From positions 1 to 64,000 of IMG/VR virus record IMGVR_UViG_3300046517_001051: a stretch of 64,000 nucleotides of DNA; one strand, given 5' to 3'. This document shows, piece after piece, positions 1 to 64,000 of this stretch. The notes below the pieces were generated by a model. It was not told the DNA's origin and searched no databases. It saw nothing but the letters and a program-made list of their open reading frames with translations. Numbering within the stretch: position 1 is the first letter of the stretch; each line of letters opens with the position of its first letter. The DNA is from a virus. Both the position numbers and the translations under genes were made by a program.

Positions 1-108
1 CGCGACCAAACGGCGCGCAAACCCAGTCAGCACCGGGAGCAACTTCTTTGCGCGCCGGTCGATCATTAGCGCGCGGTGGGCGACTCGTGAGCGTTGCTTC
101 GCGTTCAT
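1..108 (-). CDS. Partial CDS, unknown (runs off left edge)
   Basis: An ATG at 108 opens a frame that has no stop down to base 1, so only 36 N-terminal residues are visible. They are strongly basic, beginning MNAKQRSRVAHRALMIDRR. The ATG overlaps the TGA of the preceding gene in an ATGA, the junction type used throughout this genome, which is the main support for it being real. Nothing in the visible part identifies a family. Confidence 0.6.
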   Translation of the reverse strand, partial: MNAKQRSRVAHRALMIDRRAKKLLPVLTGFARRLVA

Positions 109-341
109 GGCTGGAGGATCCTCCGGACGGCGTCGTGACCTCTCGCCGGAACCTCGACACCGTTGATTCGGAAGATCAGACGAGGGTCGATGATCTTCTG
201 GCCATAGACCATGTCGAACTCGTAGCGCACGACCTTGCTTGGCTGCTCGACGACCTTGGCCGGCGCCGGCATCGGGAGGTGGCGGGCGAGGCCGAGCACG
301 GCGCCGGCGAGGCACGAGGACAAGAAGCTGCGGCGGTTCAC
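105..341 (-). CDS. Small protein with Tat-like signal peptide
   Basis: 78 residues from a GTG at 341, preceded by AGGTGG six bases upstream. A further in-frame GTG at 371 has a poorer ribosome site. The N-terminus reads MNRRSFLSSCLAGAVLGLA: a twin arginine followed by a hydrophobic stretch, as in Tat export signals, then a mature part of about 55 residues. A Cys at residue 9 lies inside the hydrophobic part. It could be exported or membrane-inserted in the host; the role is unknown. It sits in a run of small envelope-type genes (678-854 membrane protein, 1451-1945 lipoprotein), which suggests lysis or host-envelope work, but that is inference. Confidence 0.6.
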   Translation of the reverse strand: MNRRSFLSSCLAGAVLGLARHLPMPAPAKVVEQPSKVVRYEFDMVYGQKIIDPRLIFRINGVEVPARGHDAVRRILQP

Positions 342-384
342 TTGGTACCACCTGGAGTTGGTGGGAACCACTTCTCGGCCGGGG

Positions 385-681
385 TCACGGGTGCAAGACT
401 CGCATTAGATCGTGCATCGTCATCGTCGCCACGTCCTGTCCATCGGGGTCCCTATCACCAAGAGGACACTCATGGTATTTGCCGTTCATCAACAACGATC
501 GCAGACTCGCATAGCTAGGGCCCGGTCGATTTACGAACAAGAATGCATCCTTGATGTCAATCTGGACGAGCCGATAGCGAAGCCGATCGCGAGTTAGCGC
601 CAATTCGCGATCATGTAGTGCTGCATCGGCATCTGCCTTCCGCTTGGCGGCGACAGACCATGGCCAATGAAGAAAGCTCAT
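385..681 (-). CDS. Hypothetical protein, 98 aa
   Basis: The ATG at 681 overlaps the stop of the small membrane-protein gene (ATGA) and follows GGAGAG. The N-terminal half is a charged helix rich in Arg, Asp and Ala; the C-terminal half carries no motif I recognise. No membrane segment or Cys cluster is present. Function unknown. Confidence 0.65.
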   Translation of the reverse strand: MSFLHWPWSVAAKRKADADAALHDRELALTRDRLRYRLVQIDIKDAFLFVNRPGPSYASLRSLLMNGKYHECPLGDRDPDGQDVATMTMHDLMRVLHP

Positions 682-854
682 TGGCGTCTCTCCGCGCGCC
701 GAGACCAGAGGTCCCAGAACAGGTAGCCGGCGATGCTCGCGATCAGCAGTGCGATCGCAAACTGGGTCGCGAGAGGCAACGGCACATCCTGCTGCGCGAC
801 TTGCGCCGCGTGCCGGCTGGCGGCGTGCATGATCCATGTAGTTCCGAATGGCAT
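678..854 (-). CDS. Small membrane protein, holin candidate
   Basis: 58 residues from an ATG at 854. A single membrane helix spans about residues 26-48 (core LATQFAIALLIASIAGYLF), followed by a basic tail SRRAERRQ. Size, one helix and a positive C-terminus fit a holin or another phage inner-membrane protein. It fills the gap between the genes at 385 and 857 exactly (ATGA overlap downstream, two bases upstream), which argues that it is a real gene. No endolysin is seen beside it, so the holin role is only a guess. Confidence 0.55.
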   Translation of the reverse strand: MPFGTTWIMHAASRHAAQVAQQDVPLPLATQFAIALLIASIAGYLFWDLWSRRAERRQ

Positions 855-856
855 GG

Positions 857-1246
857 CTATGGCGTCGGCACCGGCGCGGCCGGCGAGCCCAGCGCGTTGA
901 GCTGCGCGACCACGGCGGTGAGGTGGGCCACCGCGTCCGCCGTCTGCTGCGGCGTGAGGCCGGTCGCCAGCTGAGCGGTGAGGCTGTCGATCGTCGCCTG
1001 GAGCGATGCGGCCGTGCTCGCGGCGGACGCCACGATGGTGGCGACGCGGGCCGTCGCGGCGTCGAGGGAGGTGAGGGCTACGTTGATGTCGTCTTGTGCG
1101 GTCATGGGGTCACTCGTACTGGTGGTAGTGGTGGGTGGAAAGAGGAAAGGGTCTCGGATGCCGTTGAGGACGTGGACGGACTGACGGATGCGCCACGCAA
1201 TCATCGCGTCGCGCTGGTGGAGGAGGGTAGTGGCTACGTCCTGCAC
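857..1246 (-). CDS. Ala-rich helical protein
   Basis: 129 residues from a GTG at 1246 with CGGGAG just upstream. The ATG at 1105 has a weaker site and would leave an unexplained gap, although codon usage stays typical upstream of it. Residues 1-33 are mixed helix, then a Pro/Thr/Ser linker (PPTTTTSTSDP), then a long Ala/Thr helix with heptad-like spacing (about 48-115) and a Pro-rich end. It overlaps the preceding gene by 13 bp. The helix-linker-helix form resembles small structural or trimerising phage proteins, but I cannot name a family. Confidence 0.6.
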   Translation of the reverse strand: MQDVATTLLHQRDAMIAWRIRQSVHVLNGIRDPFLFPPTTTTSTSDPMTAQDDINVALTSLDAATARVATIVASAASTAASLQATIDSLTAQLATGLTPQQTADAVAHLTAVVAQLNALGSPAAPVPTP

Positions 1247-1446
1247 GACTGCTCCCGGAGCTGCTGCTGCTCGCGGCCCGCCTTGAGTGCCTTCAGGAAC
1301 AGTTCGCGGATCAGCGGCGGCGCCTCGATCGTCACGCGGTAGCCCATGAATCGTCCGTGGTGGACGTCCTTCGACTTCTTGGCGTCTCGTCCCATGCCGA
1401 ACATCTCCATGAACGTGTCGGCCAGCTCGTCGCGCGCGGTCTGCAT
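1234..1446 (-). CDS. Hypothetical protein, 70 aa
   Basis: A short, charged, mostly helical protein starting MQTARDELADTFMEMFGMG from an ATG at 1446. It begins four bases after the lipoprotein gene and overlaps the next gene by 13 bp. No motif, membrane segment or Cys pair. Function unknown. Confidence 0.55.
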   Translation of the reverse strand: MQTARDELADTFMEMFGMGRDAKKSKDVHHGRFMGYRVTIEAPPLIRELFLKALKAGREQQQLREQSCRT

Positions 1447-1450
1447 CTCT

Positions 1451-1945
1451 TCACGCGGCCTTCGCGACGGCGCTGATCGCGTCCGGGGTCTTCATGACGG
1501 CCGGCGTCACGGGGCCACGGTGGAGCTGCGTGCCGCTCATCGCGGCAAGCGCCGTCCCGCCGTCGTGGGCGAGCATGTCCGTCTGCGTCGGGATCTTCGC
1601 CACGACGGCCGTCATGTCCGCGGCGCTCTGCGCCTTCACGGCGGCGAAGTCCGCGACGTGCTGCAGCTGCATGTCGTGGATCTTCTGCGGCAGCGTCGCG
1701 AGGCTCGTGATCGTGTCGCCGGCGAGGTGCACCCAGCCGAGGATGCCGGCCGCCGCGCCCGGATCGATCGTGCGCGTCGCGACGAGCGAGTTGATGCCTG
1801 CGTCGACGGCCGCGACCGTGCCGGCTGCCGCGCCGGCAATACCGGCAGGCGGCGCCGCGCAACCGTGCAACATCAGCGTCGCGCCGAAGAACAGCAGCAG
1901 GAGGTAGAACGTCTTGTGCGTGATGCGATACCTGAAGTCGGTCAT
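1451..1945 (-). CDS. Lipoprotein
   Basis: 164 residues from an ATG at 1945 with GAGG upstream. The N-terminus is a lipoprotein signal: basic start (MTDFRYRITHK), hydrophobic core, then a lipobox L-H-G-C with the lipidated Cys at residue 29. The mature part is rich in Ala, Thr and Gly and should sit in the periplasm, anchored to a membrane. Phage lipoproteins include outer-membrane spanins and superinfection-exclusion proteins. This one is longer than usual o-spanins, and the only i-spanin-like candidate is far away (45655-46059), so I leave the role open. Confidence 0.7.
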   Translation of the reverse strand: MTDFRYRITHKTFYLLLLFFGATLMLHGCAAPPAGIAGAAAGTVAAVDAGINSLVATRTIDPGAAAGILGWVHLAGDTITSLATLPQKIHDMQLQHVADFAAVKAQSAADMTAVVAKIPTQTDMLAHDGGTALAAMSGTQLHRGPVTPAVMKTPDAISAVAKAA

Positions 1946-2132
1946 GGAGCCTCGTGAGGGGTGAGTGAGTGGGAGTGGATCGCGTGTTTCATGCGAGCGA
2001 GGGCTGCCCCATCCCTTAGTTGGATCAACATCAACATCAACGAAATGCGTTCTCAGCAAACAGGAGGAACATCTTTCAGGCTGGCCCTGCCGGCCCGCGG
2101 GATCTCCCCGCGTACCATGCGCGTCCGTTGTA
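1946..2132. other. Intergenic region with a small hairpin
   Basis: 187 bases between two genes without a plausible coding frame. On the minus strand it contains a 5-bp hairpin at 2097-2111 (GCGGG/CCCGC, loop GAGAT) with no T-run, and repeated TTGATG units near 2029-2045. I see no convincing -10/-35 pair. Confidence 0.4.
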
Positions 2133-2627
2133 TCACAGGAACTTCTCGTCAGCAGCGGTGCGCGCGATCGGCGCGCGGCCCCCGCCGAATGGCATCTGGA
2201 TCAAGCTCAGCGCGGCGAGCATCCGCGCGCGCAGCGCCGGGTCCGTTGTCAGCAGCTGCTCGTCAAGCACACGACCCACCTCCGACAGCACCCACGCGAA
2301 CGCCTCGCTGGCGATCGCCGCCCCGTTCGCCTCGCGCACCTTCTGCGACTTCGAGACCATCTCGGCGATCGAGCAGAGACCGTCTTGTATCGCGCCCTCG
2401 ATTGCCACACGAGCAGATTCCGCCTCGGGCGTGTCGGACTGCAGCGCGAGGTCGTAGATCTTCGTCAGCCGCACGAGGATGGCGCGGCTGAGGTCGATCT
2501 CATAGTCGAGCGAGTGGCGATCTACACCCAGGCCCTCGACCCGCTCCATCAGCGACGCGAACTTCCCGCTGAGACCCTGCGTGTAGGGGCTCCGCGGTGC
2601 GCGGGGTGCGATGATGACCTCAGTCAA
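2133..2627 (-). CDS. Helical hypothetical protein, 164 aa
   Basis: Starts at a TTG (2627) with GGAG eight bases upstream. The protein is predominantly helical and acidic in the middle, with a well-formed C-terminus and normal codon use. No enzymatic motif, membrane helix or Cys cluster. Such size and composition occur in small terminase and other DNA-packaging proteins, but there is no specific support. Function unknown. Confidence 0.6.
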   Translation of the reverse strand: MTEVIIAPRAPRSPYTQGLSGKFASLMERVEGLGVDRHSLDYEIDLSRAILVRLTKIYDLALQSDTPEAESARVAIEGAIQDGLCSIAEMVSKSQKVREANGAAIASEAFAWVLSEVGRVLDEQLLTTDPALRARMLAALSLIQMPFGGGRAPIARTAADEKFL

Positions 2628-2647
2628 GGTAGCGCTCCACTATACCG

Positions 2648-3382
2648 TCACTCTGGGTTCTGCGGCGCCCACGAAATGTCGTAGTCATCTGCCAGCGGCC
2701 GAGCATCTTCTGGCTCATCCGGCATGTCGATGCGACGAGACTTGTGCTTCCCGTGACGAAGTGACGTCGGCTTCACGATGATCGGGATCTCCTCGTCCAT
2801 CACGTTGAGGTAGTATGGCGGGTCCTCGATGAATGACTCGTCCCTGTCACGATCTGGCGTGATGACACTGTCGTCGTGGTAGAGGAATGGAGTCCGAGTC
2901 TTCCCACGCATGAAGTCGCCAAACGGCCTCCACGCCTCCATCATCTTGTTGAAGCCCTTGTAGCCTTCCTTCCAGAGCTGCTTCAGGACGATCATCAGCC
3001 GCTCGGCCGTGCGCCAGTTGACACGGTCCTGCATCTCCATCTTGAACATGTTCGATGGCGCGCAGCCCATTCTCTCGGCGAGCATCGTCAGCGTCACCTT
3101 TGGTCGCAGCATCTTGCGCCAGCGACCAATTTGCCCTCTCCCGAACAAGACCTTGCGCGGGTGGCCAATCTTCTTGCAGCTCTGGCAGATGACCCTGTCG
3201 CCATAGTACTTCGACATGGCGCTCGGCTGCCGCTGGTGCAGGCACCACGCACAGCGCGGCACCGTTGCTTCATAGATCGGCTCCCGCGAGTAGGGGATCT
3301 GGTCCTCCCACTCACGGATCTTCTCCCGCTGCTCAGCGGGTGCGTCGTACATCGCACGCTTGGCGTTCTTGTAGTGATTCAT
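2648..3382 (-). CDS. Zinc-finger / HTH DNA-binding protein
   Basis: 244 residues from an ATG at 3382 that overlaps the preceding TGA (ATGA). Two Cys pairs (CAWC at about 44-47 and CQSC at about 67-70) form a likely zinc finger. A helix-turn-helix-like stretch follows at about 97-140 (LTMLAERMGCAPSNMFKME), then a long charged C-terminus. A sequence-specific DNA-binding regulator fits this order. It directly follows another Cys-rich gene and lies beside the inverted-repeat region at 3712-3914, which could be its target; that is inference. Confidence 0.6.
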   Translation of the reverse strand: MNHYKNAKRAMYDAPAEQREKIREWEDQIPYSREPIYEATVPRCAWCLHQRQPSAMSKYYGDRVICQSCKKIGHPRKVLFGRGQIGRWRKMLRPKVTLTMLAERMGCAPSNMFKMEMQDRVNWRTAERLMIVLKQLWKEGYKGFNKMMEAWRPFGDFMRGKTRTPFLYHDDSVITPDRDRDESFIEDPPYYLNVMDEEIPIIVKPTSLRHGKHKSRRIDMPDEPEDARPLADDYDISWAPQNPE

Positions 3383-3627
3383 CGCGTCGCTCCTCTGCGC
3401 TTCTCGCACTGCCTGTGCGTCTTCATGCAACCGATGGAGCAGAATAGGTCGAAGAGTCTCTCTGGCTCGGTGTGGCTGCCGTCGTCGAGTTCGAGTTGCG
3501 AGTAGTATGCGAAGAGGTGACGCCGATCTACACAGCCGCACCACTGGCACGTCTCTCCTTGCGTCACGCGCACCGTCTCTCGAAGGATCGACTCACGAGT
3601 GAATGCGTTTCGAGAAACCTCTTTCAT
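3379..3627 (-). CDS. Small Cys-rich zinc-binding protein
   Basis: 82 residues from an ATG at 3627. Cys positions CQWCGC (about 27-32) and FCSIGC (about 62-67) give two pairs suited to one zinc. It is the first gene downstream of the inverted-repeat region, so any leftward promoter there would drive it. The stop overlaps the next start in an ATGA. Function unknown, probably protein or nucleic-acid binding. Confidence 0.6.
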   Translation of the reverse strand: MKEVSRNAFTRESILRETVRVTQGETCQWCGCVDRRHLFAYYSQLELDDGSHTEPERLFDLFCSIGCMKTHRQCEKRRGATR

Positions 3628-3711
3628 GAGTTGGCGACCTCCTTGCCCTCCCGGAAGAAACGAGTCATCGGTGGATTCAGCAGCACAGGTTAGGGTTTCG
3701 TTAGGGAAAAA

Positions 3712-3739
3712 CAGCTCTTTTTATACTAGATAACGGGGC
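3712..3739 (+). repeat. Inverted repeat, left arm (28 bp)
   Basis: Begins CAGCTCTTTTTATACTAGAT and ends AACGGGGC. It is the exact reverse complement of 3887-3914; the match stops abruptly at both ends. Confidence 0.9.
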
Positions 3740-3886
3740 TCGTTCGACGTAGTCCTGCACCCAGAGACCTCTCTCTCTCGTGATCCCTCTCTATCTCTCT
3801 CTCTCTCTCTTTCTCAAAAATCCCAGAGAGATAGATAGATAGATAGATTTAGAGAGAGAGGGGGTTACCGCACCGGTAGGAAGCGG

Positions 3887-3914
3887 GCCCCGTTATCTAG
3901 TATAAAAAGAGCTG
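3887..3914 (-). repeat. Inverted repeat, right arm (28 bp)
   Basis: Read on the minus strand this arm has the same 28 bases as the left arm, including TTTTTATACT. In this orientation its TATACT would direct transcription towards the gene starting at 3627. Confidence 0.9.
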
Positions 3915-3937
3915 ATTTTTCGCCTCCGTCTTCAGCC

Positions 3938-4327
3938 CTAACTCCTTACCTCTAAACGACTTACGTCGATTCCCCGGTAATACCATATCAGCTCCTCAAC
4001 TTTATCCTTTTCAATCTTCAGCTCCCTCGCAACCCCGTTCACAGCCGGAATCGACCTCGCAACCATTGTGCGACGGTCCGCAGAGAGTCGCAGGACCGCG
4101 ACAGGCTCGCCAGCATCCGCGAGTCGCTGCATGACGATGCGCTGGATCGTGCTGACCTCGCCATCAGCCATCTTCAACTCGATCCAACCTCTGCCATCGC
4201 GATGAGCGAAGTAGAGATCTGGCCACCCCGCCTCTTGCGTTGCGTGACCATGGATAGAGAACACCGCAGCGCCGCGTGCCTTCAGCGCAGCCTTCAGCTC
4301 CGCCTTCCACGCCGCTTCATTCTTCAT
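3938..4327 (-). CDS. VRR-NUC domain nuclease
   Basis: 129 residues from an ATG at 4327, overlapping the sigma-factor gene by 11 bp. The middle carries the PD-(D/E)XK nuclease pattern of the VRR-NUC family: WPDLYF (about 40-45), then IELK (about 54-57), then a downstream Gln in the STIQRIVMQRL helix. Stand-alone VRR-NUC proteins are common in phages and cut branched or structured DNA, such as replication or recombination intermediates; that role is taken from the family. It is the last gene before the inverted-repeat region. Confidence 0.75.
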   Translation of the reverse strand: MKNEAAWKAELKAALKARGAAVFSIHGHATQEAGWPDLYFAHRDGRGWIELKMADGEVSTIQRIVMQRLADAGEPVAVLRLSADRRTMVARSIPAVNGVARELKIEKDKVEELIWYYRGIDVSRLEVRS

Positions 4328-5072
4328 TGCCGTTCCTCGCAGAGAGCAACAACCACCGCATCTCGTGCTTCGCTTCCTCAGCGATCTGGCAGGCACGCTG
4401 GCGGGAGATGCATTCCGCCTTCGCGATCTCGCGGCCGACTTCAGCGTCGACGACGATCCTGCGCAGGATCCGCAACATCCGCGCGCCACTCTCCGAAGCG
4501 CCGAGAGTTCCCTCAGCAGCAGTGAGCCACTCCTCATCCTCGTGAGCCTCCGCCTCACAACGGTGCGGCGTTGGAGCAGGAACGACGTCACCGAGGGGAC
4601 GCGCGACAGCCGGGCTCACATCCGCGTCGAGGCTCGCATGAGTCACCGTCGCTCCCCGCTTCGCCCGTCCACAGAACTTCGTCGCCCAGCCAACGGCGAA
4701 GCAGGCATTGGCATAGAGCCAGCTCGCGAGCGCAGAGTCCTTCGACTCGTCGAACGTCCGGAGGCCGCGGATGAGTCCGATGAGCGCCACCTGGACGACG
4801 TCGTCGAGGTCGTAGCCGGCCGAGCGCAGGACGCGGTTGAAACGGCGCCGGGCGACGACTACGGCTAGACCGTAATTGACTCGGACGAGCGCCTCCTCGT
4901 CCTCGACGGGCCGGGCCGGGATCAGGGAGCCGGCCCAGTCCATCCGGACGACCGCTCCGCCCGCGGGGAGGGGCCGCCCCGGCCCGATCGACTCGGGGGC
5001 CGGCCGGCGGGGGCCTCCCCTCTCCCGGGCGCCACTACGGGGCTCCGGCGGCGCCTCGGCGGGGCGACTCAT
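4317..5072 (-). CDS. RNA polymerase sigma-70-like factor
   Basis: 251 residues. After a Pro/Gly/Arg-rich N-terminus of about 60 residues there is a sigma region 2-like block: AGYDLDDVVQVALIGLIRGL, then ALASWLYANACFAVGWA. The C-terminal part (about 195-245) is helical and resembles a region 4 HTH (VGREIAKAECISRQRACQIA). It would bind host core RNA polymerase and redirect it to phage promoters. The ATG overlaps the preceding TGA. The presence of a phage sigma factor may explain why promoter regions in this genome lack clear host-type -35 elements. Confidence 0.75.
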   Translation of the reverse strand: MSRPAEAPPEPRSGARERGGPRRPAPESIGPGRPLPAGGAVVRMDWAGSLIPARPVEDEEALVRVNYGLAVVVARRRFNRVLRSAGYDLDDVVQVALIGLIRGLRTFDESKDSALASWLYANACFAVGWATKFCGRAKRGATVTHASLDADVSPAVARPLGDVVPAPTPHRCEAEAHEDEEWLTAAEGTLGASESGARMLRILRRIVVDAEVGREIAKAECISRQRACQIAEEAKHEMRWLLLSARNGNEE

Positions 5073-5380
5073 GGGCGAGCGATCGGCGGGAGGGCCGCAA
5101 GCGACTCAGCAACGCCGGGCTCTTGGAGCGCGAGGGCGGAGCAGGCTTTCGCCCACGCCGTCGCACCGAGCGGCGCCATCCCTGAGTAGCCGATGCCGCG
5201 GTGAGGACGGCCCGCGCCATCCGTCACGAGCACCTCAGCGATCCAATCACCGATGCTGGTCGGGTGTGCGTAGAACCTCGTCCTTGCCTCGCAACCCCAG
5301 CGTCGCGACGCCCAGATCTGGGCCGTCTGCTCGTTCATGTCGGGGCGGATGCCGCCGACGATCGAGTCGGCGGGGCTCAC
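5069..5380 (-). CDS. Hypothetical protein, 103 aa
   Basis: GTG start at 5380 in a GTGA overlap with the preceding gene. A mixed alpha/beta protein with a Trp- and Gly-rich middle. No recognised domain. Co-transcribed with the sigma factor that follows. Confidence 0.6.
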   Translation of the reverse strand: MSPADSIVGGIRPDMNEQTAQIWASRRWGCEARTRFYAHPTSIGDWIAEVLVTDGAGRPHRGIGYSGMAPLGATAWAKACSALALQEPGVAESLAALPPIARP

Positions 5381-5568
5381 AGCGTCTTCTCCCGGAGCAG
5401 GGCGCGGATGCCGGCAGCTTGGGCTTCGAGCAGCGCCGCCTCCGCGCGCTCGACGGTCGGGAACGCCGTGGAGCGCATCATGTCGGGATAGTGGACGACG
5501 CGGCCCTCAGCGAGCGCCAGGCGCCAGTCCGCGCGAATCTTCCGCGTTGCTCCCTTCTGGCTCTTCAT
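5377..5568 (-). CDS. Hypothetical protein, 63 aa
   Basis: ATG at 5568 overlaps the preceding TGA (ATGA). Basic N-terminus (MKSQKGATRKIRADWRLA) followed by a helical Ala/Glu-rich C-terminus. The general plan (short beta part, then an AEAALLEAQ helix) recalls the 62-residue protein at 39918-40106, which also reads GRVVAYG where this one reads GRVVHYP. The two may be distant paralogues. Confidence 0.55.
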   Translation of the reverse strand: MKSQKGATRKIRADWRLALAEGRVVHYPDMMRSTAFPTVERAEAALLEAQAAGIRALLREKTL

Positions 5569-5801
5569 GACACATCTTCTTTCTGGACGTCGTGACCCCA
5601 AATCTTGAGTTCCCGGTTCCAAGCCAGAACCGTTTCGGCCTTTGGGAAGGCAGTCACCTGATGGTCCCGGCAGCCCAGAGTCCAATACTTGAACCCGGAG
5701 ACCGAGGTGATCGCCTTCACCGAGGGATAGCGACCGCAGACCGAGCACCTCTTGGCGCGTGAAGAACGCTTTGCTTGCTTGGTTGCCATGCGGCTCTTCA
5801 C
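5565..5801 (-). CDS. Zinc-ribbon protein, Lar-like
   Basis: 78 residues from a GTG at 5801 (GTGA overlap); an ATG at 5789 is possible. The layout is CSVCG (about 22-26), an aromatic beta part, a single Cys with GCRDH, and a final AETVLAWNRELK helix. CxxC...C plus a terminal WNxR-type helix resembles the Lar restriction-alleviation family. One expected Cys is replaced by His. Lar proteins modulate type I restriction; here this is inference from a weak motif. Confidence 0.5.
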   Translation of the reverse strand: MKSRMATKQAKRSSRAKRCSVCGRYPSVKAITSVSGFKYWTLGCRDHQVTAFPKAETVLAWNRELKIWGHDVQKEDVS

Positions 5802-6067
5802 GACGCACCGCCTTCGGGCTTCTCGTCGGCCCATGGCGTCCCGCCCAGTGCTCGGATCTTCTCGCGCAGTGCGACGCACTCCGCAGCAAGCTTCCCGTCG
5901 GGATCGCCATAGTCGCTGATCTCGTTCTCGATACCCCCGAGTTCGTAGCATTCGGCGCAGGCGCCGACGTCCGCGCCATCAGCGCCCGTCTTCCGGGTCA
6001 ACCGGCCGCAGCAACGGCAGGTGTAGCAGCCTGAGCCGCGGGCGAAGCGATTGGAAGGGGCGCTCAC
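5798..6067 (-). CDS. Zinc-ribbon hypothetical protein
   Basis: 89 residues from a GTG at 6067 (GTGA). The N-terminal half holds CYTCRCC and CAEC, giving at least two Cys pairs for a zinc ribbon. The C-terminal half is charged and helical. Function unknown. Confidence 0.55.
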   Translation of the reverse strand: MSAPSNRFARGSGCYTCRCCGRLTRKTGADGADVGACAECYELGGIENEISDYGDPDGKLAAECVALREKIRALGGTPWADEKPEGGAS

Positions 6068-6330
6068 AGCTCACCTCCGATCTTCGCGAGCAGCTCGCGG
6101 ACCTCGTCCAGCTCCGAGTTCGTCATCGTCTTCGACCAGCGGGCGCCGCCCGTGCAGCGCTCAACGAGGTCGACGGCCGCGTCGAACCACTCCGGCGCTC
6201 CGGCCGCGGAGTTCTCCGGGCCGGCCTCGCCGACGACGCCATCAATGGCGATCGCGAGGGCGTTGTGGCGGAGGCGCTCGATGTTGACTTCCATCTTCGA
6301 GACCCAGATCGTGGCGGCGGTAAGTTTCAC
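6064..6330 (-). CDS. Hypothetical protein, 88 aa
   Basis: GTG start at 6330 in a GTGA overlap. Acidic and helical, with the ending LDEVRELLAKIGGEL. One Cys, no motif. Function unknown. Confidence 0.55.
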   Translation of the reverse strand: MKLTAATIWVSKMEVNIERLRHNALAIAIDGVVGEAGPENSAAGAPEWFDAAVDLVERCTGGARWSKTMTNSELDEVRELLAKIGGEL

Positions 6331-6725
6331 AGTGCCACCTCCTTCGTCACCTGCGCCGTCGTCCGAGCGAGATCCGTCACCGCGCCGACGATCATCGAGT
6401 CGATCTGGGCCGTCAGGTCGTTGAAGCCGCGGACGAAGTCAGCGAGCATCCGGCCGGCCTCATCGCGGATTCGCTGCTGGGTCGCGTTGCGGAGGTAGGC
6501 GCTGCGCTCGGCGTCGTAGTCGCCCTCGGCGAGCCGGGTCTCGGTCCGAGCGATCTCCTTCGTCATGTCGGCGACGATGATCGCGCGAATCGCGGAGCGG
6601 ACCGACATCTCCGAGAGGTCGTTGTTGATCACGGAGGCGACCTCGCGCGCGCGGCGCTCGGCGAGGTAGAGGTTCTGGGTCTTCTCGGCGGCCAGAGCGA
6701 GCAGCAGGTTCACGTTCGTCGTCAT
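6327..6725 (-). CDS. Helical hypothetical protein, first gene of its unit
   Basis: 132 residues, almost entirely helical and rich in Ala, Arg and Glu. The ATG at 6725 follows ACAGGA, a ribosome site that recurs before first genes in this genome. It directly follows the control region 6726-6853, so it is likely the first gene of a unit running to the sigma factor and nuclease. No known domain. Confidence 0.65.
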   Translation of the reverse strand: MTTNVNLLLALAAEKTQNLYLAERRAREVASVINNDLSEMSVRSAIRAIIVADMTKEIARTETRLAEGDYDAERSAYLRNATQQRIRDEAGRMLADFVRGFNDLTAQIDSMIVGAVTDLARTTAQVTKEVAL

Positions 6726-6853
6726 GTTTAGTTTCCTGTAAAGGGAGCGTCGCGGGGTCAGCCGCAACGAGGACAACGCTACCCTATCGGCCGGAAAACG
6801 CTACCTCTTTCCAAGAAAAACTTTGTAGACCTAACTCGACTTAGATCAACGAC
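6726..6853 (-). promoter_or_regulatory. Control region shared with 40316-40440
   Basis: 128 non-coding bases upstream of the 6725 gene. The segment 6772-6822 matches 40370-40420 in order and spacing: GACAACGcTACC, TATCGGCC/GATCGGCT, GGAAAACGCTA, then CCAAGAAA and CTTTGTAG-like elements. On the minus strand two copies of TAGCGTT occur about 22 bases apart. Such a doubled element before an operon start suggests a promoter with a paired operator, possibly read by the phage sigma factor. No host-like -35/-10 pair is evident. Confidence 0.55.
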
Positions 6854-7471
6854 TTACGGCGACCGGCGGAAGAAGCTGACGAGCCGGACGCGGTGGTTGG
6901 TCGAGCGGACGAGCCCGATGTGGCCCCAGGTTTCCCAGTCGCGCTTCTCGTGCATCGGCCACCGCGTGTCGAGCCAGACGAGAGTCGCGCCCGGCCGCGC
7001 CGCGCGCCAGAGACCGCGAAGGACGGCCGCGCAATTCGGCATCGGGTGGTCGTAGCGTGCCGCGTCCTCGACGGAGTAGGGCGGGTCGGCGAGGATCAGG
7101 TCGAACGCCTCCACCCAGCTCGCCGGCAGCGCATCCGCCTCGCACTGCGTCGTCGGGAAGCGGCCGGCCTCCGGACCCTTCGCGTCGACCAGCTCGACTC
7201 GCGCGAGGCGCTTGCAGAACCTCGCCGCCTCGCTCGTCGCCGTCGCGATGTCGAGCCCGCCGCTGAAGAGATGGAGCACGCTCGTCGCCTCGGGGAACAT
7301 GCAGTGCACCCGTTCGAGGTAGCCGCGCGGGTACGCGCCATAGAGTTGGTTGGGATTCTTGTAGGCGGCGCCGATGCACCACGTCCCCGTGAGCCATCCC
7401 TTCGACGCGCCGAGCGACGGGCGATCGGGGAAGTGCTCGGAGTAGAGCCGGGCGCAGGTCTTGGCGATCAC
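6854..7471 (-). CDS. DNA methyltransferase (DPPY type)
   Basis: 205 residues from a GTG at 7471 (GTGA overlap). A SAM-binding motif I-like segment LHLFSGGLDIA lies at about 71-81, and the catalytic motif IV DPPYS of N6-adenine/N4-cytosine DNA methyltransferases at about 139-143. There is no clear target-recognition domain, so specificity cannot be told. It may protect phage DNA from restriction, alongside the base hypermodification genes. It is the last gene of the replication block and ends at the 6726-6853 control region. Confidence 0.7.
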   Translation of the reverse strand: MIAKTCARLYSEHFPDRPSLGASKGWLTGTWCIGAAYKNPNQLYGAYPRGYLERVHCMFPEATSVLHLFSGGLDIATATSEAARFCKRLARVELVDAKGPEAGRFPTTQCEADALPASWVEAFDLILADPPYSVEDAARYDHPMPNCAAVLRGLWRAARPGATLVWLDTRWPMHEKRDWETWGHIGLVRSTNHRVRLVSFFRRSP

Positions 7472-7677
7472 AGCTCCGCCATCCTCGGGATCCGCTTCCC
7501 GTTGAGGCCGATCCTCGCAACTCGGTGCCGCATTGCGCGGCGGCCGAGGCTCCGCACCCAGGTCTCCATCTTCCATGTGGAGCCGTACGCCTCCTCGGCC
7601 TCCAGGAGTCGCAGCGCCCCGCGCAGGACCTCGGCGCCGAAGCGCGCGAGGGCTCGGTCTAGCTGTTGCTGGTTCAT
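7468..7677 (-). CDS. Hypothetical protein, 69 aa
   Basis: ATG at 7677 directly follows the preceding TGA. A basic helical protein with many Arg (GRRAMRHRVARIGLNGKR), which could bind nucleic acid. No domain recognised. Confidence 0.55.
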   Translation of the reverse strand: MNQQQLDRALARFGAEVLRGALRLLEAEEAYGSTWKMETWVRSLGRRAMRHRVARIGLNGKRIPRMAEL

Positions 7678-7935
7678 TCAGTTCGTCCTGAGTAGGTAGG
7701 CGTTGTATTCGAGGCGCAGCGTGACACCCTCTCGCGTCCACTCGCAGTACGCGTCGCTTCGGTAGTTGTAGTCGCGCGCCGTGATGAACAGCTCGCGCGG
7801 AACCGGCACGCCGGCTTTCTGGAAGGCTATGCCGATGAGGTTGTTGATGACGATCAGCTCGTAGTGTTGGTCCGTCTCGATGAGATAGATCCGTCCCGCG
7901 CCCTTTGGCCTCGGCGGGTGGACGCGGACCGCCAC
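7678..7935 (-). CDS. Hypothetical protein, 85 aa
   Basis: GTG at 7935 overlaps the TAG of the DNA polymerase gene by one base. A beta-rich protein with several Tyr, placed directly behind the polymerase. Function unknown. Confidence 0.6.
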   Translation of the reverse strand: MAVRVHPPRPKGAGRIYLIETDQHYELIVINNLIGIAFQKAGVPVPRELFITARDYNYRSDAYCEWTREGVTLRLEYNAYLLRTN

Positions 7936-9845
7936 TAGTGGCCCCAGGTATCCGTGACAATCTCGTGGTCGACGCGCAACGGCACGCTGAGGCGCATCTC
8001 CCGCTCCTCCAGTCGGTCGATGATGGGCTGCTGGAACTCGCGGAGTGCCTCCACCTTCCCGTGCCAGAGGATGGCGTCATGGACGTTGACGCGCTGGGTG
8101 ATGCCGGCTGCCTTCAGCTCGGGCCAGTAGCGCGGCGCCGTCGCGATCATGCGGCGCTTGATGAGGTCCATCGCCGAGCCCTGGCAGACGGTGTTGAATG
8201 CCTTGTGCGCGCCCTTCGGCGGGAGGTGGCGCCGGCGGCCGTAGAGGTTGTAGACGTAGCCGCGCCGGGCGGCGGTGTTCTCGGCGTAGCGCGACGTGGC
8301 TCGGAGGGTCGGCAGCCTCTGGTGGTAGGTGAGGTAGATGTCCTCGCCCTTCTCGGCGCAGAGTTCCTTGTGCGCGGCGAGCCGGCCCGACTCCTCGATC
8401 TCGCCGGCAGCAATCATGCGCTCGACGGCGGCGGTGACCTCGGCGATGACGTCCTCGTTTCCCGCGAGACCGGCGACGGTGCGGCGCTGGCCGGCGCCGA
8501 ATGCCATGGCGAAATTGATCGTCTTCGCCGGCTTGCGTTTGATGCGGCAGAGGTCCGCCACCCACTGGTGGAAGTCCGTCTTGGGATCCTCGTTGTAGGC
8601 GCGGATGATGTCTTGGTTCTGGATGTAGTGGGCGATGATGCGGAACTCGATCTGGCTGTAGTCCGCGATGAGGAACCCATCGCCGGGGCCGTCGGTGTGG
8701 ATGAGAAGCTTGGCTCGCTCGTCGAACTGCTGCGTGTTCGGCGCGGAGCAGCTCATGCGGCCGGTGCGGACGACTTGGTTGTAGCGCCCGTGGACGAGGT
8801 TGTTGGGGTCCGCGTTCTCCAAGAAGCCGCTGACGAACAGCGAGCGGTAGGTCGACTCCTTCCGCAGCGCCGCCATCGACTTCACGACCTCGTAGCGCAG
8901 AGGATTGTGGACCACCTCGGGGTGGACGAGGTAGAGCTTCAGGGCGTCCTTGTCGAAGGACGGATTGCCACCGCCCTTCGTCCTCGCCAAGATCGGCAGG
9001 CCCCACATCGCCACCAGCAGCTCGTAGGCGAATGCGGGGCCGTCGGCATATTCCAACTTGGTCAGCTCGTTGATGCGCGTGGCCAACTGGATCTGCTTGT
9101 AGATGGACTTGACGTCCTCCTTCATGAGCTGCCCGCGGTCGACGCGGAGGCCCGCCTTCTCCATGTCCCAGAGCACTGGCGTGAGCAGCTTCTCCATCTC
9201 CCACGTCGGGCGCACGCCCTCGACGAGGTTCTTGTCGATGAAGTGGAATAGGGTGCGGTTGTTGAGGACGTCGTCGCAGGTGTAGCCGGCCATGAGGTCC
9301 GCCGGCACGAGGGCGTAGTCATTCGCCTTCCGGTTGCGCGGCAGCTTGTAGCCGTCGAGCCAGGTCCGCACGTCCATCGCGCTCGTCTGGTCGATGTTGA
9401 GCCAATCGCGGGCGAGCTGCTTCAGGCCATACTCCATCAGGTCCGACTCGTGGCACTTCGCCATCGTGAGGGTGCAGTGCGTCTTCCCGCTGGCCAGCTC
9501 GGCGCCATCCGCCGCGGCGAAATGAGCATCAAAGTTGACGTGGTGGTTGATCCACTCGTCGGAGACCTTCAGCAGGTCTTGCAACCACCGCAGAGCCGGC
9601 TCCAGCTCAATGTTCATCTTCGAGTTGCGGTGTCGCAGCGGCACGTAGTGCGCCGGGCCGTCGTCGTCGAATGCCAGCGCCCATCCACACGCTCGGTCGC
9701 CGAGGTATGGATCGTTGCCCGACTCGTTCAGCTCCTCGCCCCGCCGCCTCGTCTCGCAGTCGAGGAAGATGCGCGCGCCGGGTCGCGGTGCAGGCAGCTC
9801 CGTCGAGTTCTCGACCATGAAGTGTCTCGGCCCTACTTGCAGCAT
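7935..9845 (-). CDS. Family A DNA polymerase with 3'-5' exonuclease
   Basis: 636 residues. The start at 9845 has GAGGAG upstream and overlaps the previous gene by 13 bp. Exonuclease motifs: FLDCET (D29/E31), NFDAHF (D106) and YTCDD (about 188-192). Polymerase motifs: A, ADYSQIEFR (D395); O-helix RKPAKTINF with R437, K441 and F445 at the family spacing; C, VHDAILW (about 590). All catalytic acids are present, so it should be an active replicative enzyme with proofreading. The residue matching E. coli Pol I Tyr766 is Phe (F449). It lies next to the primase-helicase, forming the core replisome. A polymerase that uses 5-hydroxymethyl-dUTP would be expected here. Confidence 0.93.
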   Translation of the reverse strand: MLQVGPRHFMVENSTELPAPRPGARIFLDCETRRRGEELNESGNDPYLGDRACGWALAFDDDGPAHYVPLRHRNSKMNIELEPALRWLQDLLKVSDEWINHHVNFDAHFAAADGAELASGKTHCTLTMAKCHESDLMEYGLKQLARDWLNIDQTSAMDVRTWLDGYKLPRNRKANDYALVPADLMAGYTCDDVLNNRTLFHFIDKNLVEGVRPTWEMEKLLTPVLWDMEKAGLRVDRGQLMKEDVKSIYKQIQLATRINELTKLEYADGPAFAYELLVAMWGLPILARTKGGGNPSFDKDALKLYLVHPEVVHNPLRYEVVKSMAALRKESTYRSLFVSGFLENADPNNLVHGRYNQVVRTGRMSCSAPNTQQFDERAKLLIHTDGPGDGFLIADYSQIEFRIIAHYIQNQDIIRAYNEDPKTDFHQWVADLCRIKRKPAKTINFAMAFGAGQRRTVAGLAGNEDVIAEVTAAVERMIAAGEIEESGRLAAHKELCAEKGEDIYLTYHQRLPTLRATSRYAENTAARRGYVYNLYGRRRHLPPKGAHKAFNTVCQGSAMDLIKRRMIATAPRYWPELKAAGITQRVNVHDAILWHGKVEALREFQQPIIDRLEEREMRLSVPLRVDHEIVTDTWGH

Positions 9846-10558
9846 AGGCTCCTCGGTATCAGTGAGGTGTCGATCCCAACGGCGTCGTGGCGCTTCACCC
9901 AGAGTTGCGCGAGGCAGCAGGCGACCTCGGTGCCGAAGATCTCGGCGTCGTCGATCACCTTCTCTAGCTCGCCGAGGGTCGCGATGCTGGGGAGCGCCGC
10001 CTTGATCCTCGTCGCCCGAGCGATCAGCTCCCCGGTCGTGACCTGGACCGGGTCGAAGTCGAGGTCTTCCGGGTTGGCCCTCTGGCGCCGTAGGGCTCGT
10101 TCTGCGCCCGCCGGGTCCGAGAGGACCACTCGGCCTATGGTGTAGACGAAGTCGCCTAGCTGAGCCCCCAGCGCCGCGGAGACGAGCCCCTGGAGCCGGC
10201 TTAGGCAGAAGCACTCGACGACCAACTCGACCCAGGCGTCGACGAGGTTGCTCTGGGCGACGAGGCTGAGCGCGCCGTTGGACCGGCAGAAGGTCATCGA
10301 GACGTTCGGGTCCGGCCACGTCACGACGTCGACGTGCTCGAAGGCAGCGACGACCTGCTGGATCGGCGCCTGCCACTCGGGCAGCAGCGACATGAGTTCC
10401 TCCGCCATCGTGACGGACGGGAATCCTCGCGTCCAGAAGTGCGACAGCGGGTTGCCGATGCTGAGACTGGCGCCGACGAGCGGGCCGCGCTTTAGCAGCT
10501 CGCGGAGCAGCTCGCAGTAGACGGGGTCGAACTCGGGATAGCTGAGGCGGAGGGTCAT
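9833..10558 (-). CDS. Thymidylate-synthase-like protein, possibly degenerate
   Basis: 241 residues between primase-helicase and polymerase, overlapping both (TGATG at 10558). A stretch at about 89-150 can be aligned by eye with the dUMP hydroxymethylase at 21881-22903: TFCRSN versus VFCRSND, then similar spacing to an N..V...VL.E segment and a G-D/T-Y/F segment. The catalytic Pro-Cys motif of that enzyme is not found. It may be an inactive thymidylate-synthase-fold relative acting as a regulator or replisome partner. The match is short, so this stays tentative. Confidence 0.4.
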   Translation of the reverse strand: MTLRLSYPEFDPVYCELLRELLKRGPLVGASLSIGNPLSHFWTRGFPSVTMAEELMSLLPEWQAPIQQVVAAFEHVDVVTWPDPNVSMTFCRSNGALSLVAQSNLVDAWVELVVECFCLSRLQGLVSAALGAQLGDFVYTIGRVVLSDPAGAERALRRQRANPEDLDFDPVQVTTGELIARATRIKAALPSIATLGELEKVIDDAEIFGTEVACCLAQLWVKRHDAVGIDTSLIPRSLCCK

Positions 10559-13449
10559 CAGAACTGCTCGCCGTTGAGGTGCGGGGCCTCGGGCTCCGGG
10601 TGGCGACTCGGCGGATCGCTGCGCAGCTCCTTCAGGAGCGCGATGAACTCGGGATTCTTGGCGTACTCGCTGCGCGAGGTCCGCAGCAGCGCGCCCTTCC
10701 GGACGAGCAGGGACAGCAGCTGGCGCGAGCGGTCGAGGTCCAGCTCGCAGGCAGCCTGGAGGTCTTCGAGAGAGATCGTGTCGCGCCGAAGGAGGACGGA
10801 GGCCAGGTCGTCGGTGTTCTTGTAGCCGCGCAGGGCCTTCAGGATGAGCTTCGGATCTTGGACCGTGCTCATGACCTGCTGCGCGGCGCTGAACTCGGCG
10901 TAGCCCATCGCCGAGGATGAGTAGAGTGAGTCGAAGAAACGCGAGGCCCAGCGCACGTGGCGGGCTTGGACCAGCAACTGAGCGCCATCGACGGTGCTGA
11001 ACGTCCGCGCGGCGATCGAGCCGGCGAGGCGGGCAATCTTCAGCTTCATCGAGCCCCGGTCGACGAGCGGCACCGCCTCGTTGAACTTCGCGCAGAGCGT
11101 CCTCGCCTCCGCCATCGTCGTCGTCGTCGCCTCATCGTCGAAGACGACCTCTTCCGACTTGCGCGTCCACGTCCACAGGATGAGACGGCGCGAGCAGGCG
11201 GAGGTGACGAGGTGCTCGACGCGGGGACGGTTGCGCGCGAGGATGTTGATGGTCTCGTCGTCCATGTCGTCCTTGCTGACGGCGACAGCGAGGTCGATGC
11301 GGCGGACGTCTTCGAGGTTCCCCAGCAGCTCGTGGATGGCCTCGATGCCGAAGTGGTAGGAACTCATCGAGCGCGGGCTGCGCGGGTTGCTGAGCATCAG
11401 GATCCGCGTCCGGGCGAGTGCCCTGCGCCGCTCGATCTTCGGTATCTCGGCGATGCCCGATGACCGCATGTCCGTCAGCTTGCTGAGGACTTCGACGGGC
11501 GCACCCTTCAGCTCCTCCAGGATGACGAGGGCGCGATCGTGCTGCGGGATCGTGCCCCAGCGGACGAACCATCGATTGCCGAGCTGCTCCAGGCCGCCGA
11601 GGAGGCCCGCCACCGTCACGTTCTTGCAGTCGGTCTTGTCGCCACACCCATAGTGCGCCATGAGCCGGCCGGCGCACTCGCTCTTACCCTGCGACGAGTC
11701 GCCGATGACGAGGACGTTCGTCCAGCCGTTCACTTGCCGTCCATCGAAGCTGAAGAGGAGCGGTGAGTGCCACGCCACGTCCATCGCGAGGTGCATGTCG
11801 CGCCTCTTGAAGATCTGCGTGACGTTGGCCTCTAGGTCGCTGTAGATCTGGTCGAGCTTCTCCTCCAGCGCCTCGTCGGACCCGTCGCGCGGCCGGAAGA
11901 TCTCCAGGTCGCCCATCTCGCCGAGCGTCGGGGCGAACGAGGCGAGCGTGTCCTCCGTCTCTTCGCAGTCGCTCACCAGCAGCGTCGCCTGCTGTGTCTT
12001 CGGATGCGGGTATATCGCGCCCCGCATCTTGAAGGGGACGTTCAGCTCCACCTCCTTGTCCCCAATCACCATTGCGGGGTACCAGTCGTTCCCTCCCTTC
12101 TGTCCCGTCACGTCGATCGGGGGCGACACGCGGACGTCGTGGACGACGTGGTGGGACTTGGCGAGGAACGTGACGACCTTGCAGATGGGGATGCCGAGCG
12201 CCTCGCGGATCTTCTCGCGTTGGACCTTCTCGGGCTCGCCGACCATGCCGAGGATCGCCGGCGCTCCGGGCTCGATCTCCAGACTGACGATGCCGGTGTC
12301 GGGGTGTTCGTCTTCGAGGTGGACCGGACAAGAGTGGCAGTTGGGCTGCGACCGATCACACTCGATGTCGAGGAGGCGCGGCACCATGTATGGTGTCTGG
12401 TCCGCGGCGGCGACGACGGCCCGCACGTCGAGCAACTCGCCGACTCTTGAGCTGAGCGAGGCGTCGCGGAGGCTGACCGATCGGGGCTCGCCCTTCGCCA
12501 CCGCCTGCTTCGTCGGCGGGGTCCACTCGACGGCGGAGGCCATCGCCGCCTGGAAGTCCACGAGCGTCGCCCCGCACTGGCCCACCCAGTCGTTGATGTC
12601 GCCCTTGGGGAAGTTCTTCGTATCGAGCGGCAATCGAATGACACGGACCGACTTCACGCGGCTCCAGAGCAGCGCGCAGATGCGCCGCGTCGCCGCCACC
12701 CCCGCGTCGTCGACGTCCATGCAGACGAAGACGTCCTTGTCCTTCAGCTGCTCGGTCCAGGCCGGCTTCCAGCTGCCCTCGCCCCCGGTGCTGCTGACGG
12801 CAGAGGCGACGCCCTCCATGATCGTCCCGGCGACGAGGGCCTTCATCTCCCCGCCGCAGACCCAGACCGATGTGACATCCGGCCGCAGCGTCTGGACGTT
12901 GTAGAGGTGCGGGCCGGCGTGGCCGGGCGTATGCCTCATCTTCTGCGGGCCGGCGGCGCCCGGGAGGTACCTCTTCACGTTGACGGCCCGACGTTGCGCA
13001 TCGTAGACCGGGATCGTGATGCGGCCGTCGTAGAATCCAAGGCGAGCGGCGCGGATCATCTCGTCGGTCACGCCGCGCTTCCGCAGCTCGACGAGCAGAG
13101 GGCCAGCCTCCCAGACGGCCGCGTGGAACTTCTCGATGGTCTGCGACGGGATCTCGGCGACCCCTTCGAGCTGGTCCGGGTACCGCTTCTCCAGGTCTTG
13201 GAGGGCGATCAGCCGGGGCACCTTCAGCTTGTAGGCGATCAGCGCCGCGATGTCGCCTTTAGCTCCGCAGGACGGAACATAGCACCGCCAGACACCCTCT
13301 GTCAGATTGAAGGATGCGCTGGGGGTCTGGTCATCGTGGGCTGGACAGCAGAACTTGACCTGGCTCTCGCCGGCCGCCTCCCACTTGATGCCGAGCCGAT
13401 CCAGCTCGGGCAGCACGTCGATAGACTTGAGACCCCTCGCGCGACTCAC
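10558..13449 (-). CDS. Primase fused to MCM-like AAA+ helicase
   Basis: 963 residues from a GTG at 13449. Domain order: CHC2 zinc finger (C35, H38, C56, C61); Toprim primase core with E201 (CGGEMKALVA) and D245/D247 (MDVDD); a middle beta-rich part with a Cys cluster at C364, C371 and C374, placed like the MCM N-terminal zinc/OB region; then an AAA+ domain with Walker A GDSSQGKS (583-590), Walker B LVILEE (641-646), sensor-1 LSNP (N688) and Arg residues at 716-717; and a C-terminal winged-helix-like tail. The GDSSQGKS and SNP motifs resemble MCM rather than RecA/DnaB helicases. It would prime and unwind at the fork with the family A polymerase. Confidence 0.8.
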   Translation of the reverse strand: MSRARGLKSIDVLPELDRLGIKWEAAGESQVKFCCPAHDDQTPSASFNLTEGVWRCYVPSCGAKGDIAALIAYKLKVPRLIALQDLEKRYPDQLEGVAEIPSQTIEKFHAAVWEAGPLLVELRKRGVTDEMIRAARLGFYDGRITIPVYDAQRRAVNVKRYLPGAAGPQKMRHTPGHAGPHLYNVQTLRPDVTSVWVCGGEMKALVAGTIMEGVASAVSSTGGEGSWKPAWTEQLKDKDVFVCMDVDDAGVAATRRICALLWSRVKSVRVIRLPLDTKNFPKGDINDWVGQCGATLVDFQAAMASAVEWTPPTKQAVAKGEPRSVSLRDASLSSRVGELLDVRAVVAAADQTPYMVPRLLDIECDRSQPNCHSCPVHLEDEHPDTGIVSLEIEPGAPAILGMVGEPEKVQREKIREALGIPICKVVTFLAKSHHVVHDVRVSPPIDVTGQKGGNDWYPAMVIGDKEVELNVPFKMRGAIYPHPKTQQATLLVSDCEETEDTLASFAPTLGEMGDLEIFRPRDGSDEALEEKLDQIYSDLEANVTQIFKRRDMHLAMDVAWHSPLLFSFDGRQVNGWTNVLVIGDSSQGKSECAGRLMAHYGCGDKTDCKNVTVAGLLGGLEQLGNRWFVRWGTIPQHDRALVILEELKGAPVEVLSKLTDMRSSGIAEIPKIERRRALARTRILMLSNPRSPRSMSSYHFGIEAIHELLGNLEDVRRIDLAVAVSKDDMDDETINILARNRPRVEHLVTSACSRRLILWTWTRKSEEVVFDDEATTTTMAEARTLCAKFNEAVPLVDRGSMKLKIARLAGSIAARTFSTVDGAQLLVQARHVRWASRFFDSLYSSSAMGYAEFSAAQQVMSTVQDPKLILKALRGYKNTDDLASVLLRRDTISLEDLQAACELDLDRSRQLLSLLVRKGALLRTSRSEYAKNPEFIALLKELRSDPPSRHPEPEAPHLNGEQF

Positions 13450-13582
13450 ACTGTGTCCTTCGAGGCTAGGGAGAGACGAAGTCCAGCCGTTGAGCTACGG
13501 TCCACTGCCACGGCGGGGACGGCAGAGGGAGAGGTTCGCAGGGCTCGCCACCATGCCAGGGGCGAGCTGCCTGCAAGCTCGA
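13450..13582. other. Intergenic region upstream of the primase-helicase
   Basis: 133 bases without a supported gene. On the minus strand it can form an imperfect hairpin (GGCT..GGA / TCC..AGCC) near 13463-13487, and it contains a short tRNA-like string (13487-13503) that does not fold into a tRNA. No clear promoter. Confidence 0.4.
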
Positions 13583-14419
13583 CTAGAACGGAGCGGCGCC
13601 GTTGGGCGAGTCGTCGCGCGCGATGCCGTCGGAGTCCCCACCTTCCGCGGCCACAGCCTCCTCGTGCTTCACCGAGAGGTCGCGCGACAGGTAGTCCTTC
13701 AGCAGCTCCTTGTGGAGGGCCTCGGCGATCGGAGCGTGCTCGGGCGAGATCCAGGGGCTGGCCGGAGCGTCGGGGTTGCGGAACCCAGCCACCCAGTACT
13801 CATGGCCCTCGCGGTCCCTCGCCACCTCGGGCGCGAAGGAGAACACGCAGCCGTAGAGCGGGACCTGCTGGCCCTGGATGCGGCGCATCTTGATCGCGTC
13901 GATGAGCGCCTTGCCCTTCCGGAATCCGCCGCGCGAGTAGCTCAGCGTGACGGGCATGCCCTGCAACTCATGCTCGCCGTAGACGACGCAGACGAAGTTG
14001 AGGTGGTGCGAGTTGCGCCTGAGGAACTCGTTCTTGGCGCCATACTTCTCCTCCCAGCGCTTCGGGTCGAGCGCCTTGCTACCGACGAGGCTCGCCGGGT
14101 CGAAGGACTTCGCCTCAATCATCGGGCTGGCCTTGTCCTTCCGGTCGTTCCACGAAATGTACTCGTCGAAGAACAGCAGCGGCACCAGCGAGACCCGCTC
14201 GCCGACCTTGCAGAGGGCCTTCTCACCAGAGACCAGGACGAGGCTACCCTCACCATACTTGGTCTTCAGCTCGCTCGCCGTCATCGCCTGGATGACTGAG
14301 ACGCGGGCGAGCGTCCGGTGGTGGCGCATCGTCGCCAGTGAGTCGTGCTCGTTCTGCTTGCCGATCAAGGCGAGCATGTGCTCTGGCACGGCGCCTACTC
14401 TCGTCAGTTCGTTACTCAT
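13583..14419 (-). CDS. Conserved-type phage protein, possible ssDNA-binding
   Basis: 278 residues from an ATG at 14419, overlapping the previous gene by 8 bp. A mixed beta protein with a block FDEYISWNDRKDKASPMIEA (about 86-105) and LNFVCVVYGEH (about 142-152), a later WVAGF part, and a strongly acidic C-terminal tail (EGGDSDGIARDDSPNGAAPF). Acidic tails are typical of single-stranded DNA-binding proteins, and the position just upstream of primase-helicase fits, but I do not recognise the family with certainty. Confidence 0.5.
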   Translation of the reverse strand: MSNELTRVGAVPEHMLALIGKQNEHDSLATMRHHRTLARVSVIQAMTASELKTKYGEGSLVLVSGEKALCKVGERVSLVPLLFFDEYISWNDRKDKASPMIEAKSFDPASLVGSKALDPKRWEEKYGAKNEFLRRNSHHLNFVCVVYGEHELQGMPVTLSYSRGGFRKGKALIDAIKMRRIQGQQVPLYGCVFSFAPEVARDREGHEYWVAGFRNPDAPASPWISPEHAPIAEALHKELLKDYLSRDLSVKHEEAVAAEGGDSDGIARDDSPNGAAPF

Positions 14420-14960
14420 CGGTCTGATCCTCTTTCTTCTCGTTGAGCCCACGCTTTTTGCGGAACACGGCCACGGCATCGGTGTGGGCGGCTACGATGC
14501 CGGGCGGTGGGTTCTCGCCGCGAGATTGCATCTCGGCGACGAGCTTTTGCATCTCAGTGAAGCTGAAGTCCAGGCGGTTGGTCGCGATGACCTCCTCTGG
14601 GACCTTCAGCCAGCGGAGCAGCTCGACGTACTCACGCGAGCCGCGCTTGGGGAGGCGGGGAATCGTCGTGACCTCGGCGCTGGCGGTGGCCAATTCGCCC
14701 TCCAGCTTGAGGTCCTCGCCGCGCAGGGCATAGGAGCACGCCTCGCCGGCGAGCCGGCGGCCGGCGAGGAGCTGCTTCGCGTCGCAGTTCTTCCTCATGT
14801 CGTCGAACGCATTTCGCATCTCGCGGAGGAGGTAGCCGCAGTCGACAAGGTCGTCGCGCGGCACCTGCTGGACCGCGTTCTGGAACTCGAAGAGCAGCAC
14901 CCCGGTCCGCGTCCAGAGGGCCTTCGCCTCTGAGTACAGCGCCTGGAGGTCCGTCTTCAT
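14412..14960 (-). CDS. Hypothetical protein, replication-associated
   Basis: 182 residues from an ATG at 14960; an upstream ATG at 14999 would overlap the previous gene by 32 bp. Helical, with two Cys in the middle and a charged C-terminus ending EKKEDQTDE. No known domain. It lies between the DUF3820-like gene and the acidic-tailed protein, so a role in DNA metabolism is likely only by position. Confidence 0.5.
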   Translation of the reverse strand: MKTDLQALYSEAKALWTRTGVLLFEFQNAVQQVPRDDLVDCGYLLREMRNAFDDMRKNCDAKQLLAGRRLAGEACSYALRGEDLKLEGELATASAEVTTIPRLPKRGSREYVELLRWLKVPEEVIATNRLDFSFTEMQKLVAEMQSRGENPPPGIVAAHTDAVAVFRKKRGLNEKKEDQTDE

Positions 14961-14967
14961 GACGTGG

Positions 14968-15231
14968 TCACTCGTAGTCTTCGTCGCGTTGTCTTCCATG
15001 TAGCTTCTCAATCTCGCGGTCTTCCTCAGCATCCATCTCTAGGGCGCGGCGCGACTCGTTGATGTAGACGAGGATCGCCGTCTTGTCATAGTTGTCCGGC
15101 ACCAGGTTGTCCCCGAGCCACAGCAGGTAAGCAGCCGGGACGTCGCGCAGGGCCTGCCCTCGGTATTTGCCGAAGGGCATCCGCGTGTCATCGGTGAACC
15201 GCTCCGCGCGAAGGTCGGGGCGCTCAGGCAC
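14968..15231 (-). CDS. DUF3820-like protein
   Basis: 87 residues from a GTG at 15231, overlapping the radical SAM gene by 8 bp. It carries the signature MPFGKYRGQALRDVPAAYLL (about 18-37), typical of the DUF3820 / exonuclease-associated family in phages and bacteria. The C-terminus is an acidic helix. The family has no settled biochemical function; it often accompanies nucleases and DNA repair genes. Confidence 0.7.
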   Translation of the reverse strand: MPERPDLRAERFTDDTRMPFGKYRGQALRDVPAAYLLWLGDNLVPDNYDKTAILVYINESRRALEMDAEEDREIEKLHGRQRDEDYE

Positions 15232-16624
15232 TAGGGTTCCCCCGCGGGTAGACTGCCTGCTTTAGGTCCGCCGTGCGGAGGGCCTTCGCGGACCCAAACA
15301 GCTCGCTGCCGCACCGTGGTTCCCCTTCGTTGTCGTCGGCGCAGTGGAGACAACCCGTCGGCGCGCAGGCCTTCACTTCCTCGAACCGGTCTCCGAGGTT
15401 GGCTCGCGAGAACATCGGGACCTTATGCCCGTGGCACTGGTCACTGGTGATGAAGTCTCGACCGATCGAGATGCCGCGCTTGCTGGTGATCTCGTCGGAG
15501 ATTGGGTCCCTAGCGTACTTGTACTCATAGCACGTTGCATACGTCAGGCCCAGTGCGGCGGCCCGCTGCGAGTAGCGTCGATGCCCCTCCAGCCGGTAAC
15601 TCTCCTCGACGGTCTTCTGACCGCCGATGTTGTCCTTGAAGAGGCGCTCGAACTCACCACCACGCTCGGGGCCGAACCGTTGCTTGATTCGATCAACCAT
15701 GGCCGGCGCCCAACTGAATCCCGCCTCGACGAACTTGACGATGACGTGATCTGCACCCGCTTCCTTCAAGAGGCCAAACAACGTCTCGACGTCGGAGTGA
15801 GTGACCACGCCGGGGACGATCGGGTTGCACTGAATGCTGACATAGATCCCCGCTGCCTTCAGCATCCGGATCTGGTCAAGGTGATCCTTGAGAGGGAGGG
15901 CGCCGGGGCTCAGCTTCTTCCAGTCTTCGGGAGACGGGGTGTTGATTGACTTCTGGGCGTAGCTGTATGGGTTCTGCTTCAGGAGATCGACGGCCCACGA
16001 CGGGTAGGGGAGTCGCGACAGGAAGAAGATCGGCACACCCTGCTCAACGAATGCTTCTGCTCCTTGCTGCGTGTTGTGGTAGACGTCTTCCAGCGGCAAG
16101 AACGGGTCCGTGAAGGACGAGAAGTAGCCGGCTGCCACCGTCTTCAACCGAGACAATTGAGAGCGAACTTGCGCCCCGTAGTGGACAGGGACTGAGACAA
16201 CACCCGAGCCTCGATAGCCGCGGAACCCCGAGTTGACGTAGCAGAAGGCACAGCCCACCGTGCAGTACCCGCCATAGGGCTCGGTCAGGATTGCATCCGT
16301 GAAGCATGGGCGGGGTCGACTCCGCTCGTCGGGGTCCGTCTTGCTCTGGTACCAGCCTTGCAGTGGCTTCGCTGAGTCGATGCGGATGTGAGGGAGGGGC
16401 TCCAGGTAGATCCGGACGTCTTTCTTGTTCTCATCCTCTGCATTGCGGACCATGCCGATGCGGGCGGTGCGCGACTTCATGATGCGGCCCGTCAGCTCGT
16501 CAAACTCTTCGATGATCGGCCCAAGATCGTCCTTCGGCTCTGGCCGCATGAAATACTGGTACGCCTCACGCGCGGGCTCATCGGAGCCCTTCATCCCGTC
16601 TTGCAGCCAAGCAGCATGATCCAT
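15224..16624 (-). CDS. Radical SAM enzyme, likely DNA base hypermodification
   Basis: 466 residues. The radical SAM [4Fe-4S] motif CTVGCAFCYV has C121, C125 and C128 (CX3CX2C). Near the C-terminus a second Cys set (C420, C425, C428, C438) suggests an auxiliary cluster. An N-terminal part of about 100 residues precedes the barrel. It is immediately preceded by a fold-type II PLP enzyme gene. In the thymidine hypermodification pathways of Salmonella phage ViI and Pseudomonas phage M6, a radical SAM enzyme and a PLP enzyme act on an amino acid joined to 5-hydroxymethyluracil in DNA. With the kinase, transferase and dUMP hydroxymethylase nearby, the same type of role is likely. The exact reaction is unknown. 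Confidence 0.75.
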   Translation of the reverse strand: MDHAAWLQDGMKGSDEPAREAYQYFMRPEPKDDLGPIIEEFDELTGRIMKSRTARIGMVRNAEDENKKDVRIYLEPLPHIRIDSAKPLQGWYQSKTDPDERSRPRPCFTDAILTEPYGGYCTVGCAFCYVNSGFRGYRGSGVVSVPVHYGAQVRSQLSRLKTVAAGYFSSFTDPFLPLEDVYHNTQQGAEAFVEQGVPIFFLSRLPYPSWAVDLLKQNPYSYAQKSINTPSPEDWKKLSPGALPLKDHLDQIRMLKAAGIYVSIQCNPIVPGVVTHSDVETLFGLLKEAGADHVIVKFVEAGFSWAPAMVDRIKQRFGPERGGEFERLFKDNIGGQKTVEESYRLEGHRRYSQRAAALGLTYATCYEYKYARDPISDEITSKRGISIGRDFITSDQCHGHKVPMFSRANLGDRFEEVKACAPTGCLHCADDNEGEPRCGSELFGSAKALRTADLKQAVYPRGNPSA

Positions 16625-16626
16625 GG

Positions 16627-17427
16627 TTAGCCTATGTTCCAGAAGAGAGTTGGGACTGAGTCCTGGAACCTAGTGAGGTACCAGCGCAGTGCCTTCAGGT
16701 CGTAGTATTCATTGCACGGAAATGGTGGCGTGATCCCCGCACGAGCAACGTCTTTGTAATCGTAACCTTCATCAACGATGAGTAAATCCAGTGGCGTCCG
16801 CTCAGTTCTCGATTGCTGTCGGAGGTAGCCCTCGACCTCCGTTGCAGAGCGCGAGTAACCGAGATGTATGACGAACTTTGGGGGCTTCTTTGCGCGAACG
16901 AAGCCCATGACGACGCCAGCGGCGATCGTCGCTGAGCTGGCAGGGATCACCACCCTTTCCACAGACAGAGAGGCAGGGACCTCATCCGCCGTCTCCTCGA
17001 CGGATTCAACTAGCTTCAGGGCATTCGGCATCATATAGGCGTTGGGGTCTTCTCGCATGAGCAGCTTGCGGGCGCCATGATAGATCACGCTAGAACGCCC
17101 CGCTGGGATCCCTCGTAGCTCGGCCCCCAGTTGCTGAGCTGCAAGCTGTTGCGGTGGAATGCCGGGAGCAGAATGAGCATAGAGGGGGTAGAAGTTGATG
17201 CATCGCTTCCCCAACCGTTGGCAGGCAAAGGCCACGGCATGGCCGGCTTGTGAGTGTGATGTGTCTAGCACGCCGATGGTCTTCGCGCTCAGCTTCGAGA
17301 GGTGAGCCCAGACCCCGCGAGCCTTCGAGAAAGGCGGCCCCGGCGGAAGACAGGATAGGTCCTCCCTCTTCACCCAGCAGCGAAGGGTCTCACGATGATC
17401 CTCGACCGGCGTGTTGTGCTGGATCAC
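16627..17427 (-). CDS. Fold-type II PLP enzyme (ACC deaminase/TrpB-like)
   Basis: 266 residues from a GTG at 17427 (GTGA). The N-terminus has VKREDLSCLPPGPPFSKARG with K35 as the likely Schiff-base lysine, as in the SxKxR/NKxR motif of fold-type II enzymes. HSQAGHAVAFACQRLGK follows, matching the substrate-binding SxGNxxxA region, and an SATIAAGVVMGF segment may bind phosphate. The protein is shorter than free-standing ACC deaminases (about 330-340 residues). Beside a radical SAM gene it most likely decarboxylates or rearranges the amino-acid moiety on modified thymine, as in the M6/ViI pathways. Confidence 0.7.
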   Translation of the reverse strand: MIQHNTPVEDHRETLRCWVKREDLSCLPPGPPFSKARGVWAHLSKLSAKTIGVLDTSHSQAGHAVAFACQRLGKRCINFYPLYAHSAPGIPPQQLAAQQLGAELRGIPAGRSSVIYHGARKLLMREDPNAYMMPNALKLVESVEETADEVPASLSVERVVIPASSATIAAGVVMGFVRAKKPPKFVIHLGYSRSATEVEGYLRQQSRTERTPLDLLIVDEGYDYKDVARAGITPPFPCNEYYDLKALRWYLTRFQDSVPTLFWNIG

Positions 17428-17780
17428 TGAGAGACCTCATCCTCACAATACTTCGGGTCGAGGAGTCGCAGCTTGTAGTCATTGTGGCGGGCGTCGTAGA
17501 TGAGCGCCTTGACCTGGCCGATGGGGTGAAGCTCGGATGCGACCATGAAGAGCATGACGCAGAGGGCGATGTTGCCGGTGACCGCAATGCAGTCGAGATC
17601 GGGGTCGAAGTCGAGGTCGCCAAGAGTACGCGCCATGTCTGCCATGCACTCCTTCGGGTTGAAGATCCCGCTCGGAAGACGCCGGTTGTCGTCGTAGAGG
17701 AAGACGATCTCGCCGTGCTTCTCCGCCGATGCGACGTCGAACCGGCACTTGGAAACGAAGAAGACTTTGCGTCGCGTCAT
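17424..17780 (-). CDS. Hypothetical protein, 118 aa
   Basis: ATG at 17780 in an ATGA overlap. An alpha/beta protein opening with a basic beta strand (MTRRKVFFVSKCRFD) and containing DFDPDLDCIAVTGNIALCVM, which recalls conserved phage hypotheticals. Four Cys, unpaired. It sits between the SNF2 helicase and the PLP enzyme. Function unknown. Confidence 0.6.
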   Translation of the reverse strand: MTRRKVFFVSKCRFDVASAEKHGEIVFLYDDNRRLPSGIFNPKECMADMARTLGDLDFDPDLDCIAVTGNIALCVMLFMVASELHPIGQVKALIYDARHNDYKLRLLDPKYCEDEVSQ

Positions 17781-19855
17781 GCGGCCTCCGTCAGGTTCAG
17801 CACTGATCTCAGCACCTCTCGTAGGTTGAGGGTCGAAGCAGCCATGTCCAGCTTGCCGTTGACCCGCTTCATGATCTCCTCGTCGATCGTTCCCGGCACG
17901 ATGAGGTCGACGACCTGGACCGGCATGCGCGTGCCGCGCCGGTGGGCTCGATCCTCGGCCTGCGACCGAAGGATTGCGGACCAGTTCGAGCTGAAGAACA
18001 CCTCTAGGTCGCAATAGGTATCTGTCGCACCAGGGTTCCGGGTGTCGTAGCCGAGGAGGTTCAGGCCCTCGGCGGCCGTCTGCGGGTTGCAGACAAGAAC
18101 CTTGAACTCTGGGTCGCAGTTGAAGGCATCGACGAGCTTGTCACGCTCTTGAGCCGAGACACCGCCGAAGTACGTGCCGTGCTTGATGCCGGCCTTCGTT
18201 AGCTCCCCGGAGATGCGCTCGATGTTCTGGATGAAGTTGCACCAGACGATTGTCTTGGCCCGTGGGTCGCGCTCGGGATCCTGGAGCAGCTCCATGAGGG
18301 CATCCACCTTCGGGTTGGTGGGCGCCAGCTCCTCGACTCTCTTCTGCTTCAGGACGTTCCCATCGGGGTCCACCTTGCCGTCGAACGTGATGAACCCGCT
18401 GGTGATCTGGGCGAGGCGGAGGAGCTTCGTGAGGACGTGGCCAATCGTCATCTCGTCGACGACCTTACCCATCGAGTCCTTCAGCTCCAGAGCCAGCTCC
18501 TCGCTGACGCGGCTGTAGACCTTCGCCTGGTGGAGGCTCATCTCGACCTCGACGACGCTCCGCACCTTGTCGGGCAGCATCAGACCGGCCTCCTCCTTCG
18601 TCACGCTGAAGCTCATCCGGGCAAGCCTCTCTTGTAGAAGTGGCACATGCTTCAGCCCAATGAGCTTCGCCACGCCCTGCTGGGCATAATAGTTGTGCTG
18701 CTTCCAGATGCCGTGAAAGTCCTTGAACGCCTTGAACGTCGAGAAGCCGCTGGCTCCTTCCCGAAGGAACTCCAGCTGCGCCCAGAGGTCCATCGGCGTG
18801 TTGCCGATCGGCGAGCCGGTGAGGATCTGCCGGCGCTTCGACGAGTCGCGGAGTGTGATCGCCGTCTTCCAGCGGAGGGAGCTGCGATCCTTGAAGAAGT
18901 GCGACTCGTCGGCGACGGTGATGTCCCACGGCATCTGCTGGAGCCACTCCAGCGTTGTCCTCGCCGAGTCATAGCTGACCACCGCGACGCTGAAGAGGAG
19001 GTCGTCCTCAGGCGCGATTACCTCGGCGATGCGGTTCACGCGGGTCGCCTTGTCGCCGCGGATGACGGCGACCTTGCCGGGCACCGTGGCAAACTTCTCG
19101 AACTCGCGCTGCCAGTTGAGGCGGACCTGCGCTGGGCAGAGCACGAGCACCAGCATCATCCGCCCGCCACCGCGCCGTGGGACGCCGCCCTTCATCTGGC
19201 CCGAGGACAGCAGCTGCGCCTCGGTGCAGACTCGCTGGATGAAACACGCCGTCTTGCCGGTGCCTCGATCCATGAAGAGGGCGAACGCATCAGAGCGGAG
19301 TGCGAGGCAGGTTGCGGTCTGCTGATAGGGGCTCAGGCGAGCCTCGGCCCGCTCCCTCCAGCAGTCGGGGGGCTTCGGGACCGTCCCGCTCAGCTTGAAC
19401 TCCGCGGCTCGCCGGACGGTCTGGTGCCCCAATGCCTCGATGGCGCTGGAGGCGCGGAAGATCTGCTGCGCCGTCTCATTGACGAAGACGAGTTGCTCCC
19501 TAGGCCAGGATCGGTTGATGACCTCCAGGGCAAACGATGTCGCCGGCGTCCGGTAGGTCTCCGACTTCTCGTGATAGCGAACCTCTGGGAGTCGCTTCCA
19601 GAGCTGGCGGGATGCCGCGCTGGCCGAGTCCCAGTGGTCGGCCATCTCTTTCTCGCCGAGCTTGTACGTCTGGCCACCGATCCTCTTGGTTGGCGACGAC
19701 GCGGCGACGAGAGGCTTGATGCGGAGTCCAAGATGGGTCAGCTTCTGCGACGCGGCGACGAAGAGGTAGTCATGCGAGTGGACTGGAATCGGCGAGAGGA
19801 ACTTCTTAGTCACCTCTGACAGATCCGCGTCGTCGTACTCCTCCGCGAAGTCCAT
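17777..19855 (-). CDS. SNF2-family DNA translocase/helicase
   Basis: 692 residues from an ATG at 19855 (TGATG); a GTG one codon earlier gives a GTGA overlap. An N-terminal extension of about 170 residues precedes LSPYQQTATC (Q motif), Walker A MDRGTGKTA (about 195-203), motif Ia LVLCPAQVRLNW, motif II DESH, motif III LTGSPIGNTP, motif V TAAEGLNL and motif VI QAEDRAHRRG. These are the full SF2/SNF2 set, so an active ATP-driven dsDNA translocase is expected. Phage SNF2 proteins are thought to act in replication, recombination or replication-fork restart. The CAF/zinc extras of cellular remodellers are absent. Confidence 0.88.
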   Translation of the reverse strand: MDFAEEYDDADLSEVTKKFLSPIPVHSHDYLFVAASQKLTHLGLRIKPLVAASSPTKRIGGQTYKLGEKEMADHWDSASAASRQLWKRLPEVRYHEKSETYRTPATSFALEVINRSWPREQLVFVNETAQQIFRASSAIEALGHQTVRRAAEFKLSGTVPKPPDCWRERAEARLSPYQQTATCLALRSDAFALFMDRGTGKTACFIQRVCTEAQLLSSGQMKGGVPRRGGGRMMLVLVLCPAQVRLNWQREFEKFATVPGKVAVIRGDKATRVNRIAEVIAPEDDLLFSVAVVSYDSARTTLEWLQQMPWDITVADESHFFKDRSSLRWKTAITLRDSSKRRQILTGSPIGNTPMDLWAQLEFLREGASGFSTFKAFKDFHGIWKQHNYYAQQGVAKLIGLKHVPLLQERLARMSFSVTKEEAGLMLPDKVRSVVEVEMSLHQAKVYSRVSEELALELKDSMGKVVDEMTIGHVLTKLLRLAQITSGFITFDGKVDPDGNVLKQKRVEELAPTNPKVDALMELLQDPERDPRAKTIVWCNFIQNIERISGELTKAGIKHGTYFGGVSAQERDKLVDAFNCDPEFKVLVCNPQTAAEGLNLLGYDTRNPGATDTYCDLEVFFSSNWSAILRSQAEDRAHRRGTRMPVQVVDLIVPGTIDEEIMKRVNGKLDMAASTLNLREVLRSVLNLTEAA

Positions 19856-20193
19856 CACCGGCGTTTGGTCGCCTTCGCGTGGTTCTCGGTGAGGAGCTTC
19901 AGCCATAGGGCCTGGGCAATGAGGTCGTCCTTCCTCGCGGCCTCGATCGTCGCCTCTAGGGCGAGGACTCGCTTCCGGTGGTCCTCGGTCGCGGTCGCGG
20001 CAGCGGCGCGCTGCTCGCGGAAGTGGACGAAGCGCGCCTGCGCCTCCTTCACGGCCTCCAGCAGCTCGGCCTCGCGCTTGTCGCAGGAGGCGGCGTCCGC
20101 CATCTTGTCCCAGTAGTCGCCGCGGTTCTTCAAAAGCCGGAGGCGCTCCTCTAGGGCCGTCACGCCGGGATGCTGTTCAGAGCTAGTCATCAT
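19855..20193 (-). CDS. Coiled-coil hypothetical protein
   Basis: 112 residues from an ATG at 20193 (ATGATG; ACAGGA upstream). Almost entirely helical with long Ala/Glu/Arg heptad-like runs, so likely a coiled coil. First gene after the terminator at 20215-20258. Function unknown. Confidence 0.6.
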   Translation of the reverse strand: MMTSSEQHPGVTALEERLRLLKNRGDYWDKMADAASCDKREAELLEAVKEAQARFVHFREQRAAAATATEDHRKRVLALEATIEAARKDDLIAQALWLKLLTENHAKATKRR

Positions 20194-20214
20194 GCTATTC
20201 CTGTAAAGTGCTGT

Positions 20215-20258
20215 CTACAAAAGCGAGCGGCGACTTTGGTCTCCCTCAGTCGCCGCTC
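20215..20258 (-). terminator. Intrinsic terminator
   Basis: On the minus strand GAGCGGCGACT and AGTCGCCGCTC form a perfect 11-bp stem with a 12-base loop, followed by GCTTTTGT. It lies in the 90-base gap after the gene ending at 20284 and separates it from the 20193 gene. Confidence 0.75.
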
Positions 20259-20283
20259 AACACACCATGCGGCAGTCGATCGG

Positions 20284-20703
20284 CTAGAGCGTCATCGACT
20301 TCTCGAAGTCGCTCATGTCGATGCCGGCCGCCTTCGCGGCTTCGATCGCGGCCTTGGCCGCGTTGGCGAGCTTCATGACCTTCTTCAGGGTCGCGCGCTT
20401 CGCCGGGTCGGCGATCGACAGGCCGCTCTTCAGCTCGCGTTCGAGCCGGTCGGCCAGAGCCAGCTTCTCGTTCGCGGCTTGGCGCAGCTTCGAGATGCGG
20501 TACTCGGCCCAGAGCGTGTCGGAGGCGAACTCCGCGCGGGTGAGCGGCTCGAACTTCGAGCTGTCATAGTTCATCGCGACGACGTCCGAGGACGTCAGGG
20601 CATTCTTGTCGTTCAGGAACTTGCGGTCCACCACGGTGACGAAGCTGGCCCGGGGTGCCTTGGACGTCTTGTCGGTCTTCTCGACGGTCGCTGTTGCTGA
20701 CAT
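20284..20703 (-). CDS. Hypothetical protein, single-gene unit
   Basis: 139 residues, helical, Lys/Ala-rich, with a flexible Thr/Lys start (MSATATVEKTDKTSKAPRAS) and a long Ala/Lys helix at about 95-130. It is flanked by its own control region upstream (20704-20836) and a strong terminator downstream, which suggests separate and perhaps high expression. An abundant DNA-binding or accessory protein is possible, but no domain is recognised. Confidence 0.65.
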   Translation of the reverse strand: MSATATVEKTDKTSKAPRASFVTVVDRKFLNDKNALTSSDVVAMNYDSSKFEPLTRAEFASDTLWAEYRISKLRQAANEKLALADRLERELKSGLSIADPAKRATLKKVMKLANAAKAAIEAAKAAGIDMSDFEKSMTL

Positions 20704-20836
20704 TCTTGTGAGTCTCCTGTATGAGGGAGGTGTTTTGGTGACAGATCAGGTAGGGCGGCGACTATACTGCGGTCGTCGCTGAAGAAAAGAACTTTCGCAG
20801 AAAAGTTTCGGTCCTAAACCTCTTAGCGGTCGGGAT
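20704..20836 (-). promoter_or_regulatory. Promoter region of the 20703 gene
   Basis: 133 non-coding bases. The minus strand contains a near-consensus -10 TATAGT (20761-20766) and, 17-19 bases further upstream, T-rich hexamers (CTTTTC/TTCTTT) as weak -35 candidates. The AAGTTCTTTTCTT block resembles the AAGTTTTTCTTG and AACTTTCTTG blocks in the control regions at 6726 and 40316. A good ribosome site (ACAGGAG) precedes the gene. Confidence 0.55.
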
Positions 20837-21397
20837 CTAGGTCCGCAGCTCATTAGCGTTGGAGAATCCGGCCTTGTGCGCGGGGGCGTCGTGGGCTCCG
20901 TCGCCCCAGCATTCGGCGCAGGTCGCGGTCGTCGCGACGTTCGGCCCGTAGCACAGTAGCGTCGCCGGCTCCACGAGGCAAAGCTGGCATGGCGTCGCGC
21001 TTGTTCCAACAGGGGACTCAAAGCTCACTGGGCGCACCGGGAGGTCCTCGACCTTCGTGATGGAGACGGTCCCTTCCAGGATTTGCTTCGCCTGCGCCTG
21101 GCGAGGAAGCTGACGGGTCTCAACCATCTCGTCCTCGACCAGCATGAGGTAGCGGCGCAGATCGCGCACGTCATCGATCGCCCCCTCGCGGCGCGTGTCG
21201 AGTCGGATCGTCTCGAAGATATCGTTGTGAAAGTTCTTGACTCGATTCTCCAGGCGGTCCCACTTGCGGGCCAGAACAAAAAATGCTCCGCTCCCGCCAC
21301 GCCTCTTCCACGAGTCGCCGTAGGACTTCTCCGCATCCACGAGGCCGGCGACGTCCGCCTCTGCGATCTTCTTCAGCCGTTCTTCGAGTCTAGTCAT
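20837..21397 (-). CDS. Nmad1-like (DUF1599) protein with C-terminal Cys cluster
   Basis: 186 residues. Residues about 20-95 read EKSYGDSWKRRGGSGAFFVL, then ARKWDRLENRV, then DDVRDLRRYLMLVEDEM, which match the nucleotide-modification-associated domain 1 (DUF1599) pattern. A C-terminal part holds CQLC, a middle Cys and CAEC, a likely zinc knuckle. The family was named from its association with phage base-modification genes, and here it stands at the end of exactly such a cluster. Its biochemical role is not established. Confidence 0.7.
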   Translation of the reverse strand: MTRLEERLKKIAEADVAGLVDAEKSYGDSWKRRGGSGAFFVLARKWDRLENRVKNFHNDIFETIRLDTRREGAIDDVRDLRRYLMLVEDEMVETRQLPRQAQAKQILEGTVSITKVEDLPVRPVSFESPVGTSATPCQLCLVEPATLLCYGPNVATTATCAECWGDGAHDAPAHKAGFSNANELRT

Positions 21398-21884
21398 CCG
21401 ACCTGCTCCATGAGTATGAGTTGATGAACATCTTCATTTCGGCGGGCAGCTCCTTCCGACGGAAGTACTGCCAAGCCTTGTCTCGCATCTTCGCGACGTG
21501 CTGATTGCCGAGGGCCAGCTGGTCGTCGCACCACATGATCAGCTCCAGGGAGTCCGCGCAGCCGAGCCAGTTCGCCTCCTCGGTGTCCAGCTCCGGCAAC
21601 TCGTGGGCCTTGTCTGTTGCCTCATCATCCTCGGCCTGGATCATCCCCTCGTCGAGCATCGGATGCTTCCACTTCGCCGGCGCCGGCACGTCGCCGAGCC
21701 AGCGCTCCAGGTGGTCGTGGCATAGCGCCGCCTCGACGAGCGCGACTGACGGCGACGGATGGAGACACAAGAGGATCTGCGCCACGTTGTAGCAGTGGAG
21801 CCCGACCGAGTAGGACCCGTGGTGCGGTGTCGTGTGGCACCGCTCGACGGCGCCCGACTCCCTGCGGTGTTGGATGCTCTTCAC
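21390..21884 (-). CDS. HD-domain nucleotidase, YfbR-like
   Basis: 164 residues from a GTG at 21884 (GTGA). His residues in RCHTTPHHGSYSVG (about 16-28), the HD doublet in LCHDHLERW (H56/D57), and a following GDVPAPAKW match the YfbR-type 5'-deoxynucleotidase branch of HD phosphohydrolases. A dNMP phosphatase next to a dUMP hydroxymethylase could remove dTMP (or dUMP), so that 5-hydroxymethyl-dUMP rather than dTMP feeds DNA synthesis. Substrate choice is inferred. Confidence 0.7.
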   Translation of the reverse strand: MKSIQHRRESGAVERCHTTPHHGSYSVGLHCYNVAQILLCLHPSPSVALVEAALCHDHLERWLGDVPAPAKWKHPMLDEGMIQAEDDEATDKAHELPELDTEEANWLGCADSLELIMWCDDQLALGNQHVAKMRDKAWQYFRRKELPAEMKMFINSYSWSRSDD

Positions 21885-22903
21885 TTCGGCAGCTCGATCT
21901 TCGGGAACTCGTTGGGAGCATCCTTGGCTGCCTTCGTGTCGGCACGCTGCGCCAGCCAACCTTCACAGGCGACCTTCCAGTCACTCTTGGGGTCCGTGTC
22001 TGCGTGCCACTTCGGCTCGCGGGTCTCCCACATCTCGCGCATCGGCTCGGCGATCGTCTTGAAAAAGTGCGACTTCTGGCAGACACCCCCGCACATGAAG
22101 ATCAGCAGCTCGTCGTCCCACTCGGCGAGCGGCAGGTCGACGATCGGCGTGCTGTTGACCTTCCGGTTGTAGGGGTTCTCTGGATAGTCGTATCCGTCGG
22201 AGGAGAGGTCCGCCATCGCGTACATCAGGTTCCAATGTCTCTCGTAGACGTGGGCGTTGTTACTGATCTGCGTGTAGGTCCCGATCGGGATGCCGATGCC
22301 GGCAGCGAGGTACTCCTGGAGGACGCTGAAGTGCACCGCGTTCGCGCCGTAGCAACCCCAGATGAGGTCGTTGCTGCGGCAGAACACCGTCATGTCGAGT
22401 TCCCCGCCTCCGGCGTTGAACAGCGCGTTGAGGTTGCACGGCACATCCTTCGTCCCCGCCTCGACGGCTCGGGGATCCCCCCAACCGTCCCACATCGAGA
22501 GGACCTGTCGGCGGTCGTAGGGGTCGCGGGCCAGAGCCTCGATGATCACTGACAGTTGGTCTCGACCGTTGAAGTGCTTGCGCCACCGGTGGCCGTACGC
22601 GCCGTTGAGCGTGATGCCGTCGTCGCTGTATTCGCGCATCTGCTTCGCGTACTTGGCGACGAAGTCGACGTCTTTCCGGCCCGACAACATCCAGAGGGCT
22701 TCCATCAGGTGGAAGAACGGATTGGCGTTGCGCTCCTCCCACAGCAGGACGCGGTCCTCTGGGCAGGTGTAGACCGTTGTCAGCGGCTCGGGGAGGACCA
22801 GCACGCTGCCGTTCCTAGATCCCCTCTTCTCGCCTTGGTCGCTCATCAGCTGGCACGCGGCCGGTAGGGCGACGTGAACGCATTCTGCTTCGATCAGTTT
22901 CAT
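21881..22903 (-). CDS. dUMP hydroxymethylase (thymidylate synthase family)
   Basis: 340 residues from an ATG at 22903 with ACAGGA upstream. Family landmarks: GAYGHRWRKHF (about 101-111), catalytic Cys in DVPCNL (C156), FCRSND (174-179), and GANAVHFSVL with N188 at the position that reads Asn in uracil-using enzymes and Asp in dCMP hydroxymethylases. A later NNAHVYERH segment completes the site. Thymidylate synthase and dUMP hydroxymethylase share these features; I choose the latter because genes for modifying 5-hydroxymethyluracil in DNA lie directly upstream. If it were a plain thymidylate synthase the pathway would lack its entry step. Confidence 0.8.
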   Translation of the reverse strand: MKLIEAECVHVALPAACQLMSDQGEKRGSRNGSVLVLPEPLTTVYTCPEDRVLLWEERNANPFFHLMEALWMLSGRKDVDFVAKYAKQMREYSDDGITLNGAYGHRWRKHFNGRDQLSVIIEALARDPYDRRQVLSMWDGWGDPRAVEAGTKDVPCNLNALFNAGGGELDMTVFCRSNDLIWGCYGANAVHFSVLQEYLAAGIGIPIGTYTQISNNAHVYERHWNLMYAMADLSSDGYDYPENPYNRKVNSTPIVDLPLAEWDDELLIFMCGGVCQKSHFFKTIAEPMREMWETREPKWHADTDPKSDWKVACEGWLAQRADTKAAKDAPNEFPKIELPK

Positions 22904-22904
22904 G

Positions 22905-23786
22905 TTAGGTTCCTGTGAATTTCGAGCGGGGCCGACCCTCGCCGTTCTTGACTCGGAGGTATTTGTCCGTCTCGCAGAGCGAATGCTCTATGTCCCGAAG
23001 TTCTAGCTTCGGGAACCCCTCGGGAAGCCGGCTAGGGGCCTCCGGGAGGAGGGATCTCATGAGGGATAGAGCTTCCTCCTTCCGGAAGGGAAAGTCGAGC
23101 CTGCGGCCGAGGAGGCGGTTGAGTCCCCGCAGGGCTCCCGGCCCCGCGTTCGCCCACGTCTCGACGTCCGGCGCCCCGACTAGGTAGCGGGTGTGGCGGA
23201 GATCGGTGACGACCTCATACGACATGAACGGCCCCCAGCCGTGATAGTTCAGGAGGCGCTCCCAGCATTCTCGCAGCGACCGCTGCCCGGTCTGATCTAG
23301 GAAGTAGGTCCACAGCTCGCGATCGTCCCAGAGTCGGCCGAGGACGATGCGCGCGATGTATTGCTGTTTGGTCCACGAGTACCAGGCGCAGCTGGAGTCC
23401 GACTCCGCGCGGATCATGTAGGCGCCAGTATAGACTTGGTCGCCGCGAGCCTTGATCCGGTCGAGGACCTGGCCCATGACGTGAGGCTCGAAGCTGTGCA
23501 TACAGGGCCACGAGCCCTCGCTGTTCATCAGCTCGCGCAGCGTCGGTGGGTGGTTGATCGTCCGAGCGATCGCCAGCATGAGCCAGAGGTGTGGGTGCGA
23601 TGGCCACATCTCGCGGATGTTCTCGCGGATCCAGACGGTCACCTTGTCCAGCTCGCGGAAGACGTTGCAGAACCGGTATTGCTGGAGGATCGGGTCCGCC
23701 GTCCAGGGCTTTGGTTGCCAGGCGGCGCGGCGGTCGTAGATCGCCTGGCGCTCCGTCATCCAGTACCAGAGAGGCTCGGCATTCAC
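22905..23786 (-). CDS. 5-hmU DNA kinase helical domain protein
   Basis: 293 residues from a GTG at 23786 (GTGA with the kinase gene). The start reads FWD/FYD-like WYWMTERQAIYDRR, then KPWTADPILQQYRFCNVFRE, the signature of the family first called alpha-glutamyl/putrescinyl thymine pyrophosphorylase clade 1 and later linked to the helical part of the 5-hmdU DNA kinase. ELDKVTVWIREN follows. A LNYHGWGPFMSYEVVTDLR segment with helix-hairpin-helix-like character may bind DNA. Together with the P-loop protein encoded just upstream it would phosphorylate 5-hydroxymethyluracil in DNA. Confidence 0.75.
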   Translation of the reverse strand: MNAEPLWYWMTERQAIYDRRAAWQPKPWTADPILQQYRFCNVFRELDKVTVWIRENIREMWPSHPHLWLMLAIARTINHPPTLRELMNSEGSWPCMHSFEPHVMGQVLDRIKARGDQVYTGAYMIRAESDSSCAWYSWTKQQYIARIVLGRLWDDRELWTYFLDQTGQRSLRECWERLLNYHGWGPFMSYEVVTDLRHTRYLVGAPDVETWANAGPGALRGLNRLLGRRLDFPFRKEEALSLMRSLLPEAPSRLPEGFPKLELRDIEHSLCETDKYLRVKNGEGRPRSKFTGT

Positions 23787-24352
23787 GAGGCCAACCACTT
23801 CTCAATTAGGGCCTTCTCCTCGCCAGTAGGGCCGAGGATGGCGACGCTGATGGAAGGGTGCGCCAATGCGCGCTTCTTCGTCGCCTCGATTGCTCGAACC
23901 TTGTCGCGCACTAGGTCTTCCTTGATCGGCTGCCCGCCGTTGCGCACCTGGATGCGTCGGAGGCACTCCTCGACCGGTGTGTCGAGGTAGGCCCACAGAA
24001 CTCGGCGACCGACCGAGGCCATCTCATCGGCGAATGTCGCCCAGGATCCGAAGACTGTTGAGCAGAGGATTCCCTCGGCGAAGACGTTGCCTGTCCCCAG
24101 CTCGAAGGACCGCCGAATCGCCTCGCGCTGGATGTCGAATGCCCGGATGGTGTCGAGGCCCCCAATCTTCTTCGGATCCTCGGGGTACCGCCCCACGAGG
24201 ACGTCGCCCTTCAGGTTCATCTGACCGACAACCAGGAGCTTGCGGCTCGGGTCGTTGATGAGGTGCAACTCTAGCCCGTTTGGGAAGAACGACCTTGCCA
24301 GTGTCGACTTGCCAGAGCCATTGGTTCCGCGGATGTTGATGAACGCTCTCAT
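23783..24352 (-). CDS. P-loop kinase, 5-hmU DNA kinase catalytic part
   Basis: 189 residues. Walker A GTNGSGKST (9-17), a substrate-binding middle part, a Walker B-like RRVLWAYLDTP (about 115-125) and a lid with several Arg (RRIQVRNGG). This is the general form of nucleoside/nucleotide kinases. Translational coupling to the helical-domain gene (GTGA) suggests the two proteins form one 5-hydroxymethyluracil DNA kinase, which in phages ViI and M6 activates the base with a phosphate/pyrophosphate. A free nucleotide kinase remains an alternative. Confidence 0.7.
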   Translation of the reverse strand: MRAFINIRGTNGSGKSTLARSFFPNGLELHLINDPSRKLLVVGQMNLKGDVLVGRYPEDPKKIGGLDTIRAFDIQREAIRRSFELGTGNVFAEGILCSTVFGSWATFADEMASVGRRVLWAYLDTPVEECLRRIQVRNGGQPIKEDLVRDKVRAIEATKKRALAHPSISVAILGPTGEEKALIEKWLAS

Positions 24353-24756
24353 GACAGCAGCGCCTCGCGGAGGCCCCGGGCCTTCAATGTGATCTCGGTC
24401 ATGACCGCGTCAAACTCTTTTGAATCCCCGGCCAGCCAATTCGGATCTTTGATATCCAGGCGGATCCTGCGCTGAGGGATGGGAAGATTGGAAGACCACA
24501 ACTCTATGTTGTTGCGCCGATCCATGAGTATCATGACGTCGGCTGCTTGGATCATCTCTGCACTCACCTGCTGGCTGCGGTGCTGTCCAAGGTCGATGTC
24601 GTGGACTCGCAGCATCCACCGCCGCACTTTCGCCGCCGCCTTGCGGCCGCCAGGGAGGAAGCCAGCACTGGTGACGGTGAGCGGTGGCCCGCTGATGAGC
24701 GCCGCGACGGCGGGAGAACGGCACACGTTGCCGTGGCACAGGACTAGGACGTGCAA
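24349..24756 (-). CDS. Low-molecular-weight phosphatase-like protein
   Basis: 135 residues from a TTG at 24756 with GGAG upstream. The N-terminus carries the P-loop of LMW protein tyrosine phosphatases, VLCHGNVCRSPA with C7 and R13 (CX5R), and DPNW near residue 100 supplies the general-acid Asp. It should be an active phosphatase-fold enzyme. In a base-modification cluster it might remove a phosphate from an intermediate, or act on host tyrosine phosphate; neither can be decided here. Confidence 0.75.
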   Translation of the reverse strand: MHVLVLCHGNVCRSPAVAALISGPPLTVTSAGFLPGGRKAAAKVRRWMLRVHDIDLGQHRSQQVSAEMIQAADVMILMDRRNNIELWSSNLPIPQRRIRLDIKDPNWLAGDSKEFDAVMTEITLKARGLREALLS

Positions 24757-25640
24757 GCTAGGATCTCCTTGATGTTGGCCTCGACCTGATCACGGCTCAG
24801 CACGCCGTTGTGGCAGGTCTTCCGCCACCCCTGCTCCAGTCGGTGCTGGTAGGGCTCGAACTTCGGGAACTCGGAGTTGGCATGTTCGGCCAGCAGCGCC
24901 ACGATGGGACGGTCTTCCAGGGCAGCAACGAGAAAGTCTCGGCACCAACTGACGCACGTCTTGACGACGCTCGGTCTCAGGGTCCCCGGGAAGTGCCGGA
25001 ACTCGATGGTTGGAACATCCTCCCGGAGGTGTCGGAGGTTCACGGCGCAGCGCTGAGTCAGGTGCCACTGTGGCTTGCCCTCATGGGACCTCGGGCACTC
25101 TGCCGCGAAGAACTCTTCTGGAGTCTCCGCCCCCATCTGAGCCCGCTGACGATCGGCGGTGAGGATCGTCTGGTGGCTCTTGTGGCGCCGCCGGTACCTC
25201 TTCATCGCGCCGTTCATCTCATCACTGGCACTGTAATCCCTACGCTGCGGCATGGGGATCGGCTCGATGAGGGCGAAGACCTCCCGAAGGTGCTTGAAGC
25301 AGTATGCCGAAACTCGTTTCAGCGCTGCAAGGTCGTGCTCGATCGCCGGCACCTTCACGTGGACGTGGAGGTTGCTGCGGTAGTTGACCCGGGCCTCGGG
25401 GTGCATGGCCAGGAACGTCGCGAGGTGCTCCGCCTGCCCATCGGGGGTGTGCGTCGGCGGGGTGTTCAGCTCACCACCAAGGTGGAACACGAGCCCCTTC
25501 GGGTCCACCGCGACGCCGCAGGAGTTCACCATGGTGTAGTCCTTCAGGTCGAGCCCGAAGCCCAGCGGGATGCCGCGCTCGCGGTGCCAATCAACCAGCT
25601 CATGCTCGCAGCCATACGTCCAGTCTTCTGTGCTGATCAC
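24744..25640 (-). CDS. Amidoligase-like enzyme
   Basis: 298 residues from a GTG at 25640 (GTGA overlap). The opening TYGCEHELVDW places an acidic metal-binding pair on the first strand, as in the COOH-NH2 ligase / glutamine-synthetase-like amidoligase fold. GGELNTPP (about 55-62), NLHVHVKVP (about 86-94) and EFRHFPGTL (about 231-239) match the later acidic and His/Arg active-site strands. Such amidoligases were predicted to act in phage alpha-glutamyl/putrescinyl thymine pathways, joining an amine to an amino acid. It stands between the transferase and phosphatase genes of the same cluster. Confidence 0.7.
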   Translation of the reverse strand: MISTEDWTYGCEHELVDWHRERGIPLGFGLDLKDYTMVNSCGVAVDPKGLVFHLGGELNTPPTHTPDGQAEHLATFLAMHPEARVNYRSNLHVHVKVPAIEHDLAALKRVSAYCFKHLREVFALIEPIPMPQRRDYSASDEMNGAMKRYRRRHKSHQTILTADRQRAQMGAETPEEFFAAECPRSHEGKPQWHLTQRCAVNLRHLREDVPTIEFRHFPGTLRPSVVKTCVSWCRDFLVAALEDRPIVALLAEHANSEFPKFEPYQHRLEQGWRKTCHNGVLSRDQVEANIKEILACTS

Positions 25641-26449
25641 CTTGGCATGCCCTCCAAGAATTGCCTCGCCAAGATGCAGTGGGTCGTCCACGGCGCGAGG
25701 CCGTGCCGGATCTCGTCGATGTCCTTCCGCACCTCGTAGTGGCCGCCAACGTGCGACTTCCACTTGCAGAGGATCGTCTCGACCTCCTGCAGTCCGATCG
25801 GACGGTCGTAGTGCGGCGGGGCGAGACGGCCGGCGAAGTACTCAACAAGGGATCGAGCCGTCGAGCCGACGATATCGAGGGTCGCCGGCCGGCCGCGCAT
25901 GTTCCAGAGCAGCACAGCAGCGTCTCGCGGGGCGTCGAACATCAGGACTTCGCTCTCAGCGAAGCTCACCGGGACGCGCAGGACTCGCTCCAGCATGTCG
26001 GCGACCTTGAACCCAATCCACTCGCCGAAGAGGTAGTGGATCTTGACGCGGCTCATCACCTGCGAGCAAGTCGTCGGGCCGGCGAACCCGGCGCAGTAGT
26101 CCGCCATCACCTCTGGGTGATCCGGGTATCGCTTCCGGAGGCTCTCAACGCACCGGACGGCCGCCGTCCCGCGCATGTGCCGGCGCTCGGCCCCTCGGGG
26201 CCACCTAGACCCGCAGGGGCTCAGCTCGTCGTTCCGGGCCGCCGTGGTCGCCCTGGCCCAGAATCCCGCCGCATCCGGCGCCTCCGCAAGCCAGGAGGCC
26301 GTCCCCGCATGATAGAAGGCCCAGTAGCCGAGGAGCCATCTCCGGAGGGTCGCCGGCGGCCAGTCGACCCGGGAGAGGGCGAGGTACACGGGGTCGAGGT
26401 CCTCGGTGTCGAGGAGGGCCGTCCCGAAGTCTTCGATGGTCTGGGTCAT
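25637..26449 (-). CDS. Amino acid:DNA transferase-like (aGPT-Pplase) protein
   Basis: 270 residues, ATG at 26449 (ATGA). Features: DLDPVYLALSRV (about 17-28), LRRWLLGYWAFYHAGTASWL (35-54), AERRHMRG (about 88-95), and GEWIGFKVADMLERVL (about 142-157) with helix-hairpin-helix-like character. This is the pattern of the families named alpha-glutamyl/putrescinyl thymine pyrophosphorylases, later shown in ViI/M6-type phages to transfer an amino acid onto pyrophosphorylated 5-hydroxymethyluracil in DNA. I infer the same step here. It is the first gene of the modification cluster in transcription order. Confidence 0.75.
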   Translation of the reverse strand: MTQTIEDFGTALLDTEDLDPVYLALSRVDWPPATLRRWLLGYWAFYHAGTASWLAEAPDAAGFWARATTAARNDELSPCGSRWPRGAERRHMRGTAAVRCVESLRKRYPDHPEVMADYCAGFAGPTTCSQVMSRVKIHYLFGEWIGFKVADMLERVLRVPVSFAESEVLMFDAPRDAAVLLWNMRGRPATLDIVGSTARSLVEYFAGRLAPPHYDRPIGLQEVETILCKWKSHVGGHYEVRKDIDEIRHGLAPWTTHCILARQFLEGMPR

Positions 26450-26784
26450 TCGATCTCCTTGAGCAGCTCGGCGACGTCGGACACGAGGTCTATCGACCTG
26501 ATCCCACCAAAGGCATCTATGACCTCATGGCACTCGCGCAGCAGCTCGACCGCGCGCAGGAAGGCTGCGGCGATGCGCGGGGTGTCGTTGCGGGCTGCGG
26601 CTGCGAATCGCGCGTTGTCCGATGCGATGCCGATGTCGGGACTCATGCACTCGGCGATGACGAGCAGGTCGGAGTCTGGCCCACAACGGGTGAGGACACC
26701 GCGTGCGAAGTTGTCCCACGGCCCCGGCGTCGCCTTCTCCGCCAGCGCGATCAGGTCGCGGGCGCGCTGCTGGATGCTGGTCAT
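26446..26784 (-). CDS. Ead/Ea22-like protein
   Basis: 112 residues from an ATG at 26784 (ATGA). The arrangement ARDLIALAEKATPGPW, then IAECMSPDIGIASDNARFAA, then NDTPRIAAAFLRAVELLREC is typical of the phage Ead/Ea22-like family found in accessory regions. The family has no known enzymatic role. Confidence 0.7.
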   Translation of the reverse strand: MTSIQQRARDLIALAEKATPGPWDNFARGVLTRCGPDSDLLVIAECMSPDIGIASDNARFAAAARNDTPRIAAAFLRAVELLRECHEVIDAFGGIRSIDLVSDVAELLKEIE

Positions 26785-27308
26785 GCGTAAGGGATCCATC
26801 CGAGTTCGTGGTCAATCGTCGCGCGGTTCGGCCCCGAGTAGTGAGTGCGGCACACGTCCATCAGCAGTTCCCTCTGGCGTCGCCAGCCCTTGACAATGTC
26901 GAACACGGTTGCGATGTAACTCTCGTCAAGCGTCATCGTCTCACAATTCGTCAGTCGTTCCGCGAATTTGAGCGCCGCGGGCAAATCGGCGTAGGGACCG
27001 TCTGGTGGAATGTTCCACTTGGGCCGGCACCGGCCACAGGCGGCAACGCTCGGCGCGTGGACCGTCTGGCAGCGCGGGCAGGTCCAGCCATGCGGTGGAG
27101 TCAGTGGTGGCTTGCCCTTGCACACCTGTTCGGCGAGCTGGTTCCAGTTCGCGATTGCACGACGTGGCAGCCTCGCGTGCATGGAGATCACATGCCCCGT
27201 CACGCCACTGCGATCGCAGCGCACCGTGTAGATGTCGCCCCACTCGTTCCAATGCTGCGTCGGTGCATTCGCGCACCAAGGACACGGGCATGGCTCGACC
27301 TTGCTCAC
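26781..27308 (-). CDS. Double zinc-ribbon protein, Lar-like N-terminus
   Basis: 175 residues from a GTG at 27308 (GTGA). The first 50 residues read EPCPCPWC, a Trp-rich strand and RRAIANWNQLAE, which is the Lar-like layout (Cys pair, later Cys, terminal WN). A second ribbon follows with CPRC and CGRC (about 76-95). The C-terminal 70 residues are helical. Possibly a restriction-alleviation or other zinc protein; the second ribbon is not part of Lar. Confidence 0.55.
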   Translation of the reverse strand: MSKVEPCPCPWCANAPTQHWNEWGDIYTVRCDRSGVTGHVISMHARLPRRAIANWNQLAEQVCKGKPPLTPPHGWTCPRCQTVHAPSVAACGRCRPKWNIPPDGPYADLPAALKFAERLTNCETMTLDESYIATVFDIVKGWRRQRELLMDVCRTHYSGPNRATIDHELGWIPYA

Positions 27309-27472
27309 GGCTTCCTCCTCTTGCGCTTCCTGGCCACCACGCGGACCTCGACGCGGCGGATGCTCCACTCAGAGACCATCTCTGCGACAAGGCTTCGATC
27401 CCGACGGACGCAGGAGATGAACCCGTCGATCCCAACACACGCCCACATGAGCTGAGGCTTCGGCTTCTTCAC
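27305..27472 (-). CDS. Hypothetical protein, 55 aa
   Basis: GTG at 27472 in a GTGA with the repeated junction sequence. Two Cys, a very basic end (VARKRKRRKP). Function unknown. Confidence 0.5.
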   Translation of the reverse strand: MKKPKPQLMWACVGIDGFISCVRRDRSLVAEMVSEWSIRRVEVRVVARKRKRRKP

Positions 27473-27699
27473 GGCTTCTCCTCCGCTGCTTCGGCTGCCG
27501 CGAAACGGCGCAACCGCTCGGTGAACGGCAATGCAGCGAGCCATCTCGCGCGCCCATCTTCGTCCATCGCCTCAAGTTTCTGCGCTTCAGCCTCGGTGAT
27601 CGGCAGCCACTTCCTTGCTTCACGCGGCAGTTCCGACTGCGGCGATCGACGAAACGGCACCGGGTCGCGGACGATCTCGTGCGGACGGTCGATGTTCAC
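27469..27699 (-). CDS. Hypothetical protein, 76 aa
   Basis: GTG at 27699 (GTGA). Charged and helical in the second half (ITEAEAQKLEAMDEDGRARW), no Cys. The last codons (EEKP) are part of the repeated junction. Function unknown. Confidence 0.5.
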   Translation of the reverse strand: MNIDRPHEIVRDPVPFRRSPQSELPREARKWLPITEAEAQKLEAMDEDGRARWLAALPFTERLRRFAAAEAAEEKP

Positions 27700-27911
27700 G
27701 GCTTCCTCCGACGGTGGTTCTTGCGATGCCGGCGAATCGCCGCAGCGTCCTCGCTCGGGACGATGTCCAGCCAGCGATGCACTCGATGCCAGCATTTGCC
27801 GCACAGGACCGTTGGCATGGTGATGGCATCGCCGTCGTCGAACGCCCGGCGTCGCGGCTCAACCAGCGAGCCGGCGACTTCGACGTGCGGCATGCAATGG
27901 CTAGCCTTCAC
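27696..27911 (-). CDS. Hypothetical basic protein, 71 aa
   Basis: GTG at 27911 (GTGA). Contains one close Cys pair (CGKC) and several His, and ends in a very basic helix RRHRKNHRRRKP. Possibly a zinc or nucleic-acid binder. Function unknown. Confidence 0.5.
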   Translation of the reverse strand: MKASHCMPHVEVAGSLVEPRRRAFDDGDAITMPTVLCGKCWHRVHRWLDIVPSEDAAAIRRHRKNHRRRKP

Positions 27912-28144
27912 GGCTTCTCCTCCGCGGCACCGATGTAGTTCGCCGCGTGAAACTGCGCGCTGATCGGGTAGAAGCCGCCATGACCGTCGCTAGCCACGTA
28001 GTCGCCGACTTGGCCAGCGAGCACGCCTTCGCGAGACTCGCACTCAAATGGCTCAGTTGCTGGCCCCCACATGCGCACGATGGTCTTCTTGCGGAACATT
28101 GTCCCGCCATCAGGCTGCGGATCGCCTTTGCTGTATCGCTTCAC
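27908..28144 (-). CDS. Small PGDYG-like phage protein
   Basis: 78 residues from a GTG at 28144 (GTGA). The order FRKKTIVRMWGP, GQVGDYVASDGHGGFYPIS, FHAANYIGA follows the common small phage protein with a GDY/GDW turn between strands and a final F..tYe. Its function is not known. Confidence 0.55.
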   Translation of the reverse strand: MKRYSKGDPQPDGGTMFRKKTIVRMWGPATEPFECESREGVLAGQVGDYVASDGHGGFYPISAQFHAANYIGAAEEKP

Positions 28145-28350
28145 GGCTTCTCCTTGCGCACCCTGCGGGCGTGTTTGTTCCACATGGCGATGACGTCTGC
28201 CTTCTTCTGGTCACCGCAGCCAATCCAGTGATCGCCGGTGCCGTCGCATTGGATGAACCACCAGTCGGCTCCCTCTGTCTGGACGACCACCTCGCGCCCG
28301 CAGTATTCCCACGGGCACGGCAGCGGCTTCTCGGTCTTCGGCTTCTTCAC
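28141..28350 (-). CDS. Lar-like restriction alleviation protein
   Basis: 69 residues from a GTG at 28350 (GTGA). LPCPWEYCGREVVV, then WWFIQCDG, CGDQKKADVIAMWNKHA reproduce the Lar layout: Cys pair, aromatic strand, second Cys set and a C-terminal AI..WN helix. Lar of prophage Rac modulates type I restriction-modification. One Cys pair is spaced unusually (CPWEYC). Confidence 0.6.
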   Translation of the reverse strand: MKKPKTEKPLPCPWEYCGREVVVQTEGADWWFIQCDGTGDHWIGCGDQKKADVIAMWNKHARRVRKEKP

Positions 28351-28625
28351 GTCGCCCCGCCTTGCTTCTCGCGCTCCATCCGCCAACGATCGCGCACATC
28401 GGCAACATCCAGACCATCAGCAAGTCGCTCAATAAGGCGCACGGTCGGCACATCTTCTGAGAACCATTGCGCCTTCGCGCGAAGATCGCGAACCCATGCC
28501 CGTTCGTCGCGGAGAGCGCGGGCTGCTGCACATCGGAACCAGCACAGCGAAGCCATTGCCGCGCATGTGAGCGTGACTATGCCGTAGCCGAGAATTGACG
28601 CGATCACGCGCATGACTTCGTTCAC
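28347..28625 (-). CDS. Membrane-anchored helical protein
   Basis: 92 residues from a GTG at 28625 (GTGA). An N-terminal membrane helix (VIASILGYGIVTLTCAAMAS) is followed by a charged helical domain on the cytoplasmic or periplasmic side. This form is common among phage inner-membrane proteins, including i-spanins, but the context is an early-type gene array. Function unknown. Confidence 0.55.
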   Translation of the reverse strand: MNEVMRVIASILGYGIVTLTCAAMASLCWFRCAAARALRDERAWVRDLRAKAQWFSEDVPTVRLIERLADGLDVADVRDRWRMEREKQGGAT

Positions 28626-28816
28626 GGTTGCCTCCGCTTCTCTCGATCATCAACGACGAGGAGAGCCAACTGCGCCAACTGCTTGCGCACCTCAATGATC
28701 CGACGATCGTCTGCCTTCAAGCGGCGTAGCAGTCTCGCCTCAATGCATCGTAGATCGTGCACTTTGGCCAACGCACGTTCGGCGATGTTGAGCTTGTCTG
28801 CATCAGTTGTCGTCAT
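28622..28816 (-). CDS. Small helical protein, 64 aa
   Basis: ATG at 28816 (ATGA). Fully helical and charged (LLRRLKADDRRIIEVRKQLA), likely a coiled coil. Function unknown. Confidence 0.5.
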   Translation of the reverse strand: MTTTDADKLNIAERALAKVHDLRCIEARLLRRLKADDRRIIEVRKQLAQLALLVVDDREKRRQP

Positions 28817-28989
28817 GGTTGTTCCCCCTTCTCGCGCTCGGCCTTCTCCTCGTCTCGCAACCGCAGATCGCATTTGTTGCAGACGTCGCAGTCCTCGTAG
28901 ATCTTCAGGCAGCCGTAGCAGACGCATTGCGCGCAGCTCTCACAGCGCGTGTCAGGTGGTCCGCCGCACAGGTAGCACTCCTTCTTCAC
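28813..28989 (-). CDS. Cys-rich zinc protein, 58 aa
   Basis: GTG at 28989 (GTGA). Ten Cys in about 40 residues (CYLC, CESCAQCVCYGC, CDVCNKC) suggest two or more zinc sites, in a treble-clef or RING-like manner, followed by an acidic helix. Function unknown; protein-protein contact is likely. Confidence 0.55.
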   Translation of the reverse strand: MKKECYLCGGPPDTRCESCAQCVCYGCLKIYEDCDVCNKCDLRLRDEEKAEREKGEQP

Positions 28990-29378
28990 TTGGCCACCTT
29001 CTCGCGCTCGTGGACCGCGACACAGAGCAGCGCCAGGGCGTGCTGGATCGTGGTGCCGGACGCTTGCACCGCGTTGCACTCGACATCTGCGGCGCCATTG
29101 GGGTGGACAGCGAAGAAGACGGTCCGCTTGAGCCTGCTCAGCCACGCCAACTTCTCGGCCTGCGTCCCGTCGTTCGTCGAATAGCTCGCGATGCGGTCAG
29201 CGCGCGGCTCAGGATGCGGGCGCATGGAGCAGTTGTCGATCACGCAGCCATTGATTGGGTTGGCGACAAGCGGCCACCCGCAGACATCGCATCGACCGAG
29301 TTCATGCGGCATCTTCCAGCCAAGCGCCAACGCGCAGCGCCTGTCGAGTTCGGGGCCGGGAGGAAGGTCGGTGGTCAT
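28986..29378 (-). CDS. Phage ABA-sandwich-like protein with zinc knuckle
   Basis: 130 residues, ATG at 29378 (ATGA). PPGPELDRRCALALGWK at the N-terminus is the usual opening of small phage ABA-sandwich proteins. A CDVCGWPL...CVIDNC insert forms a probable zinc knuckle, and the C-terminal FFAVHPNGAADVECNAV...HALALLCVAV completes the fold. The family function is unknown. Confidence 0.6.
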   Translation of the reverse strand: MTTDLPPGPELDRRCALALGWKMPHELGRCDVCGWPLVANPINGCVIDNCSMRPHPEPRADRIASYSTNDGTQAEKLAWLSRLKRTVFFAVHPNGAADVECNAVQASGTTIQHALALLCVAVHEREKVAK

Positions 29379-29575
29379 CGGTGCGCTTCCTTGTGTTGAT
29401 TGGCCATGGTGATCGCCACGCGCATGGCTGCCTTCGCGCTCGGTGAGAAGGGCTCCTCAATCAATCGCTCCGCCGCCAGGACCAGCGCATTGACCGAGAT
29501 CGTCAGCGAGAGGTTCAGCGACGCCAAGCGTGCCATGCACTGCACTGGATCGGGAGGAAGATCGGTGTTGGTCAT
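29375..29575 (-). CDS. Hypothetical protein, 66 aa
   Basis: ATG at 29575 (ATGA). Opens MTNTDLPPDPVQ, similar to the next gene's MTTDLPPGPELD, then a helical, mildly hydrophobic body. The shared opening may reflect duplication of the gene start. Function unknown. Confidence 0.5.
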   Translation of the reverse strand: MTNTDLPPDPVQCMARLASLNLSLTISVNALVLAAERLIEEPFSPSAKAAMRVAITMANQHKEAHR

Positions 29576-29721
29576 GCGAGCCACTCCGGGCCAGCGCCGC
29601 AGCGCAGGCACTTCGTCGGCTTGCGGACCTTGGCCTGTTGGAGCCAGCGGTCCGTGGTCATGCCGATCACGGCAAGGACGGTGAGGATCGGCAGCAGGAC
29701 GTCGAAGAAGGGATCACTCAT
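29572..29721 (-). CDS. Micro membrane protein with Cys pair, 49 aa
   Basis: A complete frame from ATG at 29721 (overlapping the previous gene) to TGA at 29572 (overlapping the next), filling a gap exactly. The N-terminal hydrophobic helix DVLLPILTVLAVIGM is followed by a basic part and CLRCG. Function unknown. Confidence 0.55.
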   Translation of the reverse strand: MSDPFFDVLLPILTVLAVIGMTTDRWLQQAKVRKPTKCLRCGAGPEWLA

Positions 29722-29969
29722 GGCTGCTTCACCGCCTTCGCCGTTTGCCGATTCCGCGCGCGAGTGTGCCTCAGTTCGACGGACTCAAGGATGCCGCGCG
29801 CCAGTTGGACAGCCTCAAGGTCGGTGATGAGTTCCAGCTCATAGACCGTGTTGCCGTTCAGCGAGAACGCGCGCACGACGAGACGATCAGCGCCGGTGTT
29901 GCGCCCGTGCAGATCCTTGATGTCCACAACATTGGCGCGAGCGTGCTTTATCGGGACGGTGCGGCTCAT
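29718..29969 (-). CDS. Hypothetical protein, 83 aa
   Basis: ATG at 29969 (ATGA). A beta-rich middle (RLVVRAFSLNGNTVYELELI) and a helical, basic end AKAVKQP that forms part of a junction repeated at 29966. Function unknown. Confidence 0.55.
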   Translation of the reverse strand: MSRTVPIKHARANVVDIKDLHGRNTGADRLVVRAFSLNGNTVYELELITDLEAVQLARGILESVELRHTRARNRQTAKAVKQP

Positions 29970-31306
29970 GGCTTCACCGCCTTCGCCAGCTTGGCCACCG
30001 CGTCGGCGAACTCTGGCGGCTCAAGGTAGAACGTGCGGATCTCGCAGCCGCTCTCCCGTCGCTCGACGTGAATGTCACCGGCGAACCGCTTGCGCCCGTT
30101 CTCGTCCACGAAGCGGTAGATCAAACCGTAGGGGCGGACCACCTTTGGCTTCTCCGGCTCTGACACCGCGACGGCCCACTTTCCAGCGATGCCGCCGTCG
30201 ACAATAATCGTGCCGCCGAGCGCCGCGTTCGCCTCGTGCGCATGGCTCTCCGCTAGCCGATCGCCAGCCGTCTCAAGATCAGCGTCGAGTCGCTGAACGG
30301 TTGCCTTCGCCTCGCGCAGCTCGCCCTCCAGCTCCTTGACGCGAGCCTCGGCGAGTTCGGCGCGCTGGAGCCGCTCCTTCAGCATGTCCTCCATCTCCTT
30401 CACCAACCCGATCACTCGGCCGACTGGCAGCTTGACGTTCGATCCACAACCGCGCGTGTCCAGGAAGTTGCGCAGGCTGTCGAGTGATCCCTCAGCGAGG
30501 TCGATCCGCGCCTGCAACTCGGCGGTGCGCTCTTTGGCTGCCGCCGTCACTTCGCAAAGCACGGCGTTCGCCTTCAGCCACTCGGCGGCTTCCTGAGCAT
30601 TGTTCTTGCGCAGCCGCTCAATCTCGGCACGCGCAACCTTGAGATGCGACTGCAAAACGGACACGCCGCCAACTACATCAGCATCTGGCTTCGGCGCCTC
30701 GGGCTCGGCGGCGAGTGCTCCGCGCAGCTCGCGCTCGTGCTCCTTCGTGATGCCAGCCTGTTCGAGATCGCCAAGGACATCGACCACGGCGCGCTTCAGC
30801 CTGTTGCTCGCGGGCGGCTCTACCGAGGGCTCGGCGGCGATGGCTCCCTTTGGCTCGTCGTTGACGGCATTGCGCAGCAGGTCCATGTCGAGAAGGAGGC
30901 TGCCCCACGACTTCTTGTCCTGATGGCCAACCTGCGAGATGTAGGTCGAGAAGCCTTTGACGACTGAACTCGCAGCCGCCCACAGACGCCCACTCGCGAC
31001 TGGTGGTTGTGGCGACGAGGGCTCGGCGGCGAGGGCGTCGCGGACCCGGTTGACGACGTGCGCCCACACGTCGCGCCCTCGAAAGGTGCCATACTCCGGA
31101 TCCAGCGAGTCGACCATCGCTTGCACGGCCTCGCGCAGCCTGCCGCTCGCGGGCGCCGGAGCCTTCTCCCACTCGGCGAAGGCGGCGAGGAGGGCTGTCC
31201 AGCGGACCAGATGGTGTTCGCGATCTGTGTTCTGGCGATAGCCGAAGCGGTCGCAGTCGGCGAACAACGCTCGGAGCGCGGCGAGAAGGCTGGCGGAGGG
31301 GGTCAT
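29966..31306 (-). CDS. Repeat-containing coiled-coil protein, 446 aa
   Basis: ATG at 31306 (ATGA). Residues about 45-200 contain three diverged units of 45-60 residues, each opening with (PA)SGRL..AV or PASNRLKRAV and ending in LR/VRDALAAEPS or LRGALAAEPE. A long heptad-type coiled coil follows (about 205-355), and the C-terminal 90 residues are beta-rich with RPYGLIYRFVDENGRKRFAG. The build suggests a scaffold or tether protein. I do not recognise the family. Confidence 0.65.
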   Translation of the reverse strand: MTPSASLLAALRALFADCDRFGYRQNTDREHHLVRWTALLAAFAEWEKAPAPASGRLREAVQAMVDSLDPEYGTFRGRDVWAHVVNRVRDALAAEPSSPQPPVASGRLWAAASSVVKGFSTYISQVGHQDKKSWGSLLLDMDLLRNAVNDEPKGAIAAEPSVEPPASNRLKRAVVDVLGDLEQAGITKEHERELRGALAAEPEAPKPDADVVGGVSVLQSHLKVARAEIERLRKNNAQEAAEWLKANAVLCEVTAAAKERTAELQARIDLAEGSLDSLRNFLDTRGCGSNVKLPVGRVIGLVKEMEDMLKERLQRAELAEARVKELEGELREAKATVQRLDADLETAGDRLAESHAHEANAALGGTIIVDGGIAGKWAVAVSEPEKPKVVRPYGLIYRFVDENGRKRFAGDIHVERRESGCEIRTFYLEPPEFADAVAKLAKAVKP

Positions 31307-31563
31307 GATTGGAACGCCGTCAGGACGTCGCTCAGTTGTTGGCGAATCAGCTTGATGTGAGACTGGAGCGCCTCGGCGCAGGGCGGGCAGAGATCCCATC
31401 CCCGACCGAGGTTTCCGTCTTGTCCGTGCGTCTGGAGGTGCACGTGCGCCTTGACCCACCCGGTCGGCAGTGGCTCCGGGTACATCCGCACGTTCTCCGC
31501 GGTGGTCAGGGTAACAGGCTTGAGGCAGCGGTCGCAGTGCAGGGTGCGAGTCTCGCGGATCAT
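31303..31563 (-). CDS. Zinc-binding protein, 86 aa
   Basis: ATG at 31563 (ATGA). CDRC near the start and CPPC at about 59-62, separated by a His-rich beta part, form a zinc ribbon; the C-terminus is a helix. Function unknown. Confidence 0.6.
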   Translation of the reverse strand: MIRETRTLHCDRCLKPVTLTTAENVRMYPEPLPTGWVKAHVHLQTHGQDGNLGRGWDLCPPCAEALQSHIKLIRQQLSDVLTAFQS

Positions 31564-32048
31564 GGTTGTTCTCCCTTCCGCAGTCGCCGGTCGATCTCGG
31601 CGGCGATGAGCGCGCCGGCGACCGTGAGCGCCTTGAGGCTTCCGGGCTTGTTCTTCTCTCGGAGCTTCCACAGGTCTTCGACCCACGGGACCAGCAGGCC
31701 CAGTGCGCCGGCAAGGATCTCTCCGCGAGAGTGCGCGTCGTCATGATCGTCCGTCCACTTGACCTTCTGGAGCTGGCGCTCGCACGAGATCAGCGCGACG
31801 CCAGAAGTTGCGGGTGGTGGGTCTTGAGGGACCCAGCCCAGCATCTGCATGACGAGCTTCGGGGACTCCTTCACGCGGTAATGGGACATATAGTAACCCC
31901 CGCCGCCGAAGCCGCCACCCTCGCGGTCGGCGACGACAACCGACGTGGCGTCCTGGCCCTCGCAAGGGATCACGCGGTCGATCTTGTGGCGGTGGAGGCC
32001 GATCGGGCGCCCGGTCTTGGCGCAGGTGAAGACGACGATGTCGGTCAT
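31560..32048 (-). CDS. Hypothetical protein, 162 aa
   Basis: ATG at 32048 (ATGA). A beta-rich N-terminal half (FTCAKTGRPIGLHRHKIDRV, then Tyr- and Gly-rich strands with YRVKES) recalls small FlbD-like or 'sheath-polysaccharide' phage proteins. The C-terminal half is helical and hydrophobic (AALTVAG-like). Not assigned. Confidence 0.55.
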   Translation of the reverse strand: MTDIVVFTCAKTGRPIGLHRHKIDRVIPCEGQDATSVVVADREGGGFGGGGYYMSHYRVKESPKLVMQMLGWVPQDPPPATSGVALISCERQLQKVKWTDDHDDAHSRGEILAGALGLLVPWVEDLWKLREKNKPGSLKALTVAGALIAAEIDRRLRKGEQP

Positions 32049-32428
32049 TGGTTCATTTCTCCTCGTGCTTTGTATTCTCTGAACAGGTCCGCCGCGATCT
32101 TGCGCGCGTGCGCTTCGTCGGGCGCGAAGACGACCACGTTCACGCGACCACCATAGTACGGATTGATCTCGTTACGGTACGCGAGCCGTGACAAGGACGG
32201 GCAGGGATCAAGGTAGACCCCGTCAATGTCGATACCATTCGGCAAACTCGTCACGCTCCAGCAGGGGTCTTTCGGTAGGTCGCCGACCTGAACCTCGTCG
32301 AGTTCCCACTCCGTCACGTCGCCGCCGAGCCAGTCGGCTAGCGTCTTCGCCTTCTCCTCCGTCGAGAAGACGCCGACGACGCTGTAGTCGCTGTAGTCGC
32401 CGGTCTCCACCGCGTAGATCTTGGTCAT
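32045..32428 (-). CDS. Small alpha/beta protein, 127 aa
   Basis: ATG at 32428 (TGATG). MTKIYAVETGDYSDYSVVGV, then STEEKAKTLADWL, is the layout of the widespread small phage/bacterial proteins of the type 'kYyV..g.ysdy.i.gvf.d...A'. The C-terminal part repeats the pattern (VVFAPDEAHARKIAADLF). No function is known. Confidence 0.6.
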   Translation of the reverse strand: MTKIYAVETGDYSDYSVVGVFSTEEKAKTLADWLGGDVTEWELDEVQVGDLPKDPCWSVTSLPNGIDIDGVYLDPCPSLSRLAYRNEINPYYGGRVNVVVFAPDEAHARKIAADLFREYKARGEMNQ

Positions 32429-32661
32429 CAGATGTTCCTCACGATCTCGTCGTACAGCGCTTCCACGAACTTCATGACGTCGTCGCGGAACCGGACGCGG
32501 CGCTTGGCCACGGCGGTGAAGTCGTCCACGGGGATCTCCTTCACGGCCATCAGCTCGGCGTAGATGATGGCCTCCAGGGCGACGCCGAACTGGACCGCCG
32601 CGCGCTGCCGCGTCGGCTCCAGCAGCTTGAAGACCTTCTCGGGGTTCAGTGGTGATCTCAT
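32428..32661 (-). CDS. Helical hypothetical protein, 77 aa
   Basis: ATG at 32661 (ATGA). Nearly all helical, with conserved-looking VQFGVALEAIIYAELMAVK. Function unknown. Confidence 0.55.
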   Translation of the reverse strand: MRSPLNPEKVFKLLEPTRQRAAVQFGVALEAIIYAELMAVKEIPVDDFTAVAKRRVRFRDDVMKFVEALYDEIVRNI

Positions 32662-32969
32662 CTATTCAACTCCTCATAGCTGTGAAATCGAGCGAGACTG
32701 CCCAGCGTCTCTCGCGAGTGCTGCGTCATCAGCCAGACAAGCTTTCGGCCCTTCTTGACCCGCTCGTACGTCTTGTGCTCCCAGACGGCACTGTCTCTCG
32801 GCCGAGGCCGGATGTAGTGCGCAGTCTTGACCTCGAAACGCATCAGACCGGCGACACAGCCTCTTCCAGAGGTTCTGTAGTCCGCCTCGCACTTGATATC
32901 GACGATGACCTCGCCGCGCGCCAGCTTCGGCATCGGGCCACGGATCAGTTCCTGGAGGAGGGATTTCAT
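32658..32969 (-). CDS. Hypothetical protein, 103 aa
   Basis: ATG at 32969 (ATGA). Strand-rich with DIKCEADYRTSGRG and a basic second half; one acidic/Lys strand pair (RFEVKTAHY) could suggest a nuclease fold but the motif is incomplete. Function unknown. Confidence 0.55.
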   Translation of the reverse strand: MKSLLQELIRGPMPKLARGEVIVDIKCEADYRTSGRGCVAGLMRFEVKTAHYIRPRPRDSAVWEHKTYERVKKGRKLVWLMTQHSRETLGSLARFHSYEELNR

Positions 32970-33274
32970 CGCGGGTCCTGCAGGTCGCGGGGATTGTGAC
33001 CCCTCATCTTCTTGATCATCTTCCTGACTCGCCTCTCCTGGGCCTCCACCCTCATGGCCCGCCAGTTGGTCCATGCCAGCCAGAGCTTGATCGCGCCGAG
33101 CGCGAGCCCGACGAGGACCAGAATAACCGTCCACGGCCCCCAGAACGGCGCCGTCACCCACCACCAGCTCCAGTCGATCTTGTCGCAGAGCTTGAGGACT
33201 ACGAACGCCACGCCGAGCATGTTGAGCGCCATGCTGGAGGCGACGAGCTGCGTGCCGCGAGTAGTGTCAGTCAT
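32966..33274 (-). CDS. Membrane protein with two helices
   Basis: 102 residues from an ATG at 33274. Two membrane helices: about 13-30 (SMALNMLGVAFVVLKLCD) and 46-67 (GPWTVILVLVGLALGAIKLW), then a basic cytoplasmic tail (RRVRKMIKKMRGHNPRDLQD). Function unknown. Confidence 0.6.
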   Translation of the reverse strand: MTDTTRGTQLVASSMALNMLGVAFVVLKLCDKIDWSWWWVTAPFWGPWTVILVLVGLALGAIKLWLAWTNWRAMRVEAQERRVRKMIKKMRGHNPRDLQDPR

Positions 33275-33530
33275 GCTTGTATGCCTCCAGCATCTTGTAA
33301 GTCTCCCACAGCGCCTTCTTGATGACCGAGCCTCGCAGCTCGGCGTCGTTGATCTCCAGCCAGGCGGTGCCGCCGAGCCGGTCCGTCTGCTTGACCTCCA
33401 CTGCGAAGCAGTCCTCGCTGAGACCGATGACGCGAACGATACTGCCGTGGGCGCGGCCCAAGGGCAAGTACTCGCCCTGCCACACCAGCATCGGCTCGCG
33501 CTTCTCCAGCTCGTGGACTCGCAGCGTCAT
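33267..33530 (-). CDS. Hypothetical protein, 87 aa
   Basis: ATG at 33530 (ATGA with the NAMPT-like gene). A small beta-barrel-like protein (LVWQGEYLPLGRAHGSIVRV). It is directly downstream of the NAD genes and translationally coupled to them, so it might be an accessory part; this is only positional. Confidence 0.55.
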   Translation of the reverse strand: MTLRVHELEKREPMLVWQGEYLPLGRAHGSIVRVIGLSEDCFAVEVKQTDRLGGTAWLEINDAELRGSVIKKALWETYKMLEAYKHD

Positions 33531-35014
33531 GACTGGCCCCTCAGCGTCTCGCGGACATTGGCGAAGGTCTGCGTCCGCAGGAAGCAGCCGTCGCGCCAGA
33601 CCGGCTTGAGCAGCGAGTGCGACGAGTCGGCGGGGAGCTGATCGCAGAGCACCAGCTTGCCTGACTCGGGACTCTTGAGCACCGCCAGCCGGCCGCGGGC
33701 CGAGTGCTTCGTTCCGTCGTCGGTGGCCGGCTTCTTGTAGAGGTCGCGCGACTCGCCACCGACCATCGCCCAGGTCGCCTTCATGGCGAACCCGAACGTG
33801 TCGCGGGTGACGTGCTGGTAGGTGTAGCTGCCGACGCCGAACACGACGTTGGTCGACGCGAAGCCGGCGGCGCCGAGCCGCTCGACGATCTCGCGCGCCC
33901 GCTCGTACGTGATCGCGTCGCCGTAGATCACGCCGACGTGCGAGTCCAGCTGCCGGTGGCCGGTGCTGGTCCGCGTCCCGCCGAAGACGTCCCAGAGGAG
34001 CTGGACGACGCCCTTGATGGCTGGTCCAGCCGAGACGGTCTGCCCAGTCACCGCGGCGTAGTCGTCGCCGCAGAGGATCTTGACGGGATCACCGCTGTCG
34101 GGGCGGATCACCAGCTTGCCGTCGCGCGCCATGATCTTCGCCTTGAGCGAGGGCAGCGTCTCGGTGAGGACCGACCAGAGGTCCCACGTGTCGGAGACGA
34201 CCGACACGATGCCGGTGGGATACAGGCTCAGCAGGCGCTCGAACGTCTCACGCTCGCCCTCCTCGCCGCCGGCCGACATGACGCTGTGCTCGGTTGCCGG
34301 GACGCTGCCGCCGACGAGGCCGTTGCCCTCGATATAATGGGGTTGGCCGCCGTAGTACTCGTCGACGAACGGGAGCGCTGGTAACGTGTCGGTCCCCGTG
34401 AAGCTGAGGAGGTGCGCCGCGCCGCTGAGCTGCGCCGCTTCGACGCCGGCCATGCCGCGCATCGAGAAGTCGTGGCCCTGCCAGGGGACGAAGTCCGGGT
34501 CACCGCCAGTGAGCCTCGCCGCCTCGTCGAGCATGGCGCGGAGCCGGTGCGCGCTCGTCGCCGACGTGCACGGCAGCCAGAGCACGTTGCTCATCAGCGT
34601 CTCGACGTAGTTGACGAGCCAAGCGAAGTCGTCGTGCGTGTTCTCGACGGTCAGCATCGGCACGCGCAGCGGGCAGCGAGTGCCTTCTGGGAGGGCTCTG
34701 AACTCCAGCGGCACGTGGCCCAGCCGGTGCAGCGCGCGGACGTGGTCGGTGCCAATGGCGTTCGGGCCGAGGTAGCGGTCGACGAGCGTCTTGTACTCGT
34801 CGCAGACGTCCTGCGTCGGCCGCTTGAACCAGGACTCCATCTCCTCGCACAGGTACTTCTGGAGGAAGTACTGGAGGCCAAAGAACACGACGCGGTCCAC
34901 GCCCTCGACGCGCGAGCTTCGCGGCGTCCAGTTCGAGTAGACGCGGGTGGTGCCGGCGGGGTACTGGCGCCGGTGGTCCAGCTTGTAGCCGTCGATCAGT
35001 AAGAGGGGATTCAC
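33527..35014 (-). CDS. Nicotinamide phosphoribosyltransferase-like (NAMPT/Namat)
   Basis: 495 residues, the usual length for NadV/NAMPT. Landmarks: DGYKLDHRRQYP (8-19), QGHDFSMRGM (179-188), the catalytic His in VPATEHSVM (H243), VSDTWDLW (273-280) and VIRPDSGDP (302-310). Family enzymes join nicotinamide to PRPP to make NMN. The gene overlaps a PRPP-synthetase-like gene (ATGA). This two-gene set is also the layout of the phage NAD+ reconstitution pathway NARP1, in which the NAMPT homologue (Namat) joins nicotinamide to ADP-ribose pyrophosphate made by a Prs homologue (Adps), giving NAD+ directly. Which substrate is used cannot be read from the sequence by eye. Confidence 0.9.
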   Translation of the reverse strand: MNPLLLIDGYKLDHRRQYPAGTTRVYSNWTPRSSRVEGVDRVVFFGLQYFLQKYLCEEMESWFKRPTQDVCDEYKTLVDRYLGPNAIGTDHVRALHRLGHVPLEFRALPEGTRCPLRVPMLTVENTHDDFAWLVNYVETLMSNVLWLPCTSATSAHRLRAMLDEAARLTGGDPDFVPWQGHDFSMRGMAGVEAAQLSGAAHLLSFTGTDTLPALPFVDEYYGGQPHYIEGNGLVGGSVPATEHSVMSAGGEEGERETFERLLSLYPTGIVSVVSDTWDLWSVLTETLPSLKAKIMARDGKLVIRPDSGDPVKILCGDDYAAVTGQTVSAGPAIKGVVQLLWDVFGGTRTSTGHRQLDSHVGVIYGDAITYERAREIVERLGAAGFASTNVVFGVGSYTYQHVTRDTFGFAMKATWAMVGGESRDLYKKPATDDGTKHSARGRLAVLKSPESGKLVLCDQLPADSSHSLLKPVWRDGCFLRTQTFANVRETLRGQS

Positions 35015-35901
35015 GAGAGGAGCATCCTCGCCACGGCCTCGCGGCCGACGGTCTCAAGGGGGACGACGGTGAACCGATCACTGAGCCCTGATGTCTGCAT
35101 CGGGAACGAGTCGGTGGTGAAGATCTGTTGGTAATACTTGAGCAAGTCGCCAGTGCCCTTCGAGAAGATGCCGTGCGACACGACGAGGTCCAGCGTGACG
35201 TGACGACTGAACGAGGTCAGCACCTCGCCGAGCCCGACGAACGTGCCCCCGCCATCGCAGACGTCGTCCACGACGAGGTAGTGGCCGTGGGGCACCGGCT
35301 CACAGGCGAACCTCGTCAGCTTGCCGGTGTCCGGGTCGCGGTGCTTCGTCGCCTGGTACACCGGCACATCGAGCATGCGGGCGAAGTCCTCGGCGCGCCG
35401 GGCGGCGCCCGCGTCCGGTTGGATCACGCCGCGATATCCACGTAGCGGGATCGCGTCGACGAACGGATGCGCGGGGTCTATCGCGAGAAACTCCGGGCCG
35501 AACAGCGCTGCGAGCACGGTGCTGTGAGGATCTAGCACGACGACCGAGTCCAGCTCGTAGGGTCGCAGCGTCTCGGCGTAGACCTTCGCGGTGAATGCGT
35601 GCCGCCCGTCGCGTCGGTCTTGCCGGGCGCCGGGAAAGTACGGGCAGAACAGGCCGAGCTTGCGGGGCCGCTGCGCGCGGACGGCGTCGAGGAGCGCCAG
35701 CAATGTCAGCCACCCGTCGGCGTCGCAGATCCTCGCGTCGACGTACAGCGCACCCTTCTCGGCATCCTGCAGGTTGACCACGACGTGCGGCTCGCCGCCG
35801 GGGAACGTCAGCGACTGGTGCTGGATCGTCCCGACGACGTTGATCGGGTTCGGCATGACCAGCTCGCAGGCGACCCAGTGGAGCGTGAGCTTGGATCTCA
35901 T
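35011..35901 (-). CDS. PRPP-synthetase-like enzyme (Prs/Adps)
   Basis: 296 residues. FPGGEPHV (33-40), PYFPGARQDRR (87-97), VLDPHST (122-128), QPDAGAARRAE (161-171) and the PRPP-loop VVDDVCDGGGT (210-220) match class I PRPP synthetases. It is slightly shorter than cellular Prs (about 310-320). Several allosteric-region positions differ, and FSDGE of cellular enzymes is FPGGE. It would make PRPP from ribose-5-phosphate, or, if it is an Adps, pyrophosphorylate ADP-ribose. Coupled by ATGA to the NAMPT-like gene. Confidence 0.85.
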   Translation of the reverse strand: MRSKLTLHWVACELVMPNPINVVGTIQHQSLTFPGGEPHVVVNLQDAEKGALYVDARICDADGWLTLLALLDAVRAQRPRKLGLFCPYFPGARQDRRDGRHAFTAKVYAETLRPYELDSVVVLDPHSTVLAALFGPEFLAIDPAHPFVDAIPLRGYRGVIQPDAGAARRAEDFARMLDVPVYQATKHRDPDTGKLTRFACEPVPHGHYLVVDDVCDGGGTFVGLGEVLTSFSRHVTLDLVVSHGIFSKGTGDLLKYYQQIFTTDSFPMQTSGLSDRFTVVPLETVGREAVARMLLS

Positions 35902-36146
35902 GGATGCTCTATGACCTCCGTGGTCATGCTCTTGCTCTCGCCCTTGATGTAGGCGAACAACTTGTCGGCGGCCCTGCGACGACAGACGACTACCATCGCA
36001 GTCTCGTCGGTCACCGGACCTTCCGTGTCAAGTCCCGTGATCGCCACCATGATGTCTGCAGCCTCGTCGGCGACCATCTTCGCCGCGATGCGCCGAGCGG
36101 CGCGGCCAACATCATCGGGGTTCATCGTCTCACCGGTCCTGGTCAC
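35898..36146 (-). CDS. Hypothetical protein, 82 aa
   Basis: GTG at 36146 (GTGA); an ATG at 36125 is possible. Helical N-terminus, then a strand-rich part (TAMVVVCRRRAADKLFAYI). Directly upstream of the Prs-like gene and overlapping it. Function unknown. Confidence 0.5.
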   Translation of the reverse strand: MTRTGETMNPDDVGRAARRIAAKMVADEAADIMVAITGLDTEGPVTDETAMVVVCRRRAADKLFAYIKGESKSMTTEVIEHP

Positions 36147-36349
36147 GAGTACCTCCCGGTGGTCGCCAGCCAGATCACGGCGAAGACGAGCACGGTCATG
36201 AGCGCACACTCAACCCACAGGACGCGGCGGGCCTTCCGCTCCTTCCAGCAGTCCGCGTGGTAGCCCCGCTCGACGAGGTCGCCGAGCTTGATGGCGTATT
36301 TGCAGCGCGGGCAGCGCGGCGCGAAGTCGGCGTCGGGGTGAGTGTGCAT
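36143..36349 (-). CDS. Zinc-knuckle membrane protein, 68 aa
   Basis: ATG at 36349 (TGATG). CPRC (about 13-16) and a later HADC form a zinc site; a C-terminal membrane helix (ECALMTVLVFAVIWLATTG) follows a basic stretch. Probably membrane-attached with the zinc part in the cytoplasm. Confidence 0.55.
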   Translation of the reverse strand: MHTHPDADFAPRCPRCKYAIKLGDLVERGYHADCWKERKARRVLWVECALMTVLVFAVIWLATTGRYS

Positions 36350-36738
36350 CACAGTTTCGCCCACTCCTGGATCAGCCACGCGCGCGCTTTCTCGTCGTCG
36401 CTGCCCTCGTAATCGGGTTCCAGAGCAGCGATCGCCAATTCATAGGTCATTGGGCCTTCTGAGCCGAGTGGGTCTGCGGCGAGCAGTTCCTCGCCCATCT
36501 TCTTGTAGACAGCCTCTTCAGCCGTGGTCCGGTCATCATGGTCTACGTATCCAGCTTCGTTGAGTCGGGCCTCAAGTTCATCGCAATACGAGCAGCTTCC
36601 AAAGCTACCGAGGATAACTTGGGGATTGCGACGACCTTTTTGCTTGATGATGGCCACAAACCTGCCTGAGTAGTCGCCGAACTCCTTGTAGGCGAGCACC
36701 TTTGCTCCTGCAGCGGTCAAACAGTCTTGGTAGGTCAT
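36349..36738 (-). CDS. Hypothetical protein, 129 aa
   Basis: ATG at 36738 (ATGA). Contains a CSYC pair (about 48-51) after a strand-rich part; acidic, helical C-terminus. Function unknown. Confidence 0.55.
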   Translation of the reverse strand: MTYQDCLTAAGAKVLAYKEFGDYSGRFVAIIKQKGRRNPQVILGSFGSCSYCDELEARLNEAGYVDHDDRTTAEEAVYKKMGEELLAADPLGSEGPMTYELAIAALEPDYEGSDDEKARAWLIQEWAKL

Positions 36739-37004
36739 GCTTGCTCCTTCCTCTTGATCTCGCTCAGCAGCGCCCCGCACCACGGGCAGTGAGTGACGTC
36801 CTTCAGGACCGTGCCGGGAACATCAGACTCGATGACGCACAGAGGCTCGTCGGCAGACTCGCGCTCGAAGCAGCCGAACCGGTGGACGACGCCATTGTTG
36901 ACGTCGATCAGGATGTCCGGCGGGCTCCAGCCTCTGTGCTGGATGTGGACGCGCATGCTCACGCAGCACGTGTCGCAGGCGCTGATGCCGTGCGGACGGA
37001 TCAC
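36735..37004 (-). CDS. Zinc-ribbon hypothetical protein, 89 aa
   Basis: GTG at 37004 (GTGA). CDTCC (about 10-14) and CPWCGALL (about 73-80) form two knuckles at the two ends, with a strand-rich part between. Function unknown. Confidence 0.55.
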   Translation of the reverse strand: MIRPHGISACDTCCVSMRVHIQHRGWSPPDILIDVNNGVVHRFGCFERESADEPLCVIESDVPGTVLKDVTHCPWCGALLSEIKRKEQA

Positions 37005-37198
37005 AGCTCGCTCTCCTTCTCCACCCGCGGCACGCGGATGACCATCTGGATAACGGCGCAGTCGTGAATCCTCGTCGACATCATCCTCAGCGCAAGGTCA
37101 CCGCCGTGATCCTTCTTCAGCTGAGTCAGCAAGGACAGCCACTCGTTGATGGTGTACTCGTCATTGAAGAGCATCGTCCTGCGGCGGGTGAGGCTCAT
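37001..37198 (-). CDS. Hypothetical protein, 65 aa
   Basis: ATG at 37198 (ATGA). Opens MSLTRRRTMLFNDEYTINEW, then a helix and two strands. Function unknown. Confidence 0.5.
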   Translation of the reverse strand: MSLTRRRTMLFNDEYTINEWLSLLTQLKKDHGGDLALRMMSTRIHDCAVIQMVIRVPRVEKESEL

Positions 37199-37419
37199 GG
37201 TTTCTCCTCTTCCTTGAAGTCGGGGCAAGTCTCCGCCTGCCGGATGTCGTCGATCAGAGTCTGCTTGTCGTTGTGCTCATCACCGAACTTGAACGGGTGC
37301 TTCTTCTGGCATGAGAACTCGAATGGCCAAGCTGGGGTCAAGTCGCTGTAGCCAGGAGACCCGCCGTACACGTAGCAGTGCTCGCACTCCAGGCAGATGC
37401 GTCCGGTTGTCTTGCTCAC
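37195..37419 (-). CDS. Cys-rich hypothetical protein, 74 aa
   Basis: GTG at 37419 (GTGA). CLECEHC near the start, then FSCQKKH and a late Cys (AETCPDF), a typical small phage zinc/metal protein layout. Function unknown. Confidence 0.55.
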   Translation of the reverse strand: MSKTTGRICLECEHCYVYGGSPGYSDLTPAWPFEFSCQKKHPFKFGDEHNDKQTLIDDIRQAETCPDFKEEEKP

Positions 37420-37613
37420 TGGAGCCACTCCGTCGGGTGCCCGAGCTTGGCCCGCTGCGGCGTCTGGTCCCCGCCGCTGGCGAGCCGGCGCCAGAGATCG
37501 CACTCGCGCTCGGCGCGCTTAGCCCGGGCCTCGTAGTGCGAGGACACGGCCTGCGCGAGGACGACGAAAAGGAGCAGCGTCCCGTCGACGAAGAAGTGGA
37601 GGAGGTCGGTCAC
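37416..37613 (-). CDS. Small membrane-anchored protein, 65 aa
   Basis: ATG at 37613 (ATGA). An N-terminal membrane helix (FFVDGTLLLFVVLAQAVSS) then a basic/acidic helix. Function unknown. Confidence 0.55.
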   Translation of the reverse strand: MTDLLHFFVDGTLLLFVVLAQAVSSHYEARAKRAERECDLWRRLASGGDQTPQRAKLGHPTEWLQ

Positions 37614-37837
37614 TTGGCCCTCCGCTCCGCGCGCATCGCGGCTCTGATGTCCCCTGATAGCTGAGCTGCGGCGGGATCCGTCCAGATGTCGAACAGCAGA
37701 TTGTTGCAGCGAACGACGGCCCTCGCCAGGTCTAGCTCTAGTTCAGAGTACGCCTTCCCTCCGTGCTTCGAGGCGTGGATGACGGACTGGGCGACGATGT
37801 CGATGGGCAGACCGAGCGGGTTATGCGTCGAGGTCAC
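37610..37837 (-). CDS. Hypothetical protein, 75 aa
   Basis: GTG at 37837 (GTGA). Helical (IVAQSVIHASKHGGKAYSEL), one Cys. Function unknown. Confidence 0.5.
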   Translation of the reverse strand: MTSTHNPLGLPIDIVAQSVIHASKHGGKAYSELELDLARAVVRCNNLLFDIWTDPAAAQLSGDIRAAMRAERRAK

Positions 37838-38289
37838 TGGTTCACCAGCCTCTGGGCCTCGTCGAGGCGCATCTTGAGTCGCTTCGCGCACTCCAGCATC
37901 GCCGCCGGGGTGCCGGCCCAGGGGAGACCCCAGTGCTCCGCGCAGATGGGGCCGTAGCCGTTACCGACCGACTCGGCGGCGGTCAGCTCGATGCCGCAGA
38001 AGCAGCAGTGGTTCGTGCTGAGACCGACGACGTTGGCGCGGCCGGCGGGGTCCGCCTCGAACTCGCGCAGCTCGTCGCGCACCGCCGAATCGTTGACCGT
38101 CATCTTCCAGAACGTCCGGCCGTCGGGCTGGATCGTCGCGACCCAGTCGGCGCCGACGCACAGGATCAGCTTCCGGGTCTGGCGCGTCACCTTGAACGCG
38201 ACGCCGCCGGGGAGCCGGACGCTGGGCTGCTTCATGCCGCGGCCCATGGCCTCGGCGAACAACTTCGCCACTCGCGGGAAGTCCATCAT
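37834..38289 (-). CDS. DUF6011-like zinc protein
   Basis: 151 residues from ATG at 38289. The C-terminal half reads CCFCGIELTAAESVGNGYGP, then C-EHWG: a CxxC...GxGYGPxC zinc motif used in DUF6011-type phage proteins. The N-terminal half is strand-rich (VATIQPDGRTFWKMT). Function unknown. Confidence 0.65.
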   Translation of the reverse strand: MMDFPRVAKLFAEAMGRGMKQPSVRLPGGVAFKVTRQTRKLILCVGADWVATIQPDGRTFWKMTVNDSAVRDELREFEADPAGRANVVGLSTNHCCFCGIELTAAESVGNGYGPICAEHWGLPWAGTPAAMLECAKRLKMRLDEAQRLVNQ

Positions 38290-38561
38290 GACTTGATCAC
38301 CTCGTCGTTGCGCGGGTCGACCCAGACGGTCACAGACTTCGACTCAGGGAATGGGGTCTCGCAGAGCATCGCGATGAAGGCGCGACCGCGCTCGGTCAAC
38401 TCGTAAGTGTTGCTGCCGCAATCGTTCTTGCTCAGCAAGTCGCGATCGCTGAGCTGTATCGCGTAGTCGCGAGCGGTCTGCGATGACGGCTGAAACTCGC
38501 CGCCTTGCAATCCCTTGAAGCTCCAGAAGAGGATCTGGAAGTGCAGCGGAGTAAGTTTCAC
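38286..38561 (-). CDS. Winged-helix-like protein, 91 aa
   Basis: GTG at 38561 (GTGA). LTPLHFQILFWSFKGLQGGE, then a helix, then SNTYELTERGRAFIAMLCET: this is the layout of a small winged helix (helices, then a Y-x-LTxxGxxxI wing). A DNA-binding regulator is plausible. Confidence 0.55.
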   Translation of the reverse strand: MKLTPLHFQILFWSFKGLQGGEFQPSSQTARDYAIQLSDRDLLSKNDCGSNTYELTERGRAFIAMLCETPFPESKSVTVWVDPRNDEVIKS

Positions 38562-38641
38562 GACAGCGCCTCCCACCCCAGCATGAAGCTGGCGAGGCCG
38601 GTGATCAGCAGCTGGAACCAGAACGCGATTCGTCGTCTCAT
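38558..38641 (-). CDS. Micro membrane protein, 27 aa
   Basis: ATG at 38641, stop overlapping the next GTG (GTGA). MRRRIAFWFQLLITGLASFM is a basic start followed by one membrane helix. Support comes from exact packing between genes and a leader CTTTACAG like those before other first genes; it is too short for a firm call. Confidence 0.4.
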   Translation of the reverse strand: MRRRIAFWFQLLITGLASFMLGWEALS

Positions 38642-38658
38642 GTGAGTTACTGTAAAGA

Positions 38659-38964
38659 CTAAAGGACGGGGAAGTCCACCTCGGAGTGGACCGGCATGGG
38701 GTCGAGGTGCTTGGAGAGGAGCTGCCCGACGACAGGGGCGCCTTTGGGATGTCGCAATAGGTGCGCGCCGTCGTCGAGCAGCCACAAGGTGAAGTGCTGT
38801 TCACCGTCCGCATCGCGGAGGTCCCAGCAGAAGTAAGAGTCGGTGCGACCGGCGAGCACGGCAAGGTGCGGCTCGTCGGGATCCGCAGAGGCAACCACGA
38901 CAAGGTCCTGAGTCCGCGCGATGTGGCGGAGGGCCTTCTCAACCCAGGCGACGTTGGTCATCAT
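38659..38964 (-). CDS. Hypothetical protein, 101 aa
   Basis: ATG at 38964 (ATGATGA; the next ATG at 38961 is equally possible). An alpha/beta protein with LVVVASADPDEPHLAVLAGR and a Trp-rich middle. Function unknown. Confidence 0.55.
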   Translation of the reverse strand: MMTNVAWVEKALRHIARTQDLVVVASADPDEPHLAVLAGRTDSYFCWDLRDADGEQHFTLWLLDDGAHLLRHPKGAPVVGQLLSKHLDPMPVHSEVDFPVL

Positions 38965-39125
38965 CGCCAATCTCCGAGGACTAGCTCGCAGTTGTGCGCG
39001 ACGGCCCAGCGCATCGCTGCCTCCGGCGTCGAGAACCCATCCATGAGCACTTCCTCGGTCTTGATCGACCGGACGGCCCACTGGCCGTGCGTGCTGCGGA
39101 AGACGTATGCCGGGATGGTCCTCAC
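38961..39125 (-). CDS. Hypothetical protein, 54 aa
   Basis: GTG at 39125 (GTGA). A single small beta-beta-helix unit with a STPEAAMRWAVAHNCEL ending. Function unknown. Confidence 0.5.
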   Translation of the reverse strand: MRTIPAYVFRSTHGQWAVRSIKTEEVLMDGFSTPEAAMRWAVAHNCELVLGDWR

Positions 39126-39664
39126 GAGTTCTTCCTCTCGTAGTAACGGACCCTCGCCGCCCACTTCTTCGCGATCGTCTCGGCGCGCTTCAGCCGCGTC
39201 TCGGCGCGGGCGAGCATCTTCGCCGCGTGCGCTGCGCGCTCGGCCGGACGGTCGCGCACGGTGACCGGCTGCGGCTCGGGCTTGAGCCTGCCGTCGAGCC
39301 AGCCTGAGGTGATGACGAGGTTCGCCATGCGACGCTCCAGGTCGGCGTGCGCCTCGCAGTGCGGCAGCGAGCGAGGCTCAAGCGAGCGGAAGCACCAGTG
39401 TGACACCATATGAACGAGGTCACGCCAACCGGTGCCGTCCGGTCCCCAACCGCGGCGATCGACGTTGATGCGGAGCACGCCGGAGCGGACCCAAGAGTGA
39501 CGGTTGCCCGTCGTCTCCTCGATCTTCGCCGGGCACTTCACACCGGCCAGTCTGAACAACCGGCGTGCCGCAGTGCGGGCCTCGGCGAAGGTGAGTAGAG
39601 GAACGACCTCCGGCCAGGCGCTCTTCAGCGGCTCGTAGTTGGCTGCGATCGGGTTGTCGGTCAT
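39122..39664 (-). CDS. Hypothetical protein, 180 aa
   Basis: ATG at 39664 (ATGA). A middle part with VHMVSHWCFRSLEPRSLPHC and an earlier RINVDRRGWG gives a pattern close to small SprT/metalloprotease-like phage proteins (H..SH then a later H/C), but the HExxH motif is missing. The C-terminus is a basic coiled helix. Not assigned. Confidence 0.55.
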   Translation of the reverse strand: MTDNPIAANYEPLKSAWPEVVPLLTFAEARTAARRLFRLAGVKCPAKIEETTGNRHSWVRSGVLRINVDRRGWGPDGTGWRDLVHMVSHWCFRSLEPRSLPHCEAHADLERRMANLVITSGWLDGRLKPEPQPVTVRDRPAERAAHAAKMLARAETRLKRAETIAKKWAARVRYYERKNS

Positions 39665-39921
39665 GCGAAGGCCCTCACGCAGTGCGGGACGCCCTCGGCC
39701 TCGGCCTCGGTGCGATTCAGCATGACGATGTCGCGGACCTCATAGCTGTTCTTGGCCGCCCATTTCGTCACCTCTTGGTAGGCGTGGACACCGTTCATGT
39801 AGTAACGAACACACCACATCTGCATCGCCGACTGGATCTGCTTGTTGGCGGCGAACCGGTACTTGATGCGGAAGGGGAACCGGACGCTGGGGTCCGGAGA
39901 AATCGGGAGTTGAGTGCTCAC
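39661..39921 (-). CDS. Hypothetical protein, 86 aa
   Basis: GTG at 39921 (GTGA). Aromatic-rich (MWCVRYYMNGVHAYQEVTKW), two Cys. Function unknown. Confidence 0.5.
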   Translation of the reverse strand: MSTQLPISPDPSVRFPFRIKYRFAANKQIQSAMQMWCVRYYMNGVHAYQEVTKWAAKNSYEVRDIVMLNRTEAEAEGVPHCVRAFA

Positions 39922-40106
39922 GGCTCCTCCTGGCGCAGGACCTGCGCGGGGAGACCGATCTCGCGGGCGCGGACGACTGCCTTCGCGGCCTCGGCGGGGG
40001 TCTTGAAGACCTTGAACATCTCGCGCTTCTCAGGGCCGTAGGCGACCACGCGGCCCTCGCGCACGGCCTTCAGCGTGGTGCGGCGGAGTTGAGAGAGGGC
40101 CTTCAT
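39918..40106 (-). CDS. Hypothetical protein, 62 aa
   Basis: ATG at 40106 (ATGA). Basic N-terminus then GRVVAYGPEKREMFKVFKTP and a helix; plan similar to the 63-residue protein at 5377-5568. Function unknown. Confidence 0.5.
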   Translation of the reverse strand: MKALSQLRRTTLKAVREGRVVAYGPEKREMFKVFKTPAEAAKAVVRAREIGLPAQVLRQEEP

Positions 40107-40315
40107 GCGTGCACCTCCTCTGCCTTCTCGCGCAGCTTCTCGCGGGCGAACTTCACCAGCTCGTGGTAGCTGGGACCCTCGTCGTCGTAGCGGACGAGCA
40201 TCTCGACGGAGTTGAGGACGGTGGCGAGATCGTCGGTGCCGATCTCCTCGGCGATGCGGAAGGCCATCTCGTCGAACGCCTCAAGCTCTTGAGCGCTGAA
40301 GGGGCGGCGAATCAT
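40103..40315 (-). CDS. Hypothetical protein, first gene of the early-type block
   Basis: 70 residues from an ATG at 40315 preceded by ACAGGAG. Acidic and helical (AQELEAFDEMAFRIAEEIG). Its position right after the control region 40316-40440 makes it the first gene of the long small-gene operon. Function unknown. Confidence 0.55.
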   Translation of the reverse strand: MIRRPFSAQELEAFDEMAFRIAEEIGTDDLATVLNSVEMLVRYDDEGPSYHELVKFAREKLREKAEEVHA

Positions 40316-40440
40316 GTGAACTCCTGTAAGCGACTACTGTGAAGGTCGAGGGATTCGTCCCGCGACTCCGACAACGTTACCTAGATCGGCTCCCGGAGCA
40401 ACGCTATTTACAAGAAAGTTCTAAGTCTCGTATCTCCACG
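40316..40440 (-). promoter_or_regulatory. Control region of the early-type operon
   Basis: Non-coding. The block 40370-40422 matches 6772-6822: GACAACGtTACC, GATCGGCT, CGGAGCAACGCTA and CAAGAAAGTT in the same order. The minus strand contains TAACGTTG and TAGCGTTG as a spaced direct repeat. It stands before the first gene of a forty-gene run, so promoter/operator function is likely. Confidence 0.55.
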
Positions 40441-40602
40441 AGATTACGAGCGAAGAAAGTTCGCCGCCGGGCGGCCGGCGGGGCTCGAAGTCCTCGGACC
40501 TCCTATACGCCGATCTGCGGGCCGATCGTAGGGGGCCTACCGTTGGCCGGGGTGATCCGAGATCGTTGAGCGGCGGCCCCGTTCCGGCCGCCGCTTTTCG
40601 AC
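40441..40602. other. Intergenic region with GC-rich hairpins
   Basis: No gene seen. It contains GCCGCCGGGCGGCCGGCGG-like GC-rich sequence (about 40460-40480) and the strong hairpin listed at 40569-40598. It separates the late (tail fibre) block from the early-type block. Confidence 0.5.
40569..40598. terminator. Strong hairpin, terminator at end of late block
   Basis: AGCGGCGGCC (40569-40578) and GGCCGCCGCT (40586-40595) form a perfect 10-bp GC-rich stem with a 7-base loop, followed by TTT on the plus strand. It lies just behind the tailspike gene, so on the minus strand it probably ends late transcription even though no T-run follows in that direction. Confidence 0.6.
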
Positions 40603-43317
40603 CTAGATCGGCGGGCGAGAGGGGTCGCCACGGCCGCGCGATCCCGGTGCGATCGGCGCCCATTGCGTCTTCGGCATCGTCACGCTGCTGCCGGCGAGGC
40701 TCCCGCCGCTCACACGCGACGGCGGTGGCGCCGCCGTTGTGTCAGAAGGTAGGCCGAGAAAGCCCGTGCCCGCACCCACGGTGCCACCGCTCGCCGCGCT
40801 CACAGCTGCGGAGACGGTGTTGGACCAAGGACCGCGTCCGGCGAAGTTCGTCGCCGCGACCTGCATGTAGACGAGCGCACCGGGAAGCGACTGGAGCTGG
40901 TACGTCGTCGAGCCGCCACCGAGACCCGTAGTGACGATCGTCCAGTTGACCTGATCGGTGGACCATCGCACGTCGTAGCCAGTCGTCGAGTAGTTGCCGG
41001 TGTCGGTCCAGTTCACGTTGGCGCGGGCGATGCCGACGCCCAGCGCGCTCGTCGCCGTTGGCGCCGCCTCTGGAATCACCAGCGCATTGCTGAGGGCCGG
41101 CACGAGGTTGTCATAAGACCCCTTCATGCACCAGTCATAGATGTACTCAGCGGTCCAGAACTTGTTCCAAGCGCCGCGGCGATTCAGGGCACACTGTGCC
41201 ATCAAGTAAGTGACATTGCCGTTGCCTGGGCTCCGGAAGTTCGCGTAGTCGGTGACCCGCTTCTCCAGCGTGAACACCGGCGGGACGGAGAGGAACTGAG
41301 ACGTCACGTCGCTCGTGTTGCTGGCCCACGTCGCGTTCGTCCGGCCAACCGCGTTGAAGATGAACCAGTTGCCGTCCGCCATCACGCCGTTGTCGGCCGC
41401 GTTGCGCACGTAGTACGTGTTGCTCGCGAACGAGAAGCCGCCAGTCGGCGAGAACGCCTGCGACGACTTGAAGATGATGCACTCGTTGACGTACTTGAAC
41501 GCCCAGAGCACGCACCGCTGGAACGTGATCAGCCCATTGATCTGGTTGCCGTTCGAGAAGTTGACACACCCGTTCTGCGACTTCAGGACGGTGTCCTGGA
41601 ACGTGATCGCTCCACCGTGGAAGCTGCTGTTCAGCTGATACTGGATCTGCGACCCGGCATAGCTCGACATCACCTCGCCCGGCATCGCCGACCCGTTGTG
41701 CACATAGCGGTCGAGCAGCATCGTCGGGTTGTCGTGGGCCGAGCCCGTGCCGGAGTTCGGGCCACCGAGGTAGAGCGGGACGCCGCCACTACCCGCCAGG
41801 TCGATCTCGCCCGTGCCGTCGTTGAGCACATTGCGGTAGGTGATCGACTGTGTCGCCTGGACCACGGGGCTGCCGCCGCCGTTGTTCCACCAAGCGCCCT
41901 CGGCACCGGATCCGATCGGCGACATGATGATCACGCACCGGTCCATCAGGCCACCCGGGCGCAGCATCATCTGGTTGCCCATGCAGACGCAATTGCGGAT
42001 CACGAGCCCGGTGATCGTGCGCTGGATGTAGACGTTGTGGCGATACTGCGAGTTGTTCGAGTGTGGGATGATGTAGGCCGACGTCTGGCCAGGCTGCGCG
42101 CCGTAGTACCCGTTGTTCCAGTTCTCAGAGAGAGTCAGTGTCGTCGCAGTGTTGGTAGCGATCAGCCGCCACAGGCCCGCAACCACAACCGACCGACCGG
42201 TGTGCTCGTTGACTGTCCAGGCCTTGCCGGAGTCCGTGAGCGAGCCAGCGCCAGTCGCCGTCGAGGTGCCGCTGTCACGGTCATCGAACCCCGTCCTGAA
42301 GTAGCCGTTGTGATCAAAGACGCAATTCTCGATCACCAGGCTGTCGGTGTCACTAAAGATGACGCCAGACGGATACTGGCCCGCGCCGCTGTCGACGGCG
42401 TAACCGCCGCACTCCTGGATCGCGCTGTTGCGCAGCTTGAGACCGTTGATGCGTGCGACGTCCACACCATCCGCGTTGCCGACGGCGTAGATGCCGAAGT
42501 TGCAGTGCGCGATGTGCAGATCCTCGAACAGCCAGTTGGCCGCGGAGCCGGCCGTGTTCTGCGACAGCTCGATGCCGTGGAAGTTTCCGAGCTGCGCGCC
42601 GTTGGCGACGAAGTCGGCGTGCCGGGCCGCCGCAGTCGGCGATAGATCCAGCCCCTGGATGACCCACGTCGGGTTGTTCGTGTTCGTGTTGCAGTGGATG
42701 ATCGTGTGGCCGTCCGTCGAGCCATTGAAGATCGGCCTTGCAGTCGCCGGGTCGCCATACGAACCGAGGACGTTGGCGAACGCCGTCGACAGCGCGCCGT
42801 TCAAGTTCTTGTCGAAGACGCGCGAGGTGAACGTGCCGCCGCGCTTGAACAGGACGTGGTCTCCCCACGCCGCGGCGTTCGTCACCGTCAGCGGCGTCAG
42901 CTTCGGCCCTGACCCGTGACCAGTCGTCGTGTCGACGCCGGTGTTGCCGTCGTTGCCGGCCGGGTCCACGAACCACCGGCGAGCGCCGCCAGGCTTCTGA
43001 AGTGGCTCGGTCGTCCACGTCACGCCGTTGGCATCGGAGTAGGTGAACCGCGACGCCGCAGCATACTGCGGCTCGACGGCTGCGACCCAGGTGACGTCGC
43101 TGTTCAGCTTCGCCTGATAGTAGTACGCCGTCGCCGAGCTGTTTGTCAGTACGTCGTTGTAGACGTAGCCGGTGGTCGCGTTGGTGAACGTCGTCCACCC
43201 AGCCAATCCGTTGGCGTCTAGGCTCCGCCTGATGTCGACGGACGCCCCTGCGTGACCCTCCAAGACTACGTCGATGGAGGCACTGTTGCAGAGGGGAAGA
43301 ACCTTGGTGACTGCCAT
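40603..43317 (-). CDS. Tailspike with right-handed beta-helix and Fn3 domain
   Basis: 904 residues. Residues 1-110 form an N-terminal beta domain. WFVDPAGNDGNTGVDTTTGHG (split over 114-134) is the usual opening of phage pectate-lyase-like beta-helix proteins, and about 135-640 is rich in short turns with Asn/Gly and repeated I-N-C/H-C patterns (LVIENCVFDHNG, LVIRNCVCMGNQ), the rungs of a parallel beta-helix. An inserted module (about 360-410) resembles modules in two other proteins. A fibronectin type III domain lies at about 765-850 (TGYDVRWSTDQVNWTIV). It probably binds and may cut a host polysaccharide; no catalytic residues can be named. Confidence 0.75.
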   Translation of the reverse strand: MAVTKVLPLCNSASIDVVLEGHAGASVDIRRSLDANGLAGWTTFTNATTGYVYNDVLTNSSATAYYYQAKLNSDVTWVAAVEPQYAAASRFTYSDANGVTWTTEPLQKPGGARRWFVDPAGNDGNTGVDTTTGHGSGPKLTPLTVTNAAAWGDHVLFKRGGTFTSRVFDKNLNGALSTAFANVLGSYGDPATARPIFNGSTDGHTIIHCNTNTNNPTWVIQGLDLSPTAAARHADFVANGAQLGNFHGIELSQNTAGSAANWLFEDLHIAHCNFGIYAVGNADGVDVARINGLKLRNSAIQECGGYAVDSGAGQYPSGVIFSDTDSLVIENCVFDHNGYFRTGFDDRDSGTSTATGAGSLTDSGKAWTVNEHTGRSVVVAGLWRLIATNTATTLTLSENWNNGYYGAQPGQTSAYIIPHSNNSQYRHNVYIQRTITGLVIRNCVCMGNQMMLRPGGLMDRCVIIMSPIGSGAEGAWWNNGGGSPVVQATQSITYRNVLNDGTGEIDLAGSGGVPLYLGGPNSGTGSAHDNPTMLLDRYVHNGSAMPGEVMSSYAGSQIQYQLNSSFHGGAITFQDTVLKSQNGCVNFSNGNQINGLITFQRCVLWAFKYVNECIIFKSSQAFSPTGGFSFASNTYYVRNAADNGVMADGNWFIFNAVGRTNATWASNTSDVTSQFLSVPPVFTLEKRVTDYANFRSPGNGNVTYLMAQCALNRRGAWNKFWTAEYIYDWCMKGSYDNLVPALSNALVIPEAAPTATSALGVGIARANVNWTDTGNYSTTGYDVRWSTDQVNWTIVTTGLGGGSTTYQLQSLPGALVYMQVAATNFAGRGPWSNTVSAAVSAASGGTVGAGTGFLGLPSDTTAAPPPSRVSGGSLAGSSVTMPKTQWAPIAPGSRGRGDPSRPPI

Positions 43318-43320
43318 GAG

Positions 43321-43857
43321 CTAACTCCTTCGGCGGGACATCTCATTCAGCTGCGCAATCGCGGCGTCGTATTGCTTTCTCGGAACAACATCGTTCGTCG
43401 CGATGCAGTCCTCCAGAACTTTGATCACTCGTGCCTGCTCGGCTGATGCCTGCTCGGCCGCCGCGACGAACTCGTTGTGGTAGCCCTTGGCCATTACATC
43501 GCCGCGGTACATCTCGTCCTGGTAGGCGCGGAGTTTGTTCTCCGCGACTTTCTTCAGGCCCAGGTCCTTCTGTGATCGATGATTCGCGTTGTGCGCATCC
43601 TGCTCGTCCTTGTCCGCGTCATCGAGAAGGCACTGGAAGCATGACGCCATCCAGTCGACCGTCTCCACGGGGAGGACGTGGAGTCCATGCTTCTCTAGCA
43701 GATCCTTCACCTTCGCCTGAACCTCAGGCGAATCAAACGACGCGCGGCGCTCCGGTGTCAGCTCATGGTCAGTGAGGAAGCTCCCGACAAGGCGATGCTC
43801 CGCCAGCTGCCGGATCTGCCGGCGGGCCGCCATCTGCAGTGATCGTCGGAATGCCAT
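43321..43857 (-). CDS. Helical hypothetical protein, 178 aa
   Basis: ATG at 43857. Long charged helices with several Gln/Ala runs (AAAEQASAEQARVIKVLEDC), three Cys. It lies between a beta-stranded virion protein and the tailspike gene, where fibre-assembly chaperones often occur; this is a positional guess. Confidence 0.5.
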   Translation of the reverse strand: MAFRRSLQMAARRQIRQLAEHRLVGSFLTDHELTPERRASFDSPEVQAKVKDLLEKHGLHVLPVETVDWMASCFQCLLDDADKDEQDAHNANHRSQKDLGLKKVAENKLRAYQDEMYRGDVMAKGYHNEFVAAAEQASAEQARVIKVLEDCIATNDVVPRKQYDAAIAQLNEMSRRRS

Positions 43858-43858
43858 G

Positions 43859-44644
43859 TTAGGCGCTCGGCCCCGAGGCGTTCCAAGGATCGAACTCAAC
43901 GTAAACGCGGATGCGGCCGGTGATCGCGGTGCCGCCGGGCTGCTGGAACCGAAGGCACATGCCCGCGGAGCAGTCGAGCTTGAGGTCGCGGTAGTCCAGC
44001 GGCCACGTCACGCCGTTGGCGACGAGCGTGTTGCACTGCCACTCGTGGAGCAGCTCGCCGCCCGTCACGTCCGCCACCGTCGAGGCGACCGTCGCGATGC
44101 GCGTGCTGTAGACGCCGAGGTGGCGCAGCGACACGAGATTGGCAACAGGATTTCCAATCTGCGTTGCGCCGACGACGCCCGTGATGTTGACGTAGCGACC
44201 GTCGCGCATGCCCGCCGCCGTGATCGTGTAGGCGTCGGTGTTCTTCGTGAAGAACGGGAAGGGGTCGTGGTTGATGACCGTCGCCGTGTTCGTCGAGATC
44301 GGCCGCGCCAGGCCCTTGTTCAGGCCGGTCGTGTAGAGGATCATCGAGCCGTTCCACTTGCCGACCGTCAGGCCTGACGTGTTGGTGACGACGTCCGTGC
44401 CGTCCGACGTCGCCGTGCTAGACACGCTGCCGCCGGTGAACTCGAACAGCTGCGTCGGGTCCCAGACGGACAGCAGCAAGCTCTGCGCGTCGATGATGTT
44501 CGTGGTGATGCGCCGGATGGTGCCGGGGCAAGCTGCCACGACCGTCGCGCCGGCGACACGAGCGCCGGGGAAGAGGAAGAAACCGTCATCAGCGGCGGCG
44601 GTGAATGCAATCGTCGCCGCGGTCACGGAAAGGCAGGTGTTCAT
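43859..44644 (-). CDS. Virion protein with repeated beta module
   Basis: 261 residues, ATG at 44644 (ATGA). Beta-rich with a module TVGKWNGSMILYTTGLNKGL, then ARPISTNTATVINHDPFP, which closely resembles SDGLITMTSGTNNGKSRKV and TATTINHDPFA in the adaptor-spike protein (59923-62361). The C-terminus (GRIRVYVEFDPWNASG) is strand-rich. Likely a tail-fibre-associated structural protein. Confidence 0.55.
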   Translation of the reverse strand: MNTCLSVTAATIAFTAAADDGFFLFPGARVAGATVVAACPGTIRRITTNIIDAQSLLLSVWDPTQLFEFTGGSVSSTATSDGTDVVTNTSGLTVGKWNGSMILYTTGLNKGLARPISTNTATVINHDPFPFFTKNTDAYTITAAGMRDGRYVNITGVVGATQIGNPVANLVSLRHLGVYSTRIATVASTVADVTGGELLHEWQCNTLVANGVTWPLDYRDLKLDCSAGMCLRFQQPGGTAITGRIRVYVEFDPWNASGPSA

Positions 44645-44895
44645 GGGGCCACATTGAGGGTTAGGGACAGGGACTTGCCGGCGGATTCGGCGATAACGCC
44701 GACGGTCGCGTCGCTTGGTACTTGGAACGTATGCGAGCGGTTGCCCGCGTCCTCGTAGGTCCAACCGGTTCCACCGGAAGGCATCCACGCGAGGTTGGCA
44801 TGGAAGGGGAACGGCGCGCCAGCACCGACGGTGATCGTCACCGTTCCTCCCTTGGCGCACGGGTCAGGGAACTGCGAGAACCATTGAGGTGCCAT
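44641..44895 (-). CDS. Small beta protein, 84 aa
   Basis: ATG at 44895 (TAATG). Eight or more short strands with PFPFHANLAWMPSGGTGW and ending SLSLTLNVAP; Ig-like size and composition. Probably a small structural or decoration protein. Confidence 0.5.
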   Translation of the reverse strand: MAPQWFSQFPDPCAKGGTVTITVGAGAPFPFHANLAWMPSGGTGWTYEDAGNRSHTFQVPSDATVGVIAESAGKSLSLTLNVAP

Positions 44896-45257
44896 TACTT
44901 CTTCGCCTCCTCGGCGAGGTTGGCCAGGGCGATTCGTGCGGTCATCCCGTCATGCGTCTCCGCTCGACCAGCGATCTTGAGTGCTCGGAATGCGCGAGTA
45001 GAGACGAGTTCGTAGACCCTGGCCGCCGCGACCCCTGGATTGATACCGGCCTCCGCCTCATCACAGGCACGCTCGAATGGCAACGACTCAGCGCGGATGC
45101 CGTCCCAAGCAGCGGCACCGATAGCGGCACAGCAACACGCAAGGATCATGACGACAGGCCAACTGCGCTTCGCGCGTCGCATGAACTCGACCGCGAGGGT
45201 GACGGACATTGCCATTGCCGTGGCCCATCCCACGAGCATCACGAGCTTGTCGGTCAT
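44895..45257 (-). CDS. Membrane protein with two helices, holin candidate
   Basis: 120 residues from an ATG at 45257 (AGGGG upstream); a GTG at 45275 would overlap the PAS gene stop and also has a good site. Two membrane helices (LVMLVGWATAMAMSVTLAVE and WPVVMILACCCAAIGAAAW) precede a soluble helical part. Two helices plus position among late genes fit a class II holin, but no lysin is beside it. Confidence 0.5.
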   Translation of the reverse strand: MTDKLVMLVGWATAMAMSVTLAVEFMRRAKRSWPVVMILACCCAAIGAAAWDGIRAESLPFERACDEAEAGINPGVAAARVYELVSTRAFRALKIAGRAETHDGMTARIALANLAEEAKK

Positions 45258-45274
45258 GCCTCGCCCCTGGACCA

Positions 45275-45658
45275 CTACATCACCCTGCTGCTGAGGTCGA
45301 AGATGACGGCCAGAACACCGCGCGTCCCGCTGAGCGTCCCGCGAACGAGCCAGATGTTCACCGGCAGCGCCGTCCCGTCCTTGCGGAGTGCGGACAGCGG
45401 CTTGCCGCCTGCCATCAGCTCGCCGCCAGGATCAGTTGTCAACTTGGCCCGGTTTGCCGGATGCTGGTCGCGCAACTCCGGCGGCACGAGTTGATCGACG
45501 CACATGCCGCGCAACTCGTTGTACTCCGTGTACCCGAATAGCCTCTCGGCCGCCGCATTGTGCCAGAGGATCGTTCCTGCCGCTCCACCGTCGACGAATA
45601 GCGCCGGAAGTCGGTCGGCCATCATCTTGGCCACGTCGCCGTCGAAGATGGGGATCAT
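45275..45658 (-). CDS. Stand-alone PAS domain protein
   Basis: 127 residues from an ATG at 45658 (ATGA). Residues about 14-125 form one PAS domain: LPALFVDGGAAGTILWHNAA, AAERLFGYTEYNELRGMCVD, LVPPELRDQHPANR, then LSALRKDGTALPVNIWLVRG and LAVIFDLSSR. This is the standard PAS order (I.yvN.a.e.lfGy....eG.....L.p.....h......+.DG..........). There is no kinase or output domain. PAS domains sense redox, light or small ligands; a lone one in a virion-gene cluster is unusual. Confidence 0.85.
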   Translation of the reverse strand: MIPIFDGDVAKMMADRLPALFVDGGAAGTILWHNAAAERLFGYTEYNELRGMCVDQLVPPELRDQHPANRAKLTTDPGGELMAGGKPLSALRKDGTALPVNIWLVRGTLSGTRGVLAVIFDLSSRVM

Positions 45659-46059
45659 GATTGAGGAGGAGTCGTTCTGATTGGGACAGGGACCGCCGCA
45701 GCAACCAGCCGTTCCAGCAGCGTGCACTTCTCGGCGAGCAGTTTGTTGTTCTCGTAGGTCAGGTCATGGCGCGATCTTTCCTGCCTGGTGAGTTCTTCTT
45801 GGAACTTGTCTTTCTCGGCGCGCCACTGCTGCTCGCGATCCTGATTGGCTCTGTGCAGGTTCTCCAGGTCGACGCGACAACCGGTGAGTTCCAGCCGACA
45901 CCGCTTCTCGCTGTCCTTCAGGGAGGCTACCTCAGTGTGGGTCACACTGACCGCAGCCTTGGTATGCTTCGCGTCGCGAAGGTCGCGGGCGCGAAGCCAA
46001 CCGAAGAGCGCTACGAACGCGCCCATGATAGAAGGAAGGATGAGATCGGTGGTCGGCAT
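45655..46059 (-). CDS. Membrane anchor plus coiled coil, i-spanin-like
   Basis: 134 residues from an ATG at 46059 (TAATG). One N-terminal membrane helix (LILPSIMGAFVALFGWLRAR) followed by a coiled coil of about 80 residues (about 35-115). This topology is that of inner-membrane spanins (Rz-like). No small lipoprotein overlaps it, so partner and role are uncertain. Confidence 0.55.
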   Translation of the reverse strand: MPTTDLILPSIMGAFVALFGWLRARDLRDAKHTKAAVSVTHTEVASLKDSEKRCRLELTGCRVDLENLHRANQDREQQWRAEKDKFQEELTRQERSRHDLTYENNKLLAEKCTLLERLVAAAVPVPIRTTPPQS

Positions 46060-46427
46060 TACGTGATCCCGATCTCGCCTTCACCCTGGATGGTGAGCGA
46101 CGTGCCCGCAGATGCACCGCCGACGAGCACGTCAGTGGTCTCCAGTCGCAAGAGTCCGAACCAGTTGAACGTCGAGTTGGCCGCGATACTGTAGGCAGTC
46201 CCGATGACTTCGGTGCCCGCTACGTTGCCGGCCGATGCACCGAGCCAGAGCGAGAACGTCACGGGGCCCGCCGTCTTGTTGACGATGCTGATGTGGCGCA
46301 GCACGATGTAGGCGCCGGACGATCCTGCGTTCGTGCCACCCGCCGCAGTCGTCGGCTTCAGGATGTCCGTGGTGAGCGTGGCCGACATTGCCACCGGACC
46401 GAAACGAAAGATCTTGTTCGCTGCCAT
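46059..46427 (-). CDS. Small virion beta protein, 122 aa
   Basis: ATG at 46427. Beta-rich with IVLRHISIVNKTAGPVTFSL, AYSIAANSTFNWFGLLRLET: the common small phage tail-associated fold with 'hiv N.t......t.S..........yyd..ip.n...'. Lies behind the collagen-like fibre. Likely a structural or fibre-tip protein. Confidence 0.6.
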   Translation of the reverse strand: MAANKIFRFGPVAMSATLTTDILKPTTAAGGTNAGSSGAYIVLRHISIVNKTAGPVTFSLWLGASAGNVAGTEVIGTAYSIAANSTFNWFGLLRLETTDVLVGGASAGTSLTIQGEGEIGIT

Positions 46428-46434
46428 GAGTTCC

Positions 46435-48150
46435 TCAGAAGTAAGAGATCACGTAGGCCGAGCCGTCGCCGCCGAGGCCACCAGCTCCACCCGCAGATGT
46501 ATTGCAACCAACTCCGCCGCCTCCGCCGCCTCCGCCGCCAGACCCGCCAGCTCCGCCATCCTTACCAAGGGTGTTCGCTGTGAACGTTCCACCGCCACCG
46601 CCACCGCCACCGCCACCGATAAGACTGTTGCCGTTGGTTCCAGGTGAGCCGACCGTTGGCGAGGCACCGCTCGTGCCCGCTGCTGCGCCACCACCAGCGG
46701 AGTAAGTCCCACTGAGCCCACCGGCTGTTGCCGCAACGGTGCCAGCGACCGTGTCACCGCCGCCGCATCCTCCAGCGCCGCCGCCATAGAGCGATGAACC
46801 GCCGACCGCATTGGCCGGAGCATTAGTATGACCACCACCTCCACCGCCTCCCCATTCAGCGTTGGCAGTCGTGACGACGCTGGCGGTGCCCTGAGCACCC
46901 TGACCTCCGACGCAATTGGATCCGGACGTTGGACCTGGAGTTCCTCCAGGACCTGAACCCGTCGTGCCGACTCCACCGTTGGTCGCAGTTCCTCCTCCTC
47001 CTCCACCACCTCCGGCCGCGCTCGATGCTGCGCCACGGCGACCACCACCGCCGCCGCCCGCAGTCAGGCGCACCGTCGTGCCGAACGTGCTAGCTCCGCC
47101 TTGACCACCGTCGCCACCATCAAGACCACTTGCTCCTGCAAGACCAGCAGACCCACCGCCGCCAACAACAACGGTCTCCGTTGCGCCGAGTTCAGCGGCG
47201 AGATAGGTCATCACGTTCTTCGCGCCACCTCCGCCGCCAGCTCCTCCAGTGTGGATGTTAGCCGTGGCGAGAGACGATCCGCCTCCTCCACCGCCGCCCG
47301 CGCCCCACATGATGACTTGAACAAGTTTCGCACCAGGAGGCTTCATCCACGTCTTGGTGCCCGCGGTCGTCCACGACTGGATGTCGACGGTCGGTGTTGG
47401 CGTCTGATAGCTGACGGGATCGACGACGCTGCACCCGTCATCGCCATCGTCTTGAGACAAGAACACCGGAGGAGGCTGAGCTGACGCTGCGCTCAGCGTC
47501 GTTCCGCTCATGGATAGGCCAGCACCGAGGTCGATGTTGTCGTAGTCGCCGGCCGAGCCCGAGCGACGACCGAGGAGCAGCGACCCGCTCGGCGCCGTCT
47601 TCGCTGCCACGTCGAACGCGCCCGAGGTGACGTGGGCGAGGCCCGTACCGGTCGGCGGGGTGATGCTGGTGCCGGCCGCTCCCTGAGGGCCAGGAATCCC
47701 CATCATGCCGTCTTCGCCGGGCTCCGCCTCAAGGAAGACTGCTGGTCCCGGCTGTCCCGGCGCCCCTGGAGCGCCCGGCGCACCAGCAGCTCCGGCCGCG
47801 CCCGCTGCTCCTGGCGTTCCCGGCTCGCCCTCGATGGCGTCTGCTTCAAGGAAGACGGCAGGGCCGACGGCGCCTTGACCGCCGGGCGCTCCGGTCGGAC
47901 CCGGCGAGCCAGTCTGTCCCGGCACGATGAGCGGCGCGTCATCACCTCCCAGTGACCCTTCAAGGGTCAAGAACACCCCAAGCATCCCGGTCGGGATGTT
48001 GCCAGACGCACCGGGTGCGGGGCCGGCCAGCCAGGTTGATGCCCCAGGAACGCCTGACTGTGCTGCTGCCACATAGCCGTCGGGCGTCCCCGGCGGCGGT
48101 GACAACACCACCGAGGCGTCGATGACCGTGGTTGGCGGATTGATCGTCAC
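46435..48150 (-). CDS. Tail fibre: collagen-like and polyglycine adhesin
   Basis: 571 residues from a GTG at 48150. An N-terminal beta part, then collagen-like GXY runs (about 76-165) interrupted by the repeated segment PAVFLEAD/E..EGEDG, also seen as VFLTLEG and PVFLSQDDGDDG. From about residue 275 to the end it is a Gly-rich domain with many runs of 4-10 Gly. That resembles polyglycine-sandwich receptor-binding tips such as those of phage S16/T4-type adhesins. The Gly-rich DNA looks repetitive and may vary between isolates. Confidence 0.75.
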   Translation of the reverse strand: MTINPPTTVIDASVVLSPPPGTPDGYVAAAQSGVPGASTWLAGPAPGASGNIPTGMLGVFLTLEGSLGGDDAPLIVPGQTGSPGPTGAPGGQGAVGPAVFLEADAIEGEPGTPGAAGAAGAAGAPGAPGAPGQPGPAVFLEAEPGEDGMMGIPGPQGAAGTSITPPTGTGLAHVTSGAFDVAAKTAPSGSLLLGRRSGSAGDYDNIDLGAGLSMSGTTLSAASAQPPPVFLSQDDGDDGCSVVDPVSYQTPTPTVDIQSWTTAGTKTWMKPPGAKLVQVIMWGAGGGGGGGSSLATANIHTGGAGGGGGAKNVMTYLAAELGATETVVVGGGGSAGLAGASGLDGGDGGQGGASTFGTTVRLTAGGGGGGRRGAASSAAGGGGGGGGTATNGGVGTTGSGPGGTPGPTSGSNCVGGQGAQGTASVVTTANAEWGGGGGGGHTNAPANAVGGSSLYGGGAGGCGGGDTVAGTVAATAGGLSGTYSAGGGAAAGTSGASPTVGSPGTNGNSLIGGGGGGGGGGTFTANTLGKDGGAGGSGGGGGGGGGVGCNTSAGGAGGLGGDGSAYVISYF

Positions 48151-48153
48151 GCG

Positions 48154-48492
48154 TCAGACCCAGGCGCTGCCGTTGTATTGCTTGTTGGTGCCGGGTGAAC
48201 CGACGATGCGGGCCTCATCTCCGTCAACCGGAGACATATAGATCCACTGCGCTCCGTCCCAGAGTGCGAACTGATTGTCATGACCTGCCCACACTCCAGT
48301 CCCGCCAACGCCGACGAGCCAGACCTTCCCGATGTCAGCTGCCACAGGTGTCGCCGGCGTCGTCGTCTGAGCGATCACCTTCGTGCGTCCGTGGAGACAC
48401 GCGCTCATCCACAGCAGCTCGCTGTTATGGAGCGTCGCGGCGAGCGGCTGCGGGTCGACCCAGGTCTCGAATCCTCTCGGGGTGCTTGGCAT
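48154..48492 (-). CDS. DUF2793-like tail protein
   Basis: 112 residues from an ATG at 48492. VGVGGTGVWAGHDNQFALWD, then GAQWIYMSP.DG, then a final YNGSAWV match the DUF2793 pattern (A.WdG..W....P..G.......). Usually a tail-fibre or tail-tip accessory domain. Confidence 0.65.
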   Translation of the reverse strand: MPSTPRGFETWVDPQPLAATLHNSELLWMSACLHGRTKVIAQTTTPATPVAADIGKVWLVGVGGTGVWAGHDNQFALWDGAQWIYMSPVDGDEARIVGSPGTNKQYNGSAWV

Positions 48493-48499
48493 CGGGGGC

Positions 48500-51400
48500 T
48501 CAGAGTGAGATGGTCAACGGATGGCTTCTCATGCCCCCGCCGCCAGTCTGATAGATCTTCAGGTAGAGCGTTGCGCCCAGAGTAAGGCCGTCGGTCGTGT
48601 GCTGGAGATCGGCGGTGTAGGTCAGGAAACGCTCAGGTGACACGCCAAATATACCGCGGACAGTCAATCTGCGTATGACAGTGGAGTATGCAGAGCTGGC
48701 ATAGACGTCGACGTCGTACGACTCATAGGTCTCCTCTGTTCCAGGTTGCATCGTGAACGTGTCCACGGTGAACTGGCGACGACGCGGTGTCCAGTAGATC
48801 GTTGCGTTGTTGCTGCCATCCAGGACCTTTCGTGGACGGCACGGCGAGAAGGGCCGCACTGTGCCTCCCAACCACGTCAAGGCAACGGAGGACGTCGCAG
48901 CAATCGTCGAGCCCACTGGGACGATCTTGTAGTACTTCGTCGCGCCGTTCTGGACGCCCTGCATCGGGACTGGGACGCCGTCCAAGAGCATCAGCGTCAA
49001 GTCGACGAACCTATCAGTGGCGGTGTGCGTCCCGACCATGTCTGCGGTGTCGCGGAGACCCCTGATGAGGTTCGTCAGTGTGTAGGAACCATCCGTCTGG
49101 AGAGTCGCCGTCACATAGGCGATCATCTCGTTGCCGAGCATCGCCCAGTTCGCGCCCTGGAGGACTTGCTGCACCGTCGTGCTCGTCAGGATCTGGCCAC
49201 CATAGAGCTTCACGTTGACGGAGTTCGTGACGTCGAAGGTCAGCGTTGAGCCTGCTGCCAGGATGTTCGTCGCCTTGCCCTGGATGCCCTGGAATTGCAA
49301 GAAGTCGCGCTCGACGAAGTTGAGGTTGTCGACAGACTCGTAGATCGTCGCGCCGGCCCATCCCGTCGCGGGCACAGCGCTGGCGCTGATGTAGATCAGG
49401 GGATTGTAGGCATCCGCATAGATCGGCGAGCAATCCAGCACCTGAGCGTCGATCGCCGGGGGAACCACCACGATGGGAGGCGCCGTCCCCGATCCGGTGT
49501 TCACCGGGATCGCCGAGACGCGCAGTGAGACGTCCTCGACGACGCCCTGGATGGACAGCTGGAAGTCTGCGCCGCGATCCACCTGCGTGACGCGGATCGA
49601 CCACGTCCGGCCGTCGGCCGAGAAGGCCAGAATGTCGTTCTCTAGGACGTGGCTGTAGCTCGGCGGCAGGTTGATCGCGACCTGCTGGCCGTTGATCCAG
49701 GCCCGCCGCACCGCCGTCGCCGCGAGGTTCGTGGCCTCAGCGCGGTTGAGCACGAGCGTAGTGAGGGACAGTGACTGCTCGTTCTCGAACCCGAGACCGC
49801 CGGGTCCGCGGAGCCCCCATCGCACGCTGCCCTTGCCGAATCGCAGCGCCGGGTCCTGGAACTGGACGGAGATCGCCGTCGGCAGCGTCGTGCGCTCGAC
49901 ATTCTGGACGTTGATCGGCCGCGACGTGCTCGCTCCCTCGGAGTGGGCGGCGAGGTCGTCGAGATGCGATGCGAGGTCGTCCGACTTGACAGTGTTCCCG
50001 TTCGACACGACCTGCTGGATCGAGACCTGGTCCGCATTCTCAATATCGAAGAACGCGAGCACGGACCCGCGCTCCTGCGTCACCGTCTGCCCGGCGATCA
50101 TCACCGGCTGCAGCAACTGATACACCGGCTGCGGCCCGTGAACGTAGTATCCATGCAGGGGTCGATCCGTCATCCCCGACACATCGATGGTGGTCGTCGG
50201 CCGCTTCGCCAGCTTCGTCCAGATCTCGGCGAGGAAGGCACTCACCGTCATGCCAAAGTCCGGCGTGAGGATCGCCTCCATCTGCGGCGGGACGTTGCCA
50301 TACGCCGTGCGGTTGAAGTCCTTCAGGAAGGCATTCGCCATCCCGTGGAACGAGGGGACTTGGCCCACGCCCTCGTGCGCCTCGACCTGCTGGAGCGGGC
50401 TCGTGGTCTCATCGAAACCCAGCACAAAGACGGGATCAGGCGCCCCGCCGGCGAATAGCACCGCGCTCTTGTTCGACGGCAACACGGGTGTGATCTTGCC
50501 GGGCGACGTCGTGGTGCCTGCTGCGTAGGGACCAGCGACCGTCGGCACACTGGCGACGCGATTGAGCACCAGCGTCTCGTCGGTCGCGCTGGCCGTCTCG
50601 ATCACAAACATGATGTACTGGCCGTTCAGCGCGGACGGCGTATATCCCGACACGTTGACGTAGACGCCGGACTTGAACGTCTTCACGAAGTCCTGGGCCG
50701 TCTGCGATGTACGCTGGATTCTCAACGCGATCTGGTTACCGCTGCCGTCGTCCACGGAGGTGACTGTGTAGTCACTCTCAACGATCGAGTCATCAACACG
50801 CTCGAACTGGCCCGGCGCCGCAGTGCTGCCGGCGGTGCCGTTGGCGGCGGTCTGCCCATCGCGCGGGGCGATTGTCATGGTCGCCGGCGCAGACGTCGTC
50901 GCGGCCGTGATCGACGTGATCTTCCAATACGAGTTGTTCCCCGCGGGGGTGCAATACGTCAGCTTGATGACGTCGTTCAGCTTGAAGTAGAGGGTGAAAT
51001 CAGTCGCCAGCGACGTCGTCGCGGTGACGATGAGGTTCGCGCCGCTGGCCGTCAGCGTGTAGCGGTTGTCCGTGAACCAGAAGAAGTTCGTGCTGATGTA
51101 CCACACAAGATCGCCCGCGGCGAACAACGCCCGCAGACCGTTCGTCGAGCGCCCGTTCATGCCCAGCAGGATGTCCGAGTACACGACCTGCGACCGTGGC
51201 ACGCCGGTCTTTGGGCTGCCACCGGACGTCTGGACTCGCGACCATGCACCCATGAGGTGTGTCGGGACTCGGACGTGCTGGCCGTACGCGAGGATCACTG
51301 GGTCGCCCGGATCCGCCGTCGTCGGTCCCAGGCCCAGCAGATTCTCCGGCAGCGACTTGCTCCTCGCCGGGAACAGCGCGGGGAAGATGAATTTGCTGTC

Positions 51401-51538
51401 GATGATGCCGCCGATCGAGGCCGCGATGCCAACGGCGGCGAGCCCTCCGATCGCCCCGAGCGGGCCGCCGGCCAGCGAGCCAGCCGTACCACCGGACAGC
51501 AGCGAGGTAGCACCAACGCTGAAGCCAATAGTGGCCAT
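48500..51538 (-). CDS. Large tail-tip/hub protein (phage-tail_3 type)
   Basis: 1012 residues from an ATG at 51538 (TGATG). A glycine-rich hydrophobic N-terminus (GGTAGSLAGGPLGAIGGLAA, IGGIIDSK) and VILAYGQHVRVPTHLMGAWS are typical for the GTA gp15-type / 'putative phage tail protein' family. Later segments GYYVHGPQPVYQLLQPVM and the Ig/Fn3-like C-terminal half (about 680-1012) belong to it too. An inserted beta part lies at about 180-330. It follows a NlpC/P60 peptidase and a DUF2163 protein, the standard order in GTA-like tail tips, and should form the central tip with the receptor-binding proteins. Confidence 0.8.
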   Translation of the reverse strand: MATIGFSVGATSLLSGGTAGSLAGGPLGAIGGLAAVGIAASIGGIIDSKFIFPALFPARSKSLPENLLGLGPTTADPGDPVILAYGQHVRVPTHLMGAWSRVQTSGGSPKTGVPRSQVVYSDILLGMNGRSTNGLRALFAAGDLVWYISTNFFWFTDNRYTLTASGANLIVTATTSLATDFTLYFKLNDVIKLTYCTPAGNNSYWKITSITAATTSAPATMTIAPRDGQTAANGTAGSTAAPGQFERVDDSIVESDYTVTSVDDGSGNQIALRIQRTSQTAQDFVKTFKSGVYVNVSGYTPSALNGQYIMFVIETASATDETLVLNRVASVPTVAGPYAAGTTTSPGKITPVLPSNKSAVLFAGGAPDPVFVLGFDETTSPLQQVEAHEGVGQVPSFHGMANAFLKDFNRTAYGNVPPQMEAILTPDFGMTVSAFLAEIWTKLAKRPTTTIDVSGMTDRPLHGYYVHGPQPVYQLLQPVMIAGQTVTQERGSVLAFFDIENADQVSIQQVVSNGNTVKSDDLASHLDDLAAHSEGASTSRPINVQNVERTTLPTAISVQFQDPALRFGKGSVRWGLRGPGGLGFENEQSLSLTTLVLNRAEATNLAATAVRRAWINGQQVAINLPPSYSHVLENDILAFSADGRTWSIRVTQVDRGADFQLSIQGVVEDVSLRVSAIPVNTGSGTAPPIVVVPPAIDAQVLDCSPIYADAYNPLIYISASAVPATGWAGATIYESVDNLNFVERDFLQFQGIQGKATNILAAGSTLTFDVTNSVNVKLYGGQILTSTTVQQVLQGANWAMLGNEMIAYVTATLQTDGSYTLTNLIRGLRDTADMVGTHTATDRFVDLTLMLLDGVPVPMQGVQNGATKYYKIVPVGSTIAATSSVALTWLGGTVRPFSPCRPRKVLDGSNNATIYWTPRRRQFTVDTFTMQPGTEETYESYDVDVYASSAYSTVIRRLTVRGIFGVSPERFLTYTADLQHTTDGLTLGATLYLKIYQTGGGGMRSHPLTISL

Positions 51539-51954
51539 CAGTATTGGACCCCGCGGAACAGCCACGAGTCGTGACGGTGCTGCATCATGCGAGCGTCGAT
51601 CGGATCAGCCACGCACCCCCGATCAAAGGTGACATGGACCATCTTGAACGGGTCTCGCGCCACTAGAACTCCGACGTGCTGGAGGCCCTCGCCGATGCGA
51701 CAGAATCCAAGGACACACCCAAGTGGGCAGTCGAGCGCATCACTGCGATCCAGCTGAGCGTCGAGCTGGTCGCGCAGCAGAAGAGGGTCGGGAGAGGGCG
51801 CATAGTTCGTGAAGTCCTGGAGCGGCGACCCAACTCGCAGGCCGACGCACACCAGCAGGCCGACGCAGTCGATGAGGCCGCCCCTCCCTTGGTGCAAGAA
51901 CTTCCGACCGACGAGCGCCAGAGCCGCATCGACGACGTCCTTTGCCGTGCTCAC
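51538..51954 (-). CDS. NlpC/P60 cysteine peptidase, tail tip
   Basis: 138 residues from a GTG at 51954 (GTGA). The catalytic Cys lies in LIDCVGL (C30) and the His in LQHVGVL (H93), the NlpC/P60 pattern of GTA gp14-type tail peptidases. It would cut peptidoglycan stem peptides during DNA entry. Confidence 0.85.
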   Translation of the reverse strand: MSTAKDVVDAALALVGRKFLHQGRGGLIDCVGLLVCVGLRVGSPLQDFTNYAPSPDPLLLRDQLDAQLDRSDALDCPLGCVLGFCRIGEGLQHVGVLVARDPFKMVHVTFDRGCVADPIDARMMQHRHDSWLFRGVQY

Positions 51955-53111
51955 GTCGGCACCTCCAGCATCGGGGCGGAGCCCGGAGTGAAGACGCCGA
52001 GGCCGCCGTGGTTGACGATGTTCCCGTACTTGCCGCCGCAGGTGTTGCGCGTGCCATCGCAGCCAGGCTTCACCGTGAATGCGTCGCCGACCTGGATGGC
52101 GTACGGTGTTGGAATCAACAGCGTCACCTCGCGCGTGCTGTCGGTGTAGGCCGCGATCGGCGACGCCATGCCGGAGTTCAGGCCGCTAATCCAGTTGACA
52201 GTGCCGTCCTTGAAGTAGTCGTCGGCGATCACGGCCAGCGGCGTGCAGACGACCGTCGGCGTGCTGGGGTTCGTGATGTTGATGGTGACAGGCACCGCCG
52301 CCACCGCGCCAACGAACGTCGCGGACAACTTTGCGGTCGTCGGTGACTGGACGACGGCGTAGTACGGCGTGTTCCCTGACAAATCGATCGGGTTGGCCCC
52401 GCCGCCACCGACGAACTTCAGCGCGGCACCAGTGACTAGGTTGTGGGCCAGCGGCCAGGTCACCAGGTCCGTCGTATCGCTGATCGTGACGTTCTGGATC
52501 GTGGTCGCGAATGGAGGCGTGGTCCACGTTCCCGTGTTGCCGCGGAACTTCGTCGTGGCGCCGCTGACCGACAGCACGGTGCTCGTCTGCGTCAGGCCGG
52601 TGAGGTCCTTCTTACAAGTCGCCACATCGCCCAACGTGTAGGGGCAGACTGGCGCATAGAACCCGCCGAAGCGACCACCGACCGGCTGCGTCAAGAACTT
52701 CGTGACGCCGACCAGCTCTAGGTTGTAGCCAGCGCTATCCCGCGACGTCTTCACGATCCACTTCTGCGCGAAGTAGTACTTGCGCCACGGCCAGCGCCAG
52801 TTGACGACCCGCATCAGCACCTCGGAGTCGTCGAACTTGCGACCGTCGAGGTCACTGGTCGTCAGCGCCGTGGACGCGATCGACCCGAAGATCGACATGT
52901 TGGCGTCCTTCAACCCCGTCTCGCGTCGCTCGTTGCTGTGCTGCGGCGCATCCGGGACGAGGTATGTCTCGCCGTCGACGTCCAGGGGATAGTCGTGCGA
53001 CGTGAAGCGAAACACGGTGCCGTCGGGGCGCGTGATCTTCACTATCTCGGCCCACTCGTGCGTTCGATACGCCTGAGTCGCCTGATCGCCGCTGGTGAGG
53101 CGAAGAGTCAG
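51951..53111 (-). CDS. DUF2163 tail hub protein (GTA gp13-like), CTG start
   Basis: 386 residues if started at the CTG at 53111, where GAGG stands seven bases upstream and CTG overlaps the preceding TGA as CTGA. The next standard start is a GTG at 53042, which would remove conserved-type sequence (THEWAEIVKITRPDG). Features: CPYTLGDVATCKKDL (about 157-171), YFKDGTVNW and GCDGTRNTCGGKYGN..NHGG near the C-terminus, all DUF2163 landmarks. The Cys residues may hold an iron-sulfur cluster. An inserted beta domain of about 95 residues (about 200-295) separates the two halves. Confidence 0.8.
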   Translation of the reverse strand: MTLRLTSGDQATQAYRTHEWAEIVKITRPDGTVFRFTSHDYPLDVDGETYLVPDAPQHSNERRETGLKDANMSIFGSIASTALTTSDLDGRKFDDSEVLMRVVNWRWPWRKYYFAQKWIVKTSRDSAGYNLELVGVTKFLTQPVGGRFGGFYAPVCPYTLGDVATCKKDLTGLTQTSTVLSVSGATTKFRGNTGTWTTPPFATTIQNVTISDTTDLVTWPLAHNLVTGAALKFVGGGGANPIDLSGNTPYYAVVQSPTTAKLSATFVGAVAAVPVTINITNPSTPTVVCTPLAVIADDYFKDGTVNWISGLNSGMASPIAAYTDSTREVTLLIPTPYAIQVGDAFTVKPGCDGTRNTCGGKYGNIVNHGGLGVFTPGSAPMLEVPT

Positions 53112-54202
53112 AAGGTCACCTCGGCACCGAACCGCGTGCCGGTCACCAGCCAGTTGATCGTCGCCGTCGTCTTCCGGAGCATGTAGGGACCCGCCGCGCC
53201 GCCCGTCCCGCCCGAGGCGGTGCTGTTGTTCCCGTTGGTCCCCGCGGCGCCGGCCGCTCCGCCGTCTCCGCCCCTCCCTCCGGCCCCGTTCGAGGCTCCC
53301 CCCGAACCTTGGACGTTGATCGTGCCCGAGCCTCCAGGCGAGGCGCCTAGCGTGCCTACGGCCCCGCCGGCTGAGGGGCCGTGACCCTGGCCGCCGCCTC
53401 CACCGCCGCCGTCCGAGGATGGGCCGGCCGCAGCGCCGCCGCCACCCCCGCCGCCGCCTCCACCGCCGATGACGCCATAGTTGGCGATCGTCGTGTCTTG
53501 CCAGACTCGCATCGCCGGGCCGCCGGCAGTACCATTGGCTCCGGTCGCCGAGATTCCGGCGAGGCCGCCGCGACCGCCGGCACCACCCATGCCAGCGACG
53601 ACGCCACTAGGACCGATGATGATGACCGTGGTGCTACCGGCGGGGAGTACACCCGTGTCGATCGCCGGCAAGGAGGACGTGCTGCTACCACGCGGGATGA
53701 TGATGCGCAGCGTCACCGCGACGGTCGACGTCCCATCCCAGTGGTAGTACCCGAGCAGGTCATCGTGCAGGTTGTATGCCGAGGCGTCCGTGATGCCGAT
53801 GGTGAGGCTGAATGGGACCCGCGTCACCCCCAGCGCGCTCCCGCGCGCGAAGGAGCCATAGTTGCGGACGATCCACGTGCCGGCCGCCGTCGACTTGCTG
53901 GTTAGCCAGATCTTCACCGCGGCGCCGGCGGCAAGCGTGACAAGCGTCGTACTGCCTGCGTCCTTGATCAACGTCGACTGCGTGCCGTGGTTCGTGACGA
54001 TGAACTGGAACCCGGCGCGAGTCAACCTCGGGTCATAGCCCAGCGACCTCGCGTCCGGCAGTTGCAGGATCGAGCCACCAGCCGTCGGCGCGATGTCGAC
54101 GATGCGGTGCTCCCAGATCATCTTCGTCGTGCCCGTGATCGCGCCGCGGGCGATCGAACCGCCAAAGGCCGAGTCAGCAAGACTGGGGTAGAGGACGACC
54201 AT
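53108..54202 (-). CDS. Glycine-rich tail adhesin
   Basis: 364 residues, ATG at 54202 (TGATG). Residues 1-190 are beta-rich; from about 195 to 345 come many glycine runs (up to 11 Gly) with short Ala/Asn/Ser spacers, then a small C-terminal strand part. This resembles polyglycine-sandwich receptor-binding domains. It is inserted between Dit and hub genes, an unusual place for an adhesin. Confidence 0.65.
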   Translation of the reverse strand: MVVLYPSLADSAFGGSIARGAITGTTKMIWEHRIVDIAPTAGGSILQLPDARSLGYDPRLTRAGFQFIVTNHGTQSTLIKDAGSTTLVTLAAGAAVKIWLTSKSTAAGTWIVRNYGSFARGSALGVTRVPFSLTIGITDASAYNLHDDLLGYYHWDGTSTVAVTLRIIIPRGSSTSSLPAIDTGVLPAGSTTVIIIGPSGVVAGMGGAGGRGGLAGISATGANGTAGGPAMRVWQDTTIANYGVIGGGGGGGGGGGAAAGPSSDGGGGGGGQGHGPSAGGAVGTLGASPGGSGTINVQGSGGASNGAGGRGGDGGAAGAAGTNGNNSTASGGTGGAAGPYMLRKTTATINWLVTGTRFGAEVTF

Positions 54203-55188
54203 CAGAATGAGAACCAGGTGCGAGTGCCGCCGCCCGAGTCGACGAGATAGATCTCCTTGACGGAGCCGGCAGCGATGACGACCAGGGACACCGCCGCGTC
54301 GTCCCGCACGGTGATCGTTCCCGTGCTGCCGCTGGTGTTCGAGATGACGAAGTAGGCACCACCGGTGCCCATGCCAATCGTCGGCGTCGGCAAGTACGCG
54401 TTGCGGTTGGCGCCGGACGCCAGACTCAGATTGAACACCTTCGCCAGCGACACAGTCAGAGACAGGTCCGCCGCTAGGGCGAGGTCGGTGTAGCTGCCGC
54501 CTGGATCCCAGGAGCAGTAGTACGGCGACTCATTCTTCACCTCAATGACGTCGAGGGCGATCAGTGACTCGACGCCAGTAGCGTCGACGCGCATCTGCGC
54601 GCCGGCCTCCATCGAGGTCGCGAACCGGCAGCACACGTCGTGCTGGAAGCCAGCGGTGAGAGTATCACCGAGGTTAGGTGCGACGCTGAACGTCACGGCT
54701 CCCGAAGTCGTGTTCACTGACCAGCCAGACATCATCTCGGCGCCGGCCGCGGCGACGCGCACGGTGCCGGCGACAGGAAGCTGGATCGAGCGGACGTCGG
54801 CGCCCGCGCCGACCCCGAGCGACGTCGCGTACGTCTTCGTCAGATAGAAGACCGTCTTGACGCCGTCGCCGGTGCCGATGACTTGATCCAGCGGCGTGAT
54901 CGCCGACGGCGTCTGAAACGTCGCGGGGTCTGAGCAGTAGTCCGTCCACTCCTTGAAGCGCCAGCTGTTGAGCGCACCGCCAACCGCACGGTAGAACGCG
55001 AGGATCAGCGCCGCATTCGCCGCGCTCGTCGAGTCGCGCGAGCCTTTCGCCACGATGCGGCCCGAGCGCCACCGCGTCGTCCGTTCCTCGTGGCCGCTGT
55101 CCGTGATCGACACGAGCGTGTTGAGTTGCGGGCCGGCGGCATAGCCGCGGCTGACGTCCGGCGGGAACTGGACATTGATGAATCCCAT
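54202..55188 (-). CDS. Distal tail protein, DUF2460 (GTA gp12-like)
   Basis: 328 residues, ATG at 55188 (TGATG). FPPDVSRGYAAGPQLNTLV, RFKEWTDYC, QVIGTGDGVKTVFYLTKTYA, VAGTVRV and GWSVNTTSGAVTFSVAP follow DUF2460 throughout. The first 210 residues are this family; the last 110 form an extra beta domain with GTITVRDDAA. Dit proteins form the ring joining tail tube to tip. Confidence 0.85.
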   Translation of the reverse strand: MGFINVQFPPDVSRGYAAGPQLNTLVSITDSGHEERTTRWRSGRIVAKGSRDSTSAANAALILAFYRAVGGALNSWRFKEWTDYCSDPATFQTPSAITPLDQVIGTGDGVKTVFYLTKTYATSLGVGAGADVRSIQLPVAGTVRVAAAGAEMMSGWSVNTTSGAVTFSVAPNLGDTLTAGFQHDVCCRFATSMEAGAQMRVDATGVESLIALDVIEVKNESPYYCSWDPGGSYTDLALAADLSLTVSLAKVFNLSLASGANRNAYLPTPTIGMGTGGAYFVISNTSGSTGTITVRDDAAVSLVVIAAGSVKEIYLVDSGGGTRTWFSF

Positions 55189-56510
55189 CAGCGACCCCTG
55201 CTGATGAAGGACCTAGACAGTGTGTCACCCTGCTGGGCGAGAGTCAGCCGAGCGGACCCTGGAGCAACGGGCGGTCCCTGAGCCCCACCGGCCGGAGGCG
55301 CGCCAGGACCCTGGAAGTCGGCAGCATTCGGCGCGGAGCCCGCGAGGCCGCGGAGCGCGCCACCGACGATATTCTCGATGAACTGGCCCGCCGTCGCGCG
55401 GAAGGCAATCTTGGACAGCTCCAGGGCGACGTTGCGGATGGCATCGCGCAGCGTATTGGCTTGGAAGATGGCAGCCTCAAACCCACCGGCGATCGTGTTA
55501 CCGGCGGCAGCACCAATCTTGTTGAGGGACTGGAGCCTCTCCTGGTAATCGATCAGCGCACCAAGATAGTCCCGCTCGCCCTTGCCGAGCTGCATCGCAG
55601 TGTCGCCCTGGATCTTCAGAATCTCCTGGCCCTTCTTGCGCTCGTCGTTGCTCTTCTGCAGAAGCTCTACGGTCTTCGCCAGTTCTAGGACCCCGGCGTG
55701 TTGTGCCTGGAAGTCGAACTGCGCGCGCCTTGAACCCAGCAAAGACTCCTGGTCAGTCGTAGTGACATTGACACCTCCTGCTGCCCGTCGCTGCAGGTCT
55801 GCCTCGCTTAGTCCGCCTTCCGTTCGCTCATTCGCGTATCTCAGGTCTCTCAGCTTCTGGTCATACTTAGCGCGAAGAGAGGACGCCACTCCAGGGTCCC
55901 CCAGGAGTTCGCCATAGTTCCTCGTGCCAAGACGAGAGGCGTAGTCCGCGAGAGTCGTGTCCGTCCCGGCGCCGCTGTCGATCGTGTCCTGAAGCTCATC
56001 GATCCTGCGACCGGCTTGCACTGATCGGGTCCTGGCCTCCTTGAAGCTGCCACGAATGACCAGCCCAACATAGGACGCCTGGGCGTTGTGAAGCTCAGTT
56101 CCAATCTTCGACGCCTGCTGCGCGGCCTTGTCCGACTCCGCACCGAACGCCGTCATGAGCGACGTCAGAGCGGTCAGGCCGACGATGGCCAGCGTCCAGG
56201 GATTCGCCGCGAGGAACCCGAGGATGCTCTGGCCTCGCAGCTGGATATTCGCCATGTGGAGCAGCAGAACGTCGCTGCTCTGGAGCACGCTGGTGAGCGA
56301 GCCGGCCCCCTTCGCGAGGTCGTTGATGTCGCGGATCGTCCGGTCGAAGCTCATGCCACCGGAGACGACCTGGCTGAACCCGCGAAGCCCGGTCGCCGTC
56401 GCCCCGATCTTCTGCGAGGTCTGCTCCGCCGCCAGCGACATCTTCTGGAACTCGGCGATTGCCTGCCCCGCATCGACCGTCAGCGCGAGTCCTTCGACTT
56501 CAGTGGCCAC
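55188..56510 (-). CDS. Tape measure protein (short)
   Basis: 440 residues from a GTG at 56510, overlapping the GT frame by 11 bp. Helical throughout, with one hydrophobic stretch (PWTLAIVGLTALTSLMTAFG, about 106-125), long coiled parts and a C-terminal helix LRDAIRNVALELSKIAFRAT typical for tape-measure ends. At about 1.5 angstrom per residue the tail would be near 65 nm. Position after the G/GT genes and before Dit supports this. Confidence 0.8.
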   Translation of the reverse strand: MATEVEGLALTVDAGQAIAEFQKMSLAAEQTSQKIGATATGLRGFSQVVSGGMSFDRTIRDINDLAKGAGSLTSVLQSSDVLLLHMANIQLRGQSILGFLAANPWTLAIVGLTALTSLMTAFGAESDKAAQQASKIGTELHNAQASYVGLVIRGSFKEARTRSVQAGRRIDELQDTIDSGAGTDTTLADYASRLGTRNYGELLGDPGVASSLRAKYDQKLRDLRYANERTEGGLSEADLQRRAAGGVNVTTTDQESLLGSRRAQFDFQAQHAGVLELAKTVELLQKSNDERKKGQEILKIQGDTAMQLGKGERDYLGALIDYQERLQSLNKIGAAAGNTIAGGFEAAIFQANTLRDAIRNVALELSKIAFRATAGQFIENIVGGALRGLAGSAPNAADFQGPGAPPAGGAQGPPVAPGSARLTLAQQGDTLSRSFISRGR

Positions 56511-57272
56511 TAGACGTCTTCTCCTCGGCGTGCTGCCTCAGGACACCCTCTAGGGAGGAGACCAGCGGCACGACGTCGCGGGCGTCCATGCCGTTGAGCT
56601 TGCAAAGGTTCACGACGTCGGTCACGGAGACCGGCGATGCACCGAACCCCGTCGCCGTCTTGTAGCCGCTCAGCGTGCGCCAGATCTCCCATGCGAAAGT
56701 CTCTAGCTGTCCTCTCAGCGTTGGTCTCTTCTCGAACAAGTCTCCGACGTCTCCGCCCTGCGCGGCGAGTCGCTCCAGGTGAGCGGCGTCCTGACCCCAC
56801 TGGAGATTCCAGGTCAGGAGCGCCGTCAGTTTCCCTGGGCTGCCTCGATCACCTTCAGTCTGAACGCCTCCTCGGTCCGCGCCACGTCAGTCACCAGCTC
56901 GTTGACGCGGACGAAGTTGGGATCGATCATCATGGCCTCGGCGTTGGCCTTCGAGTATGGAAATGGCTGGCCTCCCTTCGTCCAGTTGACCCAGCCCATG
57001 ATCAGGCCGGCGTGTGATCTCTTCGTCTCGCGCTCCTCGATGTCCTTCGGCAAGTTGCCCTTGCGGGCCAGCGCGTACAGCGGATCAATGCACTCCATCT
57101 GCGACTGGCGGTGAGCCGGAGAGTTCCACCGGGCGATGCGGATGCACCCGACGCCGTCGGGAGGCTCCACGTACGTCACCACGGCACGCTTGCTCATGTA
57201 AGCATCGACGTCGACCCAGACACCCTCGTTGGCGCGGGCAGAGTCGAGCTGGATAGTGGACAGGTCAAGCAT
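56500..57272 (-). CDS. Tail assembly chaperone GT fusion (-1 frameshift)
   Basis: Predicted from a -1 shift at GGGAAAC (56829-56835), one codon before the TGA of the G frame. Reading continues from CTG at 56829 in the frame that ends at 56500, giving 148 + 109 = 257 residues. The -1 frame is open through the whole stretch (LTALLTWNLQWGQDAAHLER, then GDLFEKRPTLRGQLE). This is the G/GT arrangement of lambda, needed to load the tape measure. The T part has no convincing start of its own; a TTG at 56739 is the only candidate. Confidence 0.75.
56826..57272 (-). CDS. Tail assembly chaperone G
   Basis: 148 residues from an ATG at 57272 that overlaps the tube protein's stop (TAATG). A mixed protein with MLDLSTIQLDSARANEGVWV at the start and a helical C-terminus (VTDVARTEEAFRLKVIEAAQ). 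Position between tube and tape measure and the slippery site at its end identify it. Confidence 0.75.
   Translation of the reverse strand: MLDLSTIQLDSARANEGVWVDVDAYMSKRAVVTYVEPPDGVGCIRIARWNSPAHRQSQMECIDPLYALARKGNLPKDIEERETKRSHAGLIMGWVNWTKGGQPFPYSKANAEAMMIDPNFVRVNELVTDVARTEEAFRLKVIEAAQGN
56829..56835 (-). promoter_or_regulatory. Slippery heptamer G GGA AAC for -1 frameshift
   Basis: Minus-strand GGGAAAC in the phase X XXY YYZ, immediately followed by TGA. Lambda uses GGGAAAG at the same place. Downstream sequence is GC-rich, so a stimulating structure is possible. Confidence 0.8.
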
Positions 57273-58693
57273 TAGCCGTCGAACCTCTGGAAGCGAGCGG
57301 TGATACCCTCGGCGGCGCTCAGCTTCGCCTGCCAAGGAAGGGAGACCATCTGCGGTTGGTTCAAGCCCTGCGTCCCGATGTCAGAGTCCATGAACTTGCA
57401 AGCGGGCATCGAGAACGACCAGCCCTTGCCGGCCGTCGTAGGGTCAGCCGCGACAATCAGCATCTTGAACTCGGTCGCGGTGACCAGCTTGTGGAAGTAG
57501 GTCATGTTGGTCGCACTGAGGTATGCGGCCATCGTCCCGGTCAGCTGGAAGCTGCCGAGATTCATGCCAGTCGCGACTTGGTTGGCGACGACCGTCTCCA
57601 ACGTGATGCCGTTGTTGATCGTCAGGCCGACGGACTTGACTTGCAGGTTCGCCCCATCGAGCCGGATCGCCGGCACGTTGACCTTGTTCGACATCACGTT
57701 GGTCGCCGGCGCCGCGGTGGCGACCGGCGTGACGTAGGTTGAGCTGCCGTCGGCGATGCCGGCACCGATCATGGCAAAGGAGCCCTTCATGATCTGCTCG
57801 TCGGTGACGTCGAGCGTAAACCCATTGACGCCGCAGCCGAGGAACTCGACGAAGTATGGAGCATCGAGGAAGCCCAACTCAACGGCGCCGGTCGTCAATG
57901 TCGTGCCGTTGACCATGCGCGCGCCGCGGATGGTGGGGATGGTACTGGGCCCCGGAGCGCCCGACCAACCAGCACCAGCGTTGACCCCCTCGAACGTGAC
58001 TTGCGTGTTCGAGTCGACGGTCGCAACGCGGTAGTAACCTGGATCCGAGCAGCCGGCGCCGACGTACATGATGTCGCCAGGCTGCACGTTCGCGGTGAAC
58101 CCGAACGTCGCCGAGGTGAAGATCGACGAGGCGGCGGACCCCTGCCCGCCATCCGTGGTCTTGACCTGCGGGACGGCAACAGTGCGCATCGCGGCCTGAA
58201 GCATCTCGAAGATGCCGGAGTACTGGTCGCCGTAGTGCATCTCGAATGGCAAGTTGCCATTCGCGTCCGTCGCGACGCGGACGATGTCCTGGATGTTGCC
58301 GTCAGACCGAAGGATCTGCGACTGCACCGTGCGGAAGTTCGGCTTGAAGTTCTGCGACGTCATCAGCAACGTGCGCCAGCCAGACAGTGTGAACACGTCC
58401 GTTCCCGTCGTCCCCGGGGCCGCCGCCATCGTCTGGAGCGTCGTGATCAGCGTCGCCGTCTGGGTGACGACCGTGTACGACTGGTTCCTCAGCGCGATCG
58501 TCGGCGTGCTGCCACCGAACGTGATCGTCGCAAGGTTGTAAGCACCAGCGATCGCCAGAGTCGCGCCCGCGGTCGTTACGACGGTGGTCGTGGTGCCAAG
58601 GGCCGTCGTCTGGCCAGCAACCGAGTTCGCCGACAAGAACACACCGCCTCGCTCCTGCGCCCACGTGGCCCGCACTCTATTAGAAGAAGACAT
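57272..58693 (-). CDS. Major tail tube protein
   Basis: 473 residues, ATG at 58693. The N-terminal NRVRATWAQERGGVF and the later QILRSDGNIQDIVRVATDAN, then GNLPFEMHYGDQYSGIFEML match the phage tail tube family (SN..RSDR...D......a.G.....L.yg.yd.ll.A.). A further beta domain of about 85 residues is inserted near the N-terminus (about 20-105). The family is usually near 300-320 residues, so this tube carries extra surface material. Confidence 0.75.
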   Translation of the reverse strand: MSSSNRVRATWAQERGGVFLSANSVAGQTTALGTTTTVVTTAGATLAIAGAYNLATITFGGSTPTIALRNQSYTVVTQTATLITTLQTMAAAPGTTGTDVFTLSGWRTLLMTSQNFKPNFRTVQSQILRSDGNIQDIVRVATDANGNLPFEMHYGDQYSGIFEMLQAAMRTVAVPQVKTTDGGQGSAASSIFTSATFGFTANVQPGDIMYVGAGCSDPGYYRVATVDSNTQVTFEGVNAGAGWSGAPGPSTIPTIRGARMVNGTTLTTGAVELGFLDAPYFVEFLGCGVNGFTLDVTDEQIMKGSFAMIGAGIADGSSTYVTPVATAAPATNVMSNKVNVPAIRLDGANLQVKSVGLTINNGITLETVVANQVATGMNLGSFQLTGTMAAYLSATNMTYFHKLVTATEFKMLIVAADPTTAGKGWSFSMPACKFMDSDIGTQGLNQPQMVSLPWQAKLSAAEGITARFQRFDG

Positions 58694-58701
58694 GAGTTAC
58701 C

Positions 58702-59127
58702 TTACGTGGCGTAGGCCACTTGCTCGTCGTAGATGAATGGGACGGACACGTTGCGCATGAACCAGCCCTCGGCCGGTCTGCCCTTGTTGATGCTGGACGC
58801 AAAGAACTCCAGCCCGCCGAACTTGAACCCCTTGAATGCCGCGTCGACGACGTCGGAGATCTGGAGGCTGAGTTTGTAGCCGGTCGCCATCGGCGTGAAG
58901 ACCTGGACCTCGACCACGCCCGCGGTGCGGAACGTCCCGGAGAGTCCACCGGTCATGACCTGCTTCGACTCTCCCCAGTTGACAACGAAGCGAACCCAAG
59001 CGATGGTTGGGTCGGTGACCGCCGGCCGCTGGTTCTCATAGACGACGAGGTTCGCGCCGCCGAGCGGCGTCTCGACGTTCGTGATGAACCGACTGCGAAT
59101 CAACAGATGGGCGTCGTACTTGCTCAT
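58702..59127 (-). CDS. Tail terminator protein
   Basis: 141 residues, ATG at 59127 (ATGA). WVRFVVNWGESKQVMTGG, FRTAGVVEVQVFTPM and a final NVSVPFIYDE are the pattern of DUF4128-type tail terminators. It closes the tube at the head end. Confidence 0.7.
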   Translation of the reverse strand: MSKYDAHLLIRSRFITNVETPLGGANLVVYENQRPAVTDPTIAWVRFVVNWGESKQVMTGGLSGTFRTAGVVEVQVFTPMATGYKLSLQISDVVDAAFKGFKFGGLEFFASSINKGRPAEGWFMRNVSVPFIYDEQVAYAT

Positions 59128-59564
59128 GAGCCGCCCCCGAAGGCGCGAGCCTCCACGGCGACGACACGCAGGATGCCCTCAGGCGCCTGATTCGACCAAC
59201 CGTCTTCGAGCCGCTGGGCGTACTTCGTCGGGTTGACCAGGGACATGCGCGATGAGAATTGGCCCAGAGCGTTGCGCGCACCGCCCGTCTGAAGCATCTC
59301 GGCGACCTGCTCCTGGATGCGAGCTTGCGCTGCGCTGCCGTTGATGTCGTCGACTCCGTCGCGCTCAACTGCCACGGCACCCTCGGGGACAACGTTCCAG
59401 TTGTAGATGAAATGCCCGGTGCGGTAGGGCGACAGCTGGATGGCCCGAGTGCCGGTGCGCACCATAAACCGGCTCAGCACGTCGACGGCGATGCCTGGAG
59501 TCTTCACCTCGACCCAATCTCGAATGCGAGCCGCGAACACCGCTGGATCCCGGGTCGTTGCCAT
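59124..59564 (-). CDS. HK97 gp10-like neck/tail completion protein
   Basis: 146 residues, ATG at 59564 (TGATG). Long N-terminal helix with VLSRFMVRTGTRAIQLSPYR, then TGHFIYNWNV, and LVNPTKYAQRLEDGW: the gp10 pattern (V...tP..tG.a+.nW......n...Ya..lE.G). Confidence 0.75.
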   Translation of the reverse strand: MATTRDPAVFAARIRDWVEVKTPGIAVDVLSRFMVRTGTRAIQLSPYRTGHFIYNWNVVPEGAVAVERDGVDDINGSAAQARIQEQVAEMLQTGGARNALGQFSSRMSLVNPTKYAQRLEDGWSNQAPEGILRVVAVEARAFGGGS

Positions 59565-59926
59565 CAGGGAGCGACTCTCCCTCGCGTGTGAAGCTCCAGG
59601 AGGTATCCCTGAGTAACGGTGCCCGATGAGATCGCGTTTGCCTTCGTCACCGTCCAGAGCGTCGAGTTGATCGTGATCATGTCGGCGACGACTACGGCGC
59701 TAGCGCCAACGAAGATCCTCGCCGTGAATGCGTTGTCACCGGCGTCCTGCATCTTGTAGAGCGGTGAGCACTTCACTGTTGACGTCGTCGTAGTCTCGGA
59801 CAGAAGCGCGCCGTCGGCGCCCATCGCCCCGTCCGCGATCCTCGTGAGCGTGCACGTCGTGCCGCTCAGGCTGTCCAGCATGGCCGGAACTTGCGCGGAC
59901 CAGTAGTCATCGAGCGCAGTGGTCAT
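59564..59926 (-). CDS. Head-tail closure protein
   Basis: 120 residues, ATG at 59926 (ATGA). A beta-barrel-sized protein with TTSTVKCSPLYKMQ and VVADMITINSTLWTVTKANA, which fits SPP1 gp16/HK97-type stopper proteins by size, strands and position. The family assignment is by layout rather than by a strict motif. Confidence 0.55.
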   Translation of the reverse strand: MTTALDDYWSAQVPAMLDSLSGTTCTLTRIADGAMGADGALLSETTTTSTVKCSPLYKMQDAGDNAFTARIFVGASAVVVADMITINSTLWTVTKANAISSGTVTQGYLLELHTRGRVAP

Positions 59927-62361
59927 ACTCGCAGCAAGTTGTCCCGAGCACTAGTGTCGAGGATGTAAGAGATCGTCCGAATTGCCAGCGTGTAGAGGGG
60001 TTGAGTGCCCTTGACTCCCGCGTACGTCTTCGAGCTAGATAGGGGCCCTGGCAACGTGCCCGACTCACTACGCACGCCTGGATTGCCGTCAAGAACGTTC
60101 TTGATCAAGGGGTTGCCATTGGCAACCTCGCTGGCAAACAACGCGGTAGCCTCCAGCAGCGAAGGGTGAAGTTCGCTCGCGGCCCACGCCCAACCTTCGG
60201 CATCTTCGACGCCTGTCCTCGGCCACATCAGAGACTGGAGTTTGGTGTACTTGCGACCGACGAAGTTGAACGTCTGGTCCATGAACCGCGTCGCCTCGCG
60301 GATGGCCTGCTCCTTCGCGCCCTGCGACAAGGCAAACCACGACGCCGGTGCTCCGTGGTCGTTGAGATAGTTGTCGACGTATGCAACAGTGCAGTACGCG
60401 TTCGCGTCGACCAGACCTGTCCCTGTCTCGACTTGGAACACGGTGTTCACCCAAAGGTTGTAGACGAATGAATTGACACTGACGTACGTCGCGAAGTTGC
60501 TCCGCGTCAGCGGGACGCCGCCGATCGTGTTGTTGCGCCACATCAGGTCGTGCGGCGTGTTGATCGCGTCCTTGCCGTTGACGATCGACAGCACGCTCGG
60601 CGTCTGGTCGACGGTCCACGAGTCGAACACGAAGTCTTTGACTTGACCGTTGGCCAGCGCCTGCACACCGTACGGATACAGCATGTTCTGCAGGTCCCAC
60701 AGGCAGCAGCTGACCGGCCCCTCGACGCGGAGACCCGTGATCGTCACGCCAGATCGCCCCTTGCCAGAATCGCTCGCACCACCGTCGGTCCAGTCACCAA
60801 CGATCGACCCAAAGTGTCCATTGATCGTGTCGCGCAGCGCGACCGTGCGCACCTTCAGGTTCGTGACCGTCGCGCGCTGTCCGGTAGTCACGAAGTCGTC
60901 GGTCCAATATCCGAAGCGCAGCACCGCGTTCTCTTGGTGAAGAATCCAGCAGTCAGTCACCGAGTAGTTTTGCAGATTCTCCAGCATGATGAGGCAGTCG
61001 TCGTCCTCGAACATGTGGACGCGAGATGCCATGCTGCTATTGGTGAGATAGTCGGCCGCCATGACAACGGATCCAGTACCTCCAACCCACGTCGCGTTCG
61101 TCAGCACTCGGTCTAGCGTGTGGATGCCATAGAACGAGTCGTACAGGCCTGGGTCGACGATCGAGATGCGAGAGACGACGTTGCCGAATGTCTGGAACTG
61201 TGGCGCCGAGAAACTCGCGTCTGCTCCGACGATCGCGCAGAACAACACCCCAGTCGAGAACGGCGCCGACACGACACCGGGGGCGCCGCCGCGCAGGATG
61301 AACGTATCGCCAGGAGAGTTCGCCGACGCAAACGGGTCGTGATTGATCGTCGTCGCGGTCTGCGTCGTGACCTTGCGCGACTTGCCGTTGTTCGTGCCCG
61401 ACGTCATCGTGATCAGGCCGTCAGACCAGTAGCCGTTCGCGAAATGCGTCCCGAGACCCGTGGTCGTCGACACGGTCGTCGTGAACGTCCCGGCGGACAT
61501 CGCGCCGGTCGTGTTGTTGATGAGGTCGCCCATCAAGACCCCAGGACCGGTGACCTTGACAGTGCTCGATGACCTGATGTCGATCGCCGCACAGAACACA
61601 GCGCCGTACTTGAGATAGATCGCGCCAGTTGACGCGACCGGGAACTGCTGGACCGACGGGATCCAGCATCCGGCGTGGACGACGAGCACCTGGCCGGCTC
61701 CGACGCTCGTCTGCGACCCGTCGAACACGACCTGCGTGCCGGCCGGGATCGCTTCCTCTAGCGGCAGCGCGTTGATCGCGACGCGGTTCACCAAATCGCC
61801 GTTGATCGTCACCTCGACGCAGGTGTCCGCAGGCATCGTCACCTGCAGGTTGTTCGCGACGATGCTGGCGACAACGCCAGGGTACGTCGGGAAGATCGAG
61901 AAGCTGGTAACGGCGCCGGCGAGGCGCGTGATCACGACGGTTTGCGTTGCGTCACTCCCGTACTTGATCTCGGAAACTTCGACTCGGGTGTTCGCAGTCC
62001 AGTCTCGCGTCGCGCCGTCGCACACACGCTCGCGGCCCCACACGAACGACGCCTGTCCGCCAACGGTCGCCGTGAATCGAGTCGAGCCCTTGTGCTTTGG
62101 CGTGATCCGGTAGGTGTCGCCAGGGCCAACAGTCGGAGCTGGTGATAGCGGGCCCCATGGCGCGGTTCCAGTCGACTCAAGCGTGGTCGACGTCGTGGCA
62201 TTGGCCAGGATGACCCGACTCTGGCCAGCCGCCGGACCGGTGAGCAGATCAACCGTGCTCCCGGCCCACGCGTTCACGTCGGCACTGGCGGTGTGTAACA
62301 CCGTTGCAGAATTGCCGCCGCTGAGCGTGCCGCTGACTCCGTTCCAGACTTCAAGCGTCAC
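59923..62361 (-). CDS. Beta-helix spike fused to head-tail adaptor
   Basis: 812 residues from a GTG at 62361 (GAGG upstream). Residues 1-640 are beta-rich and look like a depolymerase-type right-handed helix: TGAIYLKYGAVFCAAIDIRS, GPGVLMGDL, GVTITGLRVEG and GKDAINTPHDLMWRNN recall dextranase/pectinase-like proteins. Residues about 641-812 read VETGTGLVDANAYCTVAYVD, QAIREATRFMDQTF, LMWPRTGVEDAEGW, the complete pattern of the DnaT-like family that serves as head-tail adaptor behind capsid genes. Normally the adaptor is a separate protein of about 150-170 residues. The frame is open throughout with no break at the junction. Confidence 0.75.
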   Translation of the reverse strand: MTLEVWNGVSGTLSGGNSATVLHTASADVNAWAGSTVDLLTGPAAGQSRVILANATTSTTLESTGTAPWGPLSPAPTVGPGDTYRITPKHKGSTRFTATVGGQASFVWGRERVCDGATRDWTANTRVEVSEIKYGSDATQTVVITRLAGAVTSFSIFPTYPGVVASIVANNLQVTMPADTCVEVTINGDLVNRVAINALPLEEAIPAGTQVVFDGSQTSVGAGQVLVVHAGCWIPSVQQFPVASTGAIYLKYGAVFCAAIDIRSSSTVKVTGPGVLMGDLINNTTGAMSAGTFTTTVSTTTGLGTHFANGYWSDGLITMTSGTNNGKSRKVTTQTATTINHDPFASANSPGDTFILRGGAPGVVSAPFSTGVLFCAIVGADASFSAPQFQTFGNVVSRISIVDPGLYDSFYGIHTLDRVLTNATWVGGTGSVVMAADYLTNSSMASRVHMFEDDDCLIMLENLQNYSVTDCWILHQENAVLRFGYWTDDFVTTGQRATVTNLKVRTVALRDTINGHFGSIVGDWTDGGASDSGKGRSGVTITGLRVEGPVSCCLWDLQNMLYPYGVQALANGQVKDFVFDSWTVDQTPSVLSIVNGKDAINTPHDLMWRNNTIGGVPLTRSNFATYVSVNSFVYNLWVNTVFQVETGTGLVDANAYCTVAYVDNYLNDHGAPASWFALSQGAKEQAIREATRFMDQTFNFVGRKYTKLQSLMWPRTGVEDAEGWAWAASELHPSLLEATALFASEVANGNPLIKNVLDGNPGVRSESGTLPGPLSSSKTYAGVKGTQPLYTLAIRTISYILDTSARDNLLRV

Positions 62362-62383
62362 AGCGTCGTCCTCAGGTTGACCT

Positions 62384-62417
62384 GAAAGGGTCGCTGGCCC
62401 GTGAAGACCAGCGACCC
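62384..62417 (-). terminator. Hairpin behind the coat protein gene
   Basis: Minus-strand GGGTCGCTGG (62417-62408) and CCAGCGACCC (62397-62388) form a perfect 10-bp stem with a 10-base loop followed by TTTC. It could attenuate transcription into the tail genes, keeping coat protein expression highest. Confidence 0.7.
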
Positions 62418-62443
62418 AGCCTCACACTCAGGAACCCCCGGAC

Positions 62444-63622
62444 TCAGCCGAGGAGACGACAGCCCAACTCACGCCGGATGACAGCGGCTCCGTAGAGCAT
62501 GTCGAAACTCCAGCGCGTGCGCTTGAATTCGCGCGTGATCTCCAGACGGAGGGTCAAGCCACTGATCGGGTCTTGCGCCGAGGCGCTGACGTTGCCCATG
62601 CCCTCAGGAGCAGGCATCATCGGACGGGTCGCGAACGCGATCGCGTCGCGGTGGAACGCCAGGTTGACGTCGTGCGACGCCACCACGACCACGGGGTCAG
62701 TCGCCGTGAACGTGCCGACGAGCGGCGGATAGACGTTGACGGTGCCCGTCGAGCCGGCGGTGATGGTGACCGCGGCGGTGACCACGTACTGCTGCGTCGA
62801 GGTGTTGGTGAAGGTGATGATGTCACCCTCGATGAACACCATGTTGTTCGCCGTGGCCTTCGCCAGGACGATCGACAGCTGCGGGGTGTACACGCCCGGC
62901 GAGCCGGTGAACAGCGTGTAGGTGTTCGTCGCGTTGACCGTCAGCGCGCCGCCCGTGGCGCCCGCGGTGACGTGGCGCGGCATGTTCTGGTTCATCCACC
63001 ACTGGAAGCCCAGCTTGCGGTTCAGCATGCCGTTGTTCATCACGTCGAACGAACCTGTGAAGTTGCCGTTGGCAAACTCAGGCAGCACGAGGGCGGCACC
63101 CTCCGCGTCCGGGTTCACCAGGAAGTGGCGAGGCTCCAGAGGCGCGAGCGTCTTGTTGAGCAGCTTGCGGACGTTCGCGGCATCCTTGACACCCGGCGTG
63201 CCGAACGGCGTGGTGCCGGCGGTGCCGACGGCGCTGTAGAACTTCTTGTACAGGCCGAGGATGTAGTTGTCGATCTGGTTGACGAGGGTCTTGATCGCCT
63301 CCTGCGCCTGCATCGGGACAGTGCCGTTCCAGACCTCCTGGAGTTCCTTGTCCGTGAGGTAGAAGGGTGCTTCATACCACTGGTCGAGCACGACCTGAGT
63401 CGTGGTCAGCGGCATGTCCGCGGTCGTCGGCGGCGTCGCGGCGGCGGTGACCGGCTGCGCTTGGATCGCGGTCGGGACCGGGACGTCGACCGTCGAGCCC
63501 TGACGGCCGGCGATCATGTCCGAGTAGGAGAGGACCAGTCGCGGGGTCACCGCGTTCTGGCGAAGAGAGACCAGTGCGGAAGCCAGGAGCTTCGGCACAA
63601 GAGCAGAATACGTGTTGGCCAC
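62444..63622 (-). CDS. Major capsid protein, P22 coat-like
   Basis: 392 residues from a GTG at 63622. The start MANTYSALVPKLLASALVSL, then DVPVPTAIQAQPV, DKELQEVWNGTVPMQAQEAI and NQIDNYILGLYKKF follow the P22 coat protein (gene 5) family; the end GLTLRLEITREFKRTRWSFD, YGAAVIRRELGCRL is typical too. A beta-rich insertion lies at about 225-320. It is the main shell protein. Upstream hairpins and a downstream terminator suggest strong, separate expression. Confidence 0.8.
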   Translation of the reverse strand: MANTYSALVPKLLASALVSLRQNAVTPRLVLSYSDMIAGRQGSTVDVPVPTAIQAQPVTAAATPPTTADMPLTTTQVVLDQWYEAPFYLTDKELQEVWNGTVPMQAQEAIKTLVNQIDNYILGLYKKFYSAVGTAGTTPFGTPGVKDAANVRKLLNKTLAPLEPRHFLVNPDAEGAALVLPEFANGNFTGSFDVMNNGMLNRKLGFQWWMNQNMPRHVTAGATGGALTVNATNTYTLFTGSPGVYTPQLSIVLAKATANNMVFIEGDIITFTNTSTQQYVVTAAVTITAGSTGTVNVYPPLVGTFTATDPVVVVASHDVNLAFHRDAIAFATRPMMPAPEGMGNVSASAQDPISGLTLRLEITREFKRTRWSFDMLYGAAVIRRELGCRLLG

Positions 63623-63819
63623 GGATCTAGGACCTCAAACGGGTAAGGAGGAATGACGACACCGAGCGTCAGACCTCCCCCGGAGGCGGCCCCGACCCAC
63701 CGGGCCGGCGCGCTAGCTCGCAGACACAAACACTTGCCGACCGTAGCTTTAGAGCCCCACAGGGGCGGCGTCGCCCCCACAGGGGGCTCAGCAGCTAGCT
63801 AGATCAACCAGGCCCGAGT
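63623..63819 (-). promoter_or_regulatory. Leader of the coat protein gene with tandem hairpins
   Basis: 197 non-coding bases. On the minus strand two near-identical hairpins stand in tandem: GCCCCCTGTGGGGGC (63787-63773) and GCCCCTGTGGGGC (63766-63754). Neither is followed by a T-run of useful length. They could protect the coat mRNA 5' end after processing, or end transcription from the preceding gene. GAGG precedes the GTG start by ten bases. Confidence 0.6.
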
Positions 63820-64000
63820 CTACCCGGAGACCGGAATCACGGTTTCCGTTTTCGCGAGCCACGCGGTGAGCTTCTCCTTCGCCTCCTGCGCAGAGACGCA
63901 GCCAAAGCGCGCGACCATGGCCTCGATTTTCTTTGAGTCGATCGGTTTCTGCGTCCGCTCGCCACGAGTTCTGTCGCGGATGCACGCGTACGCGAGGAGC
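63820..64000 (-). CDS. Partial CDS, C-terminus, unknown (runs off right edge)
   Basis: A frame open from the right edge to a TAG at 63820-63822 gives 59 C-terminal residues: basic, then helical IEAMVARFGCVSAQEAKEKL, then TAWLAK and VIPVSG. Codon use is typical in this frame and not in the alternatives. Being directly upstream of the coat gene, it could be a scaffold or protease, but nothing in the visible part proves it. Confidence 0.55.
   Translation of the reverse strand, partial: LLAYACIRDRTRGERTQKPIDSKKIEAMVARFGCVSAQEAKEKLTAWLAKTETVIPVSG

Follow-up and report, generated by a model that had tools for sequence, protein, structure and literature searches.

How a primase is coupled to a helicase is understood for T7 gp4 and DnaB-DnaG, in which a 5'-3' helicase moves along the strand being primed and takes the primase with it; for the many-protein eukaryotic replisome, the understanding is structural. 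Like the protein described here, T7 gp4 and Twinkle are single chains containing a zinc ribbon, a Toprim primase and a ring helicase. However, their helicase is of the SF4 RecA-fold type, reported to move 5'-3' (PMC4755419), whereas that of the present fusion is an MCM, of the SF6 class, and would by analogy move 3'-5'. In yeast, the primase is described as sitting on the MCM N-tier, over the zinc-finger channel through which the lagging strand leaves (PMC10501992). Fusions of an archaeo-eukaryotic primase (AEP) to MCM have already been published: the prophage protein BcMCM is credited in a review with 3'-5' helicase, ATPase, primase and polymerase activity (PMC4538821). It is likened to the present fusion on that review's description, and the AEP-MCM proteins aligned here have the same architecture. 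An MCM-like helicase is also known from a bacterial mobile element, SCCmec Cch, which is compared here by description, the relevant passages of PMC7581432 mentioning no fused DnaG primase.

The window analysed is a 64,000-nucleotide stretch of viral DNA, positions 1 to 64,000 of IMG/VR record IMGVR_UViG_3300046517_001051. It encodes a 963-aa protein that comprises a DnaG-type primase and a full MCM helicase in one chain. The same helicase type is present in hundreds of related phages, in part of which an archaeal-type primase is joined to it instead. No description of a DnaG/Toprim-MCM fusion was found in the literature searched, although an earlier account is possible in subscription papers outside that search.

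The fusion gene and its relatives

The open reading frame proposed at 10558-13449 in the initial annotation was recovered exactly, on the minus strand and with 963 codons' worth of protein (Table 1). A ribosome-binding-like GAAGGA lies 6 nt upstream of the GTG, and the start residue is the same in close relatives. Relatives of the protein were detected by tblastn in 154 phage records, 47 of them covering at least 80% of its length, and are encoded in 145 viral-contig stretches, of which the best 80 were retained; the fusion is therefore not a chance product. Among 93 pattern matches in cellular contigs there were no relatives, a count that, given the narrow pattern, is not evidence of absence from cellular genomes.

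Table 1. Features of the fusion gene and its surroundings (positions in the window; residue numbers of the fusion protein)
Feature	Position	Strand	Details
DnaG-type primase - MCM helicase fusion	10558..13449	-	963 aa, GTG start at 13449
CHC2 zinc ribbon of DnaG-type primase	13228..13359	-	residues 31-74; conserved Cys/His
Primase catalytic core with Toprim	12532..13152	-	residues 100-306
MCM N-terminal-like region, OB fold and C4 cysteine set C364/C371/C374/C423	11950..12486	-	residues 322-500
AAA+ ATPase module	11170..11877	-	residues 525-760; Walker A 583-590, Walker B 641-646, sensor 1 N688, arginine-finger candidate R717
Helix-2 insert beta-hairpin	11542..11613	-	residues 613-636; predicted strands E618-623/E626-631
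Pre-sensor-1 beta-hairpin	11416..11454	-	residues 666-678; predicted strands E666-669/E675-678
Helical lid with sensor-2 candidate R807	10921..11202	-	residues 750-843
C-terminal winged helix	10657..10815	-	residues 879-931
Family A DNA polymerase	7935..9845	-	start likely near 9845 or 9818
241-aa ORF between fusion and polymerase	9833..10558	-	homologues in 35 fetched loci
Pam3_Gp34-like gene upstream of fusion	13583..14479	-	may be a gp32-like single-strand DNA binding protein; evidence weak
SNF2-family helicase/translocase	17777..19906	-	homologue in 66 fetched loci

Isolated phages carry homologues annotated 'DNA primase/helicase' (Microbacterium Krampusvirus, Arthrobacter Wollypog, Bacillus BSTP8 and Paenibacillus SV21), which align over most of the length at 25-30% identity and contain DnaG and MCM domains by Pfam where scanned. 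The GenBank labels examined for phage homologues never name MCM, and the BSTP5 and Youna2 records carry the label 'DNA primase small subunit', for which Pfam gives no support. Labels such as 'DNA primase' and 'unknown function' (phrog_18685) can conceal an MCM.

Primase and helicase halves

The CHC2 and Toprim domains noted in the initial annotation were both found by Pfam, with their catalytic residues conserved. CHC2 matched residues 31-74 (E 2.6e-5; 24.4 bits against a cut-off of 24.9), and its C35, H38 and C56 are kept in 59/61, 58/61 and 61/61 relatives, respectively. Toprim matched residues 214-277 (E 1.1e-4), and Toprim_2 scored 22.9 bits, above its cut-off of 22.1; the catalytic Glu and the DxD motif are represented by E201 and D245 (61/61 aligned relatives) and D247 (60/61). 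When compared with structures, the profile of the N-half matched DnaG (2au3, E 7.6e-26) and the T7 gp4 primase domain (1nui, E 1.1e-7). An AEP-type, PriS-like domain was not seen, the window protein giving no DNA_primase_S match at Pfam E<=1.

For the C-terminal half, a profile was built from 61 sequences. At E<=10, 48 of the 53 PDB sequences that it matched were MCM (best E 2.1e-8), the other five being HPr kinase (3) and an adhesin competence repressor (2). Pfam MCM matched 59/61 members at E<=1 (best 1.8e-10; 25 of the 43 matched families listed). The window protein alone scored 14.4 bits, below the 23.3-bit cut-off, which is a detection threshold and not an anatomical feature; the cut-off was exceeded by homologues L091 (49.7), L094 (51.0), L092 (27.7), L093 (27.3) and L006 (24.0 bits), while L003, L004 and L095 fell below it. 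Alignment with hhalign to five archaeal and haloviral MCMs extended from the OB fold through the winged helix (E 1.6e-16, 523 columns). The Cys-containing beta region pointed out earlier corresponds to the OB-like region, residues about 322-500, and its four cysteines, putatively zinc-binding, are invariant in 61/61 aligned relatives. Likewise, the AAA+ motifs GDSSQGKS and LVILEE could be placed at residues 583-590 and 641-646, and SNP with sensor-1 N688; K589, E646, N688 and R717 align to MCM motifs and are invariant in 61/61 relatives.

The AlphaFold model of the fusion (mean pLDDT 91.6) contains both MCM-specific beta-hairpins looked for, the helix-2 insert and the pre-sensor-1 hairpin; the arrangement of primase and helicase in it is uncertain because the pTM is 0.72. 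Among the matches listed, 50/50 from Foldseek and 50/50 from VIA-align were MCM or MCM-containing entries, with a VIA-align Z of 31.2 to MCM 6mii_E (457 residues, rmsd 6.3, model residues 321..857), at a sequence identity of about 12-17% in the structural alignments. Full-length structural alignments to MCM begin at residues 316-324, after the MCM N-terminal helical A subdomain, which stays outside them. The primase occupies the usual place of this subdomain, directly before the OB/zinc tier. The fusion has in common with archaeal MCM and eukaryotic Mcm2-7 the OB/zinc tier, an AAA+ module with helix-2 insert and PS1 hairpin, and the winged helix; it differs in its unaligned A subdomain, its attached primase, an identity of about 15% and its location in a bacterial virus.

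Two other identities of the helicase were weighed. A divergent RecA-fold (SF4, DnaB-type) helicase resembling those of T7 gp4 and Twinkle would agree with the match of the N-half to the T7 gp4 primase domain and with PHROG and GenBank labels that read primase/helicase. However, no DnaB match was obtained for the C-half in the PDB profile search or for the window protein in Pfam at E<=1, and the predicted structure is an AAA+ fold with MCM hairpins, so that this identity is exceedingly improbable. DnaB_C (PF03796) was found in 0/1 own record and 0/38 related phage records (control 14/14), counts of limited weight because these viral records are IMG/VR contigs and possibly fragments. Very improbable, too, is a D5/VirE-type SF3 helicase or another AAA+ protein (MoxR, Mg-chelatase or dynein-like). 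SF3 helicases also have a pre-sensor-1 hairpin, and weak matches to AAA_5 (12/61 members) and Mg_chelatase (2/61) were obtained among the 25 of 43 families listed, a list from which families with one matching member may be missing, yet the Pfam MCM match is stronger (59/61 members, best 1.8e-10 versus 2e-4), the PDB list contains no non-MCM AAA+ protein to E 10, and OB fold, cysteine tier and winged helix align with MCM end to end. The VirE-like domain PF05272 was present in 0/28 records, with a control positive in 1/14, and the window protein gave no SF3 match at Pfam E<=1. Both identities were rejected on Pfam, the PDB profile search and the record searches for DnaB_C and PF05272. The original assignment to MCM, and not to the DnaB/T7 gp4 type, is upheld: MCM is the best of the MCM, DnaB and D5 profiles, and the outcome is the opposite of a best match to D5/SF3 or RecA-type helicases lacking MCM inserts.

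Exchange of primases and polymerases

A feature absent from the initial annotation is the AEP-type partner of the same MCM half. The AEP-MCM proteins share this half with a profile match of E 2e-101 over 619 columns, beginning at the OB fold and ending at the C terminus. In the AEP-MCM proteins of Bacillus phages and plasmids (vB_BboS-125, B. velezensis p3), the primase is joined at the same N-terminal junction and a PolA-type polymerase is encoded nearby, as with the window fusion; in contrast to the DnaG/Toprim primase of the latter, theirs is archaeo-eukaryotic (Pfam DNA_primase_S, E about 4e-10). The DnaG and AEP half-profiles match separate proteins, with no protein matched by both. Two unrelated primases, DnaG/Toprim and AEP, thus occur on one MCM chassis. 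In a first tree the AEP-MCM proteins fall within DnaG-MCM with weak support (77-90), while in a second a single DnaG clade is not rejected (p-AU 0.897, likelihood better than that of the free tree); no claim is therefore made on the direction of primase exchange.

The polymerase varies as well. In loci that encode relatives of the fusion, PolA is present in 36/60 and DnaE in 16/60, never both, so that one or the other lies within the flank covered in 52/60 loci. The Krampus and Wollypog records have DnaE as the partner, whereas the window phage has PolA. The earlier remark that pairing with a Pol I-family polymerase makes a mixed replisome is fair for the window phage, because its adjoining polymerase is of that family, but among relatives DnaE can take its place.

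Probable role at the replication fork and neighbouring genes

Domain content, conservation of catalytic residues, the predicted fold and the failure to find DnaB_C in the phage records make it very probable that the gene encodes the replicative primase-helicase of the phage, in which a DnaG-type primase precedes a complete helicase of the hexameric MCM type. By homology with MCM and BcMCM, the fusion would form a hexamer and probably move 3'-5' on the leading-strand template, driven by ATP; the primase on its N-tier would supply the phage polymerase, here PolA, with primers on the excluded lagging strand. Such a geometry would be the eukaryotic one within a single chain and with a bacterial primase, opposite to that of T7 gp4, for which the tracked strand is also the one primed.

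Alternatively, the primase-MCM fusion may be real but accessory, serving fork restart or recombination while host DnaB drives the fork. A restart-like role is suggested for BcMCM in the review cited above (PMC4538821), host helicases are always available, and in one group RecA-like and RecB-like genes are nearby (15/16 and 13/16 dnaE loci, respectively). Against this, the phage's own polymerase gene lies near the fusion gene in most loci and no DnaB_C-type helicase was found in the 38 related records; we consider the accessory role unlikely, while a minor part in restart or repair is conceivable.

We lean slightly towards a large, unnamed phage replicase family in which an MCM chassis is joined at the same junction to DnaG/Toprim or AEP and paired with PolA or DnaE. 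Its DnaG form would wire a bacterial primase onto the MCM N-tier, so that the lagging strand excluded by a 3'-5' leading-strand helicase is handed to the primase of the same chain; this would be a natural counterpart, in a single polypeptide, of CMG plus Pol alpha-primase. The single-chain DnaG-MCM would make it possible to study how a bacterial primase cooperates with a helicase of opposite polarity, in a simple system amenable to purification whose isolated relatives in Microbacterium, Arthrobacter and Bacillus phages can be propagated on laboratory hosts. Together with its AEP-MCM sister proteins it forms a matched pair, in which different primases can be compared while the helicase stays the same.

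The best NCBIfam match of the polymerase is DpoZ, and a Z-genome was considered. This idea was set aside, as the score of 195.7 bits is far below the cut-off of 500 and an adenylosuccinate-synthetase-like (PurZ-like) gene is absent from the phage's own record (0/1). The window's radical SAM and PLP genes have no homologue in the fetched loci. A longer GTG start given by the ORF finder for the polymerase overlaps another conserved ORF, and the fusion gene ends in an overlap with the ATG of the 241-aa ORF. For the Pam3_Gp34-like protein, Foldseek gave no row at E<=0.001; its weak structural matches (best Z 7.8, gp32 Z 5.5) do no more than suggest that it may be a gp32-like single-strand DNA binding protein.

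Domain architecture of the fusion protein

A profile of 61 sequences covering residues 316-963 of the window protein was run against the PDB (E≤10), and 48 of the 53 matches were to MCM (best 2.1e-8), the others being HPr kinase (3) and adhesin competence repressor (2). The window protein by itself scored 14.4 bits with Pfam MCM, below the cut-off. This weak score was settled by comparison at the family level, using the 61-sequence profile and Pfam scans of members one by one, in which MCM was found in 59/61 (E≤1). A profile-profile comparison to five MCMs of archaeal plasmids and haloviruses gave an alignment of 523 columns (E 1.6e-16) that reaches from the OB fold as far as the winged helix. 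The PHROGs family matching residues 314-939 is listed as unknown function.

The AlphaFold model (mean pLDDT 91.6, pTM 0.72) contains a helix-2 insert hairpin (618-631) and a pre-sensor-1 hairpin (666-678), and the top 50/50 rows were MCM or MCM-containing complexes with both Foldseek and VIA-align. The top VIA-align row, 6mii_E (Z 31.2, 457 residues, rmsd 6.3, model 321..857), starts at model residue 321 and chain residue 103, from which the primase appears to occupy the position of the MCM A subdomain. Cysteines 364, 371, 374 and 423, invariant in 61/61 aligned sequences, occupy a position in the OB region resembling that of the MCM zinc tier and constitute a putative metal site.

For the primase half, a nine-sequence profile matched DnaG structures (2au3 at E 7.6e-26) and also the primase domain of T7 gp4. 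All 61 aligned sequences have E201 and D245, and 60 of them have D247.

The fusion gene has a GTG start codon with GAAGGA six bases ahead of it, and the start residue is the same in close relatives. Its end is overlapped by the ATG of a 241-aa ORF, which is followed by a family A DNA polymerase gene. The source record, a virus contig, is 66,403 bases long.

Features of the window and of two related loci (residues refer to the fusion protein)
Feature	Position	Strand	Detail
Primase-MCM fusion gene	13449-10558	minus	reading frame of 963 residues
CHC2 zinc ribbon	residues 31-74		Pfam match
Toprim_2	residues 214-277		Pfam match
Radical SAM	15224-16624		phrog_9252
PLP threonine-dehydratase-like	16627-17427		phrog_7093
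dATPase/dNMP-phosphatase-like	21390-21959		phrog_7076/318
Thymidylate-synthase-like	21881-22903		phrog_5131
Polynucleotide-kinase-like	23783-24352		phrog_505; also terminase small subunit phrog_800
Nicotinamide/nicotinate phosphoribosyltransferase	33527-35014		
Ribose-phosphate pyrophosphokinase	35011-35901		adjoins preceding gene
GTA 'megatron' baseplate protein-like	48500-51565		NF048004, E 2.5e-45, under its cut-off
Stand-alone MCM	L144:4935-6800		without fused DnaG or AEP
Stand-alone MCM	L151:3886-5715		without fused DnaG or AEP

Two primases on one MCM half, and their prevalence

MCMs of bacterial mobile elements (PMC5862659) and an AEP-MCM fusion, BcMCM (PMC4538821), are already published; no description of the DnaG-MCM form was found in the literature searched, coverage of which was incomplete. 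Using the MCM half alone as query, we recovered phage vB_BboS-125, and a plasmid collection yielded a Bacillus velezensis plasmid; both encode proteins with an N-terminal archaeo-eukaryotic primase (DNA_primase_S, E about 4e-10). Their MCM half aligns with the window type at E 2e-101 over 619 columns, which places the two in one lineage as judged from sequence, and in both types the common part starts at one shared junction, immediately ahead of the OB fold. A query with the MCM half identified six further putative AEP-MCM loci (Sutcliffiella, three Paenibacillus genomes, two Lachnospiraceae MAGs), one matched via a short end piece only. 'DNA primase small subunit', the GenBank label in phages BSTP5 and Youna2 (L092, L093), is likely a misannotation, the proteins being DnaG/Toprim plus MCM by Pfam.

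Among 193 MCM ORFs (≥500 aa) from 195 loci, in which the same contigs are partly repeated, 165 carry a DnaG half, 23 an AEP half, 5 neither and none (0/193) both; after clustering at 95% identity (n=141) the counts are DnaG 129, AEP 9 and neither 3. Of the five with neither half, three are cut off by the start of their contig; the other two, L144 and L151, are stand-alone MCMs, and no separate DnaG or AEP was found in the locus DNA examined. A QueC gene adjoins the L144 MCM. On a 175-kb viral contig (L154), an AEP-MCM is spread over two ORFs (2611-4353 and 4425-7010), the AEP part being interrupted by a LAGLIDADG-containing intein and resuming in the second.

With tblastn, relatives were found in 154/50,697 phage records, 47 at ≥80% coverage; most matches under 80% cover the primase part only, as in Cutibacterium phages, one of which has a separate DnaB-like helicase annotated adjoining the primase. 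In viral contigs, relatives are encoded in 145/172 pattern-matching stretches (best 80 of 145 retained), and in 394/517 in a wider search using both fusion types (best 80 of 394 retained).

Replication partners and proposed mechanism

Of 60 non-redundant loci, 36 have a PolA homologue in the flank examined, 16 have a DnaE homologue and 8 have neither, with both together in 0/60; thus polymerase exchange, known generally in Caudoviricetes (PMC11348598), takes place while the primase-MCM stays constant. No DnaB_C domain was detected in the window's record or 38 related records (control 14/14). The gene upstream of the fusion, with homologues in 55 loci, may weakly be proposed as a gp32-like SSB. 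The best NCBIfam match of the polymerase (7935-10376) is DpoZ, at 195.7 bits (cut-off 500), and the window's record has no PurZ-like gene.

Catalytic residues are conserved for both primase and helicase, and the folds are predicted. MCM (SF6) translocates 3'-5' and DnaB-type helicases (SF4) 5'-3' (PMC4755419); BcMCM, from a Bacillus cereus prophage, was reported to have 3'-5' helicase, primase and polymerase activity (PMC4538821). In yeast, the MCM N-tier holds primase over the zinc-finger channel through which the lagging strand is extruded (PMC10501992). The window protein would assemble as a hexamer on the leading strand, and the excluded strand would be primed by DnaG domains on the N-tier. 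It would differ from T7 gp4, whose primase travels on the same strand that it primes.

Other genes in the window

The radical SAM, PLP, dATPase-like, thymidylate-synthase-like and kinase-like genes might together constitute a cluster for thymine hypermodification. The phosphoribosyltransferase and ribose-phosphate pyrophosphokinase genes are an NAD salvage pair, and the 'megatron'-like protein suggests a GTA-like siphophage tail.

Follow-up and report, generated by a model that had tools for sequence, protein, structure and literature searches.

A thymidine hypermodification locus of the M6 type with a putative amide-forming cap in a phage genome record

Results

Gene content and layout of the locus

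The window analysed here is a stretch of 64,000 nucleotides, positions 1 to 64,000 of the IMG/VR virus record IMGVR_UViG_3300046517_001051. The named modification genes are all present in it, all on the - strand and mostly with end-to-end overlaps (Table 1). A DNA-level search of GenBank phages with the stretch gave no match. The curated Pfam cut-offs were passed by the TS, HMUDK_hel, HMUDK_HMUD1, ADDT, LMWPc, YfbR-like HD and PALP matches. The thymidylate synthase (TS) family enzyme, the two 5-hmU kinase parts and the amino acid:DNA transferase (ADDT) of the initial annotation are thereby confirmed, with HMUDK_hel and ADDT matching at 22905-23786 and 25637-26449, respectively, and the low molecular weight phosphatase (LMWP) and the HD nucleotidase likewise have matching profiles. 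ADDT additionally matched PDB entry 8z2m, a 'Glycinyltransferase' (E 7.8e-76). The HD nucleotidase reading frame overlaps TS, and the start codon of the HD gene is uncertain. For the radical SAM enzyme the Pfam score was just 19.7 bits, in contrast to its strong PHROG match, and its cluster cysteines 121, 125 and 128 (CxxxCxxC) are invariant. The start of the amidoligase gene was corrected to the GTG at 25640, which overlaps the ADDT stop codon (GTGA), so that the protein has 298 aa and not the 339 aa of the open reading frame 24744-25763. Pam3 gp32-like and gp34-like genes also occur in the stretch, outside the pathway.

Table 1. Features of the modification locus, with coordinates in the window and supporting matches
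Feature	Coordinates	Strand	Support
ADDT, amino acid:DNA transferase	25637..26449	-	Pfam ADDT E 2e-18; 47.7% to M6 gp051
Amidoligase, GS/GCS carboxylate-amine ligase superfamily, 298 aa	24744..25640	-	Amidoligase_2 21.4 bits; structure model
Low molecular weight phosphatase (LMWP)	24349..24756	-	LMWPc E 6.2e-11
5-hmdU DNA kinase, P-loop part	23783..24352	-	HMUDK_HMUD1 E 5.5e-17; 38.7% to M6 gp054
5-hmdU DNA kinase, helical part	22905..23798	-	HMUDK_hel E 1.3e-56; 53% to M6 gp055
TS-family enzyme, predicted dUMP hydroxymethyltransferase	21881..22903	-	Thymidylat_synt E 4.5e-22; phrog_5131 E 4e-103; 46% to M6 gp058
YfbR-like HD 5'-deoxynucleotidase	21390..21959	-	PF12917 E 3.3e-8; 44% to M6 gp059 over 134 aa
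Conserved neighbour of TS/HD	20837..21397	-	47% to Pam3_54 over 103 aa
SNF2-type helicase, outside the pathway	17777..19906		
Fold-type II PLP enzyme, M6 gp052 homologue	16627..17427	-	PALP E 1.8e-13; phrog_7093 E 2e-60; 44% to gp052
Radical SAM enzyme, M6 gp053 homologue	15224..16624	-	phrog_9252 E 2.6e-218; 65% to gp053

Thymidine hypermodification in Pseudomonas phage M6 yields 5-(2-aminoethyl)dU (5-NedU). The TS, kinase, helical domain, ADDT, PLP enzyme, radical SAM enzyme and HD nucleotidase of the window all have M6 counterparts at 39-65% identity, and the radical SAM and PLP enzymes, both already proposed from the sequence, match gp053 and gp052 over their full length (65% and 44%). In M6 the genes for this pair lie between ADDT and the kinase, whereas in the window they follow downstream of TS at a distance of about 4 kb, on the far side of the helicase. 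M6 has no amidoligase or LMWP, whereas the window has both, between ADDT and the kinase.

In Pseudomonas phage PaMx11 a flavin-dependent (FAD) lyase produces 5-aminomethyl-dU, which is then N-acetylated by a GNAT acetyltransferase. The window resembles PaMx11 in the order ADDT - ... - kinase - helical part - TS - HD and in the placing of a gene for amide formation a short distance ahead of the kinase, but the radical SAM and PLP enzymes replace the lyase, and the amidoligase and LMWP stand in the position of the GNAT. Across the whole 66,403-base record neither a flavin-dependent lyase (no DAO match) nor a GNAT cap (no Acetyltransf_1 match) was detected at E<=1.

The amidoligase and the phosphatase

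The amidoligase scores 21.4 bits against Amidoligase_2 (PF12224), for which the curated cut-off is 22. The AF2 model (pLDDT 96.6) found YbdK, GshF, plant GCL and GS as its top Foldseek matches in the PDB; these matches are weak, with a best E of 1.5e-3 and TM values around 0.3-0.4, and the 50 PDB matches listed are GS/GCS-superfamily proteins. The fold search was used because an amidoligase profile gave only chance-level matches in the PDB. Residues E12, E14, E57, H94, R197, E213 and R215 (ExE, H, R, ExR) are invariant in 33 of 33 sequences, and we take them to correspond to the catalytic residues of GS. The model and the conserved residues support a glutamine-synthetase/GCS ligase fold with invariant catalytic residues; the amidoligase-like call of the initial annotation is thus backed by the structure model, but its family profile stays just below the threshold. 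A single-sequence query found nothing in viral contigs, and relatives were recovered there through alignment-based searches. The closest ones (about 44-52%) belong to phage Simon and to IMG/VR contigs such as L009, L010, L011 and L041, which also share the position of LMWP beside the 5-hmdU kinase. Phage Simon is from sewage and has a genome record in GenBank.

In LMWP the CX5R(S) loop and the general acid Asp (C7, R13, S14 and D104) are invariant in 26 of 26 sequences. When the neighbouring genes were clustered, LMWP was the sole gene specific to amidoligase loci, and it is absent from all surveyed loci that have no amidoligase (0/64). Since LMWP alone shows this specificity, no dedicated gene for the supply of an acid was seen in the clustering. 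One radical SAM and PLP locus (L018) carries a natural in-frame fusion of amidoligase and LMWP. LMWP usually accompanies the amidoligase but is not essential to it, because 10 of 51 amidoligase loci, several radical SAM and PLP loci among them, have no LMWP.

Two further functions were considered for the phosphatase. The 109-kb contig L020 contains LMWP, yet a search of it for HMUDK_hel and ADDT found neither; removal of the phosphate from phosphorylated 5-hmdU is therefore disfavoured as the simple role of LMWP. A phosphoramidate cycle like that of McsB/YwlE, with a GS-fold kinase and LMWP, was also considered, and no guanidino kinase is among the 50 fold matches listed.

Distribution of the amide-forming genes in related loci

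Phage Simon and many IMG/VR contigs share the order ADDT - FAD lyase - amidoligase - LMWP - kinase, in which the amidoligase/LMWP pair takes the exact position of the PaMx11 acetyltransferase. The amidoligase occurred in 44 contigs and the acetyltransferase in 16, and none had both, the counts not being phylogenetically independent. ADDT loci with an FAD lyase (n=36) comprised 14 with the acetyltransferase, 15 with the amidoligase, seven with neither and none with both (Fisher p 5.6e-5 for exclusion, again from counts that are not phylogenetically independent). Among 63 radical SAM loci, six had the amidoligase, two the acetyltransferase and none both. The ADDT tree requires at least seven switches between GNAT and amidoligase.

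The module that supplies the amine varies as well. Beside the amidoligase we found an FAD lyase, radical SAM and PLP enzymes, a glutamine amidotransferase or, in two deazaguanine loci, QueF. An amine-supplying module is near the amidoligase in 42 of the 44 contigs, and the remaining two contigs are fragments, 8.5 and 6.1 kb long. In the amidoligase tree the radical SAM and PLP loci are scattered through the FAD loci, which forces at least four changes, and the QueF/QueE/QueC deazaguanine locus L020 is nested in the FAD clade. The amine-making modules have, as judged from this tree, been exchanged repeatedly. The deazaguanine contigs gave no match when searched for a TGT, which carries little weight because phage DpdA is divergent.

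Discussion

Since the core of the locus is the M6 set (ADDT, PLP enzyme, radical SAM enzyme, kinase, helical domain, TS and HD), 5-NedU is the expected intermediate. We consider it fairly probable that the locus is an M6-type thymidine hypermodification operon to which an amide-forming cap has been added, giving N-acylated 5-NedU. The first four steps of this pathway are assigned by homology to characterised pathways, and we infer the fifth, the cap; the acid and amine partners of the amidoligase are read from its context. The TS homologue would form 5-hydroxymethyl-dUMP, to be polymerised into DNA, where the two-part kinase would activate 5-hmdU and ADDT would exchange the activated group for N-linked glycine. 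The radical SAM isomerase, acting on the N-glycyl adduct, and the PLP decarboxylase, acting on the base-linked amino acid, would then generate 5-NedU. Finally, the amidoligase would activate the carboxylate of a small acid in an ATP-dependent manner and couple it to the primary amine, and the product would be an N-acylated, perhaps aminoacylated, 5-NedU. The acid donor is probably a common host metabolite, e.g. an amino acid. The amidoligase would play the part that the PaMx11 acetyltransferase has on 5-aminomethyl-dU, as a ligase driven by ATP rather than by acetyl-CoA. LMWP may join the cap step, as a guess by dephosphorylating the ligated group or the acid donor. In Simon-type loci the amine comes from the FAD lyase, and the capped base expected there would derive from 5-aminomethyl-dU and not, as in the window, from 5-NedU. 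A cap would likely serve to lengthen the side chain and to block more restriction enzymes; the aminoethyl group of M6 protects less well against restriction than longer side chains do (PMC6449724).

An amine-bearing base in place of thymine had been proposed at the outset, and the gene-by-gene agreement with M6 and PaMx11 sustains the route to it; as end product this base is probably wrong or incomplete if the amine carries an amide cap. The further suggestion of a product that differs from known ones gains support from the amidoligase and LMWP, which occupy the acetyltransferase slot and never occur with that enzyme.

The ligation could also run in the opposite direction, so that the amidoligase amidates, with ammonia or an amine, the carboxylate of a base-linked glycine or of the C-glycyl radical SAM product. 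In six relatives (L030, L031, L033, L034, L036 and L037) a class II glutamine amidotransferase adjoins the amidoligase, and at these loci ammonia could be the amine and a base-linked carboxylate the acid. This direction has a precedent in CmoY of Synechococcus phage S-B43, an ATP-dependent glycine ligase on 5-carboxymethyl-C, which, like the proposed cap enzyme, builds an amide onto a modified base in DNA (PMC12783734). CmoY, however, is an asparagine-synthetase homologue and thus of another family, and it uses the acid on the base and a free amine, whereas for the window the amine is predicted on the base. Moreover, 32 of the 44 contigs combine the amidoligase with an FAD lyase or with radical SAM and PLP enzymes, which destroy the base-linked carboxylate, and the slot it fills is that of an amine acetyltransferase. 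In the two QueF deazaguanine loci, which have the amidoligase and no ADDT, an aminomethyl group is the expected substituent. We therefore regard amidation of a base-linked carboxylate as unlikely in the window.

Plain 5-NedU as in M6 would be the end product if the amidoligase and phosphatase served another purpose. Such purposes include a host metabolite, protein tagging or editing of the phosphorylated base. Radical SAM and PLP enzymes do occur without a cap in 22 of 69 surveyed ADDT loci, and protein phosphatases are among the members of the LMW phosphatase family, but the position of the two genes, the swap pattern and their association with base-amine modules across four chemistries speak against it, as does LMWP in L020, and we consider an uncapped product quite improbable. 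It is very unlikely that the amidoligase makes a dipeptide or amide for ADDT to load on DNA: amidoligases and GCS-like enzymes commonly produce free metabolites and ADDT homologues load different amino acids, but two amidoligase records (L008 and L020) have neither ADDT nor the 5-hmdU kinase helical domain, the ADDT of the window clusters with plain M6-type ADDTs in the ADDT tree, and the strict exclusion with a base-capping acetyltransferase would be left unexplained.

The capped base thus being preferred, a broader reading is plausible but more tentative: amidoligase and LMWP may form a portable cassette that amide-caps base amines whatever the amine source and across different bases, its product here being an undescribed N-acyl- or N-aminoacyl-5-NedU. 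The bases covered by this reading are 5-aminoethyl-U, 5-aminomethyl-U and preQ1-type 7-deazaguanine. If true, the DNA base of this phage has not yet been described, and there would be a class of amide-capped phage DNA bases beyond the acetylated one, in which an ATP-driven ligase replaces acetyl-CoA. Base hypermodification would then be assembled from exchangeable modules, an amine maker and a cap, and the enzyme pair would provide a tool to attach chosen acids to amine-modified DNA.

The gene at 20837, annotated at first as Nmad1-like, could not be established as such, since a Pfam scan of the window protein returned no match. When its relatives were scanned, a single one touched PF07659 (Nmad1) at a sub-threshold E of 0.034, so that a remote Nmad1 is a possible assignment by sequence. 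The family is present beside TS/HD in about 20 surveyed loci, and its member Pam3_54 was deposited as 'nucleotide modification'.

Results

By the features testable here, the window encodes an M6-type thymidine hypermodification system with an added module for a cap, a proposed amide-linked group on the base amine. M6 (NC_007809) holds its core in a single block comprising amino acid:DNA transferase (ADDT, gp051), PLP enzyme (gp052), radical SAM enzyme (gp053), kinase (gp054), helical part of the 5-hmdU DNA kinase (HMUDK_hel, gp055), thymidylate-synthase homologue (TS, gp058) and HD nucleotidase (gp059), to which the window homologues are 48, 44, 65, 39, 53, 46 and 44% identical, respectively. 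The window order is ADDT, amidoligase, low molecular weight phosphatase (LMWP), P-loop kinase, HMUDK_hel, TS, HD nucleotidase and a conserved gene, with the PLP and radical SAM enzymes beyond a helicase stretch downstream of the latter; the amidoligase start overlaps the ADDT stop codon. Scores above the curated Pfam cut-offs for TS, HMUDK_hel, HMUDK_HMUD1, ADDT, LMWPc, YfbR-like and PALP uphold the hypermodification genes of the initial annotation, which had expected HMUDK_hel and ADDT to match, while the amidoligase reaches 21.4 bits against Amidoligase_2 (cut-off 22). In PHROGs, TS is phrog_5131, the PLP enzyme phrog_7093 and the radical SAM enzyme phrog_9252 (E 2.6e-218); ADDT matches PDB 8z2m, titled Glycinyltransferase (E 7.8e-76).

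Coordinates of the window features and of surveyed IMG/VR loci
Feature	Contig	Position	Strand
ADDT to radical SAM enzyme	window	26449 down to 15224	−
Amidoligase start (GTG)	window	25640	−
Conserved gene	window	20837-21397	−
Primase-helicase	window	10558-13449	
Amidoligase-LMWP fusion	L018 (same gene as L186:10576-12690)	9236-11350	
Distant radical SAM, PLP, amidoligase	L029	8023-10906	
QueF to QueE	L020	9234-12280	

The conserved gene adjoins TS/HD in many hypermodification loci and carries the motif SYGDSWKxRGG, the window copy having an additional Cys-rich tail. For its earlier assignment as Nmad1-like, Pfam gave no hit with the window protein and, among the relatives scanned, one to PF07659 at E 0.034; it is possibly a remote Nmad1. 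The primase-helicase is not M6-like, since its nearest relative is the uncultured Manatee Spring phage (MW202657, 48% identity), followed by Microbacterium and Cutibacterium phages.

Modelled with AlphaFold2 (pLDDT 96.6), the amidoligase gave weak yet consistent PDB matches to YbdK, GshF, plant glutamate-cysteine ligase and glutamine synthetases. Invariant in 33 sequences are G10, E12, E14, D17, G42, A44, D46, G55, E57, H94, R197, T211, E213, R215 and T275, among which ExE, H, R and ExR form what we take to be the set expected for GS-type catalysis. LMWP, with C7, R13, S14 and D104 kept in 26/26, accompanies the amidoligase in 41 of its 51 loci and is present in 0 of 64 others, some loci being one contig fetched twice; in one rSAM+PLP locus both enzymes are naturally fused in frame (domains 251-551 and 556-699). 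Since no other gene specific to amidoligase loci was found among the neighbours of surveyed loci, the acid joined is probably a host metabolite.

Among GenBank phages the only amidoligase relatives were in Simon (47%; TS, Nmad5, HMUDK_hel, kinase, LMWP, amidoligase, FAD oxidoreductase, ADDT) and Vibrio phage 2.275.O (28%). IMG/VR profile scans, annotated with profiles built for this analysis, yielded 33 amidoligase, 80 ADDT and 80 radical SAM loci. Counting each contig or record once from the survey tables, 44 carry the amidoligase: 23 with FAD lyase, nine with rSAM+PLP (including the window), six with class II glutamine amidotransferase, two with QueF, two pairing PLP with a distant radical SAM enzyme (L029, L042; no ADDT or HMUDK_hel match on these contigs) and two short fragments. 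None of them shares a contig with the acetyltransferase (GNAT, 16 contigs).

GNAT and amidoligase occupy the same slot. PaMx11, whose product Lee et al. reportedly found acetylated, reads ADDT, FAD lyase (gp47, matching PDB 8z2o, Flavin-dependent lyase), GNAT, kinase, HMUDK_hel, TS, HD; FAD-lyase amidoligase phages mostly have amidoligase and LMWP in place of GNAT. Across 69 loci with ADDT, kinase and HMUDK_hel there were 14 GNAT, 16 amidoligase and no double loci, counts that are not phylogenetically independent; the 36 FAD loci therein comprise 14, 15 and none, with seven having neither (Fisher p 5.6e-5, not independent of kinship). The 63 radical SAM loci, likewise not independent, include six with amidoligase, two with GNAT, none with both, and 41 with ADDT and PLP but no cap. 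The ADDT tree requires at least seven switches between GNAT and amidoligase. As neither FAD lyase nor GNAT was found across the 66,403-base IMG/VR virus record, 64,000 bases of which form the window, the system is not of the PaMx11 type. Two loci (L122, L158) combine acetyltransferase with rSAM+PLP, a combination not known to have been characterised; their predicted product is N-acetyl-5-NedU.

Discussion

Gene presence, order, homology, slot exclusivity and fold are what the window and the survey show. The M6 route reportedly (Lee et al.) proceeds from a glycine adduct through radical SAM isomerisation and PLP decarboxylation. M6 DNA contains 5-(2-aminoethyl)deoxyuridine (5-NedU; PMC6449724; PMC11946847). 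In the window 5-NedU would be the intermediate, whose amine the amidoligase would acylate at the expense of ATP, putatively assisted by LMWP. A reaction the other way round, in which the glycine carboxylate would be amidated, is opposed by enzymes removing that carboxylate in 32 of the 44 amidoligase contigs, but is compatible with the six glutamine amidotransferase loci, for those loci (L030, L031, L033, L034, L036, L037). These also carry LMWP, four have an ADDT match (L030, L034, L036, L037), no FAD lyase or rSAM/PLP was seen in them, and the group loaded on the base might be ammonia. The nearest biochemical precedent, the asparagine-synthetase-type ligase CmoY, couples glycine to a carboxylate that the base carries (PMC12783734), the mirror image of the acylation proposed here. 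Among the papers searched, none of them the main one on gene permutations, no link between amidoligases and thymine modification was found.

The window ADDT clusters with uncapped rSAM+PLP loci (L050, L054; SH-aLRT 92), whereas its amidoligase is nearest to FAD-type amidoligases (L009, 51%), which fits a cassette added onto an M6-like pathway. On the amidoligase tree rSAM+PLP loci are interspersed among FAD loci (five changes, at least four forced by supported branches).

A primary amine on the base is the feature common to the FAD, rSAM+PLP and QueF backgrounds of the amidoligase. L020, inside a supported FAD clade, is a candidate amide-capped 7-deazaguanine locus: its 109-kb contig yielded neither HMUDK_hel nor ADDT, and has QueF, a small gene, amidoligase, LMWP, a small gene and a QueE-like radical SAM enzyme in order, with QueC elsewhere. 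QueF-type proteins led to dPreQ1, a 7-aminomethyl base, in tested phages, QueF and QueF-L being hard to separate (PMC6884629). In Vibrio phage 2.275.O, QueF directly follows the amidoligase gene.

Follow-up and report, generated by a model that had tools for sequence, protein, structure and literature searches.

An overlapping adps-namat gene pair on an uncultivated phage record

The window analyzed here, 64,000 nucleotides corresponding to bases 1-64000 of a 66,403-base IMG/VR virus record, carries on its minus strand two adjacent genes, adps first and namat second.

35011..35901, minus strand: adps, predicted ADP-ribose phosphorylase/pyrophosphokinase (Prs fold), 296 aa, ATG start; phrog_619, DyoEdafos clade
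33527..35014, minus strand: namat, predicted nicotinamide ADP-ribose transferase (NAMPT fold), 495 aa, GTG start; phrog_448, Namat clade
35011..35014, minus strand: 4-nt overlap of the adps stop and the namat start, GTGA, read from the junction sequence

A preliminary description of this DNA had reported a 296-residue PRPP-synthetase-like gene overlapping a 495-residue NAMPT-like gene, and both reading frames are exactly as it gave them. The 4-nt GTGA overlap suggests translational coupling of the two genes. The GC content of the pair, 0.66-0.68, equals or slightly exceeds that of its surroundings in the window and thus gives no clear sign of recent import.

The Prs-like protein groups with Adps

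The adps product matches phrog_619, a family annotated as ribose-phosphate pyrophosphokinase, with an E-value of 1.8e-57. Against TIGR01251, the model of true ribose-phosphate diphosphokinases, it scores 92 bits and falls below the curated cut-off of 113 bits, which was passed in 14 of 14 control genomes. The protein is 35% identical over 271 aa to the Adps of the Mycobacterium phage DyoEdafos, and its best identity to any relative found is 45%. A careful maximum likelihood (ML) tree places it in a 19-row group with DyoEdafos Adps (support 100/97), while ten true Prs sequences form one side of a branch with support 99/98; the exact position of the window row inside the Adps group is not fixed by this tree, in which several phage rows are long-branched.

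The residue comparison covered 156 Adps-like proteins and 10 Prs. The catalytic residues of Escherichia coli Prs (H131, D170, K194, R196, D220 and D221) are invariant throughout this set and are kept in the window protein as H126, D163, K186, R188, D212 and D213. The differences lie elsewhere. The loop associated with the phosphate of ribose-5-phosphate (R5P) reads DDVCDGGGT in the window Adps vs DDMIDTGGT in Prs; T225, invariant in the 10 Prs, is glycine in 152 of the 156 Adps-like proteins and in the window, and the position of Prs L229 is occupied by phenylalanine in all 156. Adps-like proteins also have replacements at three residues close to the ribose-phosphate site, Q134, G137 and F138. 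In established Prs structures the DDMIDTGGT-type loop binds the 5'-phosphate of R5P, the group that bears AMP in ADP-ribose, and the loop changes in Adps would therefore be compatible with the larger substrate. By clade, score and loop, the Prs-like protein is a predicted Adps, distinct from true Prs. How Adps accepts ADP-ribose has been listed as an open question, no Adps structure existing (PMC12774641); the substitution of T225 by glycine and of L229 by phenylalanine, together with the replacements at Q134, G137 and F138 (Prs numbering), may supply candidate residues.

The NAMPT-like protein carries the Namat selectivity clamp

Family searches assign the namat product to phrog_448, annotated as nicotinamide phosphoribosyl transferase, with an E-value of 2.4e-191, and to PRK09198 (E 3.6e-162); for both gene products of the pair, the homology far exceeds what chance would give. 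In the PDB, the top hits are the structures of SPbetaL1 Namat with nicotinamide and NAD+ (9W5X and 9W5W, E 7e-162; PMC12774641), and Xcc Nampt comes next at E 1e-67. What tells Namat from Nampt is a selectivity clamp published in 2026 (PMC12774641): the motif GSX-phi-X-phi-X-phi-TRD, whose third and seventh positions are aromatic, and a residue of the beta1-beta2 loop that provides stacking. The window protein contains the clamp helix motif as GSYTYQHVTRD, with histidine rather than tyrosine or phenylalanine at position 7, as in DyoEdafos Namat. At the clamp loop (SCL), where arginine, lysine or tyrosine were allowed as stacking residues, it has an arginine (TPRSSR) aligned with R40 of SPbetaL1 Namat.

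Of the 20 residues through which SPbetaL1 Namat contacts NAD+, 18 are identical in the window protein. The two changes, F392Y and Y396H, are both found in other Namats; Xcc Nampt has alanine and lysine at these positions, and position 396 across 80 related viral Namats is tyrosine in 65, phenylalanine in 8, histidine in 6 and methionine in 1. The catalytic core of the Nampt fold is also kept (SPbetaL1 F189, R192, D215, R306 and D308, and the catalytic-histidine motif TEHS). The active-site residues are intact in both proteins of the pair, as the preliminary description had stated.

With DyoEdafos Namat the window protein shares 57% identity, and a quick ML tree, with SH-aLRT values as the support measure, puts the two in one 19-row group (SH-aLRT 100), from which four reference Nampts are split with a support of 97. 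Clamp and clade together identify the NAMPT-like protein as a predicted Namat, not a Nampt. The same tree groups with the Namats a solved protein named NAMPT (PDB 9KE8/9KEO), whose motif, GAQTYQRNTRD, has no clamp aromatic at position 3 or 7; the substrate preference of that protein would bear on the validity of the clamp motif.

A predicted NARP1 module for NAD+ reconstitution

The adps-namat pair is very probably a phage NARP1 module that rebuilds NAD+, a reading based on homology and phylogeny, on the retained catalytic residues and clamp signature, and on the order and overlap of the two genes. In the proposed mechanism, host NADase defences (TIR, SIR2, SEFIR) would cleave NAD+ and leave ADP-ribose and nicotinamide. 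Adps would then transfer pyrophosphate from ATP onto ADP-ribose to form ADPR-PP, and Namat would combine ADPR-PP with nicotinamide to give NAD+ directly. Because ADP-ribose and nicotinamide are the leftovers of such defences, the phage would refill the NAD+ pool during infection rather than block one particular defence. We infer these reactions and the anti-defence role of the window pair from relatives for which the reactions are demonstrated, at 57% (Namat) and 35% (Adps) identity. DyoEdafos Namat and Adps make NAD+ in vitro from RyDEP-cleaved 2'cADPR (PMC13232231), and NARP1 pairs from phages as well as bacteria have shown anti-defence activity when tested (PMC12774641).

The preliminary description had put forward NARP1-type NAD+ reconstitution as a candidate function, with a classical nicotinamide salvage pair giving NMN as the alternative, and had proposed phylogeny to separate the two. 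Clades, clamp motif and Adps-type loop support the former. Both proteins lie with the biochemically proven DyoEdafos Adps and Namat, apart from cellular Prs on the one hand and the Nampts of Xcc and of phages on the other, and neither tree places them with true PRPP synthetases and NadV.

Classical salvage, in which a true PRPP synthetase would make PRPP for a true NAMPT (NadV) to form NMN, involves the same folds and the same order of steps, and the generic family models do name the two proteins ribose-phosphate pyrophosphokinase and nicotinamide phosphoribosyltransferase. Namat, moreover, retains NMN-forming activity in vitro: a tested enzyme still uses PRPP, with about half the activity of human Nampt (PMC12774641), so some NMN production by the window Namat in the cell would be compatible with its sequence. 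We nevertheless judge classical salvage very unlikely, since clamp residues absent from Nampt are present in the window protein, this protein is placed with the Namats, and the Prs-like protein does not group with the Prs sequences, scores under the cut-off of the Prs model and has an altered R5P-phosphate loop. A PF01467 search of the record also found no NMN adenylyltransferase that would complete the path, though a host enzyme could serve.

The same search bears on a NARP2-type pathway, which pairs a Nampt with a phage NMN adenylyltransferase and has in its favour the NAMPT fold only. PF01467 (CTP_transf_like) is unmatched in the 66.4-kb record, whereas phiCbK, which carries a Nampt-Nmnat pair, and 14 of 14 controls match it; the gene linked to the NAMPT-like gene is, furthermore, Prs-like. 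We give NARP2 hardly any credence.

Small flanking genes

The preliminary description had also set the pair within an array of small accessory genes. A run of small minus-strand ORFs does surround it. No named function was found for them, however, and they are not conserved beside NARP1 in relatives, so "accessory genes" stands as a positional label only. No conserved third gene emerged beside the pair, the flanking window ORFs being nearly without matches in 170-odd related NARP1 loci. One of them, ORF 33267-33530, shares 4 nt with the end of namat. That this or another small ORF of the array might be a third component supplying ADP-ribose or handling its cyclic forms, in a role like that of RyDEP in DyoEdafos but with a different fold, appears highly improbable. 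A RyDEP-like gene with a RyR domain was sought in the window by tblastn and with PF02026; neither found one, and the DyoEdafos positive control matched PF02026. Two other uncultivated phages have RyR-domain genes directly downstream of namat (L007:6358-6804 and L011:6198-6467), an order that differs from DyoEdafos, where RyDEP sits between adps and namat. Promoter-like sites numbered 0 vs 0.8 expected by chance, and terminator-like sites 7 vs 4.4 expected, none of them informative.

Distribution and probable mobility of the pair

NARP1 is a known, widespread and already structurally studied system present in many phages. A relative of Namat/Nampt is encoded in about 1,936 of 50,697 phage records, and of the 80 related viral loci retrieved, 79 have an Adps-like gene alongside Namat. 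A search of viral contigs for relatives of the window Adps with back-translated peptides returned none, the protein being too divergent for this method; Adps relatives were collected via the neighbours of Namat genes.

Among named phages, those of Gordonia and Mycobacterium carry the closest relatives of the pair. The best named matches of the capsid and of the DNA-transferase are in Vibrio and Pseudomonas phages, and the backbone resembles that of the complete 56-kb phage ctIqW946 (primase 48%, helicase 47%, DNA polymerase 42% and capsid 35% identity), in which neither adps nor namat is present. Because a phage of related backbone lacks the pair and the pair's own relatives lie in Gordonia and Mycobacterium phages, the pair most plausibly represents an accessory module exchanged among phages.

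This distribution also touches on what the module is for. NARP1 chemistry could serve mainly the general NAD+/ADP-ribose economy during infection rather than counter-defence: an Adps-like gene accompanies Namat in 62 of the 80 bacterial homologue loci retrieved, mostly from Bacteroidota, and a housekeeping role has been proposed for bacterial NARP1 (PMC12774641). The anti-defence activity of the tested pairs (PMC12774641) and the standing of the window pair as a phage accessory gene set missing from a related backbone make this the less likely use, with a low chance of being correct.

A contig from an uncultured Acidimicrobiales MAG (CALEWY010000019.1) also carries a NARP1 pair, with a Namat 63% identical to that of the window and the Adps nearest to the window Adps by tree path; this contig may represent a prophage or may come from a phage that was co-binned with the bacterium.

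Probable DNA hypermodification and other genes

Two further regions and one large gene on the minus strand deserve description.

15224-17427 and 21881-26449, minus strand: probable thymidine-hypermodification genes, from family matches
40603-43317, minus strand: 904-aa protein with no PHROGs match, between the tail genes and the small-gene array

The hypermodification regions contain matches to 5-hmdU DNA kinase (PF18723, E 1e-56; PF18748) and to amino acid:DNA transferase (PF18724, E 2e-18), together with a thymidylate-synthase-like gene, a weak amidoligase match, phrog_9252 ('DNA repair photolyase') and a PLP enzyme. The phage may thus carry hypermodified DNA as a second counter-defence. A search for the amino acid:DNA transferase in the NARP1 relatives gave 0 matches, as did its controls, and is therefore uninformative. 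The 904-aa protein is possibly a tail fibre or depolymerase. With the present pair, NARP1 gains a member in an uncultivated phage whose DNA is probably hypermodified as well; what remains of value is the comparison of Adps loops and this combination of NARP1 with a probable hypermodification pathway.

Comparison with known systems

DyoEdafos (NC_053511; gp77 Adps, gp79 Namat) encodes the same two enzymes in the same order, with the same SCL arginine and the same histidine at clamp position 7, at the identities given above. Its pair is biochemically active on ADP-ribose, and between its two genes lies an RyR-domain gene (RyDEP, gp78) that the window lacks. SPbetaL1 Namat (9W5W/9W5X) shares with the window protein its 18 identical NAD+-contacting residues, among them the SCL arginine and the clamp Thr-Arg-Asp, and differs at F392Y and Y396H. 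The Gordonia phages Octobien14 and SpeedDemon have an adjacent pair like that of the window, with Namats about 59% identical, and Octobien14 also has the 4-nt overlap and the histidine at clamp position 7; the phage neighbourhoods are otherwise unrelated. Cellular Prs and Nampt/NadV have folds and catalytic residues in common with the window pair, but Prs lacks the Adps loop CDGGGT, Nampt/NadV lacks the Namat clamp aromatics, and both form clades separate from the window proteins.
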